The notes: generated by a model not told the origin, from the letters alone. Positions 1 through 64,000 are shown, counted from the stretch's first letter. The stretch is 64,000 nucleotides of DNA from Myxococcaceae bacterium (GCA_016926755.1 JAFGNZ010000172.1:1-64000), one strand, 5' to 3'. Numbers and translations: made by a program.

Positions 1-3960
<3,960 letters not shown>

Positions 3961-3968
<8 letters not shown>

Positions 3969-5832
3969 TGACGGGCACCACCTCGGTCGTCCACTGGGCG
4001 ATGTGGTTGGACGTGGTGATGTCCTGGATGGGGAGCACGAAGGCCGGGTAGCTCGGATCCTCGCCACGCGCCACGGCGTCCGGATCCACGGCGGAGATCC
4101 ACAGCAGGGTGCCCCTCGGGTTCTCGCTGCCGCCGCTCGGCGGGTCGCGCAGCCCGAAGTTGCGCGTGGAGGAGAAGGTGAACCACTGCAGCCGCGAGCC
4201 CGGCGCGGCGGTGCGCTTGTAGACGAACGGCGCCCACTTGGGGAACGAGTTGGTGAGCTGGCTCCCCGTGTCCTGCGTGCCGCCGGCGTTGGCCCGGGCC
4301 AGCTCGATGGGCGTGGCGCCCGGCTCGGCCTGCACGGCGAACAGCTTCGCGCTCGGATCGCTGTCCGCGTTGCAGTCCCGCTCGAGGTTGGAGCCGGCTG
4401 TCGGGCAGGTGGACTCGTTGTAGAGCAGGAACGCGCCGTCCGGAGAGAAGGCCGGGTAGTAGCGGTTGCGGCCGTCCTGCGCGGGCACGAGCGTCACGGG
4501 CTCGCCCCAGCCGGGCTGCCCGAACGTCGTCATCCGGATGGCGCCCCGGCCGAAGCGCTGGTTGGTGCCCTTCACGCCCACCTGCACGTAGGCGATGCGC
4601 TTGCCGTCCGGGGCGAAGTCCGGGTGGTTGGCAGGGTTGGCGCTGGTGCCGGTGCCGGCGATGCTCGAGGTCCGCTTCCCGGTGGTGCCGTCGAAGAGCA
4701 TGAGGTTGAAGTCCGTGGCGCCGCTGTCCCCGAAGACGCCCACGTACCGCGAGCCGTCCGGATCCCACGACTCGAAGATGCTCTTGTCCGGCGAGGTGCC
4801 GCCCGTGCCGAAGGGCGCCAGGAGCTCCTTGCTGCCCACGTCCAGCAGCACGACGCGCCCGTCGTTCTGCCCGTTGGCCTCGGCGACGATCTTCTTTCCA
4901 TCCCGGGATAGCGCGTGGCAGCCGATGCAGTTGGCGCCGCTCGCCACCTCGGCGCCGATGTACTTCTCGCTCGTGGGCAGCGTGGAGGAGGTGAAGTCGT
5001 AGCGCATGATGGCGGTGCCGCCAGAGGTGGTCCAGTAGTAGAGGCCGCCCGTCAGGTCCTCCTGCGAGAAGGACACCCGCAGCGTGGCGGCGGTGCCCAC
5101 CGCGGAGCCGGCCTCGTCCGTGCCGCGCAGCGTGAGGGTGACGGGCTCGCCGCCGCGGTTCGTCTCGGCGATCCACGTCCAGGTGTTCCGCTCCGGCTTG
5201 TAGATGCAGCCGCCGTTGAGCGGGTTGGGGCAGCGCAGATAGACGGTGACGTCGGTGACGGCGTTGCGGAAGGACAGCTCGAACAGCGTGTTGGAGGTGC
5301 CGGGGAGGAAGTGGACCTCGAGGCCCCGCATGTTGGGTGGCATCAGCACGCCGTCGTTGGGGTAGACGAGGTCCGGCTTGCGCGAGTCACTGGCCGGGCC
5401 GTTGAAGCGGGCCGCGGCGTCGGTGGGGACGTTGGTGGAGTCCGGATCCTGCACGCTGGCGCGCACCTTCACGCTCAGGCGCGTGGTGGCGCTCAGGGTG
5501 TCCACCTTGGCCGTCACGGCGGCCGTCCCGCCCTGGTTCTTGGAGCTGCTGAAGGTGGCGCCCTGGAAGCCGCCGAGGAAGGGGTTGTCGATGCTCAAGG
5601 TGGCCTTGGCGGTGATGTCGCGCGCGGCGCCCTTCTCGAACGTGCCCATCACACGGTAGGTGAGCTGGGCGGACGCCTGGCCCGCCTGCAGCTCCACCAC
5701 CGCGTCCGGGGGTTCGATGGCGATGGACTTCAGCCCCTCGAGCGAGTCCAGGGTGTCCGTCCCGTCCCCCGAACATCCAACGAGGGACGTGCCCAGCAGC
5801 GCCGCGAGCAGAGTGATGGAGAGCAGTCTCAT
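3961..5832 (-). CDS. Secreted lipoprotein with TolB/PD40-like beta-propeller and a CxxCH motif
   Basis: A 623-residue product. The start chosen is the ATG that gives a compact lipoprotein signal, MRLLSITLLAALLGTSLVGC with Cys20 as lipidation site; an in-frame ATG three codons upstream is possible, and neither has a clear ribosome site. After an Ig-like N-terminal half (about residues 30-290) come repeats of the type PDGKRIAYV, PDGAFLLYN and WDPDGSRYVGVF, typical of PD40/WD40-like propeller blades. A CIGCH motif (C302, C305, H306) sits where propeller begins and could attach heme c, but a single motif without other cytochrome features is weak evidence. Role unknown; probably anchored in the outer membrane or exposed at the cell surface. 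The 3' end overlaps the convergent topoisomerase-RecQ gene by 8 bp. Confidence 0.85.
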
Positions 5833-5881
5833 GGGGCGCATTGTTCCGCATCGCCACGGACTTCGCACGCGCCGGACGCGC

Positions 5882-7333
5882 TCACAGATAGGGAGACAAC
5901 AGCCGAGCCAGCCCGTCCCGCAGGCGGACGGGCAGGGAGCGCCGCTCCAGGTCCTCGAGCGTCAGCGGCCGCGCGCGGGCGAGCCGCTCCCACACCACCT
6001 CCTCCAGGCGCCGGGCCAGCGCCGCGTCGTAGCACTCCACGTCGAACTCGAAGTTGAGGCGCAGCGAGCGCGGATCCCAGTTGGCCGAGCCGATGAGCGA
6101 CCAGAGCCCGTCCACCACCATCAGCTTGGCGTGATCAAACGGCGGCGCGGTGAGGAAGACGCGGCAGCCGGGCTGCAGCACCTGCCAGAGCTGCGCGGTG
6201 CTCGCCCACTGGACGATGGGCAGGTTGCCGCGCTCGGGCAGCAGGATGTCCACCCGCACCCCGCGCAGCGCCGCGATGGCGAGCGCGGTGATGAGCGCCG
6301 GGTCCGGCAGGAAGTAGGGCGTGAGGATGCTCACGCGCTCCCGGGCCGAGGCCAGCGCGCCCAGCAGCGCCCACTTGATGTGCTCGAAGTCCTCGTCCGG
6401 CCCGTCCGGGATGCCGCGCGCCACCACCGTGCCCGCGGGGCCCAGCGCCGGGAACCACGCCTCCCCCGCCAGGCGCTCGCCCGTGGTGAAGGCCCAGTCC
6501 TCCGCGAACGTCTCCTGGAGCTGCCCCACCACCGGGCCCTCCAGCCGGAAGTGGAGATCCCTCGCGGCGTCCTCGCCCGGCAGGAAGTGCGCGCGGATGT
6601 TCATGCCGCCCGTGAAGCCCACCTTGCCGTCCACCACCAGCAGCTTGCGGTGGTTGCGCAGGTTCATGAAGGGCAGCCGCTTGGGCATGAGGGTGGGCAG
6701 GAAGCGCGCGGCCCTCACGCCCTCGCGGCGCAGCCGGCGGGTGATGGGCGGCCAGGTGTAGCGGCTGCCCAGCGCGTCCACCAGCACCCGCACCTCCACC
6801 CCGCGCTGAGTCGCCTCCGCCAGCGCCTGCGCGAAGCGCCGCCCCGCCATGTCATTGTCGAAGATGTAGCTGCACAGGGAGAGGGAGACGCGCGCGGAGG
6901 CGATGGCCTCCAGCATGGAGGGGTAGGCGTCCGTGCGGGACTCCAGCAGGGTGACGTGGTTGCCTGGCAGCAGGGGCCGGCGCACCACCGAGTCCACCAC
7001 CCGCGTGAGCGGGGCCAGGTGGGTGGCCTCGGGCAGGGCGTGCGCCAGCGCCTGGGCCGTCAGCGGGGCCAGGCTGGGGCCGGGCGGGAAGCGCCCGTGC
7101 TCCTGCCGCAGGGTGAGCGAGCGCGCCCGGCGGCGGATGCGGTTGATGCCCAGCAGCAGGTACAGCACCGCGCCGATCACCGGCACCAGCCAGATCAGCC
7201 CCACCCAGCCCGCCGCGGCGCGCACGTCCCGCTTGCGCAGCACCGCGTGGCCGGAGGCCAGGAGGCTGACCAGCACCGTGAGCACCGCCATCACGTGCGG
7301 CCCTATCTCCCTCACCCGCTCGAGCAGCTCCAC
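5882..7333 (-). CDS. cls: Cardiolipin synthase (phospholipase D family)
   Basis: A 483-residue protein, the usual length for bacterial Cls. Two N-terminal hydrophobic stretches (about residues 12-34 and 42-62, AAAGWVGLIWLVPVIGAVLY) anchor it in the inner membrane. Two HKD motifs are intact: HRKLLVVD followed by GGMNI in the middle, and HAKLMVVD followed by GSANWD near the C-terminus. The reaction known for the family condenses two phosphatidylglycerols to cardiolipin and glycerol. It starts 49 bp upstream (plus coordinates) of the preceding lipoprotein start, on the same strand, so the two could be co-transcribed, but there is no functional link. Other PLD-family phosphatidyltransferases cannot be fully excluded; the membrane segments favour Cls. 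Confidence 0.92.
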   Translation of the reverse strand: MELLERVREIGPHVMAVLTVLVSLLASGHAVLRKRDVRAAAGWVGLIWLVPVIGAVLYLLLGINRIRRRARSLTLRQEHGRFPPGPSLAPLTAQALAHALPEATHLAPLTRVVDSVVRRPLLPGNHVTLLESRTDAYPSMLEAIASARVSLSLCSYIFDNDMAGRRFAQALAEATQRGVEVRVLVDALGSRYTWPPITRRLRREGVRAARFLPTLMPKRLPFMNLRNHRKLLVVDGKVGFTGGMNIRAHFLPGEDAARDLHFRLEGPVVGQLQETFAEDWAFTTGERLAGEAWFPALGPAGTVVARGIPDGPDEDFEHIKWALLGALASARERVSILTPYFLPDPALITALAIAALRGVRVDILLPERGNLPIVQWASTAQLWQVLQPGCRVFLTAPPFDHAKLMVVDGLWSLIGSANWDPRSLRLNFEFDVECYDAALARRLEEVVWERLARARPLTLEDLERRSLPVRLRDGLARLLSPYL

Positions 7334-7817
7334 GGCGGCGCTTCCCCTCCCTGTCTGCCCAGGCGGGCAGCTCTATATGGATGGGGCTCCCGGGGCGCGC
7401 AGGCACGGGGACCCGACCGTGGGGAGGCCTCGGGCCTGAGTGAGCCCCGTCGGACTCATACGGCTACGCTCAAAAACTTCGTTGCTGGTAACAATATTTG
7501 AGAGCAAACTGTATGAGTCCGCATCATGACCGAGAGTAAGACACCACGTGTCTGTTCTTGAGGCAGTGATGGGGAGGTAGAAAACTGCTTTGAGTTACGA
7601 GCCATTGGCGACAGCCATGTCAGGTGTCTTTACAAAGCATCCTCGGCTCAATGGAGTTTTCACGCTCCAAAGGCTTTTCTTCACTGCCGGGTAACCCACG
7701 GATTTTCGTTCTTTCTCGCTCATGGCCTGAGAGTTGCTCAGGGAGGGGAGCGCGTCGGACGCGGCTCAAGCTCAGGCGGCCGGCGCTCAAATCCCCCGAA
7801 GTGCAGAGGAAGACCGA
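7334..7817. other. Intergenic region of 484 bp with lower GC, divergent promoters expected
   Basis: The region separates the divergent cls and M57 protease genes, so it must hold both promoters. Its middle (about 7460-7730) is clearly richer in A/T than the coding neighbours. It contains an 11-bp inverted repeat (listed separately). No convincing small gene, RNA gene or riboswitch pattern was recognised; short frames here have no ribosome site or coding character. Confidence 0.5.
7451..7521. repeat. 11-bp perfect inverted repeat, 49-bp spacer
   Basis: CGGACTCATAC at 7451-7461 is the exact reverse complement of GTATGAGTCCG at 7511-7521. The enclosed 49 bp are A/T-rich for this genome and include AACAATATTTGAGAG. 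The arms are too far apart for a simple terminator. They may be ends of a small decayed mobile element (MITE-like) or paired operator half-sites for the flanking divergent genes. No target-site duplication is obvious. Confidence 0.4.
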
Positions 7818-8624
7818 ATGCTCAAGTTCCGTTCCGTTGCGATGCTGGCGGGTGTGACCCTTCTCGGCGTGGGCTGTGGCGGTCCTGAGGAGATGACCCA
7901 GGACAAGCCGGTGATGACCTACGAGGAGTTCAAGGCCCAGGCGATCGCGGACGAGGGTGGCTTCGTCGTTGACGGCGACATCGCCGTGCAGGGCGAGGCG
8001 GGCCTGCGCGAGTTCTATGACAACCACATCGTCGGGGACATGGGCCGTCAGCAGGACGGGCTGGCCGTGTACTACTCGGGTGGCGACATCAAGTGGAGCT
8101 CCACCGCCGCGCGCAACATCACCTACTGCGTGAGCAGCAGCAGCTTCGGCTCGCGCTACAGCACGGTGGTGAACGCGATGAACAGCGCGACGGCGGCCTG
8201 GGAGGCGACGGCCAACGTCAACTTCATCCACTCCAGCTCCTACGACAGCAACTGCACGGCGAGCCAGTCGGGCGTGGTGTTCGACGTGCGGCAGACGAGC
8301 ACGACCAGCTACCTGGCGCGCGCGTTCTTCCCGAACTACAGCCGCTCGAGCCGCAACATCCTGATCAGCACCAGCGCGTTCGGCAGCATCTCGCCGTGGA
8401 CGCTGACGGGCATCCTGCGCCACGAGCTGGGCCACACGCTGGGCTTCCGCCACGAGCACACCCGCCTGTCCTCCACCGGCTGCTACGAGGACAGCGCCTG
8501 GCGCGCGCTGACGAGCTACGACAGCTCGTCCGTGATGCACTACCCGCAGTGCAAGGGCACCCAGACGGGCGACCTGGTGCTGACGAGCCTGGACAAGTCC
8601 GGCGCGCGCGCGCTGTACCCGTAG
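7818..8624 (+). CDS. Secreted lipoprotein metalloprotease, M57/astacin-like HEXXHXXGXXH
   Basis: A 268-residue product. The ATG at 7818 is chosen because AGAGGA lies 7 bp upstream and the N-terminus is then a clean signal, with a Cys in LLGVGCGG as probable lipidation site. A propeptide-like stretch (residues ~25-95) precedes the catalytic domain. The zinc site is complete: H202, E203, H206 and H212 in HELGHTLGFRHEH, and a Met-turn SSVMHYP about 35 residues later. That layout defines metzincins; the sequence resembles the myxobacterial dual-action HEIGH family (M57). Two cysteine pairs suggest disulfides. Likely role: an extracellular or surface protease in predation or nutrient release, which is an inference. 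No accessory export gene is adjacent. Confidence 0.88.
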   Translation: MLKFRSVAMLAGVTLLGVGCGGPEEMTQDKPVMTYEEFKAQAIADEGGFVVDGDIAVQGEAGLREFYDNHIVGDMGRQQDGLAVYYSGGDIKWSSTAARNITYCVSSSSFGSRYSTVVNAMNSATAAWEATANVNFIHSSSYDSNCTASQSGVVFDVRQTSTTSYLARAFFPNYSRSSRNILISTSAFGSISPWTLTGILRHELGHTLGFRHEHTRLSSTGCYEDSAWRALTSYDSSSVMHYPQCKGTQTGDLVLTSLDKSGARALYP

Positions 8625-8727
8625 TCACGCAGGACGCCTCCCGCCGAGCCTGCTGAGGCGCGGCGGGGTGGCAGTCCCAGGGCCGGGGTCGCGCTCCTCT
8701 CGCGGGGAGGGCGGCTCCGGCCTCGTC

Positions 8728-8757
8728 ATTTCCAGCCTCGGGATTTCCAGCCTCAGG
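8728..8757. repeat. Tandem duplication of a 15-bp unit
   Basis: ATTTCCAGCCTCGGG (8728-8742) is followed directly by ATTTCCAGCCTCAGG (8743-8757), with one mismatch. The second copy contains the stop codon of the minus-strand DUF5335-like gene. It looks like a recent slippage duplication in the 3' region, without evident function. Confidence 0.6.
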
Positions 8758-9130
8758 GCCGAGGCTGGGACAGCTCGTCGATCGCCTGGGCGGGCTCGAA
8801 GAAGATGAGCGTCTTGGCGCGCCCCGCGTCCTCGATGTTGAGGCACTCCAGCTCGCCGCTCTCGCTCTCATCAGCGAAGATGTGGTCCGGCTGGAAGATG
8901 CGGTGGGTGAGCTCCTCTCCCGGCCGGCCCAGCGTCAGCTCGATGGCGCCCAGGTCGCTGCCCTTCTCCACCAAGCAGATGTCGATGAGCGGCAGGCGCT
9001 GGGCCAACGGTTGCTCGCCTATGTCCGTGCTGATGGCCTCGACGCGGACCCACTGTGAGCGCGTGATGCTGCTCAGCAGGTTCAGATAGTCGGACCAGAC
9101 TTCGCGAGGGATTTCCCGGGTGTGTTGCAT
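8753..9130 (-). CDS. DUF5335-like small cytoplasmic protein
   Basis: A 125-residue product. The start at 9130 is preferred over an upstream in-frame ATG because GGAGG lies 9 bp before it and the product then begins MQHTREIPREVW, the typical opening of the DUF5335 family as recalled. The protein is soluble, with no signal or membrane segment. The pattern LGRPGEELTHRI in the middle and a C-terminal acidic strand are the recognisable parts. Family function is unknown. Convergent with the M57 protease gene; the ClpX-like gene lies on the same strand upstream, 121 bp away. Confidence 0.7.
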   Translation of the reverse strand: MQHTREIPREVWSDYLNLLSSITRSQWVRVEAISTDIGEQPLAQRLPLIDICLVEKGSDLGAIELTLGRPGEELTHRIFQPDHIFADESESGELECLNIEDAGRAKTLIFFEPAQAIDELSQPRP

Positions 9131-9251
9131 GGTGTCCTGCCTCCGGCTTCTCCTCCACACCGTATGAACGATGCGAGCGGGAGGCGGAGGGGTGCGGCTG
9201 CCCTGGCACAGGGGAGGGCGCCCTGGCGAGGACCTGCCATGCTGGCCGCTC

Positions 9252-10391
9252 CTACTCGGCGACGGCGCGCACCTGCTCGCCCTCGAGCGTCAGGCGCAGC
9301 GTGGCGGCGCGGGGCTCGCCGAAGTGCTCATAGGCGGCGTGCTCGAGCACCGGGGCCAGGGAGGCGCGCAGGCCACGGGCGCCCGTCTCCCGCTTGAGGG
9401 CGCGGGCCACCACCCAGTCGCGCACCTGCGGCTCCACCACCAGCTTGAGCCCCTCCTGCTCGAACTCCCGCTCGTAGGCGCGCAGCACGTTCGCCTGGAG
9501 GATGTCCTTCAGGGTCGCCGCATCCAGGGGCGCGAAGGAAACCAGGCGGTTGAAGCGCCCGATGAGCTCCGGGATGAAGCCGTAGCGGGCAAACGCGGTC
9601 GTCTGCTCCAGCTGCTCATCCGTCACGCGCTCGGCGATCGCCTCGGAGTCCTTGCGCCGCGGCTCTCGCCCGAAGCCCAGGCGCTCGGTGCGCGCCAGGC
9701 CCTCCGCGGTGCCCCTCAGGCCGCTGAAGGCGCCACAGGCGATGAAGGTGACGCCGCTCATCTCCATGGCCAGCGGGCGGGTGCGGCTGGTGAAGCCGAA
9801 GTCCGGCGGGAAGTCCACGCGGGAGGCCGACAGCAGGTGCAGCAGGCTGCGCTGCACGCCGAAGCCGCTCACGTCCTTGGTCGTCTGCTGGCCGGCAAAG
9901 CGGCTGTCCGAGCGGTTGGTGGCGAGCTTGTCGAACTCATCCATGCAGATGACGCCGCAGCTGGCCCAGGCGATGTCTCCCTCGGCGGCCTCGAAGAGGC
10001 GGGACAGGAGCGTGTTCACGTCGTCGCCCACGTAGCCCGTCTCGGAGAACTGGGTGGCGTCCGCCATCACGGTGGGGACGGCGAGGATCTCCCGGAACAG
10101 CAGCTCCACCAGGTACGTCTTCCCGCAGCCGGTGGGGCCCAGGAAGAGGCAGTTCTCACGGGCCTGGCCCTCGGGCGCCAGCCCGTCCAGGTACAGCCGC
10201 CGCACCCGCCGCACGTGCCGGTAGGCGAGCACCGCCGCCGCGCGCCGCGCCTCCTCCTGCCCGCGGTAGCCCATGTCCGTCAGGCGAGCGTCGATCTCCC
10301 GCGGAGAGTGGACCTCGAGCGCCGCCACGCGCTGGCGGACCTCGTCACCCCTGTCGCTGGGGAGGGGCTCCAATCCTGGGGAAGGGGGCAT
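9252..10391 (-). CDS. ClpX-like AAA+ unfoldase lacking the N-terminal zinc domain
   Basis: A 379-residue protein with the ClpX AAA+ module: Walker A GPTGCGKTYLVE, the pore loop GYVGDD, Walker B GVICMDEFDKLA, DVSGFGVQRSLL, and FIPELIGRF with the arginine finger. A LGFG segment (about residue 230) lies where ClpX carries its IGF loop that docks on ClpP, so coupling to a ClpP barrel is possible. It lacks the N-terminal Cys4 zinc-binding domain of true ClpX; instead it has about 35 residues without recognised motif. No clpP or lon gene is beside it, unlike a housekeeping clpX locus. Likely a paralogous unfoldase with its own substrates. The ATG at 10391 is the only start that keeps the domain complete. 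Confidence 0.85.
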   Translation of the reverse strand: MPPSPGLEPLPSDRGDEVRQRVAALEVHSPREIDARLTDMGYRGQEEARRAAAVLAYRHVRRVRRLYLDGLAPEGQARENCLFLGPTGCGKTYLVELLFREILAVPTVMADATQFSETGYVGDDVNTLLSRLFEAAEGDIAWASCGVICMDEFDKLATNRSDSRFAGQQTTKDVSGFGVQRSLLHLLSASRVDFPPDFGFTSRTRPLAMEMSGVTFIACGAFSGLRGTAEGLARTERLGFGREPRRKDSEAIAERVTDEQLEQTTAFARYGFIPELIGRFNRLVSFAPLDAATLKDILQANVLRAYEREFEQEGLKLVVEPQVRDWVVARALKRETGARGLRASLAPVLEHAAYEHFGEPRAATLRLTLEGEQVRAVAE

Positions 10392-10671
10392 CGAGAGCTC
10401 CAGAGTAGTGAAGAGGCCAGACGCGGGCCGCGCATCTTCCTGGCCACGGGGGGCGCAGACAAGCGCCAGGCCCGGGAGTGCTCGTCTGGTAGGCAGGAGT
10501 GGGCTATACGCGGGGCGGACGCGCGCCGCGCCGAGGGGCTCCCCAGGGTCGTTGCTGGCTGTCCCCCCTGCTCAGTCTCAAGGGTCACCAGTGAACAGCG
10601 CTGCCCTGGGGGCCGTGGAACTTTCGGACAAGCTGCTCCCTGGTAGGAGCGACGCGCATTAAAGGAGGGTC

Positions 10672-12522
10672 ATGGAGCGAGCGGAGGAGTCACGCGCGGC
10701 GGTGCCCCGACTGGGTGCATGGGTAGAGCAGGGCCCCCAGGTGCGCTGGCGCGTGTGGGCGCCGGGCCATCGACAGCTCGACGTCATCCTTCACGACGCG
10801 GAGGGGAAGCCGGGCCGTGTGCTGCCCATGAGCCCGGAGCCAGGCGGCTGCTTCGGCGCCGTGCTGGAGGGGGCGGGGGCGGGCGTGCGCTACAAGCTGC
10901 GCGTGGACGGAGAGGGCCCCTTCCCTGATCCCTGGTCGCGCTCGCAGCCGCAAGGCGTGCATGGCCCCTCCGAGGTGGTGGTCCCGGACTTCGCCTGGAC
11001 GGATGCGGGCTGGAGGGGGCCGGACCCCGAGTCCCTCGTCGTGTACGAGGTGCACGTGGGCACGGCCACGCCCGAGGGCACCTTCGAGGCGCTCATCCCC
11101 AAGCTGGAGGGGCTGCGCGAGCTGGGCGTCAACACGCTGGAGCTGATGCCGCTGGCCAGCTTCCCGGGCTCGCGAAACTGGGGCTATGACGGCGTGGATC
11201 TCTTCGCGCCGGTCCACGTCTACGGTGGCCCCACGGGGCTGCGCCGGCTGATCGACGCCGCGCACGCTCACGGGCTCGCCGTGCTCATCGACGTCGTCTA
11301 CAACCACTTCGGGCCGGACGGGAACTACCTGCGCTGCTACTCGCCGCACTACTTCACCGGCCGCCACCACACCCCCTGGGGCGATGCCATCAACTACGAC
11401 GGCGAGCAGTCCGCGCCCGTGCGCGAGCTGGTGCTCTCCAACGTGGAGATGTGGATCCGCGACTACCACGCGGACGGCCTGCGGTTGGATGCCGCCCACG
11501 CCATCGTGGATGACAGCTCGCCGCACCTCCTCTCGGAGCTGGTGGCTCGGGCCCGCGCCTCCGCCCCCGGCCGCCGGGTGCTCGTCATCGCCGAGGATGA
11601 CCGCAACGAGGCCCGGCTGGTGCGCCCGGCCGCGGAAGGGGGCTTGGGGCTGGACGGCGTCTGGGCGGACGACCTGCATCACCAGCTCCGGCGGGCCTTC
11701 GCGGGAGACAACGAGGGCTACTACCTGGACTACACGGGCAGCGCGGAGGACATCGCCCGCACGCTCCGCCAGGGGTGGTTCTACGAGGGGCAGGTGATGA
11801 GGAACCAGGGCCACGCCCGGGGCACGCCCGCCGGCACGCTGCCTCCCCGGTGCTTCGTGCACTGCATCCAGAACCACGATCAGGTGGGCAATCGCGCCCA
11901 CGGGGAGCGGCTCGGCCACGACGTGTCTCCCGCGGCCTTCCGGGCGATGAGCACGCTGCTCCTGCTGTCCCCATACACGCCGCTGCTCTTCATGGGGCAG
12001 GAGTGGAACGCGAGCACGCCCTTCCTCTACTTCACGGATCATCACGAGGAGCTGGGGCGGCTCGTCACCGCGGGGCGGCGCAAGGAGTTCGCCTGCTTCG
12101 CCCGCTTCGCGGGGGACACGGTGCCGGATCCGCAGGCATGGGAGACCTTCGAGCGCTCCCGGCTGGACTGGAGCGAGGCGGAGCGCCCGCCGCATGCACA
12201 GGTGCGAGCGCTCTACCGGGAGCTGCTACGGCTGCGCGCCACCGAGCCCTCGCTCGAGGCGCGGGCTCGCGGCGGCTACGAGGCGAGGGCCGTGGGGGAC
12301 AACGCGCTCGCCCTCGAGCGCCAGGCCGCTGGCCAGCGGCTCCTGGTATTCGTCAACGTGAAGGGCCCGCTGGAGCACCGCCTGCCGGGAGGCTCGCGCG
12401 CCCAGGTGGTGCTCTGGAGCGAGGCGCCTGCCTTCGGCGGGGCCGTGGAGGCACCGCCGCTGCGAGAAGGCCTCGTGCGGTTGGAAGGCCCCTCGGCCGT
12501 GGTGGTGCGCATCACGGGCTGA
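10672..12522 (+). CDS. treZ: Malto-oligosyltrehalose trehalohydrolase
   Basis: A 616-residue protein of usual TreZ length. An E-set/CBM48-like N-terminal domain (residues ~15-100) precedes a GH13 barrel: VYEVHVGT, NWGYDG, VLIDVVYNHFGPDG, GLRLDAAH with the catalytic Asp, and VIAEDDRNE with the general acid. The sequence NHFGPDGNYL is a TreZ hallmark. TreZ releases trehalose from maltooligosyl-trehalose made by TreY. A very strong ribosome site, AAAGGAGGG, ends 2 bp before ATG at 10672. No treY or treX is in the window, so the pathway partners lie elsewhere. The 280-bp upstream gap carries promoters for this gene and for the divergent ClpX-like gene. Confidence 0.95.
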   Translation: MERAEESRAAVPRLGAWVEQGPQVRWRVWAPGHRQLDVILHDAEGKPGRVLPMSPEPGGCFGAVLEGAGAGVRYKLRVDGEGPFPDPWSRSQPQGVHGPSEVVVPDFAWTDAGWRGPDPESLVVYEVHVGTATPEGTFEALIPKLEGLRELGVNTLELMPLASFPGSRNWGYDGVDLFAPVHVYGGPTGLRRLIDAAHAHGLAVLIDVVYNHFGPDGNYLRCYSPHYFTGRHHTPWGDAINYDGEQSAPVRELVLSNVEMWIRDYHADGLRLDAAHAIVDDSSPHLLSELVARARASAPGRRVLVIAEDDRNEARLVRPAAEGGLGLDGVWADDLHHQLRRAFAGDNEGYYLDYTGSAEDIARTLRQGWFYEGQVMRNQGHARGTPAGTLPPRCFVHCIQNHDQVGNRAHGERLGHDVSPAAFRAMSTLLLLSPYTPLLFMGQEWNASTPFLYFTDHHEELGRLVTAGRRKEFACFARFAGDTVPDPQAWETFERSRLDWSEAERPPHAQVRALYRELLRLRATEPSLEARARGGYEARAVGDNALALERQAAGQRLLVFVNVKGPLEHRLPGGSRAQVVLWSEAPAFGGAVEAPPLREGLVRLEGPSAVVVRITG

Positions 12523-12583
12523 GCCCCGTCGGACCCACCCTCCAGGCGAGGAGCGGCGCGCGGGAGGGCGGGGAACAAACGCG

Positions 12584-12615
12584 CGGGGCATCCGGTACTC
12601 GGGATACCCGCCCCG
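12584..12615. other. GC-rich hairpin between treZ and the next gene
   Basis: CGGGGC (12584-12589) pairs with GCCCCG (12610-12615), and ATCC/GGAT (12590-12593/12602-12605) can extend the stem with a 4-nt bulge. There is no T-tract. It follows treZ by 60 bp and ends at the GAGGA ribosome site of the TTG-started secreted protein, so it could be a terminator for treZ or hold that ribosome site closed. Confidence 0.35.
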
Positions 12616-12628
12616 AGGAAGCCACCAC

Positions 12629-13549
12629 TTGGTCCGTCAGCAGAAGCCTCTCCCCCGGCTCTTCTCCGGAGCCCTGCTCCCCACGCTGGGTGCGCTGTCC
12701 GCCCTGGCCCTCGCCCCCCCGGCGTGGGCACGGGCGGACAGCTCGCCGCGCGCGGTGAGCGCCATCACCGCCAGCCAGGACACGGACACGTTCGGCGTGA
12801 CGATGCTCTACCCCAGCAAGGTCGGCGGGGAGAGCTGGTTCATGCCCGCGGATCCCACCTGGGATCCGCGGTTCGAGCCCCAGGCCACCCTCACCCGCAA
12901 CGCGGACGGCTCCTGGAAGAACAAGTCCACCAAGGTGCGCATGTCCGTCTACACCTCCACGGGCTACGACGAGAGCCTCATCCCCACGCATGATCCGGAC
13001 ACCCTGGGCGCCCGCGGCTACATGCAGGCGCCCAATGACTGGAAGAACGTGGAGATGACCGGCTTCATGAAGGTGAACGCCGCCTCCAGCATGGGCGACA
13101 ACTTCGCCTGGTACGCGCGCGGCGGCCGGCACACCGACTCCCTGGCGTGCGAGGGCTCCTCGTACAAAGGCGGGCTGCACTACGACGGGCGCACGCGCTG
13201 GGAGAAGGAGTCCTGGCACGTCAGCTACGAGCAGGCCTCGTACAAGACGGCCACCTCCTCCCTCAAGGGGCGCTGGGTGGGCTTCAAGGCCGTCATGCGC
13301 AACACCCGGGTGAACGGCAAGGAGGCGGTGCGGCTGGAGCTGTGGCTCAACGACAACGCCGACAAGGTCTCCTGGAAGAAGATCTACGACATGGTGGATG
13401 CGGGGGCCTGGGGTGGAGACACCTCATACTGTGGCGGCGCCACGGATGGCATGCCGCTCACCTGGGGTGGCCCCATTGCAGTATTCCGCTGGGACAGCGC
13501 CACGGATGTGGACTTCAAGTGGATGAGCGTCCGGGAGATCCAGCCATAG
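12629..13549 (+). CDS. Secreted protein of unknown function, possible jelly-roll carbohydrate-active fold
   Basis: A 306-residue product starting at TTG (12629), the only start that includes the full signal peptide; GAGGAAG lies 7-14 bp upstream. Residues ~1-36 are a Sec signal ending near AWARA. The mature part is rich in aromatic and short-strand patterns: GVTMLYPSKVGGESWFMP, WYARGGRHTD, WEKESWHVSY, KGRWVGFKAVM, RLELWLNDNAD. This alternation resembles concanavalin/jelly-roll polysaccharide-binding or lyase proteins, but no catalytic motif could be assigned. One cysteine is in ACEGSSYKGGL and another in TSYCGGATDG, a likely disulfide. Followed after 215 bp by a histidine kinase; no operon is evident. 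Confidence 0.75.
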   Translation: MVRQQKPLPRLFSGALLPTLGALSALALAPPAWARADSSPRAVSAITASQDTDTFGVTMLYPSKVGGESWFMPADPTWDPRFEPQATLTRNADGSWKNKSTKVRMSVYTSTGYDESLIPTHDPDTLGARGYMQAPNDWKNVEMTGFMKVNAASSMGDNFAWYARGGRHTDSLACEGSSYKGGLHYDGRTRWEKESWHVSYEQASYKTATSSLKGRWVGFKAVMRNTRVNGKEAVRLELWLNDNADKVSWKKIYDMVDAGAWGGDTSYCGGATDGMPLTWGGPIAVFRWDSATDVDFKWMSVREIQP

Positions 13550-13764
13550 TCCCGGATCAATGTGATTCGGTGACATTCATGAAAGCGGCGCAAGGTGTCA
13601 GCTCCTCCTCGCACCGTTTTTTCCTGTTCACAGGCGACCGGTTTCGAGCAAAGGCAAGGGTCTGTACCCTCACGGGCAAGCGAGTAAGCTTACGGGAGTC
13701 GAGCAAGCTGCGGCCCTGGGCTCCTGCACAGTGTCTGGCCGTCGAGCATTCGGAGGATCCAGGC

Positions 13765-15789
13765 ATGGCCAAGACCGCGTTCATCGAGTCTCCGAAGCTC
13801 CTCAAGGGAACTCGCCTGTGGGAAGGAGACGAAGTCCTGCGAGTGCTGGCGGAGGTGGAGCACCTGCACCCGGAAGGCAGCATGGCGCTGCGCGCGCTGC
13901 GGGACGACGAGGGCTCCATCATCGACTTCGAGTGGATCTACGCCAACCCCGCCGCGGAGCGCGTGCTGAGCTGGAGGGTGGAGGGGCTGGTGGGGCGGCG
14001 GCTCCATGAGGTGCCGCCGGAGCTGGGGCTCGCCGGGCAGTTCGAGGCCTTTCATCAGGTGGTGGAGACAGGCGAGCCGTGCCAGCAGATGTTCCCGCAC
14101 GCGTGTGATGGCTTCGACGGCTGGCTCCAGGCCACCGTGGCCCGGTTCCGGGATGGGGTGCTGGTGCGGCTGCGCGACATCACCACCGCCCGGCGCGCGG
14201 AGACGGGCCTGCGCGAGACGCGGGATCGGCTGGTGGAGCTGCTCGAGCACCTGCCCGAGGGCTTCTTCTCCGTGGATGCTCAGTGGCGCTACACCTACAT
14301 CAACCGGAACGCGCTGCTGCTGACGGGCAAGCCGCGGGAGAAGCTCTTCGGCCGCGGCATGTGGGACGCCTGCCCGGAGCTGCTGGGCAGCATCGCGGAG
14401 CGGGAGTACCGGCGGGTGATGGCCGAGCGCGTCTCCACCGTCTTCGAGTTCGAGTACGTGCCGGGGGTCTGGGGTGAAGCCCACGCCTATCCCTCCGGCA
14501 CCGGGATCGCCGTCTTCTTCCGGGACATCACGGAGAAGAAGAAGGTGGAGCTGGAGCGCGACGCGCTGCTCAAGCGCGAGCACTCGGGGCGCCTGGAGGC
14601 GGAGGAGCTGGCGCGGGAGCGGGCGCGGGAGCTGCTGGCGGCGCGGGAGAAGCTGGTCCAGTCGGAGAAGCTGGCGGTGGCGGGCCAGCTCGCCGCCGGC
14701 GTGGGGCACGAGATCAACAACCCGCTCTCCTTCGTGATGGGCAACATCCACTTCGCCCTGGAGCAGATCCACGCGCTGCCCGAAGTGGAGGCGCGCGAGG
14801 CGCTGCGGGAGACCACGGAGGCGCTGGCCGAGGCGCGCGAGGGCGCCGAGCGCATCCGCGGCATCGTCCGGGATCTGAAGACGTTCGCCCGGGCGGACGA
14901 CGCGCACCTGCGGCCGGTGGACGTGCACGCGGCGCTGGAGTTCAGCCTCTCCATGGCGATGAACCACGTCCGCTACCGCGCGCAGGTGGTGAAGTGCTTC
15001 GGGAACGTGCCGCCGGTGTGGGCCAACGAGGCCAAGCTGGGCCAGGTGTTCCTCAACCTGATCATCAACGCGGCCCAGGCCATCCCGGAGGGCAACCCGG
15101 CGGAGCACCGCATCGTCCTCAGCACCTACGCGCAGGAGGAGCGCGTGGTGGTGGAGGTGACGGACACGGGGGGGGGGATGACGCCGGACGTGCTGGCGCG
15201 CGCCTTCGAGCCCTTCTTCACCACCAAGCCCCAGGGAGAGGGGACGGGGCTGGGGCTGTCCATCTGCCACGGCATCATCAAGTCGCTGCGAGGAGAGCTG
15301 AAGGCCGCCAGCAAGCCGGGCAAGGGCTCCACGTTCCGGGTGGTGCTGCCCACCCGCGGCGCGGAGGCCGAGGTGCTGGCCCCGATGATGGCCTCCTCGC
15401 TGGAGCCCGCGTCGGTGCAGGGCAAGCGGGTGCTCGTCATCGACGACGAGCCGGGCGTCGCCTCGGTGATGCGGCGCATCATCGGCCGCGGCAACGAGGT
15501 GGTGGTGTCCAACAGCGGGCGCGAGGCGCTCGCGCTGTTGGAGCGGGACACGGACTTCGACCGCATCTTCTGCGACCTGATGATGACGGACCTGACGGGC
15601 ATGGACGTGCACGCGGAGCTGGCGAAGCGGCACCCCGAGTGCCTGTCGCGGCTCGTCTTCATGACGGGCGGGGGGTTCACCGAGCGCGCCCGCTCCTTCC
15701 TGCAGAGCTTCTCCCACCCGCGCATCGACAAGCCCTTCGAGCCGGAGCTCATCCGCCGGCTGGTGGCCCAGTCGCCGCCGCGCCTGTGA
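13765..15789 (+). CDS. Hybrid sensor histidine kinase, PAS-PAS-HisKA-HATPase-receiver
   Basis: A 674-residue cytoplasmic protein with no membrane segment. The ATG at 13765 follows GGAGGA by 7 bp; the frame is open much further upstream but that part is only a shadow of the preceding gene. Domains: PAS (~30-145), PAS (~155-270) ending in RDITEKKK, a coiled linker, HisKA with GVGHEINNPL (phospho-acceptor H315), HATPase with NLIINAAQAI, DTGGGMTP and GTGLGLSI, then a receiver (~555-672) with VLVIDDEPG and phospho-acceptor D604 in CDLMMTD. It resembles NtrB/AtoS-type kinases with a C-terminal receiver. No separate response regulator is beside it. A perfect palindrome GTAAGCTTAC (13684-13693), 72 bp before the start, may be an operator. 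Confidence 0.93.
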   Translation: MAKTAFIESPKLLKGTRLWEGDEVLRVLAEVEHLHPEGSMALRALRDDEGSIIDFEWIYANPAAERVLSWRVEGLVGRRLHEVPPELGLAGQFEAFHQVVETGEPCQQMFPHACDGFDGWLQATVARFRDGVLVRLRDITTARRAETGLRETRDRLVELLEHLPEGFFSVDAQWRYTYINRNALLLTGKPREKLFGRGMWDACPELLGSIAEREYRRVMAERVSTVFEFEYVPGVWGEAHAYPSGTGIAVFFRDITEKKKVELERDALLKREHSGRLEAEELARERARELLAAREKLVQSEKLAVAGQLAAGVGHEINNPLSFVMGNIHFALEQIHALPEVEAREALRETTEALAEAREGAERIRGIVRDLKTFARADDAHLRPVDVHAALEFSLSMAMNHVRYRAQVVKCFGNVPPVWANEAKLGQVFLNLIINAAQAIPEGNPAEHRIVLSTYAQEERVVVEVTDTGGGMTPDVLARAFEPFFTTKPQGEGTGLGLSICHGIIKSLRGELKAASKPGKGSTFRVVLPTRGAEAEVLAPMMASSLEPASVQGKRVLVIDDEPGVASVMRRIIGRGNEVVVSNSGREALALLERDTDFDRIFCDLMMTDLTGMDVHAELAKRHPECLSRLVFMTGGGFTERARSFLQSFSHPRIDKPFEPELIRRLVAQSPPRL

Positions 15790-15795
15790 GGGCGA

Positions 15796-15810
15796 GCCCC
15801 CCTCGGGGGC
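15796..15810. terminator. Probable bidirectional terminator hairpin
   Basis: GCCCCC (15796-15801) and GGGGGC (15805-15810) form a 6-bp stem with a 3-nt loop in the 24-bp gap between two convergent genes. There is no T-tract, so it would act as a bidirectional stop only together with Rho or local structure. Confidence 0.4.
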
Positions 15811-15813
15811 GGC

Positions 15814-17454
15814 TCAGCGCCCGCGCTTGATGTCGAGCGGGCTCGTGACGGGGGGCGGCTTCTTCCCCGGCTTGCCGTTGGTGGCGGCGCGCCGCTCCAG
15901 CTCCACCAGCAGGGTGGGCGCGTTCGCGGCGGACACCTGCCGCGTCGCCGGGGCGTACCCTTCCAGCGACAGCGTCACCGACACGGGGGCCGCATCCGGC
16001 GCGAGCGGCAGCTTCACCGGCGTCACTCCGAGCGGCTGCCCGTTCAGCTGCACGGTGGCGCCGGTGGGCTCGGAGTTGAGCACCAGCTCCACCTTCTGGG
16101 GCTCCGGCGGTGGGGGAGGTGGATCGGGGAGCTTCTCCTGCGCCGGCTGGGTGGGTGGCGGGCTCACCACCACCGGCGGAGGAGGGGCGGGCTGCTCGGG
16201 CTGCTGGCGCAGCAGGACGACGGCGGCCCCGGCGATCACCAGCGCCGCGGCGCCGGCCACGGCGACGGGCACCACGGGGAAGCGGCGGGGGACGGGCGGC
16301 TTCAGGGACTCCGTGCCCCGCGTGGCCTCATGCTTGGGCGCGGGCGCCGGCCCCACCAGCGCCTCCACGCTCTGCCGCGAGCGCGTCTTGGGGCTCACGC
16401 TCGGCAGCGAGGAGCGCGAGGGGGTGGCCGCCTTGGCCGGCGGCAGGGACTTGCTGCGCGTGGGGTTGGACTTGTCCTTCGAGTCCAGGTCCGCGTCCTC
16501 GGCGAGCATGTCCAGCTTCGCGGGGTCCGCCTCCGTGGCGATGCGCTCGGCGTACAGCTCTCGCAGGTACGCGGACAGGTGCGCGGTGCTGGCCGCCAGC
16601 CGGATCTGGAGGATGTAGTTCTCCAGCGCCAGCCGGAAGGCGCCGCAGTCCGGGTAGCGCTTGTCCGGCGTGGGCGCGAGCGCGCGCAGCACCAGCTCGT
16701 CCAATCCTGGCGGCAGCTTGGGGTTGAGCTGCGAGGGCGGCGGCACCTGGCAGTCCTTCACCAGCCGCAGCGTCATCATGTCCGACTCGCTCTTGAAGAG
16801 GCGCTTGCCGGTGAGCAGCTCCCACATCACCACGCCCAGGGCGAACTGATCGCTGCGCCCGTCAATGGGCTGTCCGGAGGCCTGCTCCGGGGACATGTAC
16901 GGGTACTTGCCCTTGAGCACCCCGGTGGCCGTGTTCTGGCTGCTGCCGGCCGCCTTCGCCACGCCGAAGTCGATGATCTTCACCGCCCCGTCGAAGCCGA
17001 CGAGGATGTTCTGCGGGGACACGTCCCGGTGCACCAGCCGCAGCGGCTGGCCTTGCGCGTCCCGCGCCTTGTGCGCGTAGTCCAGCCCCGCCGCCGCCTC
17101 GGAGATGATGCGCAGCACCAGCCCCGGTGGCAGCAGCCGGCCCTTGAGCCGCGCCTGCTTGTCCAGCCGCCGCACGTCATCTCCCTGGACGTACTCCATG
17201 GCCAGGCAGTGGCGGCCTTCCACCTCCAGCAGATCCAGGATGGTGACGAGGTTGGGGTGCTGGAGGCGCGCCACGAGCCGGGCCTCCTCCAGGAACATGG
17301 TGAGGAACTCCTCGTCCTCGGCCAGGTGGGGCAAGATGAGCTTGAGCACCACCAGGCGCTCGACCGCGCTGCGCTCACGGGCCAGGAACACCTGGCCCAT
17401 GCCGCCGGTGGCGATCTTGCGAAGGAGCTCGTACTTCCCGAAGGGGACAGCCAT
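15814..17454 (-). CDS. Ser/Thr protein kinase (Pkn) with membrane segment and PEGA domain
   Basis: A 546-residue protein. The N-terminal kinase domain (~7-275) is intact: glycine loop ATGGMGQVF, Lys38 in VVLKL, HRD with Asp144 in VHRDVSPQN, DFG with Asp162, and YMSPEQASG. A low-complexity linker rich in Ser, Pro and Lys follows (~310-385). One transmembrane helix, VVPVAVAGAAALVIAGAAVVLL, separates a Pro-rich stretch and a C-terminal PEGA domain (NSEPTGATVQLNGQPLGVTP), expected outside the membrane. The variant HRDVSPQN is frequent in myxobacterial kinases. Substrates are unknown. It starts with ATG at 17454; the preceding ABC permease gene on the same strand ends 124 bp away. Confidence 0.93.
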   Translation of the reverse strand: MAVPFGKYELLRKIATGGMGQVFLARERSAVERLVVLKLILPHLAEDEEFLTMFLEEARLVARLQHPNLVTILDLLEVEGRHCLAMEYVQGDDVRRLDKQARLKGRLLPPGLVLRIISEAAAGLDYAHKARDAQGQPLRLVHRDVSPQNILVGFDGAVKIIDFGVAKAAGSSQNTATGVLKGKYPYMSPEQASGQPIDGRSDQFALGVVMWELLTGKRLFKSESDMMTLRLVKDCQVPPPSQLNPKLPPGLDELVLRALAPTPDKRYPDCGAFRLALENYILQIRLAASTAHLSAYLRELYAERIATEADPAKLDMLAEDADLDSKDKSNPTRSKSLPPAKAATPSRSSLPSVSPKTRSRQSVEALVGPAPAPKHEATRGTESLKPPVPRRFPVVPVAVAGAAALVIAGAAVVLLRQQPEQPAPPPPVVVSPPPTQPAQEKLPDPPPPPPEPQKVELVLNSEPTGATVQLNGQPLGVTPVKLPLAPDAAPVSVTLSLEGYAPATRQVSAANAPTLLVELERRAATNGKPGKKPPPVTSPLDIKRGR

Positions 17455-17578
17455 TCCGGCCGTAGGATACCCCGGCCTCTCACAAGTCGCGAAAGCCGTC
17501 TTCTCGTTCCCTCGACAGGCGGAGGAGCAGTCAGGTCGGAATTGTCTGTTCCCCCGCGATGAGCCCGGGGGGAGGGTG

Positions 17579-18340
17579 TCAGGATTTCAACTTGTAGCCG
17601 GCGCGCAGGGCCACGAGGGCCAGCCCGGTGGCCACCAGCGCCAGCCCCAGGAGGATGCCGCCGCCCAGCGCCGGCGAGAAGCTGCTCTGCCCCAGCATTC
17701 CATAGCGCAGCCCCTCCACCATGTAGACCATGGGGTTGAAGAGGCTGATCTGGCTCCACGGCGAGGGCAGCTCGCGCACCGAGTAGAAGACGCCGCCCAG
17801 GAAGGTGAGCGGCATCATCACGAAGGTGGGGAAGAAGTTGATCTGCTCGAACTTCTCGGCCCACATCGCCGCCAGCAGCCCCAGCAGGCTGAAGACGTAG
17901 GAGGAGAGCAGCAGGAAGAACGCCGTCACCCCGGCGTGCTGGAGGTTGAAGCCGGTGAAGAGGGCGGCCACGGCCCAGGTGAGCACGCCCACCACCAGGC
18001 CGCGCACCATGGCCCCGCCGATGAAGCCGGCCAGCAGCTCGCCCGGCCCCAGCGGCGCCACCAGCAGGTCCACCAGCGTGCCCTGGATCTTCGTGATGAA
18101 GAGCGAGGAGCTGGAGTTGAGGAACGCGTTGTTGGCGATGCCCAGGAAGATGAGGCCCGGGACGATGAAGGACAGGTACGGCACGCCCCCCACCTCCTTG
18201 ACGCGGCTGGAGATGGAGTAGCCGAAGACGATGAAGTACAGCGTGGTGCTGATGAGCGGCGAGAGGACGGTCTGGCCCGGCACGCGCATGAAGCGGCGGA
18301 CCTCCTTCGCGAACAGCGTCTTCATCCCAAGGGTGTTCAT
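17579..18340 (-). CDS. ABC-2 type transporter permease
   Basis: A 253-residue membrane protein with about six hydrophobic helices, of the ABC2_membrane/NodJ-DrrB type. It opens with a cytoplasmic amphipathic segment (KTLFAKEVRRFMRVPGQTV), and has the conserved region near residues 160-190 (NFFPTFVMMPLTFLGGVFY) followed by LFNPMVYMVEGLRYGM, the signature of this exporter family. It lies 30 bp downstream of its ATPase gene, so both form one exporter. Substrate cannot be told; lipids, polysaccharides or drugs are typical for the family. An internal ATG at residue 6 is an alternative start. Confidence 0.9.
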   Translation of the reverse strand: MNTLGMKTLFAKEVRRFMRVPGQTVLSPLISTTLYFIVFGYSISSRVKEVGGVPYLSFIVPGLIFLGIANNAFLNSSSSLFITKIQGTLVDLLVAPLGPGELLAGFIGGAMVRGLVVGVLTWAVAALFTGFNLQHAGVTAFFLLLSSYVFSLLGLLAAMWAEKFEQINFFPTFVMMPLTFLGGVFYSVRELPSPWSQISLFNPMVYMVEGLRYGMLGQSSFSPALGGGILLGLALVATGLALVALRAGYKLKS

Positions 18341-18370
18341 GGCATCACGGGGCGAGGCGGGGAGTGGGGC

Positions 18371-19303
18371 TCAGGCGGCCTTCTGCGGGCGGCCGCGGAG
18401 GATCTCGATGAGCACGTCCTCCAGGCGGGAGCGGCGCGTCTCCACGTCGGAGATGGGCAGGCCCTGGGCGTAGAGCTCGCGAAGCAGCTCGCCCGAGGGG
18501 GGCGTCCCCTCCCGCTCCACGTAGGTGAGCGTGCGCCGGTCCTCGGAGAGCGTGGCGTTGAAGCGCTGGGCGGGCTCGGGCAGCGCCGGCGGGGGCTGCT
18601 CGAAGGTGACGATGAGGCGGCGCTCGCCGAAGCGGCGCATCACCGAGGCCTTGTCCTCCACCAGCAGCAGGCGCCCCTCGTTGATGACGCCCACCCGGTC
18701 CGCCAGCTCCTCGGCCTCCTCCAGGTAGTGCGTGGTGAGGACGATGGTGGTGCCCTCGGAGGCCAGCTTGCGCACGTAACTCCACAAGTCCCGGCGCAGC
18801 TCCACGTCCACGCCGGCGGTGGGCTCGTCCAGGAAGACGAGCCGGGGGCGGTGCACCAGCGCCTTGGCGATGAGCAGCCGGCGCTTCATGCCTCCGGAGA
18901 GCGCGCGGGTGAGCGAGTCCTTCTTGCCTTGCAGGTTGAGGGCGGTGAGCACCTCGTCCACGCGCGCCTCGTCCCGGGGCCGGCCGTAGTAGCCCAGCTG
19001 GATGTGGAGCGACTCGGCCACAGTGAAGAACGGGTCGAAGTTGATCTCCTGGGGGACGAGGCCCACCTCGTAGCGGGGGCCCACCGGATCCTCGTCCAGG
19101 TCCTTGCCGAACAGGAGGATGCGGCCGCTCGTCTTCTTCACCAGCCCGCAGATGGCGCCGATGAGCGTCGTCTTCCCGGCGCCGTTGGGGCCCAGCAGGG
19201 CGAAGATCTCCCCCTGGCGGATGGAGAGGTTCACATCGGACAGCGCGGTGAGCTTCGCGTAGGACTTGGTGAGCCCCTGCAGCTCGAGGACGGGCACGGA
19301 CAT
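18371..19303 (-). CDS. ABC transporter ATP-binding protein (exporter)
   Basis: A 310-residue ATPase with one nucleotide-binding domain: Walker [12 protein letters not shown]-loop VPQEINFD, signature LSGGMKRRLLIA, Walker B RLVFLDEPTAG, H-loop LTTHYLEEAEEL. The last 80 residues form the extra domain usual in ABC-2 export ATPases of the DrrA/CcmA kind. First gene of the exporter operon with the permease gene 30 bp downstream. Its promoter must lie in the 67 bp shared with the divergent FHA gene. Confidence 0.93.
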   Translation of the reverse strand: MSVPVLELQGLTKSYAKLTALSDVNLSIRQGEIFALLGPNGAGKTTLIGAICGLVKKTSGRILLFGKDLDEDPVGPRYEVGLVPQEINFDPFFTVAESLHIQLGYYGRPRDEARVDEVLTALNLQGKKDSLTRALSGGMKRRLLIAKALVHRPRLVFLDEPTAGVDVELRRDLWSYVRKLASEGTTIVLTTHYLEEAEELADRVGVINEGRLLLVEDKASVMRRFGERRLIVTFEQPPPALPEPAQRFNATLSEDRRTLTYVEREGTPPSGELLRELYAQGLPISDVETRRSRLEDVLIEILRGRPQKAA

Positions 19304-19370
19304 GGCGACGCGGGGCTTAGCACCTCCGGGGGGTGGCGGTCACCGAGACTGGCGGTAGACTGCGCGCCGC

Positions 19371-19886
19371 ATGCTCAACGTCAGGGAACTGCGCGCGTTG
19401 GCCTCGCGCCTCACGGAGTACTACTTCTGCGATCAAATCGGCCCCTTCGTGCTGGTCCAGAAGCCGCCGCGGCCGGTGGTGGAGCAGATGGCCATGCGCA
19501 TGGGCGCGCAGAGCACCATGGTGGCCACGGGCACCAGCCTGGAGGCCATGCAGCTGGCGGTGGTGCTGCGCTTCGACGAGCTGGTGGTGGCCACCCTGCC
19601 GCCGCTGCGCAGTCAGGACGAGCTGACGGTGGGGCGCATGCCGAGCTGCGACCTGGTCATCAATGATCCGTCCGTCTCCAAGGAGCACGCGCGGTTGTGC
19701 TGGCACGGGCAGTCCGACAGCTGCACGGTGGTGGACCTGGGCTCCATGAACGGCACCCAGCTCAACGGACACCCGCTGGAGCCCCACACGGCGTACTACC
19801 TGGAGGACGGGAACCTGGTGCGCTTCGGGGACGCGGACTTCGCCTACCTCACCTCCGTGTCGCTCTGGGACCGGCTGCGCGGGTGA
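19371..19886 (+). CDS. FHA domain protein
   Basis: A 171-residue soluble protein. Residues ~85-160 form an FHA domain with the phosphothreonine-binding pattern: VGRMPSCDLVI, SVSKEHARL, VVDLGSMNGTQLNG. The N-terminal 80 residues have no recognised domain and contain hydrophobic stretches that look like buried helices, not membrane spans. FHA domains read phosphothreonine, so a link to a Pkn-type kinase such as the one at 15.8-17.5 kb is plausible but not shown by position, because the genes are divergent and separated by the exporter operon. No good ribosome site precedes the ATG at 19371. Confidence 0.88.
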   Translation: MLNVRELRALASRLTEYYFCDQIGPFVLVQKPPRPVVEQMAMRMGAQSTMVATGTSLEAMQLAVVLRFDELVVATLPPLRSQDELTVGRMPSCDLVINDPSVSKEHARLCWHGQSDSCTVVDLGSMNGTQLNGHPLEPHTAYYLEDGNLVRFGDADFAYLTSVSLWDRLRG

Positions 19887-20026
19887 GCGGCGGGCTGGAG
19901 GGCAGTCCGGTGTAGGAGCGCCCGGGTGCCCTCGCGAGGCAGGAGCGTGGGGGAGTTCCTTGCGCCGCGCGCCCCTCCTTAGTATCCGCCACCGTCTACG
20001 TCGTCACTTGGAGGCAGAGCGCCACG

Positions 20027-21706
20027 ATGGCCCAGAACTTCATCTTCACCATGCAGGACCTGCGCAAGGTCAAGGGCGGGAAGGACATCCTCAAGGGCAT
20101 CTACCTGTCCTTCTTCCCGGGCGCGAAGATCGGCGTCATCGGCCCCAACGGCGCCGGCAAGTCCACGCTGCTGCGCATCATGGCCGGGGTGGACACGGAG
20201 TTCTTCGGCGTGGCCAAGCCGGACCCGGGCGCGCGGGTGGGCTTCCTGCCGCAGGAGCCGCAGCTTGACGCCTCGCTGGACGTGAAGGGGAACGTGGAAC
20301 TGGGCCTGAAGAACATCCGGGCCCTGCTGGACCGCTTCAACGAGGTGTCCGCGAAGTTCGCCGAGCCCATGAGCGACGCGGAGATGGAGAAGCTGCTGGC
20401 GGAGCAGGGCCGGCTCCAGGACGCGATCGACGCGTCCAACGGCTGGGAGCTGGACCGCACGCTGGAGATGGCGATGGACGCGCTGCGGCTGCCCCCGGGC
20501 GACGCGGACGTGACGAAGCTGTCGGGCGGTGAGAAGCGCCGCGTGGCGCTGTGCCGCATCCTGCTGGAGAAGCCGGACCTGCTGCTGCTGGACGAGCCCA
20601 CCAACCACCTGGACGCCGAGAGCGTCGCGTGGCTGGAGAAGGCGCTGAAGGACTACAAGGGCACCATCGTCAGCATCACGCACGACCGGTACTTCCTGGA
20701 CAACGTGGCGGAGTGGATTCTGGAGCTGGACCGGGGCGAGGGCGTGCCCTGGAAGGGCAACTACTCCTCGTGGCTGGAGCAGAAGCAGAAGCGGCTGGAG
20801 CTGGAGGAGAAGGCGGAGAGCCACCGGCAGAAGACGCTCAAGCGCGAGCTGGAGTGGGTGCGGGCCAGCCCGAAGGCGCGGCAGGCCAAGAGCAAGGCGC
20901 GCATCGCCGCGTACGAGGATCTGCTCAACCAGTCGCAGGAGAAGCGCGACCCGACGGGGGAGGTGACGATTCCGCCCGGGCCGAAGCTGGGCGGGCTGGT
21001 GGTGGAGGCCAAGGGGCTGCGCAAGGGGTTCGGGGATCGGCTGCTGATCGACGACCTGACCTTCAAGCTGCCGCCGGGCGGCATCGTGGGCGTGATTGGA
21101 CCGAACGGCGCGGGCAAGACGACGCTGTTCCGGATGATCACCGGCGTGGAGAAGCCGGACACGGGCGAGCTGCGCGTGGGCGAGACGGTGAAGCTGGCGT
21201 ACGTGGATCAGAGCCGCGACGCGCTGGGCGGGGAGAAGACGGTGTTCCAGGAGGTCAGCGGCGGGCTGGACTACATCGACCTGGGGCGGGCGGGGCAGAT
21301 CCCGAGCCGCGCGTACCTGGCGGGGTTCGCGTTCAAGGGGCAGGACCAGCAGAAGCGGGTGAAGGACCTGTCGGGCGGCGAGCGCAACCGGGTGCACCTG
21401 GCGAAGATGCTCAAGAGCGGCGGCAACCTGCTGCTGCTGGACGAGCCGACGAACGACCTGGACGTGGAGACGCTGCGGAGCCTGGAGGAGGCGCTGCTGA
21501 ACTTCGCGGGGTGCGCGGTGGTGATCAGCCACGACCGGTGGTTCCTGGACCGCATCGCCACGCACATCCTGGCGTTCGAGGGAGACAGCAGGGCGTTCTT
21601 CTTCGAGGGCAACTTCCAGGACTACGAGGCGGACAAGAAGAAGCGGCTGGGCGCCGACGCGCTGGAGCCGCACCGCATCCGCTACCGGCCGCTCACGAAG
21701 AGCTGA
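20027..21706 (+). CDS. ettA: ABC-F protein EttA, energy-dependent translational throttle
   Basis: A 559-residue protein, close to E. coli EttA in length. Two nucleotide-binding domains are intact: Walker [13 protein letters not shown] and [12 protein letters not shown], signatures [11 protein letters not shown] and [11 protein letters not shown], Walker [13 protein letters not shown] and [12 protein letters not shown]. The inter-domain linker ([15 protein letters not shown], then [18 protein letters not shown]) matches the P-site tRNA interaction motif and the EttA-type linker; the arm in domain 1 is present. EttA binds the ribosomal E site and gates the first elongation steps by energy state. 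GGAGG lies about 12 bp before ATG at 20027. The next gene begins 34 bp downstream on the same strand. Confidence 0.95.
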
Positions 21707-21740
21707 GGACTGCGTGGGCTAGAATGAGGAGGGGGCGCTG

Positions 21741-22877
21741 ATGATCCGGAAGGTGTCGTTCCGCAATTTCAAGGCGTACCGCTCCTTGGACTTGGAGTTG
21801 GAGCCCTTCACGGTGCTGGTGGGCCCGAACGCGTCGGGCAAGACGACGCTGCTGGAGGGGCTGCATCAAGTCTCCCGCATGGCAGCGGGGATGGAGAAAG
21901 ACGGGCAGGCAGGCTCCGCTCCCAGGTCGGTCCAGTCATTTGGTGTGAGCGCCCCCGTGGAACTCACCCTCTCTGGCAACTGGAAGGGCACGGAAGGGGT
22001 CGCACGGCTCCTTGGTACGCCGGAGAAGTCTCCGACAGAGGAGCCGGCTCTTCTCGAGTTCTTCATCAATGGGGAGTGGAATGGGAAGTCATTTCCTGCG
22101 GCTCAGTCGTTCGGTCCTCCCTTCAATCCTCCATTGAGTGAGTTTCGTGCCGCGCTGAGCTCGACAGCAGTGCTGAGGTTCGAGCCGAGGAGCCTCTCAG
22201 AAGCCTCCTACAGTGATGAGCCTGTTCCGAGTCTTCACTCAGATGGCTCCGGGCTGGCCTCAGTGCTCGCGTACCTCAAGCTCAGTCAAGACGAGGTGTT
22301 CGACCAGATCGAGCAGGCATTGAGGCAAGTAGTTCCTGCGGTGAAGCGCATTCGCATCGAACGTGCGGAAGTGTGGAGTCGTCCTCAGGAGAAGGGCAAG
22401 ATCGGGGAGATCTACATATCCGGCCGTAAAGTATGGGGTAATCAAGTGATTCTGGATATGAGAGGGGCCAAGGGTGTCAGTGCCAACGCTGCGGGTGAGG
22501 GCACACTCATGGCGCTTGCTCTGCTGACGGTCCTCATGGGACCTGCTCAGCCGCGACTCGTGCTCCTTGATGACATTGAGCTCTCACTCCACCCGGCGGC
22601 CCAGGCGAAGCTCATCGAGGTTCTCCGTGCCATCCAGAAGAGGGACCCGGAGCTGCAGATCGTTGCGACGAGCCACTCGCCGTTCATCCTGAACTATCTC
22701 GACCCGAAGGAGGTCCGGATGACCTTCCTCGCGGAGAACGGCTTTGCCCGTTGTGAGAAGCTCACCGCTCATCCCGAGTTCGAGAAGTGGAAGGACCTGA
22801 TGAGCCCGGGTGAGTTCTGGAGCACCGTGGGTGAGAGCTGGGTGGAGAAGGCAGGCGAAGCCAGTGTCAGCGAGTGA
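21741..22877 (+). CDS. OLD-like AAA ATPase (AAA_15/21), first gene of a low-GC two-gene cassette
   Basis: A 378-residue ABC/SMC-type ATPase. It opens with KVSFRNFKAYRSL, then Walker A GPNASGKTTLLE (Lys34), a signature-like region about residues 240-255 (RGAKGVSANAAGEGTLMAL), Walker B RLVLLDDIELSLHP and an H-loop ATSHSPFIL. This layout is that of the OLD, RecF-like and AriA/PtuA ATPases. There is no C-terminal TOPRIM domain; the TOPRIM-like part is the next gene, which overlaps by 14 bp. Base composition drops sharply here compared with EttA upstream, and codon use is less GC3-biased, a sign of transfer. GAGGAGGG lies 7 bp before ATG. Likely an anti-phage or plasmid defence component, by analogy. 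Confidence 0.82.
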   Translation: MIRKVSFRNFKAYRSLDLELEPFTVLVGPNASGKTTLLEGLHQVSRMAAGMEKDGQAGSAPRSVQSFGVSAPVELTLSGNWKGTEGVARLLGTPEKSPTEEPALLEFFINGEWNGKSFPAAQSFGPPFNPPLSEFRAALSSTAVLRFEPRSLSEASYSDEPVPSLHSDGSGLASVLAYLKLSQDEVFDQIEQALRQVVPAVKRIRIERAEVWSRPQEKGKIGEIYISGRKVWGNQVILDMRGAKGVSANAAGEGTLMALALLTVLMGPAQPRLVLLDDIELSLHPAAQAKLIEVLRAIQKRDPELQIVATSHSPFILNYLDPKEVRMTFLAENGFARCEKLTAHPEFEKWKDLMSPGEFWSTVGESWVEKAGEASVSE

Positions 22878-23628
22878 GCCCGCGTACGAGTTTGGAGTCG
22901 TCTGCGAGGCTCGCGCGGACCAGCTCACGGCGTGTGGCCTCGCGGATCGAGTTTTGGTTGCTGAGGTCGACTGGCTGGAACCGGAGATGCTGGACACTCA
23001 GCGGCATTGGAGTGGGCTCACTGCTCGTGAGGACTCCTTCCTGAGATGGGCGTCAGTGCGTGCAGAGGCTGCGCGCATGGGGCTCCGGGGTATCTATGGC
23101 CACTTCGATGGCCGGCCCGGCGAAGCAGACGCACGTATGGCTCGGCTGGCACTCCTGCTCTTCGCGGCGCTGAGTCGACGCCCCGACGCAGTAGTGCTGG
23201 TGCGTGACAGCGATGGTGATTCGCGGCGCCGCCTTGGGCTCGAACAGGCGCGGAGCGACAGAACCTGGCCATTTGAGATCATCATTGGCGTGGCGGAGCC
23301 GAAGCGGGAATGTTGGGTTCTCGCAGGGTTCGAGGCAAAGGATCGTGAGGAAGAAGAGAGACTCCGGAAGGTAATGGAGCGGCTCGCGTTTCACCCTGTG
23401 CATGAAGCCTACCGATTGGCTGCACGAGAGCACGGTGCGAAGACCGACGCCAAAGTAGCTCTGAAGGAACTCACGCAATCTGACGCCGAGCGCGAGCGCG
23501 AGTGCTTGAGCGGAACGCCGTTGCCTATCCTTGAGGAGCGCGGCAAAGACACTGGTCTCGCTGCGTACTTGATGGAGGTCCGGGAGCGGCTGGTACCTGT
23601 GATGACGGGTAAGAAGCGGGGGAAGTAA
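22864..23628 (+). CDS. TOPRIM-like effector candidate paired with the OLD-like ATPase
   Basis: A 254-residue protein starting at GTG 22864, inside the end of the ATPase gene (14-bp overlap, translational coupling likely). Near the N-terminus FGVVCEARADQL has the shape of TOPRIM motif 1 (a Glu followed by small residue-x-x-Asp after a hydrophobic strand). About 90 residues later VVLVRDSDGDSRR gives the DxD motif of TOPRIM motif 2. PKRECWVLAGFEA after this resembles the E-x-W-hhh strand common in DUF4276/RloB-type small TOPRIM proteins. No match to a named family was recognised with certainty. GC is as low as in the ATPase gene. Separate OLD-like ATPase plus TOPRIM protein is the plan of the PARIS system (AriA/AriB). 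The function is inferred. Confidence 0.65.
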   Translation: MSASEPAYEFGVVCEARADQLTACGLADRVLVAEVDWLEPEMLDTQRHWSGLTAREDSFLRWASVRAEAARMGLRGIYGHFDGRPGEADARMARLALLLFAALSRRPDAVVLVRDSDGDSRRRLGLEQARSDRTWPFEIIIGVAEPKRECWVLAGFEAKDREEEERLRKVMERLAFHPVHEAYRLAAREHGAKTDAKVALKELTQSDAERERECLSGTPLPILEERGKDTGLAAYLMEVRERLVPVMTGKKRGK

Positions 23629-23637
23629 CCGCTCGAC

Positions 23638-25104
23638 ATGCGCACCTGGGAGCTGAGCGTTCCGCTGGACGAGGCGTCGCCCACGCCGCTCTTCGTCCAG
23701 ATTGCGCGCGCGCTCGCCGAGGACATCCGGCGTGGGCGCCTCAAGCCCGGTGCTCCGCTCCCCGGCAGTCGCGCGCTCGCCGCCACGCTGCGCGTCCACC
23801 GCAACACCATCCTCGCCGCCTACCAGGAGCTGGAGGCGCAGGGGTGGATCTCCACGGTCCCCGCTCGCGGCACCTTCGTCTCCTCCGCGCTCCCCGATGT
23901 CGAGCTCACAGCGCCCGCCCATTCGGCGCGTGCTCGTAGCTTGGACTTCGTGGGCTTTCCGCTCGAATCGCCGCTGGAGAGCCGGGAGCCTGAGGAGTTC
24001 CCGCGCGGCGCCCTCGTGCTCGTCGGAGGGACTCCAGATGTGCGGCTCCTTCCTGTCGAGGTGCTGGCTCGTGCCTGGCGCCGCGCCTTCAAGCTTGGAG
24101 GCCAGCGCCTCCTCGATTACGCCGGGCCTCAGGGACACCCGCGCCTGCGTACCGCGCTCGCGAACATGCTTGCCTCCGTGCGGGGGCTCGCGGCGACTCC
24201 GGAGTCACTCCTCGTGACTCGTGGCAGCCAGGGCGCGCTCTATCTTGCCGCCCGTGCCCTCGTGCGCCCCGGAGAGCGCGTCGCCGTGGAGGCGCTGGGC
24301 TATCGCCCGGCGTGGGAGGCCCTCCGGTCCGTGGGTGCCCAGCTCGTCCCCGTTCCTGTCGATGGTGAAGGCATCCGCGTCGATCGACTCGAGGCAGTCG
24401 GCGTTCGCCAGGGCCTCCGCGCGGTCTACCTCACTCCGCATCACCAGTATCCCACCACCGTCACGCTCTCTCCCGCGCGCCGCCTCGCGCTGCTGGCCTG
24501 GGCTCGGGCTGCTGGCGTCGCCATCATCGAGGACGACTACGACCACGAGTTCCACTACGACGGCCGTCCTGTTCTCCCGCTTGCCAGCGCTGACCGTGAC
24601 AATGTCGTCATCTACGTGGGCACGCTCTCCAAGGTGCTGGCCCCGGGCCTGCGCGTAGGTTTCCTCTTCGCCCCGCTGCCGTTCATCCAGCGCGCGGCGT
24701 CCATCCGCGCCATCGTGGACCGTCAGGGAGACCTCGTTGCTGAATATGCCCTCGCCGAGCTGCTCGAAGAGGGCGAGCTCCAGCGCCACGTTCGCAAGAT
24801 GCGGGGCATCTATCTCTCCCGCCGTGATGCGCTCGTCGAAGCCCTGCGCGGAGAGCTCCCAGGTGGGCTCGAGTTCTCCGTGCCCGCCGGCGGCATGACG
24901 CTATGGGCCCACTGCGCCCCGGGGCTCGACGCCGCTGCCTGGGTCGAGCGCGCCCAGGAGGCAGGGGTGTGGTTCTCCCATGGCGGGCAGTACACGTTCG
25001 ACGGTCAGCCGTTCCCTGCCGTGCGCCTGGGCTTCGCGAGCCTGAAGGAATCGGAGTTGCGCGAGGCGGTGCGCCGGATGGCGAGGCTTCGTCCCAGGCG
25101 GTAG
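23638..25104 (+). CDS. MocR/PdxR-type GntR regulator with aminotransferase-like domain
   Basis: A 488-residue regulator. Residues ~5-80 are a GntR winged helix (PLFVQIARALAEDIRRGRLK, PLPGSRALAATLRVHRNTI). Residues ~115-485 form a class I aminotransferase fold with EDDYDHEFHYDG and the PLP lysine in GTLSKVLAPGLRVGF. MocR proteins sense PLP or amino compounds and control B6, GABA or similar genes nearby. No obvious target gene is adjacent: the cassette ends 9 bp upstream and a convergent peptidase follows. GC is higher than in the cassette but codon use (many CTC, CGC, GCT) differs a little from the surroundings, so it may have arrived with the cassette. Confidence 0.92.
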   Translation: MRTWELSVPLDEASPTPLFVQIARALAEDIRRGRLKPGAPLPGSRALAATLRVHRNTILAAYQELEAQGWISTVPARGTFVSSALPDVELTAPAHSARARSLDFVGFPLESPLESREPEEFPRGALVLVGGTPDVRLLPVEVLARAWRRAFKLGGQRLLDYAGPQGHPRLRTALANMLASVRGLAATPESLLVTRGSQGALYLAARALVRPGERVAVEALGYRPAWEALRSVGAQLVPVPVDGEGIRVDRLEAVGVRQGLRAVYLTPHHQYPTTVTLSPARRLALLAWARAAGVAIIEDDYDHEFHYDGRPVLPLASADRDNVVIYVGTLSKVLAPGLRVGFLFAPLPFIQRAASIRAIVDRQGDLVAEYALAELLEEGELQRHVRKMRGIYLSRRDALVEALRGELPGGLEFSVPAGGMTLWAHCAPGLDAAAWVERAQEAGVWFSHGGQYTFDGQPFPAVRLGFASLKESELREAVRRMARLRPRR

Positions 25105-25348
25105 CCAGGGGAGCTTGGGGGTGATGTGCCTGCTGGCGGGCGTGCCAGGCCAACCTGTCTGACAACTCTACCGCTTCGGACAGAGCGCGCCTTGGAGTGC
25201 CGTCGAATCCATTGAGCGCAGGTGGCCGTGAGCCGAGAGAGAGCGGGACGGCCGGCGCGGGAGGACCCGTCCGCTGACGGGGGACCCGCGCCGAGACGAG
25301 GGACCCGCGACCTGTGCGCCCGTGAGCGTGTGCCCGTGTTGGAAGCCG

Positions 25349-26365
25349 TCACGGGCGGGTCAGCTCCCGCGCCGCACACTGCACGCCCTGGACCACCTGG
25401 GCCATGCGCCCGTAGTCCAGCGTGTCCCAGGTGTCGGTGGCCTCGTGGTAGCGCGGGTTGCGGAAGAAGGCCGTGTCGGTGACCAGCGCCGCGCGATAGC
25501 CCTCGGCCCAGTAGCTGGCGTGATCCGAGAAGTCGATGCCCTCGATGTCCGCGGGCGCGTTGAGGAACTCGACGGGCAGCGTGCTGCCGCCGCGCATCGC
25601 CGTGGCGACCTGACGCACCAACCCCTCATCCCCCAGCCGACCCGCCACCGCGATGAAGTGGCCCGTGGTGGGGTAGCGCCACCGCAGCGCGTCCAACGGG
25701 TAGTGCTGGCTCTCCGGCGCGTCCGTGAAGAAGCCGATCGTCTCCAGCGAGAGCATGGCGCGCACCTTCACCCCCGCCTCGCGCAGGGACTTCGCGTGCA
25801 CCCGGCTGCCCATGTGCTCGGAGCGGAAGTAGGGCGGCTCTTCCAGCGTGAAGGCCACCAGCTCCACTCGCATGGGCGGAGGTTGCTGGCCGAGCAGCGT
25901 GGCCAGCTCGAGCAGGCCCGCGACGCCGCTGGCGTTGTCATCCGCGCCGGGGAAGGGGCCCGCGGTGTCGTAGTGCGCGCCGATGACGACGCGCTCGGCC
26001 GTCTCCGGGCCGAAGTGGGCGATGACGTTGCGATAGCGGGTCCCTCCCACGCGGTAGGGCTGGGACTCCACGCGGCCACCGGCCCGGGCGAGGTGCTCGG
26101 AGATGTACGCCGCGACGCGCTCCAGGTTCTCCGGGTGGCGGAAGTCCCGTGGGTGGAACGTCTCGGACAGGGCGCGCACGTGGGCCTTCAGGCGCTCGGG
26201 GTCCACCGGGCCGGGCTCGCAAGAGGGCGGCGCGGGCAGCGGCCGGAGCCACCAGCCCACGGCCCCCGCGAGGAGCAGGAGGGCCGCCACCCCCGCGCCC
26301 ACTGCCCAACGAAGCCAGCGCCTCCGGCCCATTCGCGCCGCTCGCTCCGGGGACGACACATCCAT
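25349..26365 (-). CDS. Membrane-anchored M28 family zinc peptidase
   Basis: About 338 residues from ATG at 26365 (MDVSSPERAARMGRRRW); a later ATG at 26332 also works, and the longer frame upstream lacks coding character. A single hydrophobic segment (AVGAGVAALLLLAGAVGWWL) anchors or exports it. The catalytic part has the M28 metal ligands: VVIGAHYDTAG, GADDNASG with the bridging Asp, FTLEEPPYF with the catalytic Glu pair, a later Asp region, and YHEATDTWDTLDY with the last His. M28 enzymes are aminopeptidases or glutaminyl cyclases; aminopeptidase is the default. Divergent from the DUF6345-like gene with 172 bp between the starts. Confidence 0.9.
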   Translation of the reverse strand: MDVSSPERAARMGRRRWLRWAVGAGVAALLLLAGAVGWWLRPLPAPPSCEPGPVDPERLKAHVRALSETFHPRDFRHPENLERVAAYISEHLARAGGRVESQPYRVGGTRYRNVIAHFGPETAERVVIGAHYDTAGPFPGADDNASGVAGLLELATLLGQQPPPMRVELVAFTLEEPPYFRSEHMGSRVHAKSLREAGVKVRAMLSLETIGFFTDAPESQHYPLDALRWRYPTTGHFIAVAGRLGDEGLVRQVATAMRGGSTLPVEFLNAPADIEGIDFSDHASYWAEGYRAALVTDTAFFRNPRYHEATDTWDTLDYGRMAQVVQGVQCAARELTRP

Positions 26366-26452
26366 GTCCGCATCCTGGGTGAGGTCCGCGAGCCCAGGCA
26401 AGGGACTTGCCGACGGGTGCCGCAAATGGGCCGGAAAGTAGCCAGGAAAATG

Positions 26453-26471
26453 CCCGGGAAGATCTCCCGGG
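26453..26471. promoter_or_regulatory. Palindrome CCCGGGA-n5-TCCCGGG in a divergent promoter region
   Basis: A perfect 7-bp inverted repeat with a 5-bp spacer, located 66 bp upstream of the DUF6345-like start and 87 bp from the M28 start. It could be an operator for the divergent pair or a hairpin in the leader. No known regulator consensus is recognised. Confidence 0.3.
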
Positions 26472-26537
26472 GGCGTCGTTCTCGAGGTGCGAGTCACGAA
26501 GCAGGGCACTGGCCCTCCTCGCACTTCAGGAGACCCT

Positions 26538-27344
26538 ATGAACAAGAGAATCTTCTACGCCCCCGCCTGCGCCCTGGCCCTGGTGGCCTGTGGAGAGGCC
26601 ATCCCGATGGATGAAGCGGAGCTCGAGGCCGTCCAGCAGGCCGCGGATTCCGGTGCGAAGTTCGGCACGCTCTGCCAGAGCGACTACCAGAACAACTGGC
26701 GCACCAAGCTCCCCTACGTGTGGAACCGGTGCGGCTGGTTCAACAACGAGCTCGACGACACCGACACCAAGTCCTTCTACTGGAACCTGCACGGCGCCAA
26801 GTCCCTCTTCGAGGGCGGCAACGATCACAACTCCACCGAGACCGTCAACCTCGTGTACGCGAGCACCCACGGCGGCGCGTGGAGCGACACCGCCACGTAC
26901 ACGATGTGGGACCAGAATCAGCGCGCCTTCACCAAGGACATGCGGCTGGGCAACGAGTCCGTGGGCCTCAGCATCCTGGCGACGTACGCGTGCGAGACCC
27001 TCAAGGATGACGGCAAGCTCCCGCTGCGCTGGGCGCCCACCATGCGCGGCGGTCTGCGCTACGTCACCGGCAGCTTCGACAAGGTCTATGACAGCTTCAC
27101 CACCGACGAGCAGGGCGAGGTCTTCGCCGACGAGCTCCAGCACAAGGCCAAGATCAAGTACGCCTGGCGCGACTCCGTCTCGGACGCGTGGACCGACGAG
27201 GACGCCGCGGTGATGTCCACCGGCACCAGCGAGTCCAACTGCTTCTACCGGCTGAACAACATGACCTGGCAGAACTACCCGAGCTTCCCCCGCCTGCGCG
27301 ACAACGAGATCAAGTACTACTGCCGGACCTTCTGGTCGCTGTAG
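26538..27344 (+). CDS. DUF6345-like lipoprotein with caspase-type His/Cys pattern
   Basis: A 268-residue product; AGGAGA ends 4 bp before ATG 26538. The signal ends at LALVACGE, a lipobox with Cys19 or so. The mature part resembles proteins annotated DUF6345 (recalled, not searched). Two segments match the clan CD cysteine peptidase layout: a hydrophobic strand running into STHGG (His111) and, 41 residues later, a hydrophobic strand running into YACET (Cys152). In caspases, gingipains and metacaspases the dyad is His in a [S/T]xHG context and Cys after Ala at similar spacing. The enzyme activity is an inference. The next gene, 58 bp downstream on the same strand, encodes a secreted partner. 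Confidence 0.72.
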   Translation: MNKRIFYAPACALALVACGEAIPMDEAELEAVQQAADSGAKFGTLCQSDYQNNWRTKLPYVWNRCGWFNNELDDTDTKSFYWNLHGAKSLFEGGNDHNSTETVNLVYASTHGGAWSDTATYTMWDQNQRAFTKDMRLGNESVGLSILATYACETLKDDGKLPLRWAPTMRGGLRYVTGSFDKVYDSFTTDEQGEVFADELQHKAKIKYAWRDSVSDAWTDEDAAVMSTGTSESNCFYRLNNMTWQNYPSFPRLRDNEIKYYCRTFWSL

Positions 27345-27401
27345 CGGCTGCTCCGCCAGCGTCCCCTGCTGCCCAAGCCTTCTTCCTTCGAGGATCCCCA
27401 C

Positions 27402-28517
27402 ATGACTTCCACTGTCTCTCTTCGCACCCTGCGTGCGCCGATGGCGCTCGCGCTCTCTCTCTGGATCGTCGGGCAGGCCTCCGCCTCGCCCTACCCGTAC
27501 CGTGAAGCGCTGGATCGAAACTCGCGTGCCTCCGGCCTCGGCCGGAGTGAGGTGCCCATGCTCCAGCGGCAGCCCGGCCGCGGGGCGCGCGTGGTGGCCG
27601 AGGAGCTCTTCTCCCGGTATCGCCTCGCCGCCGGCGCCATCAACACGGGCGGCGAGTACACCATCGAGGCCACCGCCGACAAGATCCGCTACGACGGCGC
27701 GCGGGGCTGGTACCTGCAGGTGCTCAAGGACGGCACGTCGGTGCGGTACCGCAACTACCCCTACCTGGAGGAGGTGGGGACGAGGCCGGTGTCGGAGAAG
27801 CTGAGCAACGAGCAGCTCGAGGCGCTGGGCCGGGCGTTCATCACCCAGGAGTTGGCCGCGTACGTGCGGATGGCCACCAACGAGCAGCTCGAGGCGTTCT
27901 CCAGCGTGCACGAGCTCCAGGGTGTCCAGGAGGCCTCCGGCACCGCGCCCATGCTCGAGTCGGTGGTGGCCAGCACCGTGAACTTCAGCCGCACGGTGGA
28001 CGGCCTTGGCATCGTCGGCCCCGGGTCGAAGATCTCCATCATCTTCGCCAACGACGGCACGCCGGTCGGCTTCGACTTCGACTGGCCCACCTATGCCCCC
28101 ACCGGGCAGACCCAGCAGGTGCTCGACGTGAGCAGCATCCACCTCCGTGGCAGCTCCGTGCTGCCCGTGGATCCGTTCCGCGAGGGCTCGACGGTGATGC
28201 GCTTCGAGTGCGGCTACTACGACGGCGGCGCGCGCAGGATGGACGCCTCGACGCCGGTGCAGGCCGCGTGCGCCTACCACCACGTGGTGCTGACGGTGGG
28301 GGACCCGGTGCGCAACCGGCTGGATCCGACCGATGGGCTCGACACGGCGGCCTACATCGGGCTTGTCCCCGCGGGCGCCATCGTCTCGGCGGATCCGCGC
28401 TGGCCCGAGGCGATGGTGCTGTGCACGGATGACACGCGCTGCGGCGTCCGCCCGGCCCCGCTGCCCGCGCCGGACTCGCCGCCGCCGTCCACGGGGGAGA
28501 GCCCCGAGCCGCAGTAG
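27402..28517 (+). CDS. Secreted protein of unknown function, partner of the DUF6345-like lipoprotein
   Basis: A 371-residue product with GAGGAT 6 bp before ATG 27402 and a Sec signal ending at VGQASASPYP. The body (~30-345) shows alternating strands and helices: YTIEATADKIRYDG, a helix with LSNEQLEALGRAFITQEL, SIIFANDGTPVGFDFDWPTY. Cysteines at FECGYYDGG, QAACAYHH and LCTDDTRCG probably form disulfides. The last 30 residues are Pro/Ser-rich. No family was recognised with certainty. Its short distance to the preceding lipoprotein suggests co-transcription; it might be an inhibitor, substrate or propeptide-like companion, which is speculation. A large hairpin follows the stop codon. Confidence 0.75.
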   Translation: MTSTVSLRTLRAPMALALSLWIVGQASASPYPYREALDRNSRASGLGRSEVPMLQRQPGRGARVVAEELFSRYRLAAGAINTGGEYTIEATADKIRYDGARGWYLQVLKDGTSVRYRNYPYLEEVGTRPVSEKLSNEQLEALGRAFITQELAAYVRMATNEQLEAFSSVHELQGVQEASGTAPMLESVVASTVNFSRTVDGLGIVGPGSKISIIFANDGTPVGFDFDWPTYAPTGQTQQVLDVSSIHLRGSSVLPVDPFREGSTVMRFECGYYDGGARRMDASTPVQAACAYHHVVLTVGDPVRNRLDPTDGLDTAAYIGLVPAGAIVSADPRWPEAMVLCTDDTRCGVRPAPLPAPDSPPPSTGESPEPQ

Positions 28518-28538
28518 CCCACACGCCGTCCCCCGGCG

Positions 28539-28624
28539 AGAGAGCGCCCGAGCCGGGGGGCGGTCGCGCCCTCTGCCCCCTCTTCCGCCTGGCGGGAGAG
28601 GGGGCTTGCTCGTGGGCGCTCTCT
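28539..28624. terminator. Nested double hairpin after the secreted-partner gene
   Basis: The outer arms AGAGAGCGCCC (28539-28549) and GGGCGCTCTCT (28614-28624) are perfectly complementary over 11 bp. Inside, 28575-28589 and 28591-28605 are complementary over 15 positions with one G-T pair and almost no loop. The RNA would fold into a long two-part stem 20 bp after the stop at 28517. There is no T-tract. It is most likely a transcription end or 3' stabiliser, and the DNA could extrude a cruciform. Confidence 0.55.
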
Positions 28625-28694
28625 GGCAAGGAAGTGGGCAGCGGCCAGTGCCGCGCTATCGTCGAGCGCACGGGAGCCGTTGCTCCGAGGAGCC

Positions 28695-29861
28695 ATGAAC
28701 TTCGTCTTCCTCTCCCCCCACTTCCCACCCCAGTACTTCCACTTCGTCACGGCCCTGCGTGAGCGCGGCGTCAACGTCCTGGCCATCGGGGACGCGCCCT
28801 ACGACAGCCTCCGCCAGGAGCTGCGAGAGACGATCCGCGAGTACTTCTTCATCCCCCACCTCAACGACTACGACGCGCTGCTGAGGGCCACCGGCTACTT
28901 CACCTGGCGCCACGGGCGCCTCCACCGCATCGAGTCGCTCAACGAATCCTGGCTGGAGGTGGAGGCTCGCCTCCGCGAGGACTTCAACGTCCCCGGCCTC
29001 ATGCCCGCCGACATCCGCCGCCTGCGCTCCAAGTCCGGCATGGCCGCCGCCTTCCAGGAGGCCGGCGTGCCCCACCCGGAGCTCGAGCCCGTCCAGAGCG
29101 CCGCCCAGGTGAAGGCCTTCGCCGGCCGCGTCGGCTATCCGCTCGTCCTCAAGCCCGACGTGGGCGTGGGCGCCGCGCACACCTTCAAGGTCAGCAGCGA
29201 CGCCGAGGTGGAGCAGGTGCTCGCCCAGCCCCCCAGCGCTCCCTTCGTCGCCCAGGCCTTCGTCCAGGGCACCATCGTCACCTATGACGGCGTGGTGGAC
29301 CGGGAGGGCCGCATCCTCTTCAGCCTCAGCCACCAGTACAGCGAAGGCGTCATGGAGGTGGTGACGGAGCAGCGCGACATCTCCTTCTGGAGCCTCAAGG
29401 AGATCCCCGCCGCGCTGGACGCGCTGGGCCGCAAGGCGGTGGCCGCGCTCGGCCTGCGCGAGCGCTGGTTCCACCTGGAGTTCTTCCGGCTGCCGGACGA
29501 TCGCTTCATGGCGCTCGAGGCGAACCTGCGTCCGCCCGGCGGCTTCATGACGGACATGATCAACTACGCCTGCGACGTGGACGTGTACCGGCTGTGGGCG
29601 CGCGTCGTCACCGGCGAGCCGGTGAGCGACTTCCGCTGCACCCCCAAGTACCACGTGTGCCACGTCGCCCGGCGGGCCGGCCGCCCCTACCGCCACAGCC
29701 ATGAGGAGGTGGTGCGTCGGCTCGGGCCCACGCTGATGCTCCACGACTCGAACCTGCCCGCCGTCTACCAGGCGGCCATGGGCACGGAGATGTACCTCAC
29801 GCGCCACGTGGACCTGGAGCGCATGCGCGAGGACGTGCGCTTCATCCAGAGCACCCGCTAG
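28695..29861 (+). CDS. ATP-grasp superfamily ligase
   Basis: A 388-residue cytoplasmic enzyme; GAGGAG lies 3-8 bp before ATG 28695. Residues ~1-100 form a Rossmann-like pre-ATP-grasp domain (FVFLSPHFPPQYFHFV). The ATP-grasp core follows: KSGMAAAFQEAGVPHP, YPLVLKPDVGVGAAHTF (phosphate loop), FVAQAFVQGTIVTYDGVV, and WFHLEFFRL...EANLRPPGG with the metal-binding Glu and Asn. Such proteins join a carboxylate to an amine or thiol with ATP (biotin carboxylase, D-Ala ligase and related). The substrate cannot be read from sequence. It stands alone: a hairpin precedes it and a convergent esterase follows 47 bp after. Confidence 0.9.
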   Translation: MNFVFLSPHFPPQYFHFVTALRERGVNVLAIGDAPYDSLRQELRETIREYFFIPHLNDYDALLRATGYFTWRHGRLHRIESLNESWLEVEARLREDFNVPGLMPADIRRLRSKSGMAAAFQEAGVPHPELEPVQSAAQVKAFAGRVGYPLVLKPDVGVGAAHTFKVSSDAEVEQVLAQPPSAPFVAQAFVQGTIVTYDGVVDREGRILFSLSHQYSEGVMEVVTEQRDISFWSLKEIPAALDALGRKAVAALGLRERWFHLEFFRLPDDRFMALEANLRPPGGFMTDMINYACDVDVYRLWARVVTGEPVSDFRCTPKYHVCHVARRAGRPYRHSHEEVVRRLGPTLMLHDSNLPAVYQAAMGTEMYLTRHVDLERMREDVRFIQSTR

Positions 29862-29908
29862 CCGCGCCGCCGAGCTTCCGGTTCGACAGGGCCCCTGGGT
29901 TTCACGAC

Positions 29909-30682
29909 TCAGCTCAGCAGCCAGCGCAGGGCGAACGGCAGCCGCCGCTGCCAGTCCCGCTCGTGGTGCTGTCCGCCCGGCTCCAGCACGAGGATCACCT
30001 CGTGATCATGATACCCCAGCTGCTTGAGGTGCCCATGGAAGTCCCGCGTGGCCTCGCCGTAGTTGAGGGGGAAGCCGTCGCCGGGGATGTGCTCGGTGCT
30101 GCCGGCGTCCAGGTAGATGCGGCTCCAGCGGCGGCTGTGCTCCTTCCACTCCTCGAAGAGCTGGCCCTGGCTCCACATCACCGTGGGGGACAGCGCGCCG
30201 ATGCGGCCGAACAGCTCCGGGTACTTCCACCCGAGGTACAGCGACATCAGCCCGCCCAGCGAGGAGCCCATGGTCCCCGTCCACTGAGCGCCCTGGCGTG
30301 TGCGGTAGACGCGGTCCACGTAGGGCTTGAGCTGCTCCACCAGGAAGCGCGCGTACAGCGGGCCGCGCGCCTGCACGCGGCTGCGCGGCTCGTCCCACGG
30401 CGAGTAGTCCCGGTGCCGCCCGGCCCCCGAGTCCACCGCGACGATGAGCCAGGGCTCCAGCCGGCCCTCGCCCACCATGGCCTCCAGCGCGCGGTTGGCG
30501 CACCACGTGTCGAACAGCGCCGACTCCGGGTGCGCGAAGACGTTCTGCCCGTCGTGCATATAGAGGACGGGGTAGCGATGCGCGCCGTGCTCGTCGTAGC
30601 CGTCCGGCGTGTAGATGCGGACGGTGTGGGTGGAGCCCTCCTGCGGGGAGGGGAAGTCGCGGATGATGTGGACGTGGCCCAT
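29909..30682 (-). CDS. Alpha/beta-hydrolase putative esterase (esterase D/enterochelin esterase family)
   Basis: A 257-residue protein starting at ATG 30682 (MGHVHIIRDFPSPQEG). The frame continues upstream but without coding character. Features of the PF00756-type esterase fold: TVRIYTPDGYDEHG, YPVLYMHDGQNVF, WLIVAVDSG, the nucleophile elbow GSSLGGLMSLY, and a C-terminal His in PGGQHHERDWQRRLPFAL. No signal peptide, so the location is cytoplasmic unless exported by other means. Members hydrolyse carboxylic esters, siderophore trilactones or glycans; the substrate is not evident. Divergent from the RsbRD histidine kinase across 391 bp. Confidence 0.9.
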   Translation of the reverse strand: MGHVHIIRDFPSPQEGSTHTVRIYTPDGYDEHGAHRYPVLYMHDGQNVFAHPESALFDTWCANRALEAMVGEGRLEPWLIVAVDSGAGRHRDYSPWDEPRSRVQARGPLYARFLVEQLKPYVDRVYRTRQGAQWTGTMGSSLGGLMSLYLGWKYPELFGRIGALSPTVMWSQGQLFEEWKEHSRRWSRIYLDAGSTEHIPGDGFPLNYGEATRDFHGHLKQLGYHDHEVILVLEPGGQHHERDWQRRLPFALRWLLS

Positions 30683-31073
30683 GGAGCAGGCACCAGCGGC
30701 CAGGCCTGCGCTCCTGGGCGGCGGTGAGGCGCTGAACGATAGATGGCCGCGCACCGGGGGCCAACCTCGGAAGTGCGCGCCGCCGTCAGGGGGGCGGATT
30801 TCCCAGGGCCCCGCTGCTGGCCTGCTCTCGGGCAGCCAGGCTCGCCCTGGAGACCAGGCCTCCCGCCGGAGTGCTCGCCATCCCCCGCGACAGTGGACAC
30901 ATTTGCTGGCGACACGAGAGAGACGGAGGACCACCGTTGGAAGCCACACCGATGAGCTCCGTCACCCGGGTCGATGCCAGAGGGCGCATGGGGGAGCGGC
31001 GCGCCAGGCCCCCCCTGCCCTGGTGGCTCTCGGAGGAGCGGGGGGCGTTGCCTCCGCCGGGAGGGCTGCCAGC
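30683..31073. other. Intergenic region of 391 bp between divergent genes
   Basis: It holds the promoters of the esterase and the histidine kinase genes. A TGGACACATTTGCT stretch near 30893 looks like a sigma-54 element but the GG-GC distance is two bases short. A short reading frame in the right half (30952-31077) is listed separately. Nothing else was recognised. Confidence 0.4.
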
Positions 31074-31077
31074 GTGA
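30952..31077 (+). CDS. Possible 41-residue leader peptide coupled to the histidine kinase start
   Basis: ATG at 30952 follows GGAAG by 8 bp. The frame encodes a basic, Arg/Pro-rich peptide (MSSVTRVDARGRMGERRARP...) and its TGA overlaps the GTG start of the kinase as GTGA. That overlap is typical of translational coupling but can occur by chance in GC-rich DNA. No homologue is recognised. Confidence 0.22.
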   Translation: MSSVTRVDARGRMGERRARPPLPWWLSEERGALPPPGGLPA

Positions 31078-32972
31078 GCCAGTGCGATCCGTCGAGCGAG
31101 GGCCTCGCTGCCTTCCTGGAAGCCCGAATCGAGGACATCAGCCGCAGGTGGGAGGAGCGGGTGCGAGCTGGGCTCTCACCCGAGGGCCTGTACTGGCGGA
31201 AGCTCGTGGACACACTGCCGGGGTTCCTCGTCGCGCTGGTGAATGCGCTGCGGGGCGCCTGGGTGCCAGCAAGCCCCGCTTCGACGGAGGCCACCGCCGA
31301 GGCTCAGGGCGACCAGCGCTACCGCGTGGGCCTCGACCTCGCCGCGGTGGCGCGGGAGTACTCGGTGCTGCGGGACGTCATCCTCGAGATCCTCCAGGAG
31401 GGCGCATACCCGCTCGAGTCCGACACGCAACGGCACCTGCTCGTCAGCCTCGACACGGCCCTGGCGGAGGCCCTGCGGCGCTACACCCTGCAGCACGAGC
31501 AGGACGAGGCGCGCGAGCGGCTGAGCCGCGTGCTGACGTCGCTGCCCATCGTCTTCTTCTCCCTCGACACCCGCGGGGTGTTCCGGCTCGCCCAGGGGCA
31601 GGGGCTCGAGAGGGCCGGGTTCGAGCCGGGCCAGCTGGAGGGCAGGTCCGTCGTCGAGCTCGCCGAGGGCCATCCGACGGCCATCTCGACCCTCGAGCGG
31701 GCGCTGCGCGGGGAGGCGTTCACCACGGAGCTGGAGTTCCGGGGCATGTACTTCGAGCTGCGCTTCATGCCCGAGCGTGGCCCGGACGGCGCGCTCTTGA
31801 GTGTCTCGGGCCTGGCGATGGACATCACCGAGCGCCGGCGCACCGAGGCGGAGCTACGCCAGTCCGAGATGCGCTACCGCCTGGCCACCCTGGCCACCAG
31901 CGACACCATCTGGGACTGGGATCTCGGCACGAATCGGGTGCTCTGGAGCGTGAACCTCTACCAGCTCATCGGGGGCGCGCTGGGGGAGACGGATCTGGCC
32001 ATCGACTGGTGGTTCGAGCACATCCACCCCGAGGAGCGGGAGCGCGTGGTGCGTGGAGTCCACGCCGTCATCGAGGGTGGAGGCACCCACTGGGTGGATG
32101 AGCACCGCTTCCGGCGCGAGGACGGCGCGTACCTCTTCGTCAGGGAGCGGGGCTACGTGCTGCGAGATGAGCACGGCCGGGCGGTGCGCATGGTGGGAGC
32201 CCTCCATGACATCACCCGGCGCAAGGAGGCCGAGCAGGATGAGCGGCGGCGGGCCGACTTCGAGCAGCACCTCATCGGCATCGTCAGCCATGATCTGCGC
32301 AACCCCCTCAACGCCATCTCCATGGCCTCGGCGCAGCTGCTCAAGCAGGGCAGGCTGGACACGGGGCAGCTCCGCTCCGTGCAGCGCATCGTCGCCAGCG
32401 CCGAGCGCGCCACGCGGATGCTGAGAGATCTGCTGGACTTCACCCAGGCGCGGCTGGGGGGCGGCCTGCCGGTAGAGCTCCGGTCGCTGGACCTGCACGA
32501 GCTCGCGCGGCAGGTGGTGGATGAGGCGCACCTGGCGTACCCGCACCGGCAGCTCATCGTGGAGCAGCGCGGGGATGGGAGGGGGGCGTGGGACGCGGAC
32601 CGGCTGACCCAGCTCATCGTCAACCTCATGAACAACGCGCTCACCTACGGTGACGCGCACGGCGCGGTGCGGGTGCGCACCGATGGCCTGCCCGACGCGG
32701 TCGTGCTCTCCGTGCACAACATGGGGAAGCCCATCCCGGCCGAGCTGATGTCCCGGATCTTCGAGCCGCTCAAGCGTGGGGAGAGCAAGGGCACCCGGAA
32801 CAGCCACTCGATCGGCCTGGGGCTCTTCATCGTCAAGCACATCGTCGAGGCCCACGGCGGCTCCATCTCCGTGAGCTCCACCCCGCAGGATGGGACGACC
32901 TTCACGGTGTCCCTGCCCCGGCGCCCGGCTCCGGCTCCCGAGCCTCCGCCTCCCGGGCCTCTACACTCTTGA
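31074..32972 (+). CDS. Sensor histidine kinase, RsbRD-PAS-PAS-HisKA-HATPase
   Basis: A 632-residue cytoplasmic kinase. The GTG at 31074 is chosen because GGGAGGG lies 8 bp upstream; the longer frame has no coding character. Residues ~8-145 look like an RsbRD N-terminal helical sensor (FLEARIEDISRRWEERV, VAREYSVLRDVILE). Two PAS domains follow (~150-265 and ~270-390), each ending with the PAC motif (MDITERRR, HDITRRKE). HisKA has GIVSHDLRNPLNAIS with phospho-acceptor H406; the ATPase lobe has NLMNNALTYG and SIGLGLFIVKHIV. The G1 box reads SVHNMGKPI in place of the usual DxGxGI, a deviation seen in some kinases. No response regulator is adjacent. Confidence 0.92.
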   Translation: MSQCDPSSEGLAAFLEARIEDISRRWEERVRAGLSPEGLYWRKLVDTLPGFLVALVNALRGAWVPASPASTEATAEAQGDQRYRVGLDLAAVAREYSVLRDVILEILQEGAYPLESDTQRHLLVSLDTALAEALRRYTLQHEQDEARERLSRVLTSLPIVFFSLDTRGVFRLAQGQGLERAGFEPGQLEGRSVVELAEGHPTAISTLERALRGEAFTTELEFRGMYFELRFMPERGPDGALLSVSGLAMDITERRRTEAELRQSEMRYRLATLATSDTIWDWDLGTNRVLWSVNLYQLIGGALGETDLAIDWWFEHIHPEERERVVRGVHAVIEGGGTHWVDEHRFRREDGAYLFVRERGYVLRDEHGRAVRMVGALHDITRRKEAEQDERRRADFEQHLIGIVSHDLRNPLNAISMASAQLLKQGRLDTGQLRSVQRIVASAERATRMLRDLLDFTQARLGGGLPVELRSLDLHELARQVVDEAHLAYPHRQLIVEQRGDGRGAWDADRLTQLIVNLMNNALTYGDAHGAVRVRTDGLPDAVVLSVHNMGKPIPAELMSRIFEPLKRGESKGTRNSHSIGLGLFIVKHIVEAHGGSISVSSTPQDGTTFTVSLPRRPAPAPEPPPPGPLHS

Positions 32973-33470
32973 GGGGGGGAGCGCGCCCGTAGCGACGCGC
33001 CCAGCACCATCATCTAAATGGAGCGTCCCGGCTGTGGCAGGGAGGCAGCAGTGACCCTCCCCGAGACGTTCCGGCGCGGTGGCGCGAGCGAAAAATCGGG
33101 GGGGAGTGGGTCATGAAGACCACACTGTCCGTCTTGCAGAAGGCACAGATAACCCCCTGGTGTCTGGAATGACTCAGAAAGCGTGAATGTCAGCCTCTGC
33201 ACGTAGAGCCCGTTTCACCGGCGGCGGGCAACCAGCGAGGTTTCGCCAGCCATGATTCATCCCTGAATTCGCGTGCTTCGTGAATGAAGTGCCCGCGAAT
33301 GGCTCCGCGTTGGGGGGCAAGGACGGGAAAACCGGGGAGCGGGGAGATTCACGGATGAAGAGCGGCGCCGGCCCGTGTCCATGTCCTTTCGGCCATTTGT
33401 TCGGGTGGCATGCGCCCTGCTCATGAAGCTCATCAGTACGGGAGAAACCACAACATCGCGAGAAAAGCCT
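32973..33470. other. Intergenic region of 498 bp upstream of the FabH-like gene
   Basis: The region has lower GC than its neighbours. It contains an inverted repeat ATTCGCG (33267-33273)/CGCGAAT (33294-33300) and a sigma-54 promoter match at 33406-33421 (listed separately). Several short frames exist but none has a ribosome site with coding bias. The length of leader and the inverted repeat upstream of a sigma-54 site would fit binding of an enhancer-binding protein. Confidence 0.4.
33406..33421 (+). promoter_or_regulatory. Sigma-54 promoter match (-24/-12)
   Basis: TGGCATGCGCCCTGCT agrees with the consensus TGGCACG-N4-TTGCW at all but two positions and has the invariant GG and GC exactly 10 bp apart. 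Transcription would start near 33432, about 40 bp before the ATG of the FabH-like gene, a normal leader length. The sequence match is seen; use by RNA polymerase is inferred. Confidence 0.5.
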
Positions 33471-34565
33471 ATGCCCACTGTTCGCTTCGCTGGAGCTGGT
33501 GCCTTCGTCCCTTCCCGAACCATCAACAACGAGCGCATCGCGAAGGCCTTTCCGGGCTGGTCGGCTGAGCGGATCCTCGAGAAGACGGGCATCGTCGAGC
33601 GGCGATACCTGTGGGAGATCAACGAGAAGGGCACGGCGATCCCGCCGCCCGAGAATGATCTGCCCGTCTACCCTGCCTCCAACACCGATATGTGCGAGAT
33701 CGCCCTGCAGCGGGCGCTGCAGCAGTCGGGGGTGGAGCCGAAGGAGCTGGACGCCATCTTCGTCGTCACCTGCACGCCGGACGAGCTGAACTTCAACCAC
33801 GACGCGATGGAGCTTCACCGGCGCCTGGGGTGCCGCGCGGACACCTTCGCGCTGGTGGTTGACGACGGCTGCGGCGGCACCCCGTACATCATCGACATGG
33901 CGAGCAAGATGATGGAGGGCGGCCGCTTCAAGACGGTGGCGGTGGTGGCCTCCACGCTGTCCTCTCCGCAGCTGCACCGGGACGTGTACACGGACGAGAT
34001 CGTCCCCGAGCCCGGGCGCAAGCCGCTCAACGCGTACCTGTCCGCGTACGTCTTCGGGGATGGGGCGGGCGCGGTGATTCTGCGCGCGGATGGCGAGGAG
34101 GGCAGCGGCATCCTGGCGACGATGTCCGGCAACACGCACGGCGAGCTGGTCATCCGCCGCGGTGGCGGGATGATGAAGCTGCCCTACCAGGGGCGGACGC
34201 GCCCGGGGGACCTGGCCTTCGTGGTGGATGGGCAGAAGGTGGCGGAGAGCTACCCTCTGTACATGCGCCACTGCATCGACACCGTGCTGGAGCAGCACCC
34301 CGAGCTGGCCTCCGAGGTGAAGCGCTACTACTTCCACCAGCCCAACCGGCGGCTGATGGAGTTCTTCATCCAGGGAGCGGAGCTGCCCGCGGAGCGCGTG
34401 GCGATGAACGTCCACCGCTACGGCAACACCTCCGCGGCGGGGATGCTCATCCTGCTGGCCGAGGATCTCGAGTCCGGCCAGGTGCGCCTGGGCAGCGGGG
34501 ATCTGGTGCTGGTGGCCGCGGTGGGTGCTAGCGTCCACTACGGCGCCCAGCTCGTGCGGCTGTAG
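33471..34565 (+). CDS. 3-oxoacyl-ACP synthase III (FabH)-like thiolase-fold enzyme
   Basis: A 364-residue protein from ATG 33471; upstream in-frame ATGs would add an unlikely N-terminal tail. The thiolase-fold Cys-His-Asn triad of ketoacyl synthase III is complete: Cys134 in DDGCGGTPY, His289 in FHQPNRRLMEF, Asn319 in YGNTSAAG. The C-terminal VLVAAVGASVHYGAQL corresponds to the FabH end. Such enzymes start fatty acid synthesis or condense acyl units in secondary metabolism. No other fatty-acid or polyketide gene is near, so this is a stand-alone paralogue with a special product, probably switched on by sigma-54 (promoter match 50 bp upstream). Confidence 0.92.
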   Translation: MPTVRFAGAGAFVPSRTINNERIAKAFPGWSAERILEKTGIVERRYLWEINEKGTAIPPPENDLPVYPASNTDMCEIALQRALQQSGVEPKELDAIFVVTCTPDELNFNHDAMELHRRLGCRADTFALVVDDGCGGTPYIIDMASKMMEGGRFKTVAVVASTLSSPQLHRDVYTDEIVPEPGRKPLNAYLSAYVFGDGAGAVILRADGEEGSGILATMSGNTHGELVIRRGGGMMKLPYQGRTRPGDLAFVVDGQKVAESYPLYMRHCIDTVLEQHPELASEVKRYYFHQPNRRLMEFFIQGAELPAERVAMNVHRYGNTSAAGMLILLAEDLESGQVRLGSGDLVLVAAVGASVHYGAQLVRL

Positions 34566-34634
34566 CCGCGGGGGGCTGCGAATGTCGGGTATCCTTGCCA
34601 TCATGACAGGCACACCCTTCGAGGGAGGTGCCGC

Positions 34635-35246
34635 TTGTCACGGATGCCCGGCTGTGTCGTTGCGCTCGCGCTGATCCTACCCGTCTCGGCGCTGGCGGGC
34701 GAGGTGGTGTACCAGCTCCGGACGGAGGAGGATCCGAAGGCCGTGGCGGATCCGAAGGCCTGCCAGGCCGCGCCGTTCCAGGCGAACGTGCGGCTGCCGG
34801 GGAGCATCTCCGCGCCGGAGAGCTCGGCGGACGGCAAGCTGAAGCCCGGCGGACGGAAGGGGGCGGGGACGGCGCTGGCGTGCGTGCGCATCACGGACCG
34901 CGCCTTCCCCGAGGGCTCGCAGGCGGACATCTACGCGCGCTTCGAGCTGAAGGAGGGGCGCTTCACGGGGGTGGGCCGGTGCATGGTGGTGAGCAACGCG
35001 GTGCCGCGCCCTGGCGTGGTGCTCGCCAGCTGCGCGCTGAAGCTGACGGAGTTTCCCCCTGCCTACGCCGGCGGCTCCGCGACGAGCGCCAGCGTCTTCA
35101 ACCCGCTCAACCTCCCTGGCTACAACACCGGCTCGCTGTGGACGCTGCGCGTGCTCCAGCCGGATCCTGCGGCGGGCGCCGCGCCGGCGGGCGCTGGGAA
35201 GGAGCCGGCCAAGGCTCCCGCGGGCAACAAGGCTCCGCCGAAGTAG
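34635..35246 (+). CDS. Secreted protein of unknown function
   Basis: A 203-residue product. GGAGG at 34624-34628 sits at the right distance for the TTG start at 34635 (MSRMPGCVVALALILPV); the ATG at 34644 would be too far. The Sec signal ends at SALAGE. The mature part has four cysteines (ACQAA, ALACVR, GRCMVV, ASCALK) that probably form two disulfides, with strand-like segments between, and ends in a low-complexity Ala/Pro/Lys tail. No family recognised. It is followed after 35 bp by the broken propeller gene. Confidence 0.72.
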   Translation: MSRMPGCVVALALILPVSALAGEVVYQLRTEEDPKAVADPKACQAAPFQANVRLPGSISAPESSADGKLKPGGRKGAGTALACVRITDRAFPEGSQADIYARFELKEGRFTGVGRCMVVSNAVPRPGVVLASCALKLTEFPPAYAGGSATSASVFNPLNLPGYNTGSLWTLRVLQPDPAAGAAPAGAGKEPAKAPAGNKAPPK

Positions 35247-35281
35247 CGCGCCCCTCCGCGCAGACGCTGGACCTCATCGAC

Positions 35282-37277
35282 GTGAATGGCCCGGCCGTCT
35301 CGTATGACGGGAAGACCATCGTCTTCTCCGGCCTGCCCGCGGGCTCCTACAACACGTCACCGGCGCGCTCCATCGGAGCATGGCGCCTGTACGCGATCGA
35401 CGCGGATGGGACGAACCTGCGTCAGGTGACGCACTCGGACGTGAGCCTGGATTACAGCCGCTTCGGCGACGCGGCTGGCGGGCTGCGGAGCTACGACGAC
35501 TTCGATCCGGCCTTCCTGCCGGATGGGCGCATCGTCTTCGCCTCCACGCGCTGGCCGGCGTACGGGCAGTACAGCGGGGTGCGCACGTCGAACCTCCACG
35601 TGGTGAACCTGGATGGGACGCGGATGCACCGCATCACCGCCGAGCGCAACGGGGCGGACCGGCCGCTGGTGGATCCGGTGACGGGGAAGATCGTCTACGC
35701 GCGCTGGTGGCGCAACCATCGCTTCCCCACCAACGACATGAGCACCGTGGAGCGTTCGGGGGGGAGGCTTCGACCAGAAGGACGGGCTGACGACGAACCG
35801 GAACAACCCGGTGGGAGGCTCGAGCATGTTCCGCAACGCGTGGCAGGCCGCCACCATCAACCCGGACGGCACGGGGTTGGAGATGTGGAACGGGCGCTTC
35901 CGGATGGAGGAGAGGAACCACGTCTACGGCGGGGCGTTCAGCCCGGAGGGCGTCTTCTTCGCCAACTTCTTCCCCATGTACAACATGACGGAGGCGAGCG
36001 GCTTTGGAGGCATCCGTCGCTACGAGCGCGGCCCCAACGCCTACCAGGCCGTCATCGGCGTGGCGGACTTCACGCTGGACTACCTGAGCCCGTCCAATCC
36101 CACCTCCTACGGCATCTTCAAGGGCACCTATGCCGCGGAGCCGGAGGTGCTGCCGGATGGGAGGCTGGTGGTGTCCCTGGCCCCGGACGTGATGCAGGAC
36201 TACGGGCTCTACGTGGTCGAGAAGGACGGCACGGGAGCACAGCTCATCCATGACGTGCCTGACGCCGCCGAGGTGCGCGCGCGAGTGCTGGGGCCGCGCC
36301 CGAAGCCGCCGGTGCTGCTGGACAGATTCCGCGACAACCCGGGCGCGCCGCCCGCGGCGCTCCTGCCACCGACGGAGCAAGGGCCGTATGCCGTGGACGG
36401 CACCTTCACCTTCGCGGCGCTCAACGTGTACGCCAACGCGCCGGTGGACTGGGACATCGTCAGCGCCGTGCCGGTGGGCTCGGCGGGCAGCATCCGGTTC
36501 TTCATTGATCACCAGCGCACCAGCCCTGGCTCCTTCCCGCACCTGGACTGGCCCATCCTCCTGGGAGAGAAGCCCATCGCGCCGGACGGCTCGGTGGTGG
36601 ACGAGACCGCGCCGGCCAACGTGCCGCTATTCGAGCAGCTCCGAGGCCCGGCGGCGCAGGGGTACGAGGTGCCGCTGACGGGGGGACCCTCCGCGGACGG
36701 GGCGGCGCACGTGGCGGGGATGAACTTTGGCCCGCCGGGCGCGGTGGCGCGGTGTGTGGGCTGCCATGCGGGCCACACGATGATCCCCGTCCCCGAGAGC
36801 GACGAGGAGGCGAAGTGGAGCAACCTGGCGCCGGGGGCCACCGTCACCGTCTCCACGACGAGGGACGCCAACACGAACCGGGGGCTGATCGACCGGAGGG
36901 TGCTGAAGGGGGAGAACTGGCGGTACTGGGCGAGCGCCTCGGATCAGCAGGCGAACCAGTGGGTGCAGCTCACCTTCCCGGTGCCGGTGACGGTGCGCAA
37001 GGTGCGCCTGTACAACCCGCGGCAGGGCGGCGAGGCGAGCTCCTCCGTCCAGGTGGGCGCCGCCACGGTGAGGCTCTACGCGGATGCGGATGGCTCGCAG
37101 CAGGTGGGCAGCGGCACGGCGAGCAACCTCTCCGTCTCTGGCACGGACGTGGACTTCGCGGACGTGAAGGCGCGCGTGGTGCGCATGGAGCTGAGCCAGG
37201 TGACGGGCACCTTCTACGGCGCGCGGGTGGCGAGCCTGGCGGAGATCGAGGTGATTGCCCGGGGCGAGGCCCCCTAG
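35282..37277 (+). pseudogene. Broken propeller / HzsA-like / F5/8C secreted protein: 5' truncated and frameshifted
   Basis: Coding character starts abruptly near 35282 (LDVNGP-like opening NGPAVSYDGKTIVFSG) with no signal peptide and no ribosome site. PD40 propeller repeats run in frame to about 35760 (ARWWRNHRFPTNDMSTVERSGG). There a run of seven G (35758-35764) separates this frame from the next, where the protein continues as GGFDQKDGLTTNRNNPVGG. Six G would restore one frame. After the propeller come a region like the middle domain of hydrazine synthase alpha, a CVGCH motif near 36760, and a C-terminal discoidin (F5/8 type C) domain from about 36840. Intact relatives would be about 800 residues with a signal peptide. 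Either a decayed gene or two errors in sequence. Confidence 0.7.
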
Positions 37278-37788
37278 AGCACCGAATCGTTTGAAGTTCA
37301 CGTTATCCCGCTTTAGGCAGGCCCCGACTACGCTGAACCGATTCGAGGGCACCCTGCCGATGCGCTCTGGCCGAACCTGTATGGCTGTCAGACAGGTTTG
37401 CCCAGCGCGCTGCCGCCACGGGCTGCCGTCCCCACTCCTGTCCACCGAGTGGAACCGCCAGCGTCGATCCTGCTGCTAAGTGTCTGGAACCACTCGGCCT
37501 CAAACAGATCGGCACTCTCTAGGCCCGCGGCGGCACTACACCTTCCGTGGTGGCCGGCCCCGCGCGCGCGGTGGCGAGCATCAGCATTTCACCAGGACAA
37601 GGAATAGGTCAGGAACCGGGAGAGTCCTGGTTGTTCATTTTTAATTCAATTCTACTGAAGACACTCATTTCAGGTTTAGCTGAGAAGCAAAACGGCGATG
37701 CTCTTCCTTTTGCGTTTCACTTTGGGTTAAACGTGGCATGTCCATTCGTGAACAGAGCTGGACATTCAATCACAACGCAGGGGGCCAA
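37278..37788. other. Intergenic region of 511 bp, A/T-rich in its right part
   Basis: The stretch 37615-37740 is the most A/T-rich of the window (for example TTCATTTTTAATTCAATTCTAC). It probably holds the promoter of the following lipoprotein gene; TTGTTC (near 37629) with TACTGA 16 bp later is a possible sigma-70-like pair but is not convincing. A weak inverted repeat CGAATCG/CGATTCG flanks 37285-37345. No gene is seen. Confidence 0.4.
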
Positions 37789-40366
37789 ATGTTTTCACGG
37801 AAATCCGTCTTCATGCCGCTATTGGTAGGCGTGGCGCTCACGGCCTGTGGCAGGGAAGAGGAGCCACGAGAGGAGAACGCGGCACCTGAGCTGACGACCC
37901 AGGAGCAGGCGCTTCAATGCCGCATCAGCTCGCAGTCGCTCGTGGATGTACCGGGTATCCAGCGGCTCATGACGTGCGGCGCCCAGGCCGGTTGGTCGCT
38001 CCACGCGGGCGACGTGCTATGGCGTCAACGGAACAGGCTTGCCCAGCTTCAACCTGAGCCTCTCCGCGAAGTACCTCGGAGCAGTCAGTGGGGATGAGAC
38101 GGGCGCGGCGCTGGCTGTAGGGGACGTGACAGGGGACGGGCAGGCGGATCTCATCACGAGTGCTCCCCTCAATGAGTCGACCGCGGCTCCGTCCAACAGC
38201 GGCATCATCTACATCGTCAAGAACACGGGCGCAGCGCCGGCCACTACCTCCCTTTTCAGCAGCAATACCAACATCTTCCGCATCCAGAACCTTGCTCCGC
38301 AGCAGGTGAGCCAGACGGATCTGCGCGTGGGCACCTCGTTGGCTGTCGCGGATGTGAACGGTGACGGTTCCAGGGATCTGGTCGTGGGCATTCCTGGGTA
38401 CGACGGGCCCGCGGGAGCCGACAGCGGCGCGGTGTTCGTGTTCTACGGGCCGGTGACGGCGCACCGTACCTTATCTTCCGCGGATCTCATCCTCGTGGGC
38501 GCCTCGGCGGGTGAGCTGGCCGGCACCTCGGTCGCGCGGGTGGGGGACAGCACTGGAGATGGGATGGAGGAGATCCTCGTGGGCGCCCCTGGCAGCGGCG
38601 CGGCGGTGGGCAAGGCCTACCTGGTCCATGGCGGACAGCCCACGGGCACTGTCTCCCTGGGGGCCCTCATCGAGTTCAGCGGCAGCCCGGGCGATCGGGC
38701 GGGCACCTCGGTGGCTGCGGGTGACTTCAACGCGGATGGCCTGCCGGACATGCTGATTGGCGCGCCGGGCTACCAGTCGAACCAGGGCGCAGCCTTCCTC
38801 ATTCACGGCGACGAGCCGCTGCTGCCCACCCAGTCGTTGCTGGGCTTCACCGTGATCGAGGGCGAGGGCGTGGGCGATCAGGCCGGCCACGCCGTCGCGA
38901 GCGCGGGTGACTTCAACGGTGATGGCGTCGAGGACGCCCTCATTGGCGCGCCCTATGCCAACGGCGGCTCGGGTGGGGTGTACCTGCTGGGTGGCGAGGT
39001 GCCGCGCAACTGGTACGCGGACAACGATGGGGACTTCTACGGCGATCTGAACGGGACGCCCACGCTGGACTGCGTGCCGCCCGCGGGGCAGTGGGTGCTC
39101 GACAACACCGACTGCAACGATGCGGATGCCTCCATCAACCCCGAGGCCCTGGAGCTCTGCAGCACCGTGGGCGTCGACGACAACTGCAACGGTCAGATCG
39201 ACGAGGAAGGTGCGACCGACGCACCCTACTGGGCCACGGACATTGACGCGGACGGATACGTGAATGCCGACATGCCGCTGATCCAGACCTGCGACAGCCC
39301 TGGGGCCGGCTACATCAATGACAATGACAAGCTCGGCTATGAGTGCTGGGGGATTCCGGACTCGGACAATGACCCGGCCACCTATGAGGGAGCGCCGGAG
39401 GTCTGCGACAACAAGGACAACAACTGCAACGCCGAAGTGGACGACGGGAACGCGGGCGTGTGGTACGTGGACGTGGACGGAGACGGGTATGGCAGTGATC
39501 AGGAGTTCTTCCCGTACACCGCGCCGTGCGGCGCCGCGTCCAAGCCGGGCTACGTCACCAACAAGAATGACTGCAACGACCGCGACGCGTCGGTGCATCC
39601 GTTGACGCGGTGGTATGTGGACGGCGACGGCGACGGCATCGGCAACAACACCGATCCGTACGTGGAGTCCTGCACCAAGCCCGCGGGGCCCTATGTGCGC
39701 AGGAACGATGACTGCGACGATGCCGACAACACGGTCCGGCCCGAGTTCGCCGAGGTGTGCGAGCCCGAGGACGGGCCGCAGAAGGACAACAACTGCATCC
39801 ACGGCGTCGATGACACGCTGCAGGCCATCACCTGGTTCAAGGACATGGATGGTGACGGCTTCGGTGACGCCGTCATCCTGGGCCGCTTCTGTGGCAAGCC
39901 CGCCAACAGCTCCAAGGTGACGGGTGACTGCGACGACGGGCAGCCGCAGGCCTTCCCCACCAACGTGGAGGTCTGCGAGCCTGGTACCTATGCGGATCAG
40001 ATCGACAACGACTGCAACGGCAAGACCGATGAGTCTCCGGATGCCACCTGGTGGATCGGCGACGGTGACGACGATCAGTACCGAGGCAACGTGTTCCAGC
40101 TCCTGCGCTGCGTCGATCCGAACCCGAATGGGGTGGATGGTGCTGGCGCTGATCCCAGCGTCAGGGGCGAGTATCTGAGCCCCAGCGCTCCCGTGGACTG
40201 CAATGACTCGGACTCGGGCGCGACCACCATCAAGATCTGGTACCCCGACACCGACAGCGATCTGTGCGGCAACCCGGACGGTGGTGTGTCGAGCTGCTAC
40301 AACCCGAGTGGCGTCTGCGGTGGTGGCACGCAGTGGGTGACAACCTCGGGACCGGGCTGCATCTGA
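37789..40366 (+). pseudogene. FG-GAP / MopE-repeat surface lipoprotein with an apparent frameshift
   Basis: AGGGGG lies 5 bp before ATG 37789, which opens a lipoprotein signal (MFSRKSVFMPLLVGVALTAC). That frame runs through LQCRISSQSLVDVPGIQRL and loses coding character near 37990-38010. The rest continues one base on, from TCYGVNGTGLPSFNLSL. Skipping one base near 37993 joins both parts. The body holds five FG-GAP/integrin-like repeats (AVGDVTGDGQADL, AVADVNGDGSRDL, AAGDFNADGLPDM and others) and, from 39000 on, about five MopE-type putative metal-binding units with DCNDADAS and DDNCNGQIDE. Calcium-binding loops of this kind occur in adhesins. The second part alone would need a TTG start (38039) without signal, so it is a broken gene or an error in sequence. 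Confidence 0.72.
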
Positions 40367-40417
40367 TCGAGCCCGGCCAGCAGGACTGACGGAGTCCTGT
40401 CTCCTGGACGGGAATGT

Positions 40418-40457
40418 GGGGGCGAGCGCCTTGGGGGCCTCGCCCCCGTTGTTTTTC
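40418..40457 (+). terminator. Rho-independent terminator
   Basis: GGGGGCGAG (40418-40426) pairs with CTCGCCCCC (40439-40447), a 9-bp stem with a 12-nt loop, followed by GTTGTTTTTCC. It stands 52 bp after the stop codon of the FG-GAP/MopE lipoprotein gene. A smaller hairpin GGACT/AGTCC (40383-40397) precedes it. This is the best classical terminator in the window. Confidence 0.85.
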
Positions 40458-40601
40458 CTCTCATGACTGGTGAGGAGGTGTACGCAAGGGTGCTTGCCGC
40501 TGCGGAGCGGTTTTTCGGCGGATCATCCTGTTTCACATCCGCCTGAGGAGTAAGCTTGCAGCGCGAGCACAACGAGTGCCCGATACAAGGGGGATGCTGG
40601 C

Positions 40602-43379
40602 GTGAAACAACTCTGCAAGGCGTGTCTGTCACTGGGGATGCTTCTGGGGTTGGGGGCCTGTGGCGTCGAGGAGCCGCAGCCCGAAGCGAGCGGTGATCAG
40701 CGGGCGACGGGCCTGCAAGCCCCCTGCAAGGTGCTGCCTCCGTTCATCCCTCACTTCGAGCCCGTGTCCGAGTGGGCGTGGACAGGGAGTCCGCTCCTGT
40801 CAGAACACAAGCAGGTGATGACGACGCCGATCGTCGCGGACGTGAACGGGGATGGCATCGGCGACCTCGTGTTCAATGCGTATCGGGGCACCTCCTCCGC
40901 TGGCAATGGAGTGCTGCGCGCGATCAGCGGCGCCAATGGCCAGGATCTCTGGGTGGCGTCCTCTCCCACGGCGCGTGTCCGAGGAACCGCGGGGGTCGCG
41001 GCGGCCGACATCGACCATGATGGATGGGTCGAGCTGTGCACCCTTCCCGAGATCGGCATCGGCATCCTCTGCTTCGAACATGATGGCCGGTTCAAGTTCC
41101 GGACCATGACGCCTTCCAGAGCATGGGGCGCCATCTCTTTCGCCGATCTGGAGGGGGACGGAGACGTGGAGATCCTCCACGGTGGGCATGTCTTCAAGCA
41201 CACCGGCGCGCTCAAGTGGGCGGGGAGCGACACTGCCGCCGCGCCCTCCTCCTTCGCCGCGGACATCGATCAGGACGGGCTGCAGGAGGTCATCCAGGGA
41301 CGCACGATCTATCGACACGATGGAACGATCAAGTGCAGGAACCCCCAGATCGGCAACGGGCTGGCGGGGGCCGGCAACTTCGACCAGGACCCACGAGGCG
41401 AGATCGTCGTTGTCTGGTCCGGGAACGTGACGCTGATGGATGATGATTGCTCACGCACGTGGACGGTGGCTCTCCCAGGAGGGGGCAAGGGGGGGGCGCC
41501 CACCATCGCGGACTTCGATCAGGACGGGCAGCCGGAGATCGGAGTGGCAGGGGCGACTCGCTACGTGGTGTTCGAGGCGAACGGCGCCGTGAAGTGGGAG
41601 CGCGCGATTGCGGACGTGGACTCGGGGGTGTCCGGCGCCACCGCCTTCGACTTCGAGGGTGATGGTCAGGTGGAGGTGATCCACGCCGATGAGTCCTCGC
41701 TGCGCATCTACGACGGCGCCACGGGGATGGTTCGCTTCGAGGCTCCACACCCGTCGGCCGTCTTGTACGAGAGCCCCATCGTCGCCGACGTGGATGGCGA
41801 TGGAAGCGCCGAGATCGTCGTGGCCAGCAACAGCACCTCCCTCTCGGGGCCCGCGGGACTTCGCGTCTACGGAGACAGCCAGAACGGGTGGGTGAATACG
41901 CGCCGCATCTGGAACCAGCAGGCGTATGGCGTCGTCAATATCGAGGAGGACGGCTCCGTTCCCCCTCATCCAGACACCAACTGGAACACTCCAGGGCTCA
42001 ACACCTTCCGCGCGAACCTGCAGCTGCCCGGGGTGACGTTGCCCGTCCCAGGTCCGGATCTCGTCATCTCGGAGGTCATGGCGGCATGTCACGCCGCCTC
42101 CGAGCGGATCATGCTCCAGGCCACGGTCCACAATCAGGGTGAAGCAGAGGCCGCCGCCGGGCTCCCCGTGGCCTTCTACGAGGGGGACCCGGAGACAGGT
42201 GGCGCGTTGCTGGGGGTTGGTTCGCTCGCGGAGGCGCTGCCGGCGGGGATGAGCGCGACCGTGACCCTCATGTTGTCATCCGTCTCCCGCCGCACCGTCG
42301 AGCTCTTCGCCGTCATCGATGATGACGGGACGGGCGCGGGGAGTGAGGTGGAGTGCCGCGAGGACAACAACACGATCTCGGCCACTGTGGCGTTCTCCTG
42401 CAACGCCCCGCCCGTGGCCGTGTGCCAGGCCGTCACCGTTGCCGCGGATCCCCTGACGTGCCTGGCCAGCGCCAGCGTGGACGGCGGCTCGTACGATCCA
42501 GACGGCCTGCCCGCGCCGCTGGTCATCTCGGAGAGCCCGACGGGAGACCTGGGGCCGGGATCGCACGCGGTGACGCTGGTGGCCTCCGACGGTGAGTCCA
42601 CCCGGAGCTGCGTGGGCTCGGTCACCGTCGTGGATGACACTCCCCCTGTTCTGACATTGGTGGGGGCGCCCGTGGTGTCTTTGGAGTGTGGAGGCACGCT
42701 GCCCCTGGGAGTGGTGGCCTCGGACGCGTGTCACGGCGATCTCACCTCGCAGGTGGAGGTGCTCGGGTTGAACACGAACAGGCCCGGCTTCTACGCCGTG
42801 ACTCACCAGGTGAAGGATCAGGCGGGCAACACCACCGTCGGCGCTCTACGCTGGGTCACCATCCGGGACTCCTTCTCTCCGACGCTGGTGCTCAACGGTG
42901 ACAGCGTGATGACACTCGAATGTGGCGTGGAGACCTGGGTGGATCCAGGGGCGGTGGCGACGGACAGCTGCTCGGGCGAATTGGAGGTTCATCGCTACAA
43001 CTCGGGGCAGGATCCCTACGGCCCAGGGCCCAACACGACCGCGGAGGGCCGTTACTCGGTTCAGTACATCGCGTGGGACGAAGCGGGGCACACCCAGAGC
43101 GCGGTGCGCGTGGTGTGGGTGAAGGATCGAAGGGCGCCGACGCTGGTCCTCGAAGGCCCACCCCGCCTGACGCACCCGTGTGGCAGCGCCTGGGTGGACC
43201 CGGGTGTGAAGGCGAAGGATGAGTGCTACACCCACGTGGCCTCGTCAGTGATACGCAAGGGGTGGGTGAATGGCTGGCGCGAGGGGACATATACTGTCCG
43301 CTACGAGCTGCGTGATGGGGCTGGCAACCAGGCTGCTCCTGTGACGCGCACGGTCGAGGTGGTCGATTGCCCGTGGTGA
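40602..43379 (+). CDS. Large surface lipoprotein with FG-GAP repeats, CARDB-like and DUF5011-type Ig domains
   Basis: A 925-residue product starting at GTG 40602 with AGGGGG 8 bp upstream; the signal ends at MLLGLGACGVEE (lipobox Cys20). Residues ~70-440 form FG-GAP/VCBS-type propeller repeats (IVADVNGDGIGDLV, AAADIDHDGWVEL, FADLEGDGDVEIL, TIADFDQDGQPEIG, IVADVDGDGSAEIV). Then a CARDB-like domain (~485-600; LQATVHNQGEAEA), a HYR-like Ig domain with a cysteine pair, and three similar Ig domains of DUF5011 type (TLVGAPVVSLECGG, LVLNGDSVMTLECG, LVLEGPPRLTHPCG), each opening with a conserved Cys. Likely surface adhesin or matrix protein. Preceded by a clear terminator, so it is its own unit. Confidence 0.9.
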   Translation: MKQLCKACLSLGMLLGLGACGVEEPQPEASGDQRATGLQAPCKVLPPFIPHFEPVSEWAWTGSPLLSEHKQVMTTPIVADVNGDGIGDLVFNAYRGTSSAGNGVLRAISGANGQDLWVASSPTARVRGTAGVAAADIDHDGWVELCTLPEIGIGILCFEHDGRFKFRTMTPSRAWGAISFADLEGDGDVEILHGGHVFKHTGALKWAGSDTAAAPSSFAADIDQDGLQEVIQGRTIYRHDGTIKCRNPQIGNGLAGAGNFDQDPRGEIVVVWSGNVTLMDDDCSRTWTVALPGGGKGGAPTIADFDQDGQPEIGVAGATRYVVFEANGAVKWERAIADVDSGVSGATAFDFEGDGQVEVIHADESSLRIYDGATGMVRFEAPHPSAVLYESPIVADVDGDGSAEIVVASNSTSLSGPAGLRVYGDSQNGWVNTRRIWNQQAYGVVNIEEDGSVPPHPDTNWNTPGLNTFRANLQLPGVTLPVPGPDLVISEVMAACHAASERIMLQATVHNQGEAEAAAGLPVAFYEGDPETGGALLGVGSLAEALPAGMSATVTLMLSSVSRRTVELFAVIDDDGTGAGSEVECREDNNTISATVAFSCNAPPVAVCQAVTVAADPLTCLASASVDGGSYDPDGLPAPLVISESPTGDLGPGSHAVTLVASDGESTRSCVGSVTVVDDTPPVLTLVGAPVVSLECGGTLPLGVVASDACHGDLTSQVEVLGLNTNRPGFYAVTHQVKDQAGNTTVGALRWVTIRDSFSPTLVLNGDSVMTLECGVETWVDPGAVATDSCSGELEVHRYNSGQDPYGPGPNTTAEGRYSVQYIAWDEAGHTQSAVRVVWVKDRRAPTLVLEGPPRLTHPCGSAWVDPGVKAKDECYTHVASSVIRKGWVNGWREGTYTVRYELRDGAGNQAAPVTRTVEVVDCPW

Positions 43380-43425
43380 GCCCCCGTGTCTGGCAGCCTG
43401 ACCCTTCTGGAGCAGAAGGTTCCAC

Positions 43426-44253
43426 ATGCGAGAACTGAGCTTTGTCGAGATCGCGCGCCTCCTGGAGCGCAAGCAGGGCTCCTCCCTGGTGGGGCTTGCC
43501 CGGGAGACCGTCCCCCTCGCCGAGGGGTGGATGATCTTCGATGGGCAGGGCTCGCCCGTGAACAAGGCCTGCGGAATCGGGCTGGGCCGGCCGCTCACGG
43601 AGGCGGAGATCGATGGAATCGTCACGTTCTTCACGGAGCGCGGCGCCGAGCCGACGGTGGAGCTGTGCCCGTTCGTCCCGCCCGCGCTGATCCAGGCGCT
43701 CGGGAAGAGGGGGTTCATCCTCCGGGAGTTCATGAACGCCCTCATCCGGGATCTCCCGGCAGGGGGCGAGCCGCGCGCGATGCTGACCTCGGGGTGGCCC
43801 TCGGGCATCACCGTCGAGCGGGTGGATCCCTCGGACGCGGCGCTGGTGCGGGAGTTCGCCGAGGTCTCCTCCAGCGGCTTCCTGCCGGAGGGGATGGCCG
43901 TGCCGGAGGTGTTCCTGGATTTCAGCACCAAGGCCTCCCGCCTGCCCGGGTATGATCTGTTCGTGGCGCGCGAGGGCCGCACCATCGTCGGCGCGGGCGG
44001 CTGCGAGTCCGGCGAGGGCGTCACCCTGCTCTACGGCACCTCCGTGAAGCCCGCCTGGCGCCGGCGGGGGATCCAGCAGGCGCTGATCGCCGCGCGGCTC
44101 GAGCGGGGGCGGGAGCGTGGCAGCCGCCTGGCCGTGATCAACTCGGGGCCTGGGATTCCGACGGAGCGCAACGCGACGCGGCTCGGCTTCGCCATGGCGT
44201 ACACGCGCGTGGTGCTGGTGAAGCCCGGCCCGGGGCTCACGCCGTCGCTGTAG
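43426..44253 (+). CDS. GNAT family N-acetyltransferase
   Basis: A 275-residue soluble protein, starting 47 bp after the lipoprotein gene. The C-terminal half has the GNAT fold: LFVAREGRTIVGAGGC, LLYGTSVKPAWRRRGIQQALI with the R/Q-x-x-G-x-A/G-type acetyl-CoA loop, and TERNATRLGFAMAYTRVVLVK. The N-terminal half is a degenerate GNAT-like region (AEIDGIVTFF, PPALIQALGKRGFI), giving the tandem GNAT layout found in several bacterial acetyltransferases. The acceptor is unknown. Confidence 0.88.
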   Translation: MRELSFVEIARLLERKQGSSLVGLARETVPLAEGWMIFDGQGSPVNKACGIGLGRPLTEAEIDGIVTFFTERGAEPTVELCPFVPPALIQALGKRGFILREFMNALIRDLPAGGEPRAMLTSGWPSGITVERVDPSDAALVREFAEVSSSGFLPEGMAVPEVFLDFSTKASRLPGYDLFVAREGRTIVGAGGCESGEGVTLLYGTSVKPAWRRRGIQQALIAARLERGRERGSRLAVINSGPGIPTERNATRLGFAMAYTRVVLVKPGPGLTPSL

Positions 44254-44434
44254 GGCGCTTGGGAGGGCAGGCCAGCGGTCGCGGCCTCGCAGGGCGGGGG
44301 GCCGACTGGAGGAGCCCGCTCGCTCCTCGGGCGGCCAGGGCGGATGCATGCCGTTCCGCCCCTGTGGGAGGAACTGTCGGCAAGGGCAGGCGTCACAGCG
44401 CGGTTGAAGGTTGCAGGACTTCTCCCGGACGGCC

Positions 44435-47155
44435 ATGCCGCGCATGCGATTCCACATCAAGCTGCTGCTCGCCTTCCTCGCCGTCCTCCTGCCGGTGATG
44501 GTGCTGCAGGGTGCGGACTTCCTGTCAGGCCTCCAGCGGACTCGGGAGACCATCCTGGAGGCACAAGGCCTGACGGCCCAGGCTGTCGCCATGCAGGTCG
44601 CCGAGTCCTTCGACGCCGCCGTCGATCTCGGTTGGGCCGTGGCCAATGATCCGACGGTCCAGCGCATGGACTCGCGCCAGCTGGACGCGCACCTGCAGCG
44701 GTTGCAGAAGAACAGCCCCCACTATGACGCCATCGGCGTCTATGACGCCCAGGGGATCAACCGCGGCTGGGGAGAGCCCCGCGCGCCGGCCGAGCCTCGG
44801 CTCCGGATCGCTGATCGCCCCTACTTCCAGAAGGTGATGGCCACCAACGCCCCGGTCATCTCCGAGCTCATCGAGCTGCGGCGGCCCATCCGCACCGCGG
44901 TCCTCGCCTCCGTCCCCATCCGCGATGCCCAGGGGCAGCCCGTGGGCGTCGTCAACGTGGTGATGCAGACGGACCTGCTGGAGCAGCGCTTCCTGAGCGC
45001 TCGGCTCCAGACAGGGCAGGCGATCCTGCTGGTGGATCCCCAGGGCCGGATGGCCTTCCATACGCGCTTCCCCAACCTCCCGTACGCGCAGAGCGACGAG
45101 CTCCTGGCATTCGCTCCCCTCCACGTAGCGCTGGCTGGCACCTCCGTGAAGCTCGATCGGTTCCACAGCCCGTTCGAGCAGGAGGCCTCCCTCGGCGCCT
45201 TCGTGCCGGTGCCCAGGCATGGGTGGGTCGTGGGGGTGACCATGCCTCAGCGCGTCGCCCTGGCTCCCGTATATGAGTGGCTGCGCGCCAGGCTCGCCAG
45301 CTTCCTCGGGCTCCTGCTGCTGTGCGCGCTGATCTCCGCGGTGCTGGCCCGCGTCCATGCCCGCCCGGTGCGACAGCTCCAGGCGCTGGCCCAGGCGCTG
45401 GGGCGAGGAAAGATGGACGAGCGGGTGCGCATCAAGACCGGCGACGAGCTGGAGGAGCTGGGCGCCGCCTTCAACGAGATGGCGGCCCATATCGCTCAGC
45501 GCGAGGCGGAGGTGGAGGCGCTGCGCTCGCAGGCCGAGCGTCACGCGCGCCAGCTCGACGCCGTCATCGCCAGCGTGCCGGATGCCATCATCCTCGCCAG
45601 CCCGGACGGCCGGCTCTTCGATGCCAACCCGGCGGGAGTCCGGCTGCTGGGGTTCCAGGCTCGCTCCGAGCTGGGCCAGCCGCTGGCCGAGTGCTTCCAG
45701 CGCTACGCGTTCCGGCATGTCGACGGGCGCCCCGTGGCGCCGGAGGAGCTGCCGCTCCAGCGCACCCTGGCCGGGGAGACCTTCACCGACGTGGAGCTGC
45801 GCCTGCGCACCCTGGCGGGGCAGGAGCGCCTGGTCAGCATCAACGGCGCTCCCGTCCGCAACTCCTCCGGGCGGATCATCCTCGGGGAGATCGTCGTCCA
45901 CGACATCACCGAGCGGAAGCAGGCCGAGCGGGAGCGCAGCCGGTTGCTGGAGCGCGAGCTGGCGATGTCCCGGATCAGCCAGGCCCTGGTCCGGGAGGTG
46001 GAGCTCGAGCGCATCGCCCACGTGGCCATCGAGCAGAGCCTCCACGCGCTGGGGGCCGATGCCGTGGGGCTGTGGCTGGCGAGGCCCGAGCACCAGCAGC
46101 TCACCCTGAGCGCCTCCCACGGCCTCGCGGCGAGGCTCCGAGAGGAGCTGCACCAGATCTCCTTCGAGGCGCCCCTGCTCACGGCCCAGGCGGCCCGGCT
46201 GGAGTCCCTGCAGGTCGTCGAGGACGTGCGGGCCGAGGGGACGCCGCTGCACGCCCGGAGGCTCGCCCTGGAGGAGGGGTTCCAGAGCATGGTGTCCATC
46301 CCGCTGCATGCGCGCGGGCACCTGGTGGGGGTGATGACCTGCATGTACACCCCGGGCCATTTCTCTCTGGGGGAGCTGGAGTTCCACACGACGGTGGGCC
46401 AGCTCTTCGCCATGGCCATCGAGAAGGCGCGCCTGTACCACGAGGTGCGCGAGGCGCTGCGGCTGCGCGAGGAGTTCATGTCCGCGGCGGCCCATGAGCT
46501 GCGCACGCCGGTCACCACCATCCAGATGTGGGCGGAGATCCTCAGCAAGATGGAGGCGAACTCCGTGCGCCAGCGCAAGGGGCTCACCGCGATCGCCCGG
46601 AACACGCGGCGGCTCGGGCAGCTGGTGGAGCACCTGTTCGCGGCCATCTGGATGGCCCCCGGGCTCCCGAAGATGGAGCGGGACAGGTTCGATCTGCAGG
46701 GGGTGGTGGAGGAGAAGGTGAGGAGCATCTCCCGCACCACGGAGCACCCGATCCACATCGAGGCCGCCGAGTCGCTCCGGGTGGACGGGGATCGCCAGCG
46801 CATGGGGGACGTGGTGGCGCACCTGCTGGAGAACGCCATCCGCTACTCGCCGCCCGGCGGCTCGATCGAGGTCGAGCTGCGGTGCTCGGAGCGCGACGCC
46901 GTGTTCTCCGTGAGGGACCACGGGCCGGGCATCCCGCCCGAGCGCCAGCCCCACGTCTTCGAGCCCCTCTACGAGCCGCTCCCGCCTGGGACCACGGGCT
47001 ACACGGGCGTGGTGGGGCTGGGGCTGCACCTGAGCTGGCAGATCATCGAGGCGCACAGGGGGCGCATCTGGCTGGAGAGCACCCCCGGTGAGGGCACGAA
47101 GTTCTGCTTCAGCATCCCGATGGGCGAGGCCGACAGCCTGCAATACGCCAGCTGA
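44435..47155 (+). CDS. Membrane sensor histidine kinase, Cache-HAMP-PAS-GAF-HisKA-HATPase
   Basis: About 906 residues from ATG 44435 (MPRMRFHIKLLLAFLAVLL); the ATG three codons on and a TTG at 44411 are alternatives, none with a strong ribosome site. Two membrane helices (~8-28 and ~285-305) enclose a periplasmic dCache-like sensor (RETILEAQGLTAQAV, RPYFQKVMATNAPVISE, VVNVVMQTDLL). HAMP follows (RPVRQLQALAQALGRG), then PAS (~365-490), GAF (~510-665), HisKA with SAAAHELRTPVTTIQ (H687) and an ATPase lobe with HLLENAIRYSPPGG, DHGPGIPPE and GLGLHLS. It stands 84 bp upstream of the macroglobulin operon on the same strand and might control it; that is only an inference. No response regulator is adjacent. 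Confidence 0.92.
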   Translation: MPRMRFHIKLLLAFLAVLLPVMVLQGADFLSGLQRTRETILEAQGLTAQAVAMQVAESFDAAVDLGWAVANDPTVQRMDSRQLDAHLQRLQKNSPHYDAIGVYDAQGINRGWGEPRAPAEPRLRIADRPYFQKVMATNAPVISELIELRRPIRTAVLASVPIRDAQGQPVGVVNVVMQTDLLEQRFLSARLQTGQAILLVDPQGRMAFHTRFPNLPYAQSDELLAFAPLHVALAGTSVKLDRFHSPFEQEASLGAFVPVPRHGWVVGVTMPQRVALAPVYEWLRARLASFLGLLLLCALISAVLARVHARPVRQLQALAQALGRGKMDERVRIKTGDELEELGAAFNEMAAHIAQREAEVEALRSQAERHARQLDAVIASVPDAIILASPDGRLFDANPAGVRLLGFQARSELGQPLAECFQRYAFRHVDGRPVAPEELPLQRTLAGETFTDVELRLRTLAGQERLVSINGAPVRNSSGRIILGEIVVHDITERKQAERERSRLLERELAMSRISQALVREVELERIAHVAIEQSLHALGADAVGLWLARPEHQQLTLSASHGLAARLREELHQISFEAPLLTAQAARLESLQVVEDVRAEGTPLHARRLALEEGFQSMVSIPLHARGHLVGVMTCMYTPGHFSLGELEFHTTVGQLFAMAIEKARLYHEVREALRLREEFMSAAAHELRTPVTTIQMWAEILSKMEANSVRQRKGLTAIARNTRRLGQLVEHLFAAIWMAPGLPKMERDRFDLQGVVEEKVRSISRTTEHPIHIEAAESLRVDGDRQRMGDVVAHLLENAIRYSPPGGSIEVELRCSERDAVFSVRDHGPGIPPERQPHVFEPLYEPLPPGTTGYTGVVGLGLHLSWQIIEAHRGRIWLESTPGEGTKFCFSIPMGEADSLQYAS

Positions 47156-47239
47156 GCTTGAAATGAGGCGCCCTGCTGCCGCAGGCTGTTGCCCCGCCAA
47201 CTTCCATCGCCATCTCCACCTCTCCAGGACGAGCCCCCG

Positions 47240-48190
47240 ATGCTGCCTGTAATCCTGGCCCTCCTCCTTACCCAGTCCGGCAATCCTCGCCAGCAGGGCG
47301 TCCCCATCGGCACGGGCAAGACGCTGGCCAAGGTCACCCTCTCCGCCCCCACCGGCGGCTGGACGGTGGACCGGATGATGCGGGTGGAGGGCACCCTCAG
47401 CGACACCTCCATTGATCCGGTCGTCGTCTCCATCAACGGGGACCGCTACCTGATGCGCACCTACAACGGGCGCTTCAGCCGCAAGTTCCCCGCGGCCAGC
47501 GGCAAGAACATCGTCACCGTGATGGCCACCAACCAGGCCGGCACCGCCCGCGCCCAGGTGACGACGTACGCGCAGATCCCCCCCGTGCCCCTCAAGGCCA
47601 TCCTCACCAGCGACACGGAGGGCGTCTACACGGACCTCCACGTCTACGAGCCCACCGACACCAGCGTCACGAAGGAGGCGGACGGCCCGAGGCTGTACGG
47701 CTCCAAGATGGCGCACGTGTACTGGGCGGACACGGCCAGCCCCAGCGGAGGCACCTTCTTCCTCAACGAGCAGGGCGGCGACTTCGACCAGCCCGCTTAT
47801 GGCCCCTACCTCTATATCCACCGCGCGCCCCCCAAGGGCGTCTACCTCATCGCCACCAACTACTGGCCCAGCGGCGACAAGGCGCACACCGTGGCCACCC
47901 TCAACGTGGCGCTCTTCGAGGGCACCCCCGGGGAGGTGCGCCGCATGGTGCGCATCCCCCTGGCCACGCCGGGCACCACGCGCGTGCTCGCCTGGGTGAA
48001 CATCTTCGGGGACAACCTGGCCGAGGTGTACGTGCCCTCGCAGGATCCCGCGCCCAAGGGGCCCACCTGGCCCACGAACCTGGAGGAGGCCGCCAGCGCC
48101 GTCTCCTCCGGCGGCTCCGGAGACGAGGGCGGCTACGAGGGCGAGGGCGAGTACGGGGGCGAGGGTGACAGCTACGAGGGAGGAGACTGA
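47240..48190 (+). CDS. yfaP: DUF2135 protein (YfaP-like), first gene of macroglobulin operon
   Basis: A 316-residue secreted protein. ATG 47240 gives a short signal (MLPVILALLLTQSG); the upstream in-frame ATG lacks one. An Ig-like N-terminal domain (~35-120; VEGTLSDTSIDPVVVSINGD) precedes the DUF2135 domain (~130-270), recognised from YTDLHVYEPTDT, GGTFFLNEQGGDFDQPAYGP and PPKGVYLIATNYW. The C-terminus is acidic and Gly-rich (GEGEYGGEGDSYEGGD). In E. coli the homologue lies in the yfa cluster with the macroglobulin YfaS. Domain function is unknown; a periplasmic partner is likely. The next gene starts 11 bp after the stop. Confidence 0.85.
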   Translation: MLPVILALLLTQSGNPRQQGVPIGTGKTLAKVTLSAPTGGWTVDRMMRVEGTLSDTSIDPVVVSINGDRYLMRTYNGRFSRKFPAASGKNIVTVMATNQAGTARAQVTTYAQIPPVPLKAILTSDTEGVYTDLHVYEPTDTSVTKEADGPRLYGSKMAHVYWADTASPSGGTFFLNEQGGDFDQPAYGPYLYIHRAPPKGVYLIATNYWPSGDKAHTVATLNVALFEGTPGEVRRMVRIPLATPGTTRVLAWVNIFGDNLAEVYVPSQDPAPKGPTWPTNLEEAASAVSSGGSGDEGGYEGEGEYGGEGDSYEGGD

Positions 48191-48201
48191 CCGTTCCGCC
48201 C

Positions 48202-48822
48202 ATGCTGCCCCTGTCGCTCACGCTGGCGCTCGTCGCCTCCACGCCCCAGGCCTCCTCCGCCGCGCTCGAGACGCCCACTGCGTCCGCGGGGCGAGGGGCC
48301 CGTGATGTGCTGCTGCGCCGCGAGCTGGCCCACGTGGCGCTGGCGCAGCTCCGCAAGTTCGATCCGCTGTGGCACCCGGATCAACGCGACTGCGCGGGCC
48401 TGGTGCGCTTTGCCTACCGCAGCGCGCACAAGCGCTTCTTCCCCGAGCGGCTCGCCCAGCCCCTGTGGCTCGATGCGCAGGGCCGCGCCTCGGAGTTCGC
48501 CGACGCGGAGACGCTGCTCACGCGCAGCTTCGTGCCGCTGGGCCGCGACGGGGCCACCCTCGAGGCGCTGCGCACCGGAGACCTCGTGGCCTTCCGCCAG
48601 GAGCAGGACGCGGGCCCCGTCTTCCACCTCATGCTGGTGGTGCGTCCGGAGGACAAGGCGCACGCGCCAGCGCGCGTCGTCTACCACCCGGGCGAGAAGG
48701 GGGCCGCGGTGCGCACCGGCGTGCTGCACCGGCTCGCCACCGAGGCGCCGCTCGAGTGGCGCCCCATCCCCCAGAACACCGCCTTCCTCGGCTTCTTCCG
48801 CTTCAAGGAGTGGATGCAATGA
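48202..48822 (+). CDS. yfaT: DUF1175 protein (YfaT-like) with NlpC/P60-type active-site pattern
   Basis: A 206-residue secreted protein; signal ends near SSAALE. Family assignment comes from the operon context and from the sequence. The pattern is that of NlpC/P60 cysteine peptidases: Cys64 in RDCAGLVRFAYR, then LRTGDLVAF, then His142 in FHLMLVV, and a third polar residue, probably the His in YHPGEKG. NlpC/P60 enzymes cut peptidoglycan peptides or similar bonds. If active, it would bring a wall hydrolase into the macroglobulin complex. The spacing Cys-His (78 residues) is a little longer than in classical members. Its stop overlaps the next start as ATGA. Confidence 0.82.
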   Translation: MLPLSLTLALVASTPQASSAALETPTASAGRGARDVLLRRELAHVALAQLRKFDPLWHPDQRDCAGLVRFAYRSAHKRFFPERLAQPLWLDAQGRASEFADAETLLTRSFVPLGRDGATLEALRTGDLVAFRQEQDAGPVFHLMLVVRPEDKAHAPARVVYHPGEKGAAVRTGVLHRLATEAPLEWRPIPQNTAFLGFFRFKEWMQ

Positions 48823-50450
48823 GCTCATCCGAAACCCCGCCGGGCACGCCTCCGCCCTCGGAGGCTCCGCCCCCGGCCACGCCCCCACCGGGCAAGAGCG
48901 CCTCCAAGGCCATCCTCGTCGCGCTCGTCACCGTGCTGGTGAGCGGCGCGGTGGTGGGCGCCTTCGTGCTCGGTCGCCGCAGCGCCGGCCCCGGTGAGAC
49001 AGGCCGCCCGGCGGAACCCGGTCAGGGCCCCGCGGGCGTTCCCAGCGCGGGCGCTACGGTGGAGGGCATGCCCTCGCCGCCCTCTCCCCAGCCCTTGAGC
49101 ATTCCCTCCCAGGGCCAGCCGGCTGTCTGGGTGGATGTGTACGCGCCCGCGAAGGTGCGCGGCGCGCTCGTGGAGAACCGCTGGTTGCAGGAGCAGCTGA
49201 AGAAGCCGCTGGGCCAGGGCTTCGCCAGCTCCTGGGCCGCCTTCTTCGGCTCCACCGGCGAGGACCTGAATGCCTCCTTCAAGGGCGCGGTGTTCGACGT
49301 GGTGGCCGGGCAGCTCTTGGACTCGCCGTTCCGCGCGCTGTGGTTCGTCGGAGGCGATGACTCGAACGCCCCCGCCTTCATCGTCCCGGACCCCGACATC
49401 AAGGCCGTTGGCGCCTACGAGGCCATGGAGCGGGTGGCCAACCGCGGCGGCTTCACCGCGGACCGCTGCCCGGAAGGGGCCAGCCCCTCCATCACGCCTC
49501 CCGAGGGTGGCTTCAAGATCGCACGGTGGCTCGTCGCCGAGGCGTCCCTCTACGCGGCGGAGGCCGAGGACCGGATCGTGGTGGCACGGCAGCCCTCCAT
49601 GGTGCTGCGCGGCCTGTGCGCGGAGCTGGTGAAGCTGAAGGCGCCCGCGGGCGTGGACCTGGAGGTGGGCTTCAACACCGAGGTGCTCGGGCGCGAGCTG
49701 GCGTTCCTCACGCACGCGCTGGGGCTGGAGAGTGGCACCCGGCTGCAGTTCGCCGCGGAGGGCGCCCGGCTGGTGGCGCGCGGCATCGCCGGCTCGCTCG
49801 CGGACAAGGTGCGCCTGGACGCCGCGCCGCTCTCGGAGGAGCTGCTCAAGCTGGTGCCCGCGGACACGCCGGTGCTGCTCGCGCTCCAGCTCAAGCTGCC
49901 CGAGTCGCTCGAGGGCGCGAAGGTGAAGGCGTACTGGGCGGGCGAGGAGGCGGGGCCGGTGCGCACGCGGCAGATCGCCCTGATCTGGACGCCCCGCGGC
50001 GACGCGGACCTGAGCCACGAGTTCGCCCTGCTCTGGGGCCGCGAGGAGGACGGGCCCGCGCTCCAGGACATGTTCAACGGCGGCAACCCGCTGGTGAGGG
50101 CCACGCTGTGCAAGCACCAGGTGCTGGCCTCGGAGGCGGGCGTGCTCCAGCGGCTGCAGAAGGCCTGCGAGGGCAGGAGCCCCAACCTGCTCAACGCGGC
50201 GGGCCCGGTGGTGGCGGGCCTGCGCGCCCCGGGCTCGGTGACGCTGGGGGTGAACACGGGCCAGCTCCTCAGCCAGCTCCTGGCGGACGGCTACTGGTCC
50301 GAGCAGCAGCTGGGCACCAGGGCCCCGGTGCCGGCCGCGGCACCGCCGGAGATCGAGGCCGCCCGGCGGGATGTGGAGACGCTGCCCTACGTAGGCCTGC
50401 GCGGCACGGTGCAGGGTGATTCGCTGGTCCCTGGAGGGTTCGGTTCATGA
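48819..50450 (+). CDS. yfaA: DUF2138 protein (YfaA-like), membrane anchored
   Basis: A 543-residue protein starting at ATG 48819, coupled to the previous gene by a 4-bp ATGA overlap; the longer frame upstream is a shadow. A Pro-rich cytoplasmic N-terminus (~1-30) leads to one transmembrane helix (KAILVALVTVLVSGAVVGAFVLG), so the bulk is periplasmic. Recognisable DUF2138 segments are FKGAVFDVVAGQLLDSPFRALWFVGGD, YAAEAEDRIVVARQPS and LVPADTPVLLALQL. No catalytic motif is seen. It probably acts as the inner-membrane anchor or scaffold of the macroglobulin complex, by analogy with the membrane complex reported for the Pseudomonas MagD operon. The stop overlaps the next start as ATGA. Confidence 0.82.
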   Translation: MSSSETPPGTPPPSEAPPPATPPPGKSASKAILVALVTVLVSGAVVGAFVLGRRSAGPGETGRPAEPGQGPAGVPSAGATVEGMPSPPSPQPLSIPSQGQPAVWVDVYAPAKVRGALVENRWLQEQLKKPLGQGFASSWAAFFGSTGEDLNASFKGAVFDVVAGQLLDSPFRALWFVGGDDSNAPAFIVPDPDIKAVGAYEAMERVANRGGFTADRCPEGASPSITPPEGGFKIARWLVAEASLYAAEAEDRIVVARQPSMVLRGLCAELVKLKAPAGVDLEVGFNTEVLGRELAFLTHALGLESGTRLQFAAEGARLVARGIAGSLADKVRLDAAPLSEELLKLVPADTPVLLALQLKLPESLEGAKVKAYWAGEEAGPVRTRQIALIWTPRGDADLSHEFALLWGREEDGPALQDMFNGGNPLVRATLCKHQVLASEAGVLQRLQKACEGRSPNLLNAAGPVVAGLRAPGSVTLGVNTGQLLSQLLADGYWSEQQLGTRAPVPAAAPPEIEAARRDVETLPYVGLRGTVQGDSLVPGGFGS

Positions 50451-53400
50451 GGTACTCCTCGCGCTTTTCCCTGCTGGCCGCGCTGACGCTGGCCGGCGTG
50501 GCGGCGGCCAAGCCGCTCTACATCACCGTGCCCCGCGCCTACGGCACCCAGGAGCCGGTGGCGGTGGACGTGGCCTTCAGCAGCAAGGGCCCGGTGGAGC
50601 TGCGGGTGCTCAAGCCGGACAGGCTGGAGGCGTTCATCGACGCGCAGGGCGACATGCGCCGCGCGTACGAGGAGCCGCCGGTGCTGAAGAACCCCGGGCG
50701 CGCGCTCAGCCGCGGCCTCAACGCGGTGCGCGTGCCCAGCACCTACCTGCTGTACTCCTTCAGCACGGAGTTCCGTGACGCCGTCTCCCCGGCGCTGCCG
50801 GAGCGCGGCTCCGAGGACACGCCGCCCACGCTCAACCAGATGGCCGAGGGGCCGGACAAGCTGATCGGCGTGCCGCCCGGCTTCTCCGTGGTGCGCAGCC
50901 AGTGGCTCAACCTGGATCTGGGCGGCGCGGGCTCGGACTTCAGCGTGCCGGGCTTCCCCACGTGGGGCGGCCACGGCTTCCAGGAGCGCCGCGTGATGCT
51001 GGCGCCGCTGCCGGCGGGCACCTACGTGCTCCAGCTCGTCCAGGGCAAGGTGGAGGGCCAGGTGGTGCTCGTCGTCACCGATCTCACCGTGCAGCTCAAG
51101 CAGACGGACGGGCAGGTGCTGGTGCGCGTGGCGGGCCGGGACCAGAAGCCGCGCGCCGGCGCCCAGGTGAAGGTGTTCCTGCCCAATGGCGCGGGGCCCT
51201 CGGGCCAGACGGACGAGAAGGGCGAGGTGACGCTCGCGGTGGCGGAGCCGCGCCTGCTCGCCACCGCCACGGTGGGCGGGGACACGGCGCTGGTGGACAC
51301 GGACTTCTACTCCTCGCTCGCGGTGGCGCCGGACGTCTTCATCTACAGCGATCGGCCCATCTACAAGCCGGGCGACACGGTGAGGTTCCGCGGCCTGCTG
51401 CGCCAGCCGGAGACCTACCTGGCGCGCCTGTTCACCCCGCGCAAGAAGGAGGTGGTGGTGAAGCTGGAGTCCGCCGAGGGCCGCGAGGTGAAGACGCGCG
51501 TCGGGGTGGACGAGTTCGGCAGCTTCCACGGCACCCTGGCCGTGCCGGAGGATCTGGGCACCGGCGTGCTGCGCGTGTCGGCCTCGGTGGATGATCAGGC
51601 GCACCAGGGCGAGGCGCGCGTGCAGGACTACGTGAAGCCCACCTTCTACCTGGAGCTCACCCCGGAGAAGGAGAACATCGTCCCCGGCGAGGCGCTGAAG
51701 GCCACGGTGCGGGCGCGGCGCTACGCGGGCGGCGTGCCCGAGGGCGCGCGCTACGAGGTGTTCCTCTACCGCTCGCTGCTGGACGCGCCTGCCTGGGTGG
51801 ATGACGCGGGCAAGGGTGGCGGGGGCAGCGCGGTGACGTACGGCAGCGCCTCCAGCACCGAGGGCAAGCTGAGCGTCCCCCAGCGCCTCTACTCCTCCGT
51901 CGCCGAGCGCGGCGCGGGCGAGGATCCGTGGTCCAGCGCGCCGCGGTTCGACGAGAACGGCGAGGCCGTCATCGAGATCAACGTGCCCCCGCTGGCCCCC
52001 GGCGAGGAGCGGCTGCCGTACCGCTACACGCTCACCGTGCGCGCGCGGGATGATCAGGAGACGTTCGCCAACGCGACCGCCGCCTTCTTCCTGTCGGAGG
52101 TGGAGGTGTTCGGCGCGGGGAGCTTCTCCGACGCGGTGGTGAAGAAGGGCGGGGAGGCGACGCTGGCCGTGCGCGCCACCACGCTCTCCGGCAAGCCCTA
52201 CGGCGCCACGCCGGCCGAGGTGGAGTTCGTGCTGCGCAAGGCGGACGGCAGCGAGAAGAGCCTGGGCACCCAGAGCTTCACCACGGGCGCCGATGGCATC
52301 CACCGCGAGAAGGTGCCCACGGCGGAGGTGGGCACGGTGCTGGCGCGCATCACGGTGAAGGACAAGAACGGCAAGGCCTGGTCGGGCGAGGAGTCCATGC
52401 TCGTCATCGGCGGCAGCGACGAGCCGGTGGCGCGGGTGGCCAACCTGACGCTGGCCTCGCTCTCCGGCACGCTGTCGCCGGGCGACAGGGCGCAGCTGGT
52501 GGGCCTCTTCCCCGAGGGGTGGGGCCCGGAGGGCAGGGATGCGGGCCCGGTGTGGCTCACCTTCTCCGGCGCGGGCCTCTACGGCACGCAGGTGCTGGAG
52601 CTGGAGGGCCGCACGCTGGTGCACACCTTCCCGGTGGAGAAGCGCTACGGCAGCGCGGTGTACCTCTCCGTGGCGTACCCGACGAGCTCCGGGCGCTGGG
52701 AGGAGCGCACGGTGTCCTTCCGCGTCGTCCCGGCCGAGCGCACCCTCTCGGTGAAGCTGGAGCCGCGCCGCGCGGAGGCCGCCCCGCTCACCGAGCAGGT
52801 CATCGACTTGCGGGTGACGGACCACGAGGGCAACGGCCTCGTCTCCCAGGTCTCCGTGGGCGTGGTGGACAAGGCCGTCTACGCCATCCAGAGCGAGTTC
52901 CGCCCCAAGGTGCTGGACTTCTTCTACCCGCCGGCGCGCAACAACGTGTCCAACTTCTACTCCGCCGAGTTCCAGGGCTACGGCTACGGCGAGGCGCTGG
53001 CGCGCAAGCTGGCGGGGCTGCCGGACCACGCGTTCGCCTCCATCAAGCCGCCCACCCGCAAGGCGAAGGACGAGGAGCGGGACACGGCCTTCTGGCAGCC
53101 CAACGTGGTGACGGACCGGGACGGGCGCGCCACGGTGCGCTTCAAGCTGCCCTCCAACCAGACGCTGTGGGTGGTGACGGCGGTGGCGGCGGACACCTCG
53201 GGTCGCTTTGGCGAGGGCACCTCGGAGTTCGCCACCCGCGGCGGGCTCAACCTGTACGCGGCGCTGCCGCAGTTCCTCCGCGCGGGGGACGAGGCGCTCG
53301 CCTCGGTGCGCCTGTCCGCGGGCGAGGCCTCCAAGGGCAGCCAGGTGCTCAACGTGCGGCTCGCCTCCGCGGGCGCGCTCCAGGCCAACCAGGCCGAGCA

Positions 53401-55153
53401 GAAGATCGAGCTGGGCCAGGGCGGCGAGCAGATCCTCCCCCTGCAGCTCAAGGCCACCGGCGCTGGCTCCGCCGAGCTGATGGTGGACGTGACGGGCGGC
53501 CGGGAGGCGCTGAAGGATCGCCGCGCGGTGCCGGTGCTGCCCGCGGCCCTGGAGGAGCCGGTGAAGGTGTCCGCCTGGGGCGGCGGGGAGCTGTCGCTGC
53601 AGGCGCCCGGCTCGGCCACGCTGGCGGACGTGGAGCTGGTGCTCCAGCCCTCGCTGGTGGACGCGGCGCTCACCAACGTGCGCGAGCTGCTCACCTACCC
53701 GTACGGCTGCCTGGAGCAGCTCGTCTCCACCACCGTGCCCAACGTGGCGCTCTACCAGACGCTGAAGAAGGCGGACGCGCTGGAGAAGCTGGACCCGGAC
53801 AGCCAGGCGCTGCTGGCCGAGGCGCGCAGCCGCTCCGTGCAGGGCACCGCGCGCATCCTCGCCCTGGCGGTGAAGGGCGGCGGCTTCACCTGGTTTGGCG
53901 GCTACAGCACGCCGGATCTGCCCATGACGCTCATCGCCCTGGACGGGCTGGCCTACGCGGCGGAGGCGGGCCTGGTGGACGCCAATGACGCGCGGATGAC
54001 GGAGGCCGCGCGCTGGCTGGAGGCGCAGGAGAACCTGCCCTTCGAGTACGACGCGACGCGCGCCTACGTGCTGTCGCGGCTGTACGGCGAGCGCCAGGCG
54101 GCGCGGGTGCGCGCCCTCATCGATCGCGCGACGGCGGGGGACCTCTACCCGCTGGCGCTCGCGGTGCTGGCCGCGGAGAAGGCGGGGGTGATGAAGGAGC
54201 CCGCGCTGCAGGCCAAGGTGGAAGCGCTGGTGACGGCCAGCAACGAGGGCTTCGTCCGGCTGGCGAGCATGAACACGGCGCCCGAGTCCGAGGCCTTCTT
54301 CCACTACCCGCTGCGGCGCGTGGGCCTCACCGCGCTGCTGGCGCACGCGGCCTCCTTCGGGAAGCTGGACGTGGACAAGGCGCGCCGGCGGCTGCTGGAG
54401 CTGCTCACCCAGCCGGGCCTCTCCACCTTCGATCGGAGCACCGCGCTGCTGCACTCGCTGTGGCTGGTGGAGCGGGACGCCAAGGCCTTCAAGAAGCTGC
54501 CGCCGCCAGAGGTGAAGGGCGCCCAGGGCCCGGTGAGCTTCGCGCCCCGAGGCATGGGCCTGGTGGCCACGCTGGAGCCGGGCACGCGCTCGGTGAGCGT
54601 GGCCTCCTTCGAGGGCGTGGCCACGCTGCGCGCCACCTCCCTCACGCCGCTGCAGGACGTGCAGCCGCGCGCCGAGGGCATGAGCATCGAGCGCCGGTAC
54701 TGGGTGCTGCGCGACAATGGCAAGGTGCCGCTGGCCTCCGGGGAGCCCGTCTCCCAGGGCGAGGAGGTGTTCGTCGAGCTCGTCATCGACGCGCGCGGCG
54801 ACAACAAGGCGCGCTCGGCGTACTACGTGGTGGAGGACGCGGTGCCCGCCGGCTTCGTGCCGCTCATCGAGGACAAGGAGTTCCGGGGGCCGCCGCACTC
54901 GCTGCCTCTGGCGCCCGAGGCCCTCAAGCGGCGCGTGCTCACCCCGGAGCGGGCGACGTTCTTCTTCGAGGAGCCGGCGTGGTGGGGCGACAGCCCGCGC
55001 TCGACGGGCTACGTGATGCGGGCCCAGTTCGCGGGCTCGTTCACCGCGCCGCCCGCCTCCATCGAGGACATGTACGTCACCAGCATCCGCGGGCGGACGA
55101 AGTCGGACGTGCTGGCGGTGAAGCCTTCCCAGAAGCCGCGAGGCGACTGGTAG
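50447..55153 (+). CDS. yfaS: Bacterial alpha-2-macroglobulin (YfaS type) with intact thioester motif
   Basis: A 1,568-residue periplasmic protein with GGAGGG about 9 bp before ATG 50447 and a Sec signal ending at LAGVAAAKP, without lipobox. Macroglobulin signatures in order: an MG-domain stretch, FIYSDRPIYKPGDTVRFRG (~300), the A2M core AFWQPNVVTDRDGRATVRF (~880) and LPSNQTLWVVTAVA, the thioester YGCLEQ with Cys1088, and the helical thioester domain after it (FTWFGGYSTPDLPMTLIALD). These proteins trap proteases that cut their bait region; the thioester links them covalently. As recalled, many YfaS-type copies lack the Cys-x-Glu-Gln motif, so its presence is notable. Position in the operon and 4-bp overlap support joint synthesis with DUF2138. 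Confidence 0.93.
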   Translation: MRYSSRFSLLAALTLAGVAAAKPLYITVPRAYGTQEPVAVDVAFSSKGPVELRVLKPDRLEAFIDAQGDMRRAYEEPPVLKNPGRALSRGLNAVRVPSTYLLYSFSTEFRDAVSPALPERGSEDTPPTLNQMAEGPDKLIGVPPGFSVVRSQWLNLDLGGAGSDFSVPGFPTWGGHGFQERRVMLAPLPAGTYVLQLVQGKVEGQVVLVVTDLTVQLKQTDGQVLVRVAGRDQKPRAGAQVKVFLPNGAGPSGQTDEKGEVTLAVAEPRLLATATVGGDTALVDTDFYSSLAVAPDVFIYSDRPIYKPGDTVRFRGLLRQPETYLARLFTPRKKEVVVKLESAEGREVKTRVGVDEFGSFHGTLAVPEDLGTGVLRVSASVDDQAHQGEARVQDYVKPTFYLELTPEKENIVPGEALKATVRARRYAGGVPEGARYEVFLYRSLLDAPAWVDDAGKGGGGSAVTYGSASSTEGKLSVPQRLYSSVAERGAGEDPWSSAPRFDENGEAVIEINVPPLAPGEERLPYRYTLTVRARDDQETFANATAAFFLSEVEVFGAGSFSDAVVKKGGEATLAVRATTLSGKPYGATPAEVEFVLRKADGSEKSLGTQSFTTGADGIHREKVPTAEVGTVLARITVKDKNGKAWSGEESMLVIGGSDEPVARVANLTLASLSGTLSPGDRAQLVGLFPEGWGPEGRDAGPVWLTFSGAGLYGTQVLELEGRTLVHTFPVEKRYGSAVYLSVAYPTSSGRWEERTVSFRVVPAERTLSVKLEPRRAEAAPLTEQVIDLRVTDHEGNGLVSQVSVGVVDKAVYAIQSEFRPKVLDFFYPPARNNVSNFYSAEFQGYGYGEALARKLAGLPDHAFASIKPPTRKAKDEERDTAFWQPNVVTDRDGRATVRFKLPSNQTLWVVTAVAADTSGRFGEGTSEFATRGGLNLYAALPQFLRAGDEALASVRLSAGEASKGSQVLNVRLASAGALQANQAEQKIELGQGGEQILPLQLKATGAGSAELMVDVTGGREALKDRRAVPVLPAALEEPVKVSAWGGGELSLQAPGSATLADVELVLQPSLVDAALTNVRELLTYPYGCLEQLVSTTVPNVALYQTLKKADALEKLDPDSQALLAEARSRSVQGTARILALAVKGGGFTWFGGYSTPDLPMTLIALDGLAYAAEAGLVDANDARMTEAARWLEAQENLPFEYDATRAYVLSRLYGERQAARVRALIDRATAGDLYPLALAVLAAEKAGVMKEPALQAKVEALVTASNEGFVRLASMNTAPESEAFFHYPLRRVGLTALLAHAASFGKLDVDKARRRLLELLTQPGLSTFDRSTALLHSLWLVERDAKAFKKLPPPEVKGAQGPVSFAPRGMGLVATLEPGTRSVSVASFEGVATLRATSLTPLQDVQPRAEGMSIERRYWVLRDNGKVPLASGEPVSQGEEVFVELVIDARGDNKARSAYYVVEDAVPAGFVPLIEDKEFRGPPHSLPLAPEALKRRVLTPERATFFFEEPAWWGDSPRSTGYVMRAQFAGSFTAPPASIEDMYVTSIRGRTKSDVLAVKPSQKPRGDW

Positions 55154-55156
55154 CGC

Positions 55157-57409
55157 ATGGGGTGGGCCGCTGTGACGGCCGCGCTGCTGGCGGCCACCCC
55201 GGTGTTCCACACGCAGGGCGACGTGACGCCCGAGCAGGCCCTGCGCGCCGAGGCGGAGACAGCCTGGAAGGAGCTGGAGGCGCGGTACGTGGCCGAGGCC
55301 GGCGGGAGCCCCGCGCAGGCCCCGGCGCCCATCCGCCTCCAGCGCGGCGTGGCGCTGTCTGCGCAGCGTAACGCCCAGAGCCGGCCCGGCCTGGTGGAGC
55401 TGCGGCAGAGCACCCCAGGGGTGCTGGACGCGCGCCTGCGCCTGGCCCTGCGGCACGAGCTGGCGCACCAACTCCTGTGGTGGGCCTGCCCGGCGGCCTC
55501 CGAGGATCGGCTCTTCCACGAGGCCTTCGCGCTGGTGGTGAGCGGCGAGCTGCCCGAGTGGCGCGCGGGGCCCTACCAGTCGCTCAGCGCGGCGGCCGCG
55601 GAGCTGGGGCGCTCACAGGCGGTGGACACGCCTCGGGCGCGGCGGGCGCTGGCGCGCATCCTCGGGGAGGGCCGGGGCTTTCCCCAGGCGCTCTCGCGCC
55701 GGCTGCGGCAGTGCCAGGATGGGGCACGGTGGACGGTGCCGCTCTCCGTTGACGAGCTGGCGGACGTGACGGTGAGGGCGGCCACCGCCGCCGCGGTGGT
55801 GGTGAGCCGCCACTCGGGCGAGGTGCTCCTCTCCGAGGGAGAGGTCCAGCGCGCGCTGCCCTACGGCTCCACGCTGAAGCCCTTCATCCTCGCCGGGAGC
55901 CCCGCGCCGCCGCCGGTGCTGGCGCCGCGCGCGGGCGTGCCGGAGTGGGCGTGCGGCGAGCGGCTGCCGAAGCAGGTGGACGGGCGCACGGCGCTGCTGC
56001 GCTCGTGCAACGGGTACTTCCTGGACTGGGAGGCGCGGGGCGGTGCCGCGGCGGACTTCGGCCCGTGGGGCGCGGTGCTGGCCGCGGTGGGGCTGACGGG
56101 GAAGCCGGCGGACATGGCGGACGCCATCGGCCTGCGCTCCACGCTGGCGCTCTCCCCGTGGGGCATGGCGCAGGCGTATCGGCTGCTGGCGGAGGCGCGC
56201 CCGGAGCTCGTCGAGCTGATGAAGGACAACGCCGCGCGAGGCACGCTGTCGGAGCTCCCGGCCTCGCCGGCGTACGCGGGCGTGGCCACCAAGACGGGCA
56301 CGGTGAGGGACGCGGCGAGCCGGCCGCAGTACGGGTGGATCGTCGCGGTGGACGAGGACGTGGTGGCGGTGGTGATGCGGCCCGGGAAGATGCCGCGCAG
56401 CTTCGCGGGCGAGGTGCCGAAGGTGCTGGCGCGGGCCCGCCAGCGCCCGGGCCTGGAGGCGGCGCGGGTGCAGGTGCTGGGGCTGGCGTCGGCCTCGGAG
56501 GTGGAGGCAGGCTGCCGAGGGGCGGGCTTCGCGGTGGAGCAGGGCGTGCCGCGCGTGGCGCCCCAGGGCTTCTCTCGGCTGAGGGAGCTGGTGGCGCGCG
56601 GCCCCGCGCTCTGCCTGGGGAGCCCCTGGCGGGTGCGTGTCCCGGGGCTGCCCTCGGAGGGGCGGGACTATGCGGGGAGCTTCTCGTGGTCCTCTCCGCC
56701 GCCGTACCGGCCGCCGCCCGGCGTGCCCACCACCGAGCGCGAGCGCAGCGCGCGGCGGGGCTCGGACTTCCTCTTCCGCACCACGCGCCTGCAGTACACG
56801 GCGGGCGTAGTGGCCGCCGAGGACGCCTCGCTGAAAGGAGAGGCGCGGGTAGCGCTGGCGCGCGTGGTGGCGCACAACGAGCGCAACGCCCAGAGCCGAC
56901 ATGGGGACCGCCCCCTCTGCGACACGACGCACTGCCAGGCCTTCCGCGGCACCGTGCGCGTGCGGCCGGAGGAGGAGAAGGCGCTGGGGCTTTCACCGCT
57001 CCGTTGGAGGCAGTGGCTGCTCTTCTCCCAGGGCGGCGAGGAGCCCTGGCGCCAGGTGCGCCCTCGGGCGCGGGTGGAGGGGCTGCTGGGCCAGGGGCTG
57101 GCGGCGCTGCGCTTCGAGGCGGGGCGGGTCTCCTTTGTCCGTGCGCAGCAGGAGGCCGGGGCGACGTTCGACACCACCGAGTCCCTGCCGTGTGAGGTGC
57201 TGCGCTCGGCGCTGAAGCTCCCGTCCTGCCCGCGCGTGGCCTCCTTCGACGGCGCGGACCTCGTCTTCGAGGGGCGGGGCCGGGGCCACGGCGAGGGGCT
57301 GGACGTGGAGGCCGCGAAGGCCAGCGGCCTGCGCAGCGAGGAGCTCCTCGAGCGCGCCTACGGCGCCGAGCGCTCGCGCGGCAGCTCCACGGTGAAGCAG
57401 GCGCCCTGA
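55157..57409 (+). CDS. yfaQ: YfaQ-like (DUF2300) multidomain protein: HEXXH, PBP-like triad and SpoIID-type motif
   Basis: A 750-residue secreted protein starting 3 bp after the macroglobulin stop. Three enzyme-like parts can be read. Residues ~95-125: HELAH (His100, Glu101, His104) with Glu122 18 residues on, the gluzincin zinc pattern. Residues ~235-385: the serine acyl-enzyme triad of penicillin-binding proteins, SxxK at Ser238-Lys241 in YGSTLKPF, SxN at Ser283-Asn285 in SCNGYF, and KTG at 379-381. Residues ~555-690: a SpoIID-like domain with GVVAAEDASLKGEARVAL and CDTTHC at 588-593, then GRGRGHGEGLD near the end. In E. coli the lipoprotein macroglobulin pairs with the transpeptidase PbpC; this protein may play that part for YfaS. 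Its last 52 bp overlap the convergent kinase gene. Confidence 0.82.
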   Translation: MGWAAVTAALLAATPVFHTQGDVTPEQALRAEAETAWKELEARYVAEAGGSPAQAPAPIRLQRGVALSAQRNAQSRPGLVELRQSTPGVLDARLRLALRHELAHQLLWWACPAASEDRLFHEAFALVVSGELPEWRAGPYQSLSAAAAELGRSQAVDTPRARRALARILGEGRGFPQALSRRLRQCQDGARWTVPLSVDELADVTVRAATAAAVVVSRHSGEVLLSEGEVQRALPYGSTLKPFILAGSPAPPPVLAPRAGVPEWACGERLPKQVDGRTALLRSCNGYFLDWEARGGAAADFGPWGAVLAAVGLTGKPADMADAIGLRSTLALSPWGMAQAYRLLAEARPELVELMKDNAARGTLSELPASPAYAGVATKTGTVRDAASRPQYGWIVAVDEDVVAVVMRPGKMPRSFAGEVPKVLARARQRPGLEAARVQVLGLASASEVEAGCRGAGFAVEQGVPRVAPQGFSRLRELVARGPALCLGSPWRVRVPGLPSEGRDYAGSFSWSSPPPYRPPPGVPTTERERSARRGSDFLFRTTRLQYTAGVVAAEDASLKGEARVALARVVAHNERNAQSRHGDRPLCDTTHCQAFRGTVRVRPEEEKALGLSPLRWRQWLLFSQGGEEPWRQVRPRARVEGLLGQGLAALRFEAGRVSFVRAQQEAGATFDTTESLPCEVLRSALKLPSCPRVASFDGADLVFEGRGRGHGEGLDVEAAKASGLRSEELLERAYGAERSRGSSTVKQAP

Positions 57410-59589
57410 TCGAGCTGGCTCTGGACGCGGAGGGTGCCGCCCAGGGCCTCCACGATGGTCCGCGTGATGTAGAGCCCCAGCCCCAGTCCTCCGTAGTTCC
57501 GCCCGGACACGGCGCGCTCGAACCGCTCGAAGATGCGCGCCTGGTCCTCGGGCGCGATGCCGATGCCCTGATCCTTCACGGTGAGCGTCACGCGCTCGGA
57601 GCGGGCCTCCAGCCGGACCTGGATGGGCTTGCCGGCGCCGTACTTGATGGCGTTCGTCAGCAGGTTCTCCACGATCTGCTCCAGCCGCATGCGGTCCGAG
57701 CTGCCCGGCACCGCCTCGGGGACTTCCACCGTGAGCAGGGACTGCGCCTTGGCGGCCTCGGGCTCCAGCCGTGCGGCCACCTCCCGGACCACGGCGGCGA
57801 AGTCCACCGGCTCCCAGTAGAGCTTCATCTGCCCGGAGCTGATCCGCGACACGTCCAGCAGATCCCCGATCAGGTCCGACAGCCGCTTGAGCTGCTTGCG
57901 CCCCGCCTCCACGTGCGCGCGGACCTTCAGCGCGAAGGGCGAGTCCGGCTGGGCCGCCGCCTCGCGGGCGAGCGTCTGGAGCTTCAGGCTCAAGGGCGTC
58001 AGCGGCGTCTTCAGCTCATGGCTGGCGACGGACAGGAACTCGTCACGCGCCTGGACAGCCTGGCGCAGCTCCTGGGCGAGCACCTCCGCCTCCTGGCGCG
58101 CCCGCACCTGCTCGGTGACCTCGAAGGCGAAGAGCATCACTCCGTCCACCTTCCCCTCCGGGTTCCTGCGGGGCTGGCAGACGAAGTTCCAGACCCTCTC
58201 CTCGACGTGCCCGGTGGCGTAGGCGATCGGGATGAGGACCTCTCTGCCGAACTGGGGCCGCTCGCTCACGAAGGCGCTGTCGAGCATCGCCACGATGTCC
58301 GGTGACAGGTCGGGCAGGGCCTCCAGGATGGGCCTGCCGAGCAGCTCCCGGTGGCCCATCAGCTCCTGGAAGGCGGAGTTGGTGAACTCGAAGACGAGCT
58401 GGCGCCCACGCAGGATGAAGATCAGGGCGGGCGCCTGCATGAAGAGCTCACGGAGATAGGTGCGCTGGGCCTCCGCCTCGGCATGGGCCTCCTGCTCGCG
58501 CGCCAGGAACCGGGCCCGCTCCGCCTCGCTGGCCTCGGCGCGCTGCCGGGCGCTGAGCTGGGACCGGGCGATGGCGAACATCAGGAGGCTGAGCAGCAGG
58601 CCCATCATTCCGATGACGGGCACCCAGGGCGTCAGCAAGGTCCGCTCGAAGGCGCGCGACGAGGTGAAGACCAGGGCCCACGGCCGCTCGGCCACCTCCA
58701 GCGGCAGGGTGCTGGTGAAGCGCGGCGCCTGGGGGCGCTCTTCCTCGGGGGAGGCCGAGTCGTAGAGCAGCTGCTCCGGCCGCGCCTCCATGCCGTCGTA
58801 GACGCGGAGGGAGACCTGCAGCTGGCTCGCGTGGGGGAAGATGCCCTCGAACAGCTCCCTCGCCCGGAAGGCGCTGTAGACGAACCCCTCCAGCCGTTGT
58901 CGGCGCTCCGCCTCCGTGAGCGGGAGGGCGCTGCCCTGGTACACGGGCACGTACAGCAGAAACCCCGCCTGGGCGGGCCCATCGTGAAGGCCGAGCTTGC
59001 CCGAGAGGGAGGGCTCGCCGGACAGCCAGGCCCGCTCCATCGCCTCCCGGCGGATGGGCTCCGTGAACATGTCGTAGCCCAACAACTCGCGGTTCCGCGC
59101 ATCCTGGGGCTGCAGGTAGATGATGGCGTGGTACTCCTCGCGGGGCTCCTCGGGCCAGATGCGGAAGGACGGCACACCGTTCGCGCGGATCCGCTCGCTC
59201 CAGGCCTCCTTCTGGCTCGCGGGGATGCGCTGGCTGAAGCCGAGCCCCTGGACGCCCGGATCGTACCGCTCCAGATCGAGCCGCTCGACGTAGAGGCGGA
59301 ACTCCTCGGCGGTGACGAGCTCGCTGGCGGTGAAGAAGCCCGCGGCACCTCGCAGCAGGGTGATGTCCGCGTCCAGGTGGCCGTGGATCCGATCCCGCAT
59401 CAACTGGATCCGACTGTCGAACCGGGCGGTGTCCCGGCTCCGGGCGCTCACGAAGAAGAAGGCCGTGCTGCCGGCCGTCAGCAGGAGCGAGGCGGCGAGC
59501 ACGGCGAGCGGCGCCAGCGCGGAGCGGTTGGAGGAGAGGGAAGGGGCCACGTTCAGGGAGCGCGAGAGTCGAAAGAGTCCAGATAGCAC
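57358..59589 (-). CDS. Membrane sensor histidine kinase, CHASE-PAS-HisKA-HATPase
   Basis: A 743-residue kinase starting at GTG 59589. Two membrane helices (~27-49 and ~315-340) enclose a periplasmic CHASE domain, recognised from FTASELVTAEEFRLYV, GVQGLGFSQRIP, YHAIIYLQPQ and FLLYVPVYQG. A PAS domain (~370-490) ends in FEVTEQVRA. HisKA has SVASHELKTPLTPLS with H524; the ATPase lobe has NLLTNAIKYG, DQGIGIAPED and GGLGLGLYITR. CHASE domains sense small molecules such as cytokinin-like adenines or short peptides. No response regulator gene is adjacent. Its 3' end overlaps the yfaQ-like gene tail to tail by 52 bp, so antisense effects between both transcripts are possible. Confidence 0.92.
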   Translation of the reverse strand: MLSGLFRLSRSLNVAPSLSSNRSALAPLAVLAASLLLTAGSTAFFFVSARSRDTARFDSRIQLMRDRIHGHLDADITLLRGAAGFFTASELVTAEEFRLYVERLDLERYDPGVQGLGFSQRIPASQKEAWSERIRANGVPSFRIWPEEPREEYHAIIYLQPQDARNRELLGYDMFTEPIRREAMERAWLSGEPSLSGKLGLHDGPAQAGFLLYVPVYQGSALPLTEAERRQRLEGFVYSAFRARELFEGIFPHASQLQVSLRVYDGMEARPEQLLYDSASPEEERPQAPRFTSTLPLEVAERPWALVFTSSRAFERTLLTPWVPVIGMMGLLLSLLMFAIARSQLSARQRAEASEAERARFLAREQEAHAEAEAQRTYLRELFMQAPALIFILRGRQLVFEFTNSAFQELMGHRELLGRPILEALPDLSPDIVAMLDSAFVSERPQFGREVLIPIAYATGHVEERVWNFVCQPRRNPEGKVDGVMLFAFEVTEQVRARQEAEVLAQELRQAVQARDEFLSVASHELKTPLTPLSLKLQTLAREAAAQPDSPFALKVRAHVEAGRKQLKRLSDLIGDLLDVSRISSGQMKLYWEPVDFAAVVREVAARLEPEAAKAQSLLTVEVPEAVPGSSDRMRLEQIVENLLTNAIKYGAGKPIQVRLEARSERVTLTVKDQGIGIAPEDQARIFERFERAVSGRNYGGLGLGLYITRTIVEALGGTLRVQSQLDQGACFTVELPRERSAP

Positions 59590-60147
59590 TGAACCGTCGA
59601 ACCCTCCCCACCCTGGCCGGCCGAGCGCGGGATTCGAGACAACTCACGCGCGGGGAAAAAACCGCAGCGGGCCCCCCTCTGCACCATCCCCCGAGGATGC
59701 AGAAGGGCAGGCCCGCTGCTCACTACCCACCCCACTCGGGAGTACACTGCCGTGATGGCGAACGGCCCACCACCTTCCCCCGGGTGTCCGCGAACGGGTG
59801 GTTCTGGGTCAACCCCGATGTCTGGGATTGGCCCATCTATTCCAGAGGCTAATGTAGCTCGTAAGGACCCAGCAACTTCAAACATCACGTAAGTGCGCGT
59901 ACCTCAACGGGTTTTCCCGGGAGAGGAGTGGCGGAAGTTTCCAACGCCACCATCGCTCGGCCGTGGCACGGCTTACACCTGTCTTGAACTATTGAGCAGT
60001 CTTTGAAATCAACCGCATGGGAGCTGCCAGGGAGGGCGTGCCGCAGCGAGGGGTGTTGGGGGAGAGAGCAGGCGTGCCATCATCGGGAGGCCCGGCCCCC
60101 AGGCTTCGTCGGCGGTGCTCCGGGCAGTCCAGGGAACCCTCCCCGCC
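59590..60147. other. Intergenic region of 558 bp between divergent genes
   Basis: It contains promoters for the CHASE kinase and for the downstream small protein. The stretch 59820-59960 is lower in GC. TGGCACGGCTTACACC at 59964-59979 has a good -24 box but no GC at -12. An antisense-strand frame across it has no coding bias. Nothing else was recognised. Confidence 0.4.
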
Positions 60148-60741
60148 ATGATTCCGTTCGACGAGTTCAAGGGCATCGAGGTGTCGGGCCGCAACGTGCT
60201 GGGGCTCGTCCAGGCGTTCGGCCAGTTCAAGTCCATCGCCAGTCAGATCCTGCTGGCGGAGGGGCTTGGCCAGAAGGGGCCGGACGGGCTGGTCATCGTC
60301 CAGCCGGAGTCCTGGTACCCCTTCGACGCGTTCCTGCGGGCCTTCGCGCGCGCCAGCCAGCACATGGGGGACTCGGTGCTGCACCAGATCGGCGTGTCGG
60401 TGATGAAGAACGTGGAGTGGCTGCCCAGCATCAAGGACGTCAAGACGATGATGGAGTCCATGGACGCGGGCTATCACCTGCATCACCGCAAGAACGGGCG
60501 GCCGATGTGGGATCCGGCGACGGGCCGCATCAAGGAGGGCATCGGGCACTACCGGTGGAAGCCGCGGCCGGATGGCTCCGTGGAGGTGGAGAGCGACAAC
60601 CCGTACCCCTGTGCCTTCGACAAGGGGCTGCTGTTCGGCGGCCTGCGCCGGCTCCACGCGGTGGGAGCCATCCTCCACGACGAGACCCACCCCTGCCGCA
60701 AGCGGGGCAACAGGTCCTGCGTCTATATTGTCAAGGGATAG
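60148..60741 (+). CDS. Small soluble protein with V4R/HNOB-like C-terminal pattern
   Basis: A 197-residue protein from ATG 60148 (MIPFDEFKGIEVSG). The ribosome site is weak (AGGGAA 12-17 bp upstream). The N-terminal 110 residues are helical. The C-terminal part reads GHYRWKPRPDGSVEV, NPYPCAFDKGLLFGGL and DETHPCRKRGNRSCVYIV. The ending H-x-C-R-x2-G-x3-C-x-(Y/F) is shared with V4R and heme-NO-binding-like small-molecule domains, where the cysteines can bind metal. It may be a ligand or redox sensor; no firm family was recognised. The osmoprotectant transporter begins 40 bp downstream on the same strand, so co-transcription is likely. Confidence 0.7.
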   Translation: MIPFDEFKGIEVSGRNVLGLVQAFGQFKSIASQILLAEGLGQKGPDGLVIVQPESWYPFDAFLRAFARASQHMGDSVLHQIGVSVMKNVEWLPSIKDVKTMMESMDAGYHLHHRKNGRPMWDPATGRIKEGIGHYRWKPRPDGSVEVESDNPYPCAFDKGLLFGGLRRLHAVGAILHDETHPCRKRGNRSCVYIVKG

Positions 60742-60781
60742 GCCACCGCTCGGCGCCGGTGGCCGGCAAGGACGTGTCCCG

Positions 60782-61528
60782 GTGTTCGAGCTGGAGGGGA
60801 TATCCAAGCGGTTCGGCGCCACGCAGGCGCTGCGGCCCATGGACCTGCGGCTGGCGCCGGGGCGCACCACCGTGCTGATCGGCCCGAGCGGGTGTGGCAA
60901 GTCCACCCTGCTGCGGCTGATGAACGGGCTGCTGCGCCCGGACAGCGGCCGGGTGCTCTTCGACGGCCAGCCGCTGCCGTCGGAGGAGGCGGCGGTGCTC
61001 GCGGTGCGCCAGCGCATGGGCTACGCGCTCCAGGGGGGCGGCCTCTTTCCGCACCTCACCGCGGGGCAGAACGTGGACCTCATGGCCCGCTACCTGCGGT
61101 GGCCCGAGGCGCGGATCCGCGCCCGGCTGGAGGCGCTGGTGGAGCTGACGCGCTTCCCGGGGGAGGCGCTGGGGCGGTTCCCCGCGGAGCTCTCCGGCGG
61201 CCAGCGCCAGCGGGTGGGGCTCATGCGCGCGCTGATGCTGGAGCCGGACGTGCTGCTGCTCGACGAGCCGCTGGGGGCGCTGGATCCGATGGTGCGCTCC
61301 GAGCTGCAGGCGGATCTGCGCGCCATCTTCGCGCGGCTGGGCAAGACGGTGGTGCTCGTCACGCATGACCTGGCGGAGGCGGCCTTCCTCGGCCAGCACG
61401 TCGTGCTGCTGCGCGATGGGGGCGTGGTGCAGGAGGGGACGCTCGCCGAGCTGGAGGCGCGCCCCGCCGAGGCGTTCGTCACCCGCTTCATCCAGGCGCA
61501 GCGGCGGCCGGTGGAGGGGAGCGCGTGA
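60782..61528 (+). CDS. Osmoprotectant-type ABC transporter ATP-binding protein (OpuCA/ProV-like)
   Basis: A 248-residue ATPase from GTG 60782 (FELEGISKRFGATQAL); the longer frame overlaps the previous gene. Motifs: Walker A GPSGCGKSTLLRLM, Q-loop YALQGGGLFPHLT, signature LSGGQRQRVGLMRAL, Walker B VLLLDEPLGALDP, H-loop LVTHDLAEAAFLG. DPMVRSELQADL and the ALQ-GGLFPH form are typical for the glycine-betaine/choline importer group. There are no C-terminal CBS domains, unlike OpuCA/OpuAA. The stop overlaps the GTG start of the fused permease gene as GTGA. Confidence 0.92.
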   Translation: MFELEGISKRFGATQALRPMDLRLAPGRTTVLIGPSGCGKSTLLRLMNGLLRPDSGRVLFDGQPLPSEEAAVLAVRQRMGYALQGGGLFPHLTAGQNVDLMARYLRWPEARIRARLEALVELTRFPGEALGRFPAELSGGQRQRVGLMRALMLEPDVLLLDEPLGALDPMVRSELQADLRAIFARLGKTVVLVTHDLAEAAFLGQHVVLLRDGGVVQEGTLAELEARPAEAFVTRFIQAQRRPVEGSA

Positions 61529-63039
61529 GGGCGTTGCTCGCGGGCGTGCTGCTGGCGCTGCCCTGGCTCACGGCCTGCGCGCCCCAGGCGACGGGCGCGG
61601 CGCCCGAGGTGCGCGTGGGCTCCAAGAAGTTCACCGAGTCCGTCATCCTCGGGGAGCTGGTGGCGAGGCTGGGCCGGGAGGCGGGCGCGCGCGCGGTGCA
61701 CCGGCGCGAGCTGGGCGGCACCACCGTGCTCTGGGAGGCGCTGCGGCGGGGGGAGCTGGACGTGTACCCCGAGTACACCGGCACGCTGCGCCAGGAGCTG
61801 CTCGCCGGGCGCAACCTGCGAGACGACGCGGCGCTGCGCGAGGCCTTGGCCGCCGAGGGCCTGAGGATGAGCGCGCCGCTGGGCTTCAACAACACCTACG
61901 CGCTGGGCATGAAGGAGGCGGAGGCCGAGCGCCTGGGCCTGCGCCGCATCTCGCAGCTGCGCGCGCACCCGGAGCTGCGCCTCGGCTTCAGCAACGAGTT
62001 CATGGATCGCGCCGATGGCTGGCCGGCCCTGAGGGAGCGCTACCAGCTGCCGCAGCGGGAGGTGCGCGGGCTGGATCATGATCTCGCCTACCGGGGGCTG
62101 GAGAGCGGCGCCATCCAGGTGACGGATCTGTACTCCACCGACGCGGAGATCGCCGCCTACGGCCTGCGCGTGCTGGAGGATGACCTGAGGCACTTCCCGG
62201 CCTATGACGCCGTGCTGCTCTACCGGGAGGAGTGGGCGCGGAGGAACGAGCAGGTGCTCGCGGCCATCCTGCGCATGGAGGGGCTGCTCTCCGAGCGGGA
62301 GATGGTGGCGCTCAACGCGCGGGCCCGGCTGGAGCGTGTCCCCGAGCCTCAGGTGGCCTCGGAGTTCCTCGCGCGGGAGCTGGGGCTGGAGGCGGGCGTG
62401 CGGTCGGACAGCCTGGGCTCGCGGCTCTGGCGCCGCACGCGGGAGCACCTGTTCCTGGTGCTCGTGTCGCTGCTCGGGGCGGTGGCGGTGGCCGTGCCGC
62501 TGGGGGTGCTCGCGGCGAAGCGGGCGCGGGTGGGGCGGGTGGTGCTGGGGCTGGCGGGCATCATCCAGACGGTGCCCTCGCTGGCGCTGCTGGTGGTGAT
62601 GATCCCGCTGCTGGGCATCGGCTCGCGGCCGGCGATCGTGGCGCTGTTCCTCTATGGGCTGCTGCCCATCGTGCGGAACACGGCCGCGGGGCTCGCCGGA
62701 ATCCCGGGCGATCTGCGGGAGTCCGCCGAGGCCCTGGGGCTGCCCCCGGGTGCGCGGCTGTGGCGCATCGAGCTGCCGCTGGCCTCGCCGTCCATCCTCG
62801 CGGGCATCCAGACGGCCGCCGTCATCAACGTGGGCACGGCGACGCTGGGGGCCCTGATCGGGGCCGGTGGCTACGGACAGCCGATCCTCACGGGCATCCG
62901 CCTGGACGACACGGGGCTCATCCTGGAGGGCGCCGTGCCCGCCGCGCTGCTGGCGCTCGCCGTGAGCGCGCTGTTCGAGGGCCTGGAGCGGCTCATGGTG
63001 CCTCGCGGGCTGCGCGTGTCCCAGGGGCGCACGGCGTGA
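61525..63039 (+). CDS. Fused substrate-binding protein and permease of an osmoprotectant-type ABC importer
   Basis: A 504-residue protein. A signal or lipoprotein-like N-terminus (ALPWLTACAPQ) is followed by an OpuAC/ProX-type binding domain (~28-295): VRVGSKKFTESVILGEL, GGTTVLWEALRRGELDVYPEYTG, GFNNTYALGM, AIQVTDLYSTDAEI. Then a five-helix permease (~310-500) with LAGIIQTVPSLALLVV, an EAA-like loop (RNTAAGLAGIPGDLRESAEALG) and NVGTATLGALIGAGGYGQPI. Both belong to the glycine betaine/choline/ergothioneine importer group. In the fusions best known to me (OpuF, EgtUBC) the permease comes first; here the binding domain does. It is coupled to its ATPase gene by GTGA. The substrate is not certain. 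Confidence 0.9.
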   Translation: MRALLAGVLLALPWLTACAPQATGAAPEVRVGSKKFTESVILGELVARLGREAGARAVHRRELGGTTVLWEALRRGELDVYPEYTGTLRQELLAGRNLRDDAALREALAAEGLRMSAPLGFNNTYALGMKEAEAERLGLRRISQLRAHPELRLGFSNEFMDRADGWPALRERYQLPQREVRGLDHDLAYRGLESGAIQVTDLYSTDAEIAAYGLRVLEDDLRHFPAYDAVLLYREEWARRNEQVLAAILRMEGLLSEREMVALNARARLERVPEPQVASEFLARELGLEAGVRSDSLGSRLWRRTREHLFLVLVSLLGAVAVAVPLGVLAAKRARVGRVVLGLAGIIQTVPSLALLVVMIPLLGIGSRPAIVALFLYGLLPIVRNTAAGLAGIPGDLRESAEALGLPPGARLWRIELPLASPSILAGIQTAAVINVGTATLGALIGAGGYGQPILTGIRLDDTGLILEGAVPAALLALAVSALFEGLERLMVPRGLRVSQGRTA

Positions 63040-63094
63040 GGCGCGTGGCGATCGGGTGGGGAGCTACCCGGACAATCACTGCGGCTGTCCGCTC

Positions 63095-64000
63095 CTACTT
63101 CGTCCCGCCCCCATAAGGAGCAGGGAGGGGTGCAGGGCTCGAGCGTGGCTCCGCGCTCGGCGCGTCCTCCGCCAGCGCCGCCGCGCTCAGCCGCACGAGG
63201 GAGAGCCACACCAGGTCCGCCAGCAGCAGGTGGACGAGCTGCATCCACACCGGCGCCAGCAGCACCAGGTTGATGAGCCCCGAGGCGAGCTGCACCGCGT
63301 ACAGCACGCCCAGCAGCGCCGCGCCCCGCTTCACCTCCGCCGACGGCCGCAGCCGGGCGATGAGGGTGGCCAGCACCACCAGCAGCGCGCCCACGCCCAC
63401 GGCCAGCAGCGGGTGCAGTACGCGCAACCGCACCAGCATGTGTGCCGTCGGCGAGAGGTCCTGCTGGAAGCCCTCCGACAGGCTGGAGGCCGGGAAGAGC
63501 GTGTCCCCCAGCGCGGCGATCGCCCCGCTCACCCCCAGCACCATCACCCCCGCCACCGCCACTCCCACCAGTGTCCCCGCCAGCCCCTGTCCCCGCAGCG
63601 CCAGCCGCGAGCGGCCCCCCGCGAACCACGCCGTCAACCCCTGCGCGCCGATCAGCAGGAACGTGTTGAGCAGGTGCACCGCCATCCAGAACGCCCGCCC
63701 GATGGACTGGTTGTGCGCCACATACTGGAGGAGCACCAGCCCCGCGCCGACGGCCGCCTCCGTCAGCATGAAGACGAGCGCGAACACCGACGCGCGCCGT
63801 ACCGGGTGCCCCTTCGCGTGCGCGCGCAGGCCCCACACGCACAGCGCCACCGCGAGCACCATGGCCAGCCCGCTCGTCACCCGGTGCGTGTACTCGATGA
63901 TCGTGGCCACTGTGGGCTCACGCGGGATGACCACCCCGTTGCACACGGGCCAGTGCTCTCCGCACCCGGCCCCGGAGCCCGTGGCGCGCACGAAGGCGCC
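63095..64000 (-). CDS. ctaA: Heme A synthase (CtaA/COX15), 5' end outside the window
   Basis: About 301 residues are visible; the frame is open to the right edge (GAFVRATGSGAGC), so the start lies beyond. The opening TGSGAGCGEHWPVCNG is the CtaA/COX15 hallmark with a cysteine pair. Seven or so hydrophobic helices follow. Conserved histidines in EYTHRVTSG, MAVHLLNTF, RVLHPLLAV and QLVHLLLAD are the expected heme ligands. The enzyme oxidises heme O to heme A for cytochrome c oxidase. The C-terminal 30 residues are Pro/Ser/Ala-rich and probably cytoplasmic. Convergent with the fused transporter gene, 55 bp apart. Cytochrome oxidase genes probably lie to the right. Confidence 0.93.
   Translation of the reverse strand, partial: GAFVRATGSGAGCGEHWPVCNGVVIPREPTVATIIEYTHRVTSGLAMVLAVALCVWGLRAHAKGHPVRRASVFALVFMLTEAAVGAGLVLLQYVAHNQSIGRAFWMAVHLLNTFLLIGAQGLTAWFAGGRSRLALRGQGLAGTLVGVAVAGVMVLGVSGAIAALGDTLFPASSLSEGFQQDLSPTAHMLVRLRVLHPLLAVGVGALLVVLATLIARLRPSAEVKRGAALLGVLYAVQLASGLINLVLLAPVWMQLVHLLLADLVWLSLVRLSAAALAEDAPSAEPRSSPAPLPAPYGGGTK

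Follow-up and report, generated by a model that had tools for sequence, protein, structure and literature searches.

In this study, a 64,000-nucleotide stretch of DNA from a Myxococcaceae bacterium (hereafter the window) was found to carry a five-gene alpha-2-macroglobulin operon (47240-57409, all genes on the + strand), which is almost certainly an operon of the Mag/Yfa type with the modules described below. The gene order is conserved, the folds of the key products match known structures, and the catalytic and thioester motifs are intact. Two features appear to be new, the build of the YfaQ-type partner from three modules and the presence of a thioester in a 'type II' operon. In a search of 5.39 million papers no mention of DUF2300 was found, and SpoIID together with macroglobulin returned one unrelated paper only. 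The mechanism as a whole, in which a fully equipped Mag/Yfa-type periplasmic trap would work with wall-processing enzymes of its own, is in our judgement about evenly balanced between right and wrong.

Operon layout and the three upstream genes

The five genes are separated, in order, by 11, -4, -4 and 3 bp, as given in a preliminary description of this DNA, and their order and strand were the same in all 21 further window-type Myxococcota loci that were opened (in a few loci genes 4 and 5 were truncated where the contig or the fetched segment ended, and the macroglobulin was represented by two ORFs in locus L040). GC3 was 0.93-0.98 for all five genes versus 0.715 for a long antisense ORF, which supports reading the operon on the + strand. 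A chance set of ORFs was ruled out by GC3 together with the conserved gene order. DUF1175 (the family of gene 2) was present in 87 of the 195 Myxococcota genomes sampled, and the nearest named DUF1175 protein was that of Hyalangium versicolor (89%). Outside the phylum, the operon was found in Methylococcaceae, which are methanotrophs, and in Acidobacteriota and Spirochaetota, and the specific link to predation that had been suggested was therefore abandoned. A search with gene 5 gave no match to a window-type operon on plasmids, and sigma-70 promoters and terminators at the operon did not exceed the level of shuffled sequence. The assembly that contains the window (G000) comprises 9.6 Mb and, to judge from its relatives, belongs to a myxobacterium; histidine kinases are encoded on either side of the operon.

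Gene 1 (47240-48190, +) encodes a YfaP-like protein with a Glucodextran_B-type Ig domain, a DUF2135 domain (Pfam, 25.1 bits, cut-off 22) and a Gly/Glu-rich tail. Its profile matched the E. coli YfaP group with 97.9% probability (E 3.5e-13) and, judged by sequence, gene 1 is a genuine YfaP relative. In the operons of Methylococcaceae, a single fusion protein takes the place of genes 1 and 2.

Gene 2 (48202-48822, +) belongs to DUF1175 (Pfam, 101.8 bits, cut-off 27, 5.1e-29). Its model (pLDDT 91) gave one strong PDB fold match, P. aeruginosa MagC (7bk8, 6e-9), which was also matched by profile (4.8e-45). The candidate catalytic Cys64 lies within the motif DCAGL (48388-48402, +), of which D63, C64, A65 and G66 do not vary among 28 sequences, E. 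coli YfaT being one of them; the candidate triad residue His142 (48625-48627, +) is invariant in the same set, and His162 (48685-48687, +) is kept in at least 90% of it. C64/H142/H162 constitute a Cys-His-polar triad on a papain-like fold, as in the NlpC/P60 superfamily, and the NlpC/P60-like character proposed for gene 2 was thus corroborated. This character of the DUF1175/MagC family is already known: MagC has been described as NlpC/P60-like, as belonging to the Mag complex and as interacting with peptidoglycan (FEBS Lett 2021, as cited in PMC10318531), and MagB and the complex itself are published as well (PMC5764988), so the partners of the macroglobulin cannot be called essentially undescribed, as they had been. 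DUF1175 is listed as inactive in a 2023 survey (PMC10318531); the conserved triad is compatible with an active as well as with an inactive protein.

Gene 3 (48819-50450, +) matched no Pfam family. It has a single, N-terminal transmembrane segment (48909-48974, +) and is homologous to the gene at the same position in Methylococcaceae operons (profile comparison, 98.5%, E 4e-15). Its identification with YfaA/DUF2138 was rejected at the sequence level (no Pfam hit; hhalign profile-profile probability 2.5%); transmembrane topology, size and position agree with those of YfaA/MagB. Of the yfaP, yfaT, yfaA, yfaS and yfaQ content claimed in the preliminary description, the DUF2135, DUF1175 and macroglobulin members were recovered by Pfam, YfaA holds by position only, and the fifth gene, discussed below, had no Pfam DUF2300 match.

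A thioester macroglobulin in a type II neighbourhood

Gene 4 (50447-55153, +) encodes an alpha-2-macroglobulin of ~165 kDa without a lipobox, in which MG2, bait region, A2M, TED and bMG10 domains all scored above the Pfam cut-offs. The CLEQ thioester motif (53708-53719, +; Cys1088, in the context GCLEQ) is kept in all window-type loci covering the site and in other phyla. Both this motif and the HExxH module of gene 5 had been overlooked in the preliminary description.

Bacterial macroglobulins are divided into type I, which has CXEQ and adjoins pbpC, and type II, encoded in the mag/yfa operon, which has no CXEQ (PMC5764988). Gene 4 has the DUF1175 and DUF2135 partners of type II beside it, carries the thioester motif that type II should lack, and has no DUF2138 partner detectable by Pfam or hhalign; with type I it shares the CXEQ thioester, and no pbpC (PBP1c) adjoins it. 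Since the neighbourhood is that of type II and GCLEQ is present, the locus is best called a thioester variant of the Mag/Yfa operon and not a textbook type II. Elsewhere in the same genome, contig C350 encodes a classical type I pair, in which PBP1c (641 bits, cut-off 494) comes after a macroglobulin with GCIEQ, and contig C312 encodes a third macroglobulin, whose motif is CTEQ.

Among aligned macroglobulins of DUF1175-linked loci, CxEQ was present in every row covering the site except Escherichia, Citrobacter and L062, the last being a false hit to another kind of protein. In a quick tree of 38 macroglobulin rows, which did not include P. aeruginosa, the two enterobacterial rows formed one side of a branch with 99% support, their sister lineage (G266, G591) retains GCVEQ, and loss of the thioester was confined to the Escherichia/Citrobacter branch. 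The Escherichia and Citrobacter loci came from plasmids; other gamma-proteobacteria were sampled as well. Thioesters occur in Mag/Yfa-type operons of Myxococcota, Acidobacteriota, Methylococcaceae and Spirochaetota as well as in one further gamma-proteobacterial lineage, so their absence is the trait of a branch rather than of all operons of this type.

Three modules in the YfaQ-type partner

Gene 5 (55157-57409, +) encodes a YfaQ-type protein for which sequence and an AlphaFold2 model (pLDDT 84.9) point to three enzyme-like modules of predicted catalytic function: HExxH, PBP-like and SpoIID-like. In the HExxH module (~residues 90-130), the motif HELAH (55454-55468, +), with H100, E101 and H104, and the downstream Glu122 (55520-55522, +) are invariant in 19 sequences and form a metalloprotease-like motif. 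They lie on successive helices of the model (92-110 and 118-129), the glutamate on the next helix as in the gluzincin-type HExxH...E arrangement. In Pfam, Peptidase_MA_2 and SprT-like were matched in gene 5 homologues, at sub-threshold level only. The module is probably a protease, perhaps with the macroglobulin trap itself as its substrate.

The PBP-like module (~residues 200-430) contains STLK (SxxK; 55868-55879, +), SCN (SxN; 56003-56011, +) and KTGT (KTG; 56291-56302, +), all invariant or conservatively changed in the 19 sequences. These motifs are set on a penicillin-binding fold, the model matching PBPs of both class A and class B as well as beta-lactamases of class D (Foldseek, best E 4e-7); the isolated segment scored 17.1 bits against Pfam Transpeptidase, under the 22.1 cut-off. 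In the SpoIID-like module (~residues 500-737), Glu555 (56819-56821, +), a metal motif H-x5-C-x3-H-C (H582, C588, H592, C593; 56900-56935, +) and GHGEGL (57284-57301, +) align with other YfaQ-type proteins. Glu555 and H582/C588/H592/C593 align with E101 and H134/C140/H145/C146 of C. difficile SpoIID, of which E101, C140 and H145 are required for in vitro activity (PMC6221140). The catalytic glutamate, the metal ligands and GHGxG are thus all recognizable by alignment, and the Pfam SpoIID score was sub-threshold (16.4 vs 23 bits).

No Pfam family, including Transpeptidase, SpoIID and DUF2300, was found above cut-off in gene 5, and a blind PDB profile search assigned SpoIID and PenA/PBP2 to the correct parts of the protein, both sub-threshold. 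As direct Pfam proof failed, family calls were made through homologues and profile comparison. Same-position homologues from Acidobacteriota and Archangium score above the Pfam cut-offs for Transpeptidase (6e-8 to 2e-47) and for SpoIID (3e-16 to 2e-23), and the Archangium homologue matches solved SpoIID (5e-19) and PBP2 (7e-18). In comparisons of window profiles with homologue-group profiles, the PBP part was aligned with 70-98% probability and the SpoIID part with 97-99.9%; where the homologues have HExxH, that part reached 77-97%. When all ORFs of at least 380 aa in 61 other loci were screened for six motifs, three or more were found only in YfaQ-type proteins or, once, in a transpeptidase-like ORF, one per locus. 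The PBP-like and SpoIID-like signs reported earlier for gene 5 therefore stand, with motifs conserved across phyla, a fold match and homologues above the Pfam cut-offs. Motif loss in close homologues, which would have spoken against the enzyme-like reading of genes 2 and 5, was looked for, and the motifs were kept.

The position of the HExxH module varies: window-type and Methylococcaceae proteins carry it at the N-terminus, those of Acidobacteriota at the C-terminus. The HExxH of gene 5 aligned with the C-terminal one of the Acidobacteriota homologues, and Methylococcaceae and Acidobacteriota profiles matched over both the transpeptidase plus SpoIID block (97.4%) and the HExxH block (93.1%), with the order exchanged. 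In E. coli YfaQ, HEYLH lies within Pfam DUF2300, and in three genomes of another gamma-proteobacterial order a short protein corresponds to the HExxH/DUF2300 part alone. SxN, KTG and the SpoIID metal ligands are lost from E. coli YfaQ (SxxK and the SpoIID glutamate are retained), and owing to these losses E. coli looks like an eroded branch; taken with the missing thioester, they make the enterobacterial lineage look reduced, and the window operon fully equipped. Direct profile alignment of E. coli YfaQ with gene 5 gave 73.6% for the SxxK region, 1.6% for SpoIID and 0.5% for HExxH, and the SpoIID part linking it with the Acidobacteriota intermediates gave 87.6%. The relationship of E. coli YfaQ to gene 5 is accordingly the weaker one, suggested by these intermediates and by motifs; likewise, a module set in common with DUF2300 (YfaQ) partners is suggested for gene 5 through the Acidobacteriota homologues.

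The motif losses in E. coli, like the description of MagC as peptidoglycan-binding and inactive (as given in PMC10318531), would suit wall modules that have become pseudo-enzymes, i.e. binding platforms that fix the complex to peptidoglycan, with catalysis lost. For the window type we consider this unlikely, since its catalytic motifs are all invariant or conservatively changed (19-28 sequences) and pure binding needs no such conservation.

Another reading makes the HExxH module the core of the YfaQ-type partner, cleaving or maturing the macroglobulin, with the wall modules secondary. What remains of the partner in the reduced gamma-proteobacterial operons is HExxH, and a thioester (GCVEQ) macroglobulin lies beside it in both of those where the macroglobulin was readable. 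Moreover, MagD differs in amount and in processing when magE, the syntenic counterpart, is deleted, and HExxH is on this account a candidate protease for maturation. Against this, the authors of that work read the effect as signal-peptide processing, magB is needed for the 100-kDa form of MagD, MagE is equated with YfaQ/DUF2300 from gene order only (anchored by magC being DUF1175), and the Archangium homologues L056 and L059 have no HExxH. A partner devoted mainly to arming the trap is for these reasons distinctly improbable.

Proposed mechanism and comparison with known systems

MagD, which has no thioester, traps a protease, and at the inner membrane it is part of complexes with MagA, MagB and MagF (PMC5764988). 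In 2025, the mag operon of P. aeruginosa was reported to protect against the peptidoglycan-targeting T6SS effector VgrG3, to a limited extent against Tae1, which is also peptidoglycan-targeting, and not against other effector classes; the mechanism was left open by the authors (PMC12663445). This protection agrees with the functional picture suggested in the preliminary description, a system that traps invading proteases and repairs or remodels peptidoglycan at the same place. Trap-plus-repair was first proposed for the pairing of type I macroglobulin with PBP1c (PMC5764988).

In view of the intact thioester, the wall modules and the mag protection data, a wall-bound trap with its own wall enzymes is the best reading of the window operon. 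In the order of action that we infer, gene 3 would tether the complex to the inner membrane and the DUF1175 protein would hold it on peptidoglycan. A protease entering the periplasm would cut the bait region of gene 4, which would close on it and bond to it covalently through the CLEQ thioester. The SpoIID-like and PBP-like modules of gene 5 would cut back damaged glycan and would re-crosslink stem peptides or process them, assisted by DUF1175 if the latter is active, and the breach would thus be contained and mended at one site. This is supported by the conserved five-gene order, the PBP fold match and retained SpoIID residues of gene 5, the identity of DUF1175 with MagC, and the pairing of a type I macroglobulin with PBP1c in the same genome. 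Against it, the making of new glycan takes a glycosyltransferase, which a transpeptidase alone does not provide, and no glycan-polymerising domain was found in gene 5 (Pfam, model); furthermore, MagC is reported as inactive, P. aeruginosa MagE was not recovered with the stable complex and was regarded as cytoplasmic, and gene 5 lies below the Pfam cut-offs.

The lack of a polymerising domain, the size of the macroglobulin and the fact that SpoIID is a lytic enzyme acting after an amidase (PMC6221140) would also fit wall modules of genes 2 and 5 that open the wall locally to let the macroglobulin complex be installed, much as flagella and secretion systems have dedicated lytic enzymes of their own. 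Yet a transpeptidase-like module is an odd opening tool, local opening does not predict protection against peptidoglycan-cutting effectors, and in reduced operons the wall modules are lost with the macroglobulin retained. We therefore regard space-making as rather unlikely, and repair by a wall-bound trap is preferred. In a broader and doubtful, if conceivable, version, Mag/Yfa operons would ancestrally have been self-contained trap-and-mend machines against injected wall-cutters, consisting of a covalent trap and a partner with three activities (a trap-arming or trap-clearing metalloprotease, a transpeptidase and a SpoIID-type lytic transglycosylase), of which the enterobacterial, and perhaps the Pseudomonas, version is degenerate. 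Recognition of the YfaQ-type partner as HExxH plus PBP-like plus SpoIID-like names candidate enzymes and the exact residues to mutate, and these candidates bear on the protection mechanism left open for mag (PMC12663445).

With P. aeruginosa mag and E. coli yfa the window operon shares the macroglobulin, DUF1175 (MagC/YfaT), DUF2135 (YfaP) and probably a YfaQ-type partner, and MagB is, like gene 3, transmembrane-anchored and of similar size. In both fold and family gene 2 agrees with MagC 7bk8 (28% identity), and the long insertion between the motifs of canonical DUF1175 is missing from window-type proteins. The gene order is P-T-A-S-Q in the window versus A-T-S-Q-P in mag/yfa, a difference from E. 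coli already recognized in the preliminary description. In contrast to mag/yfa, the window macroglobulin has a thioester, gene 3 has no detectable DUF2138 similarity, and the YfaQ-type partner has intact SxxK/SxN/KTG and SpoIID motifs, with HExxH at the opposite end. The catalytic Glu, H-x5-C-x3/4-H-C and GHGxG of the SpoIID lytic transglycosylase (C. difficile, PDB 4rwr/5i1t/5txu) are found at matching positions in gene 5, where, unlike in SpoIID, they belong to one of three modules, below the Pfam cut-off and in no sporulation setting. Finally, as in type I yfhM-pbpC, a thioester macroglobulin is encoded together with a penicillin-binding-fold protein, whereas PBP1c, a glycosyltransferase and a lipobox on the macroglobulin are lacking in the window operon. 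Considered with PBP1c beside type I, this suggests a protein of the penicillin-binding fold as a working partner in either macroglobulin system of bacteria.

Genes surrounding the operon

The five-gene alpha-2-macroglobulin operon (window 47240-57409, + strand) is flanked by two sensor kinases. Immediately upstream, on the same strand, lies a gene encoding a dCache/HAMP/PAS/GAF hybrid histidine kinase (44411-47155), while downstream a CHASE-domain histidine kinase gene (57358-59589, − strand) is convergent with gene 5 (55157-57409, + strand), which encodes the YfaQ-type protein, and the 3' ends of these two genes share 52 bp (57358-57409). Further along the window, a single ORF (61525-63039) joins an OpuAC substrate-binding domain to an ABC permease domain. 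On another contig of this genome (C350), a gene for a VIT-domain (inter-alpha-trypsin-inhibitor-like) protein (L154:3-2726, − strand) was found close to the type I macroglobulin-PBP1c pair.

Other copies of the operon

A second, distant DUF1175-macroglobulin operon is present in the Archangium-type genomes G062 and G092 (loci L056 and L059), and the YfaQ-type protein of these operons has clear Transpeptidase and SpoIID domains and lacks HExxH. A Myxococcus-like version of the operon, with 81% identity in DUF1175, is also present in the record BNCN01000008.1 (L067); the label of that record, Comamonas sp. KCTC 72670, therefore looks wrong.

Reduced and fused operon genes

In three operons (L151, L162 and L163, from genomes G266, G592 and G591, respectively), the YfaQ-type gene is cut down to a short one of 163-174 codons, comprising only the part with the metalloprotease-like motif HEYLH; the thioester motif GCVEQ is kept in both readable macroglobulins of this group (2/2). 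In Methylococcaceae and relatives (L092-L109), one fused gene encodes both DUF2135 and DUF1175 in a single protein of approximately 510-640 aa, which hints at joint action of the two.
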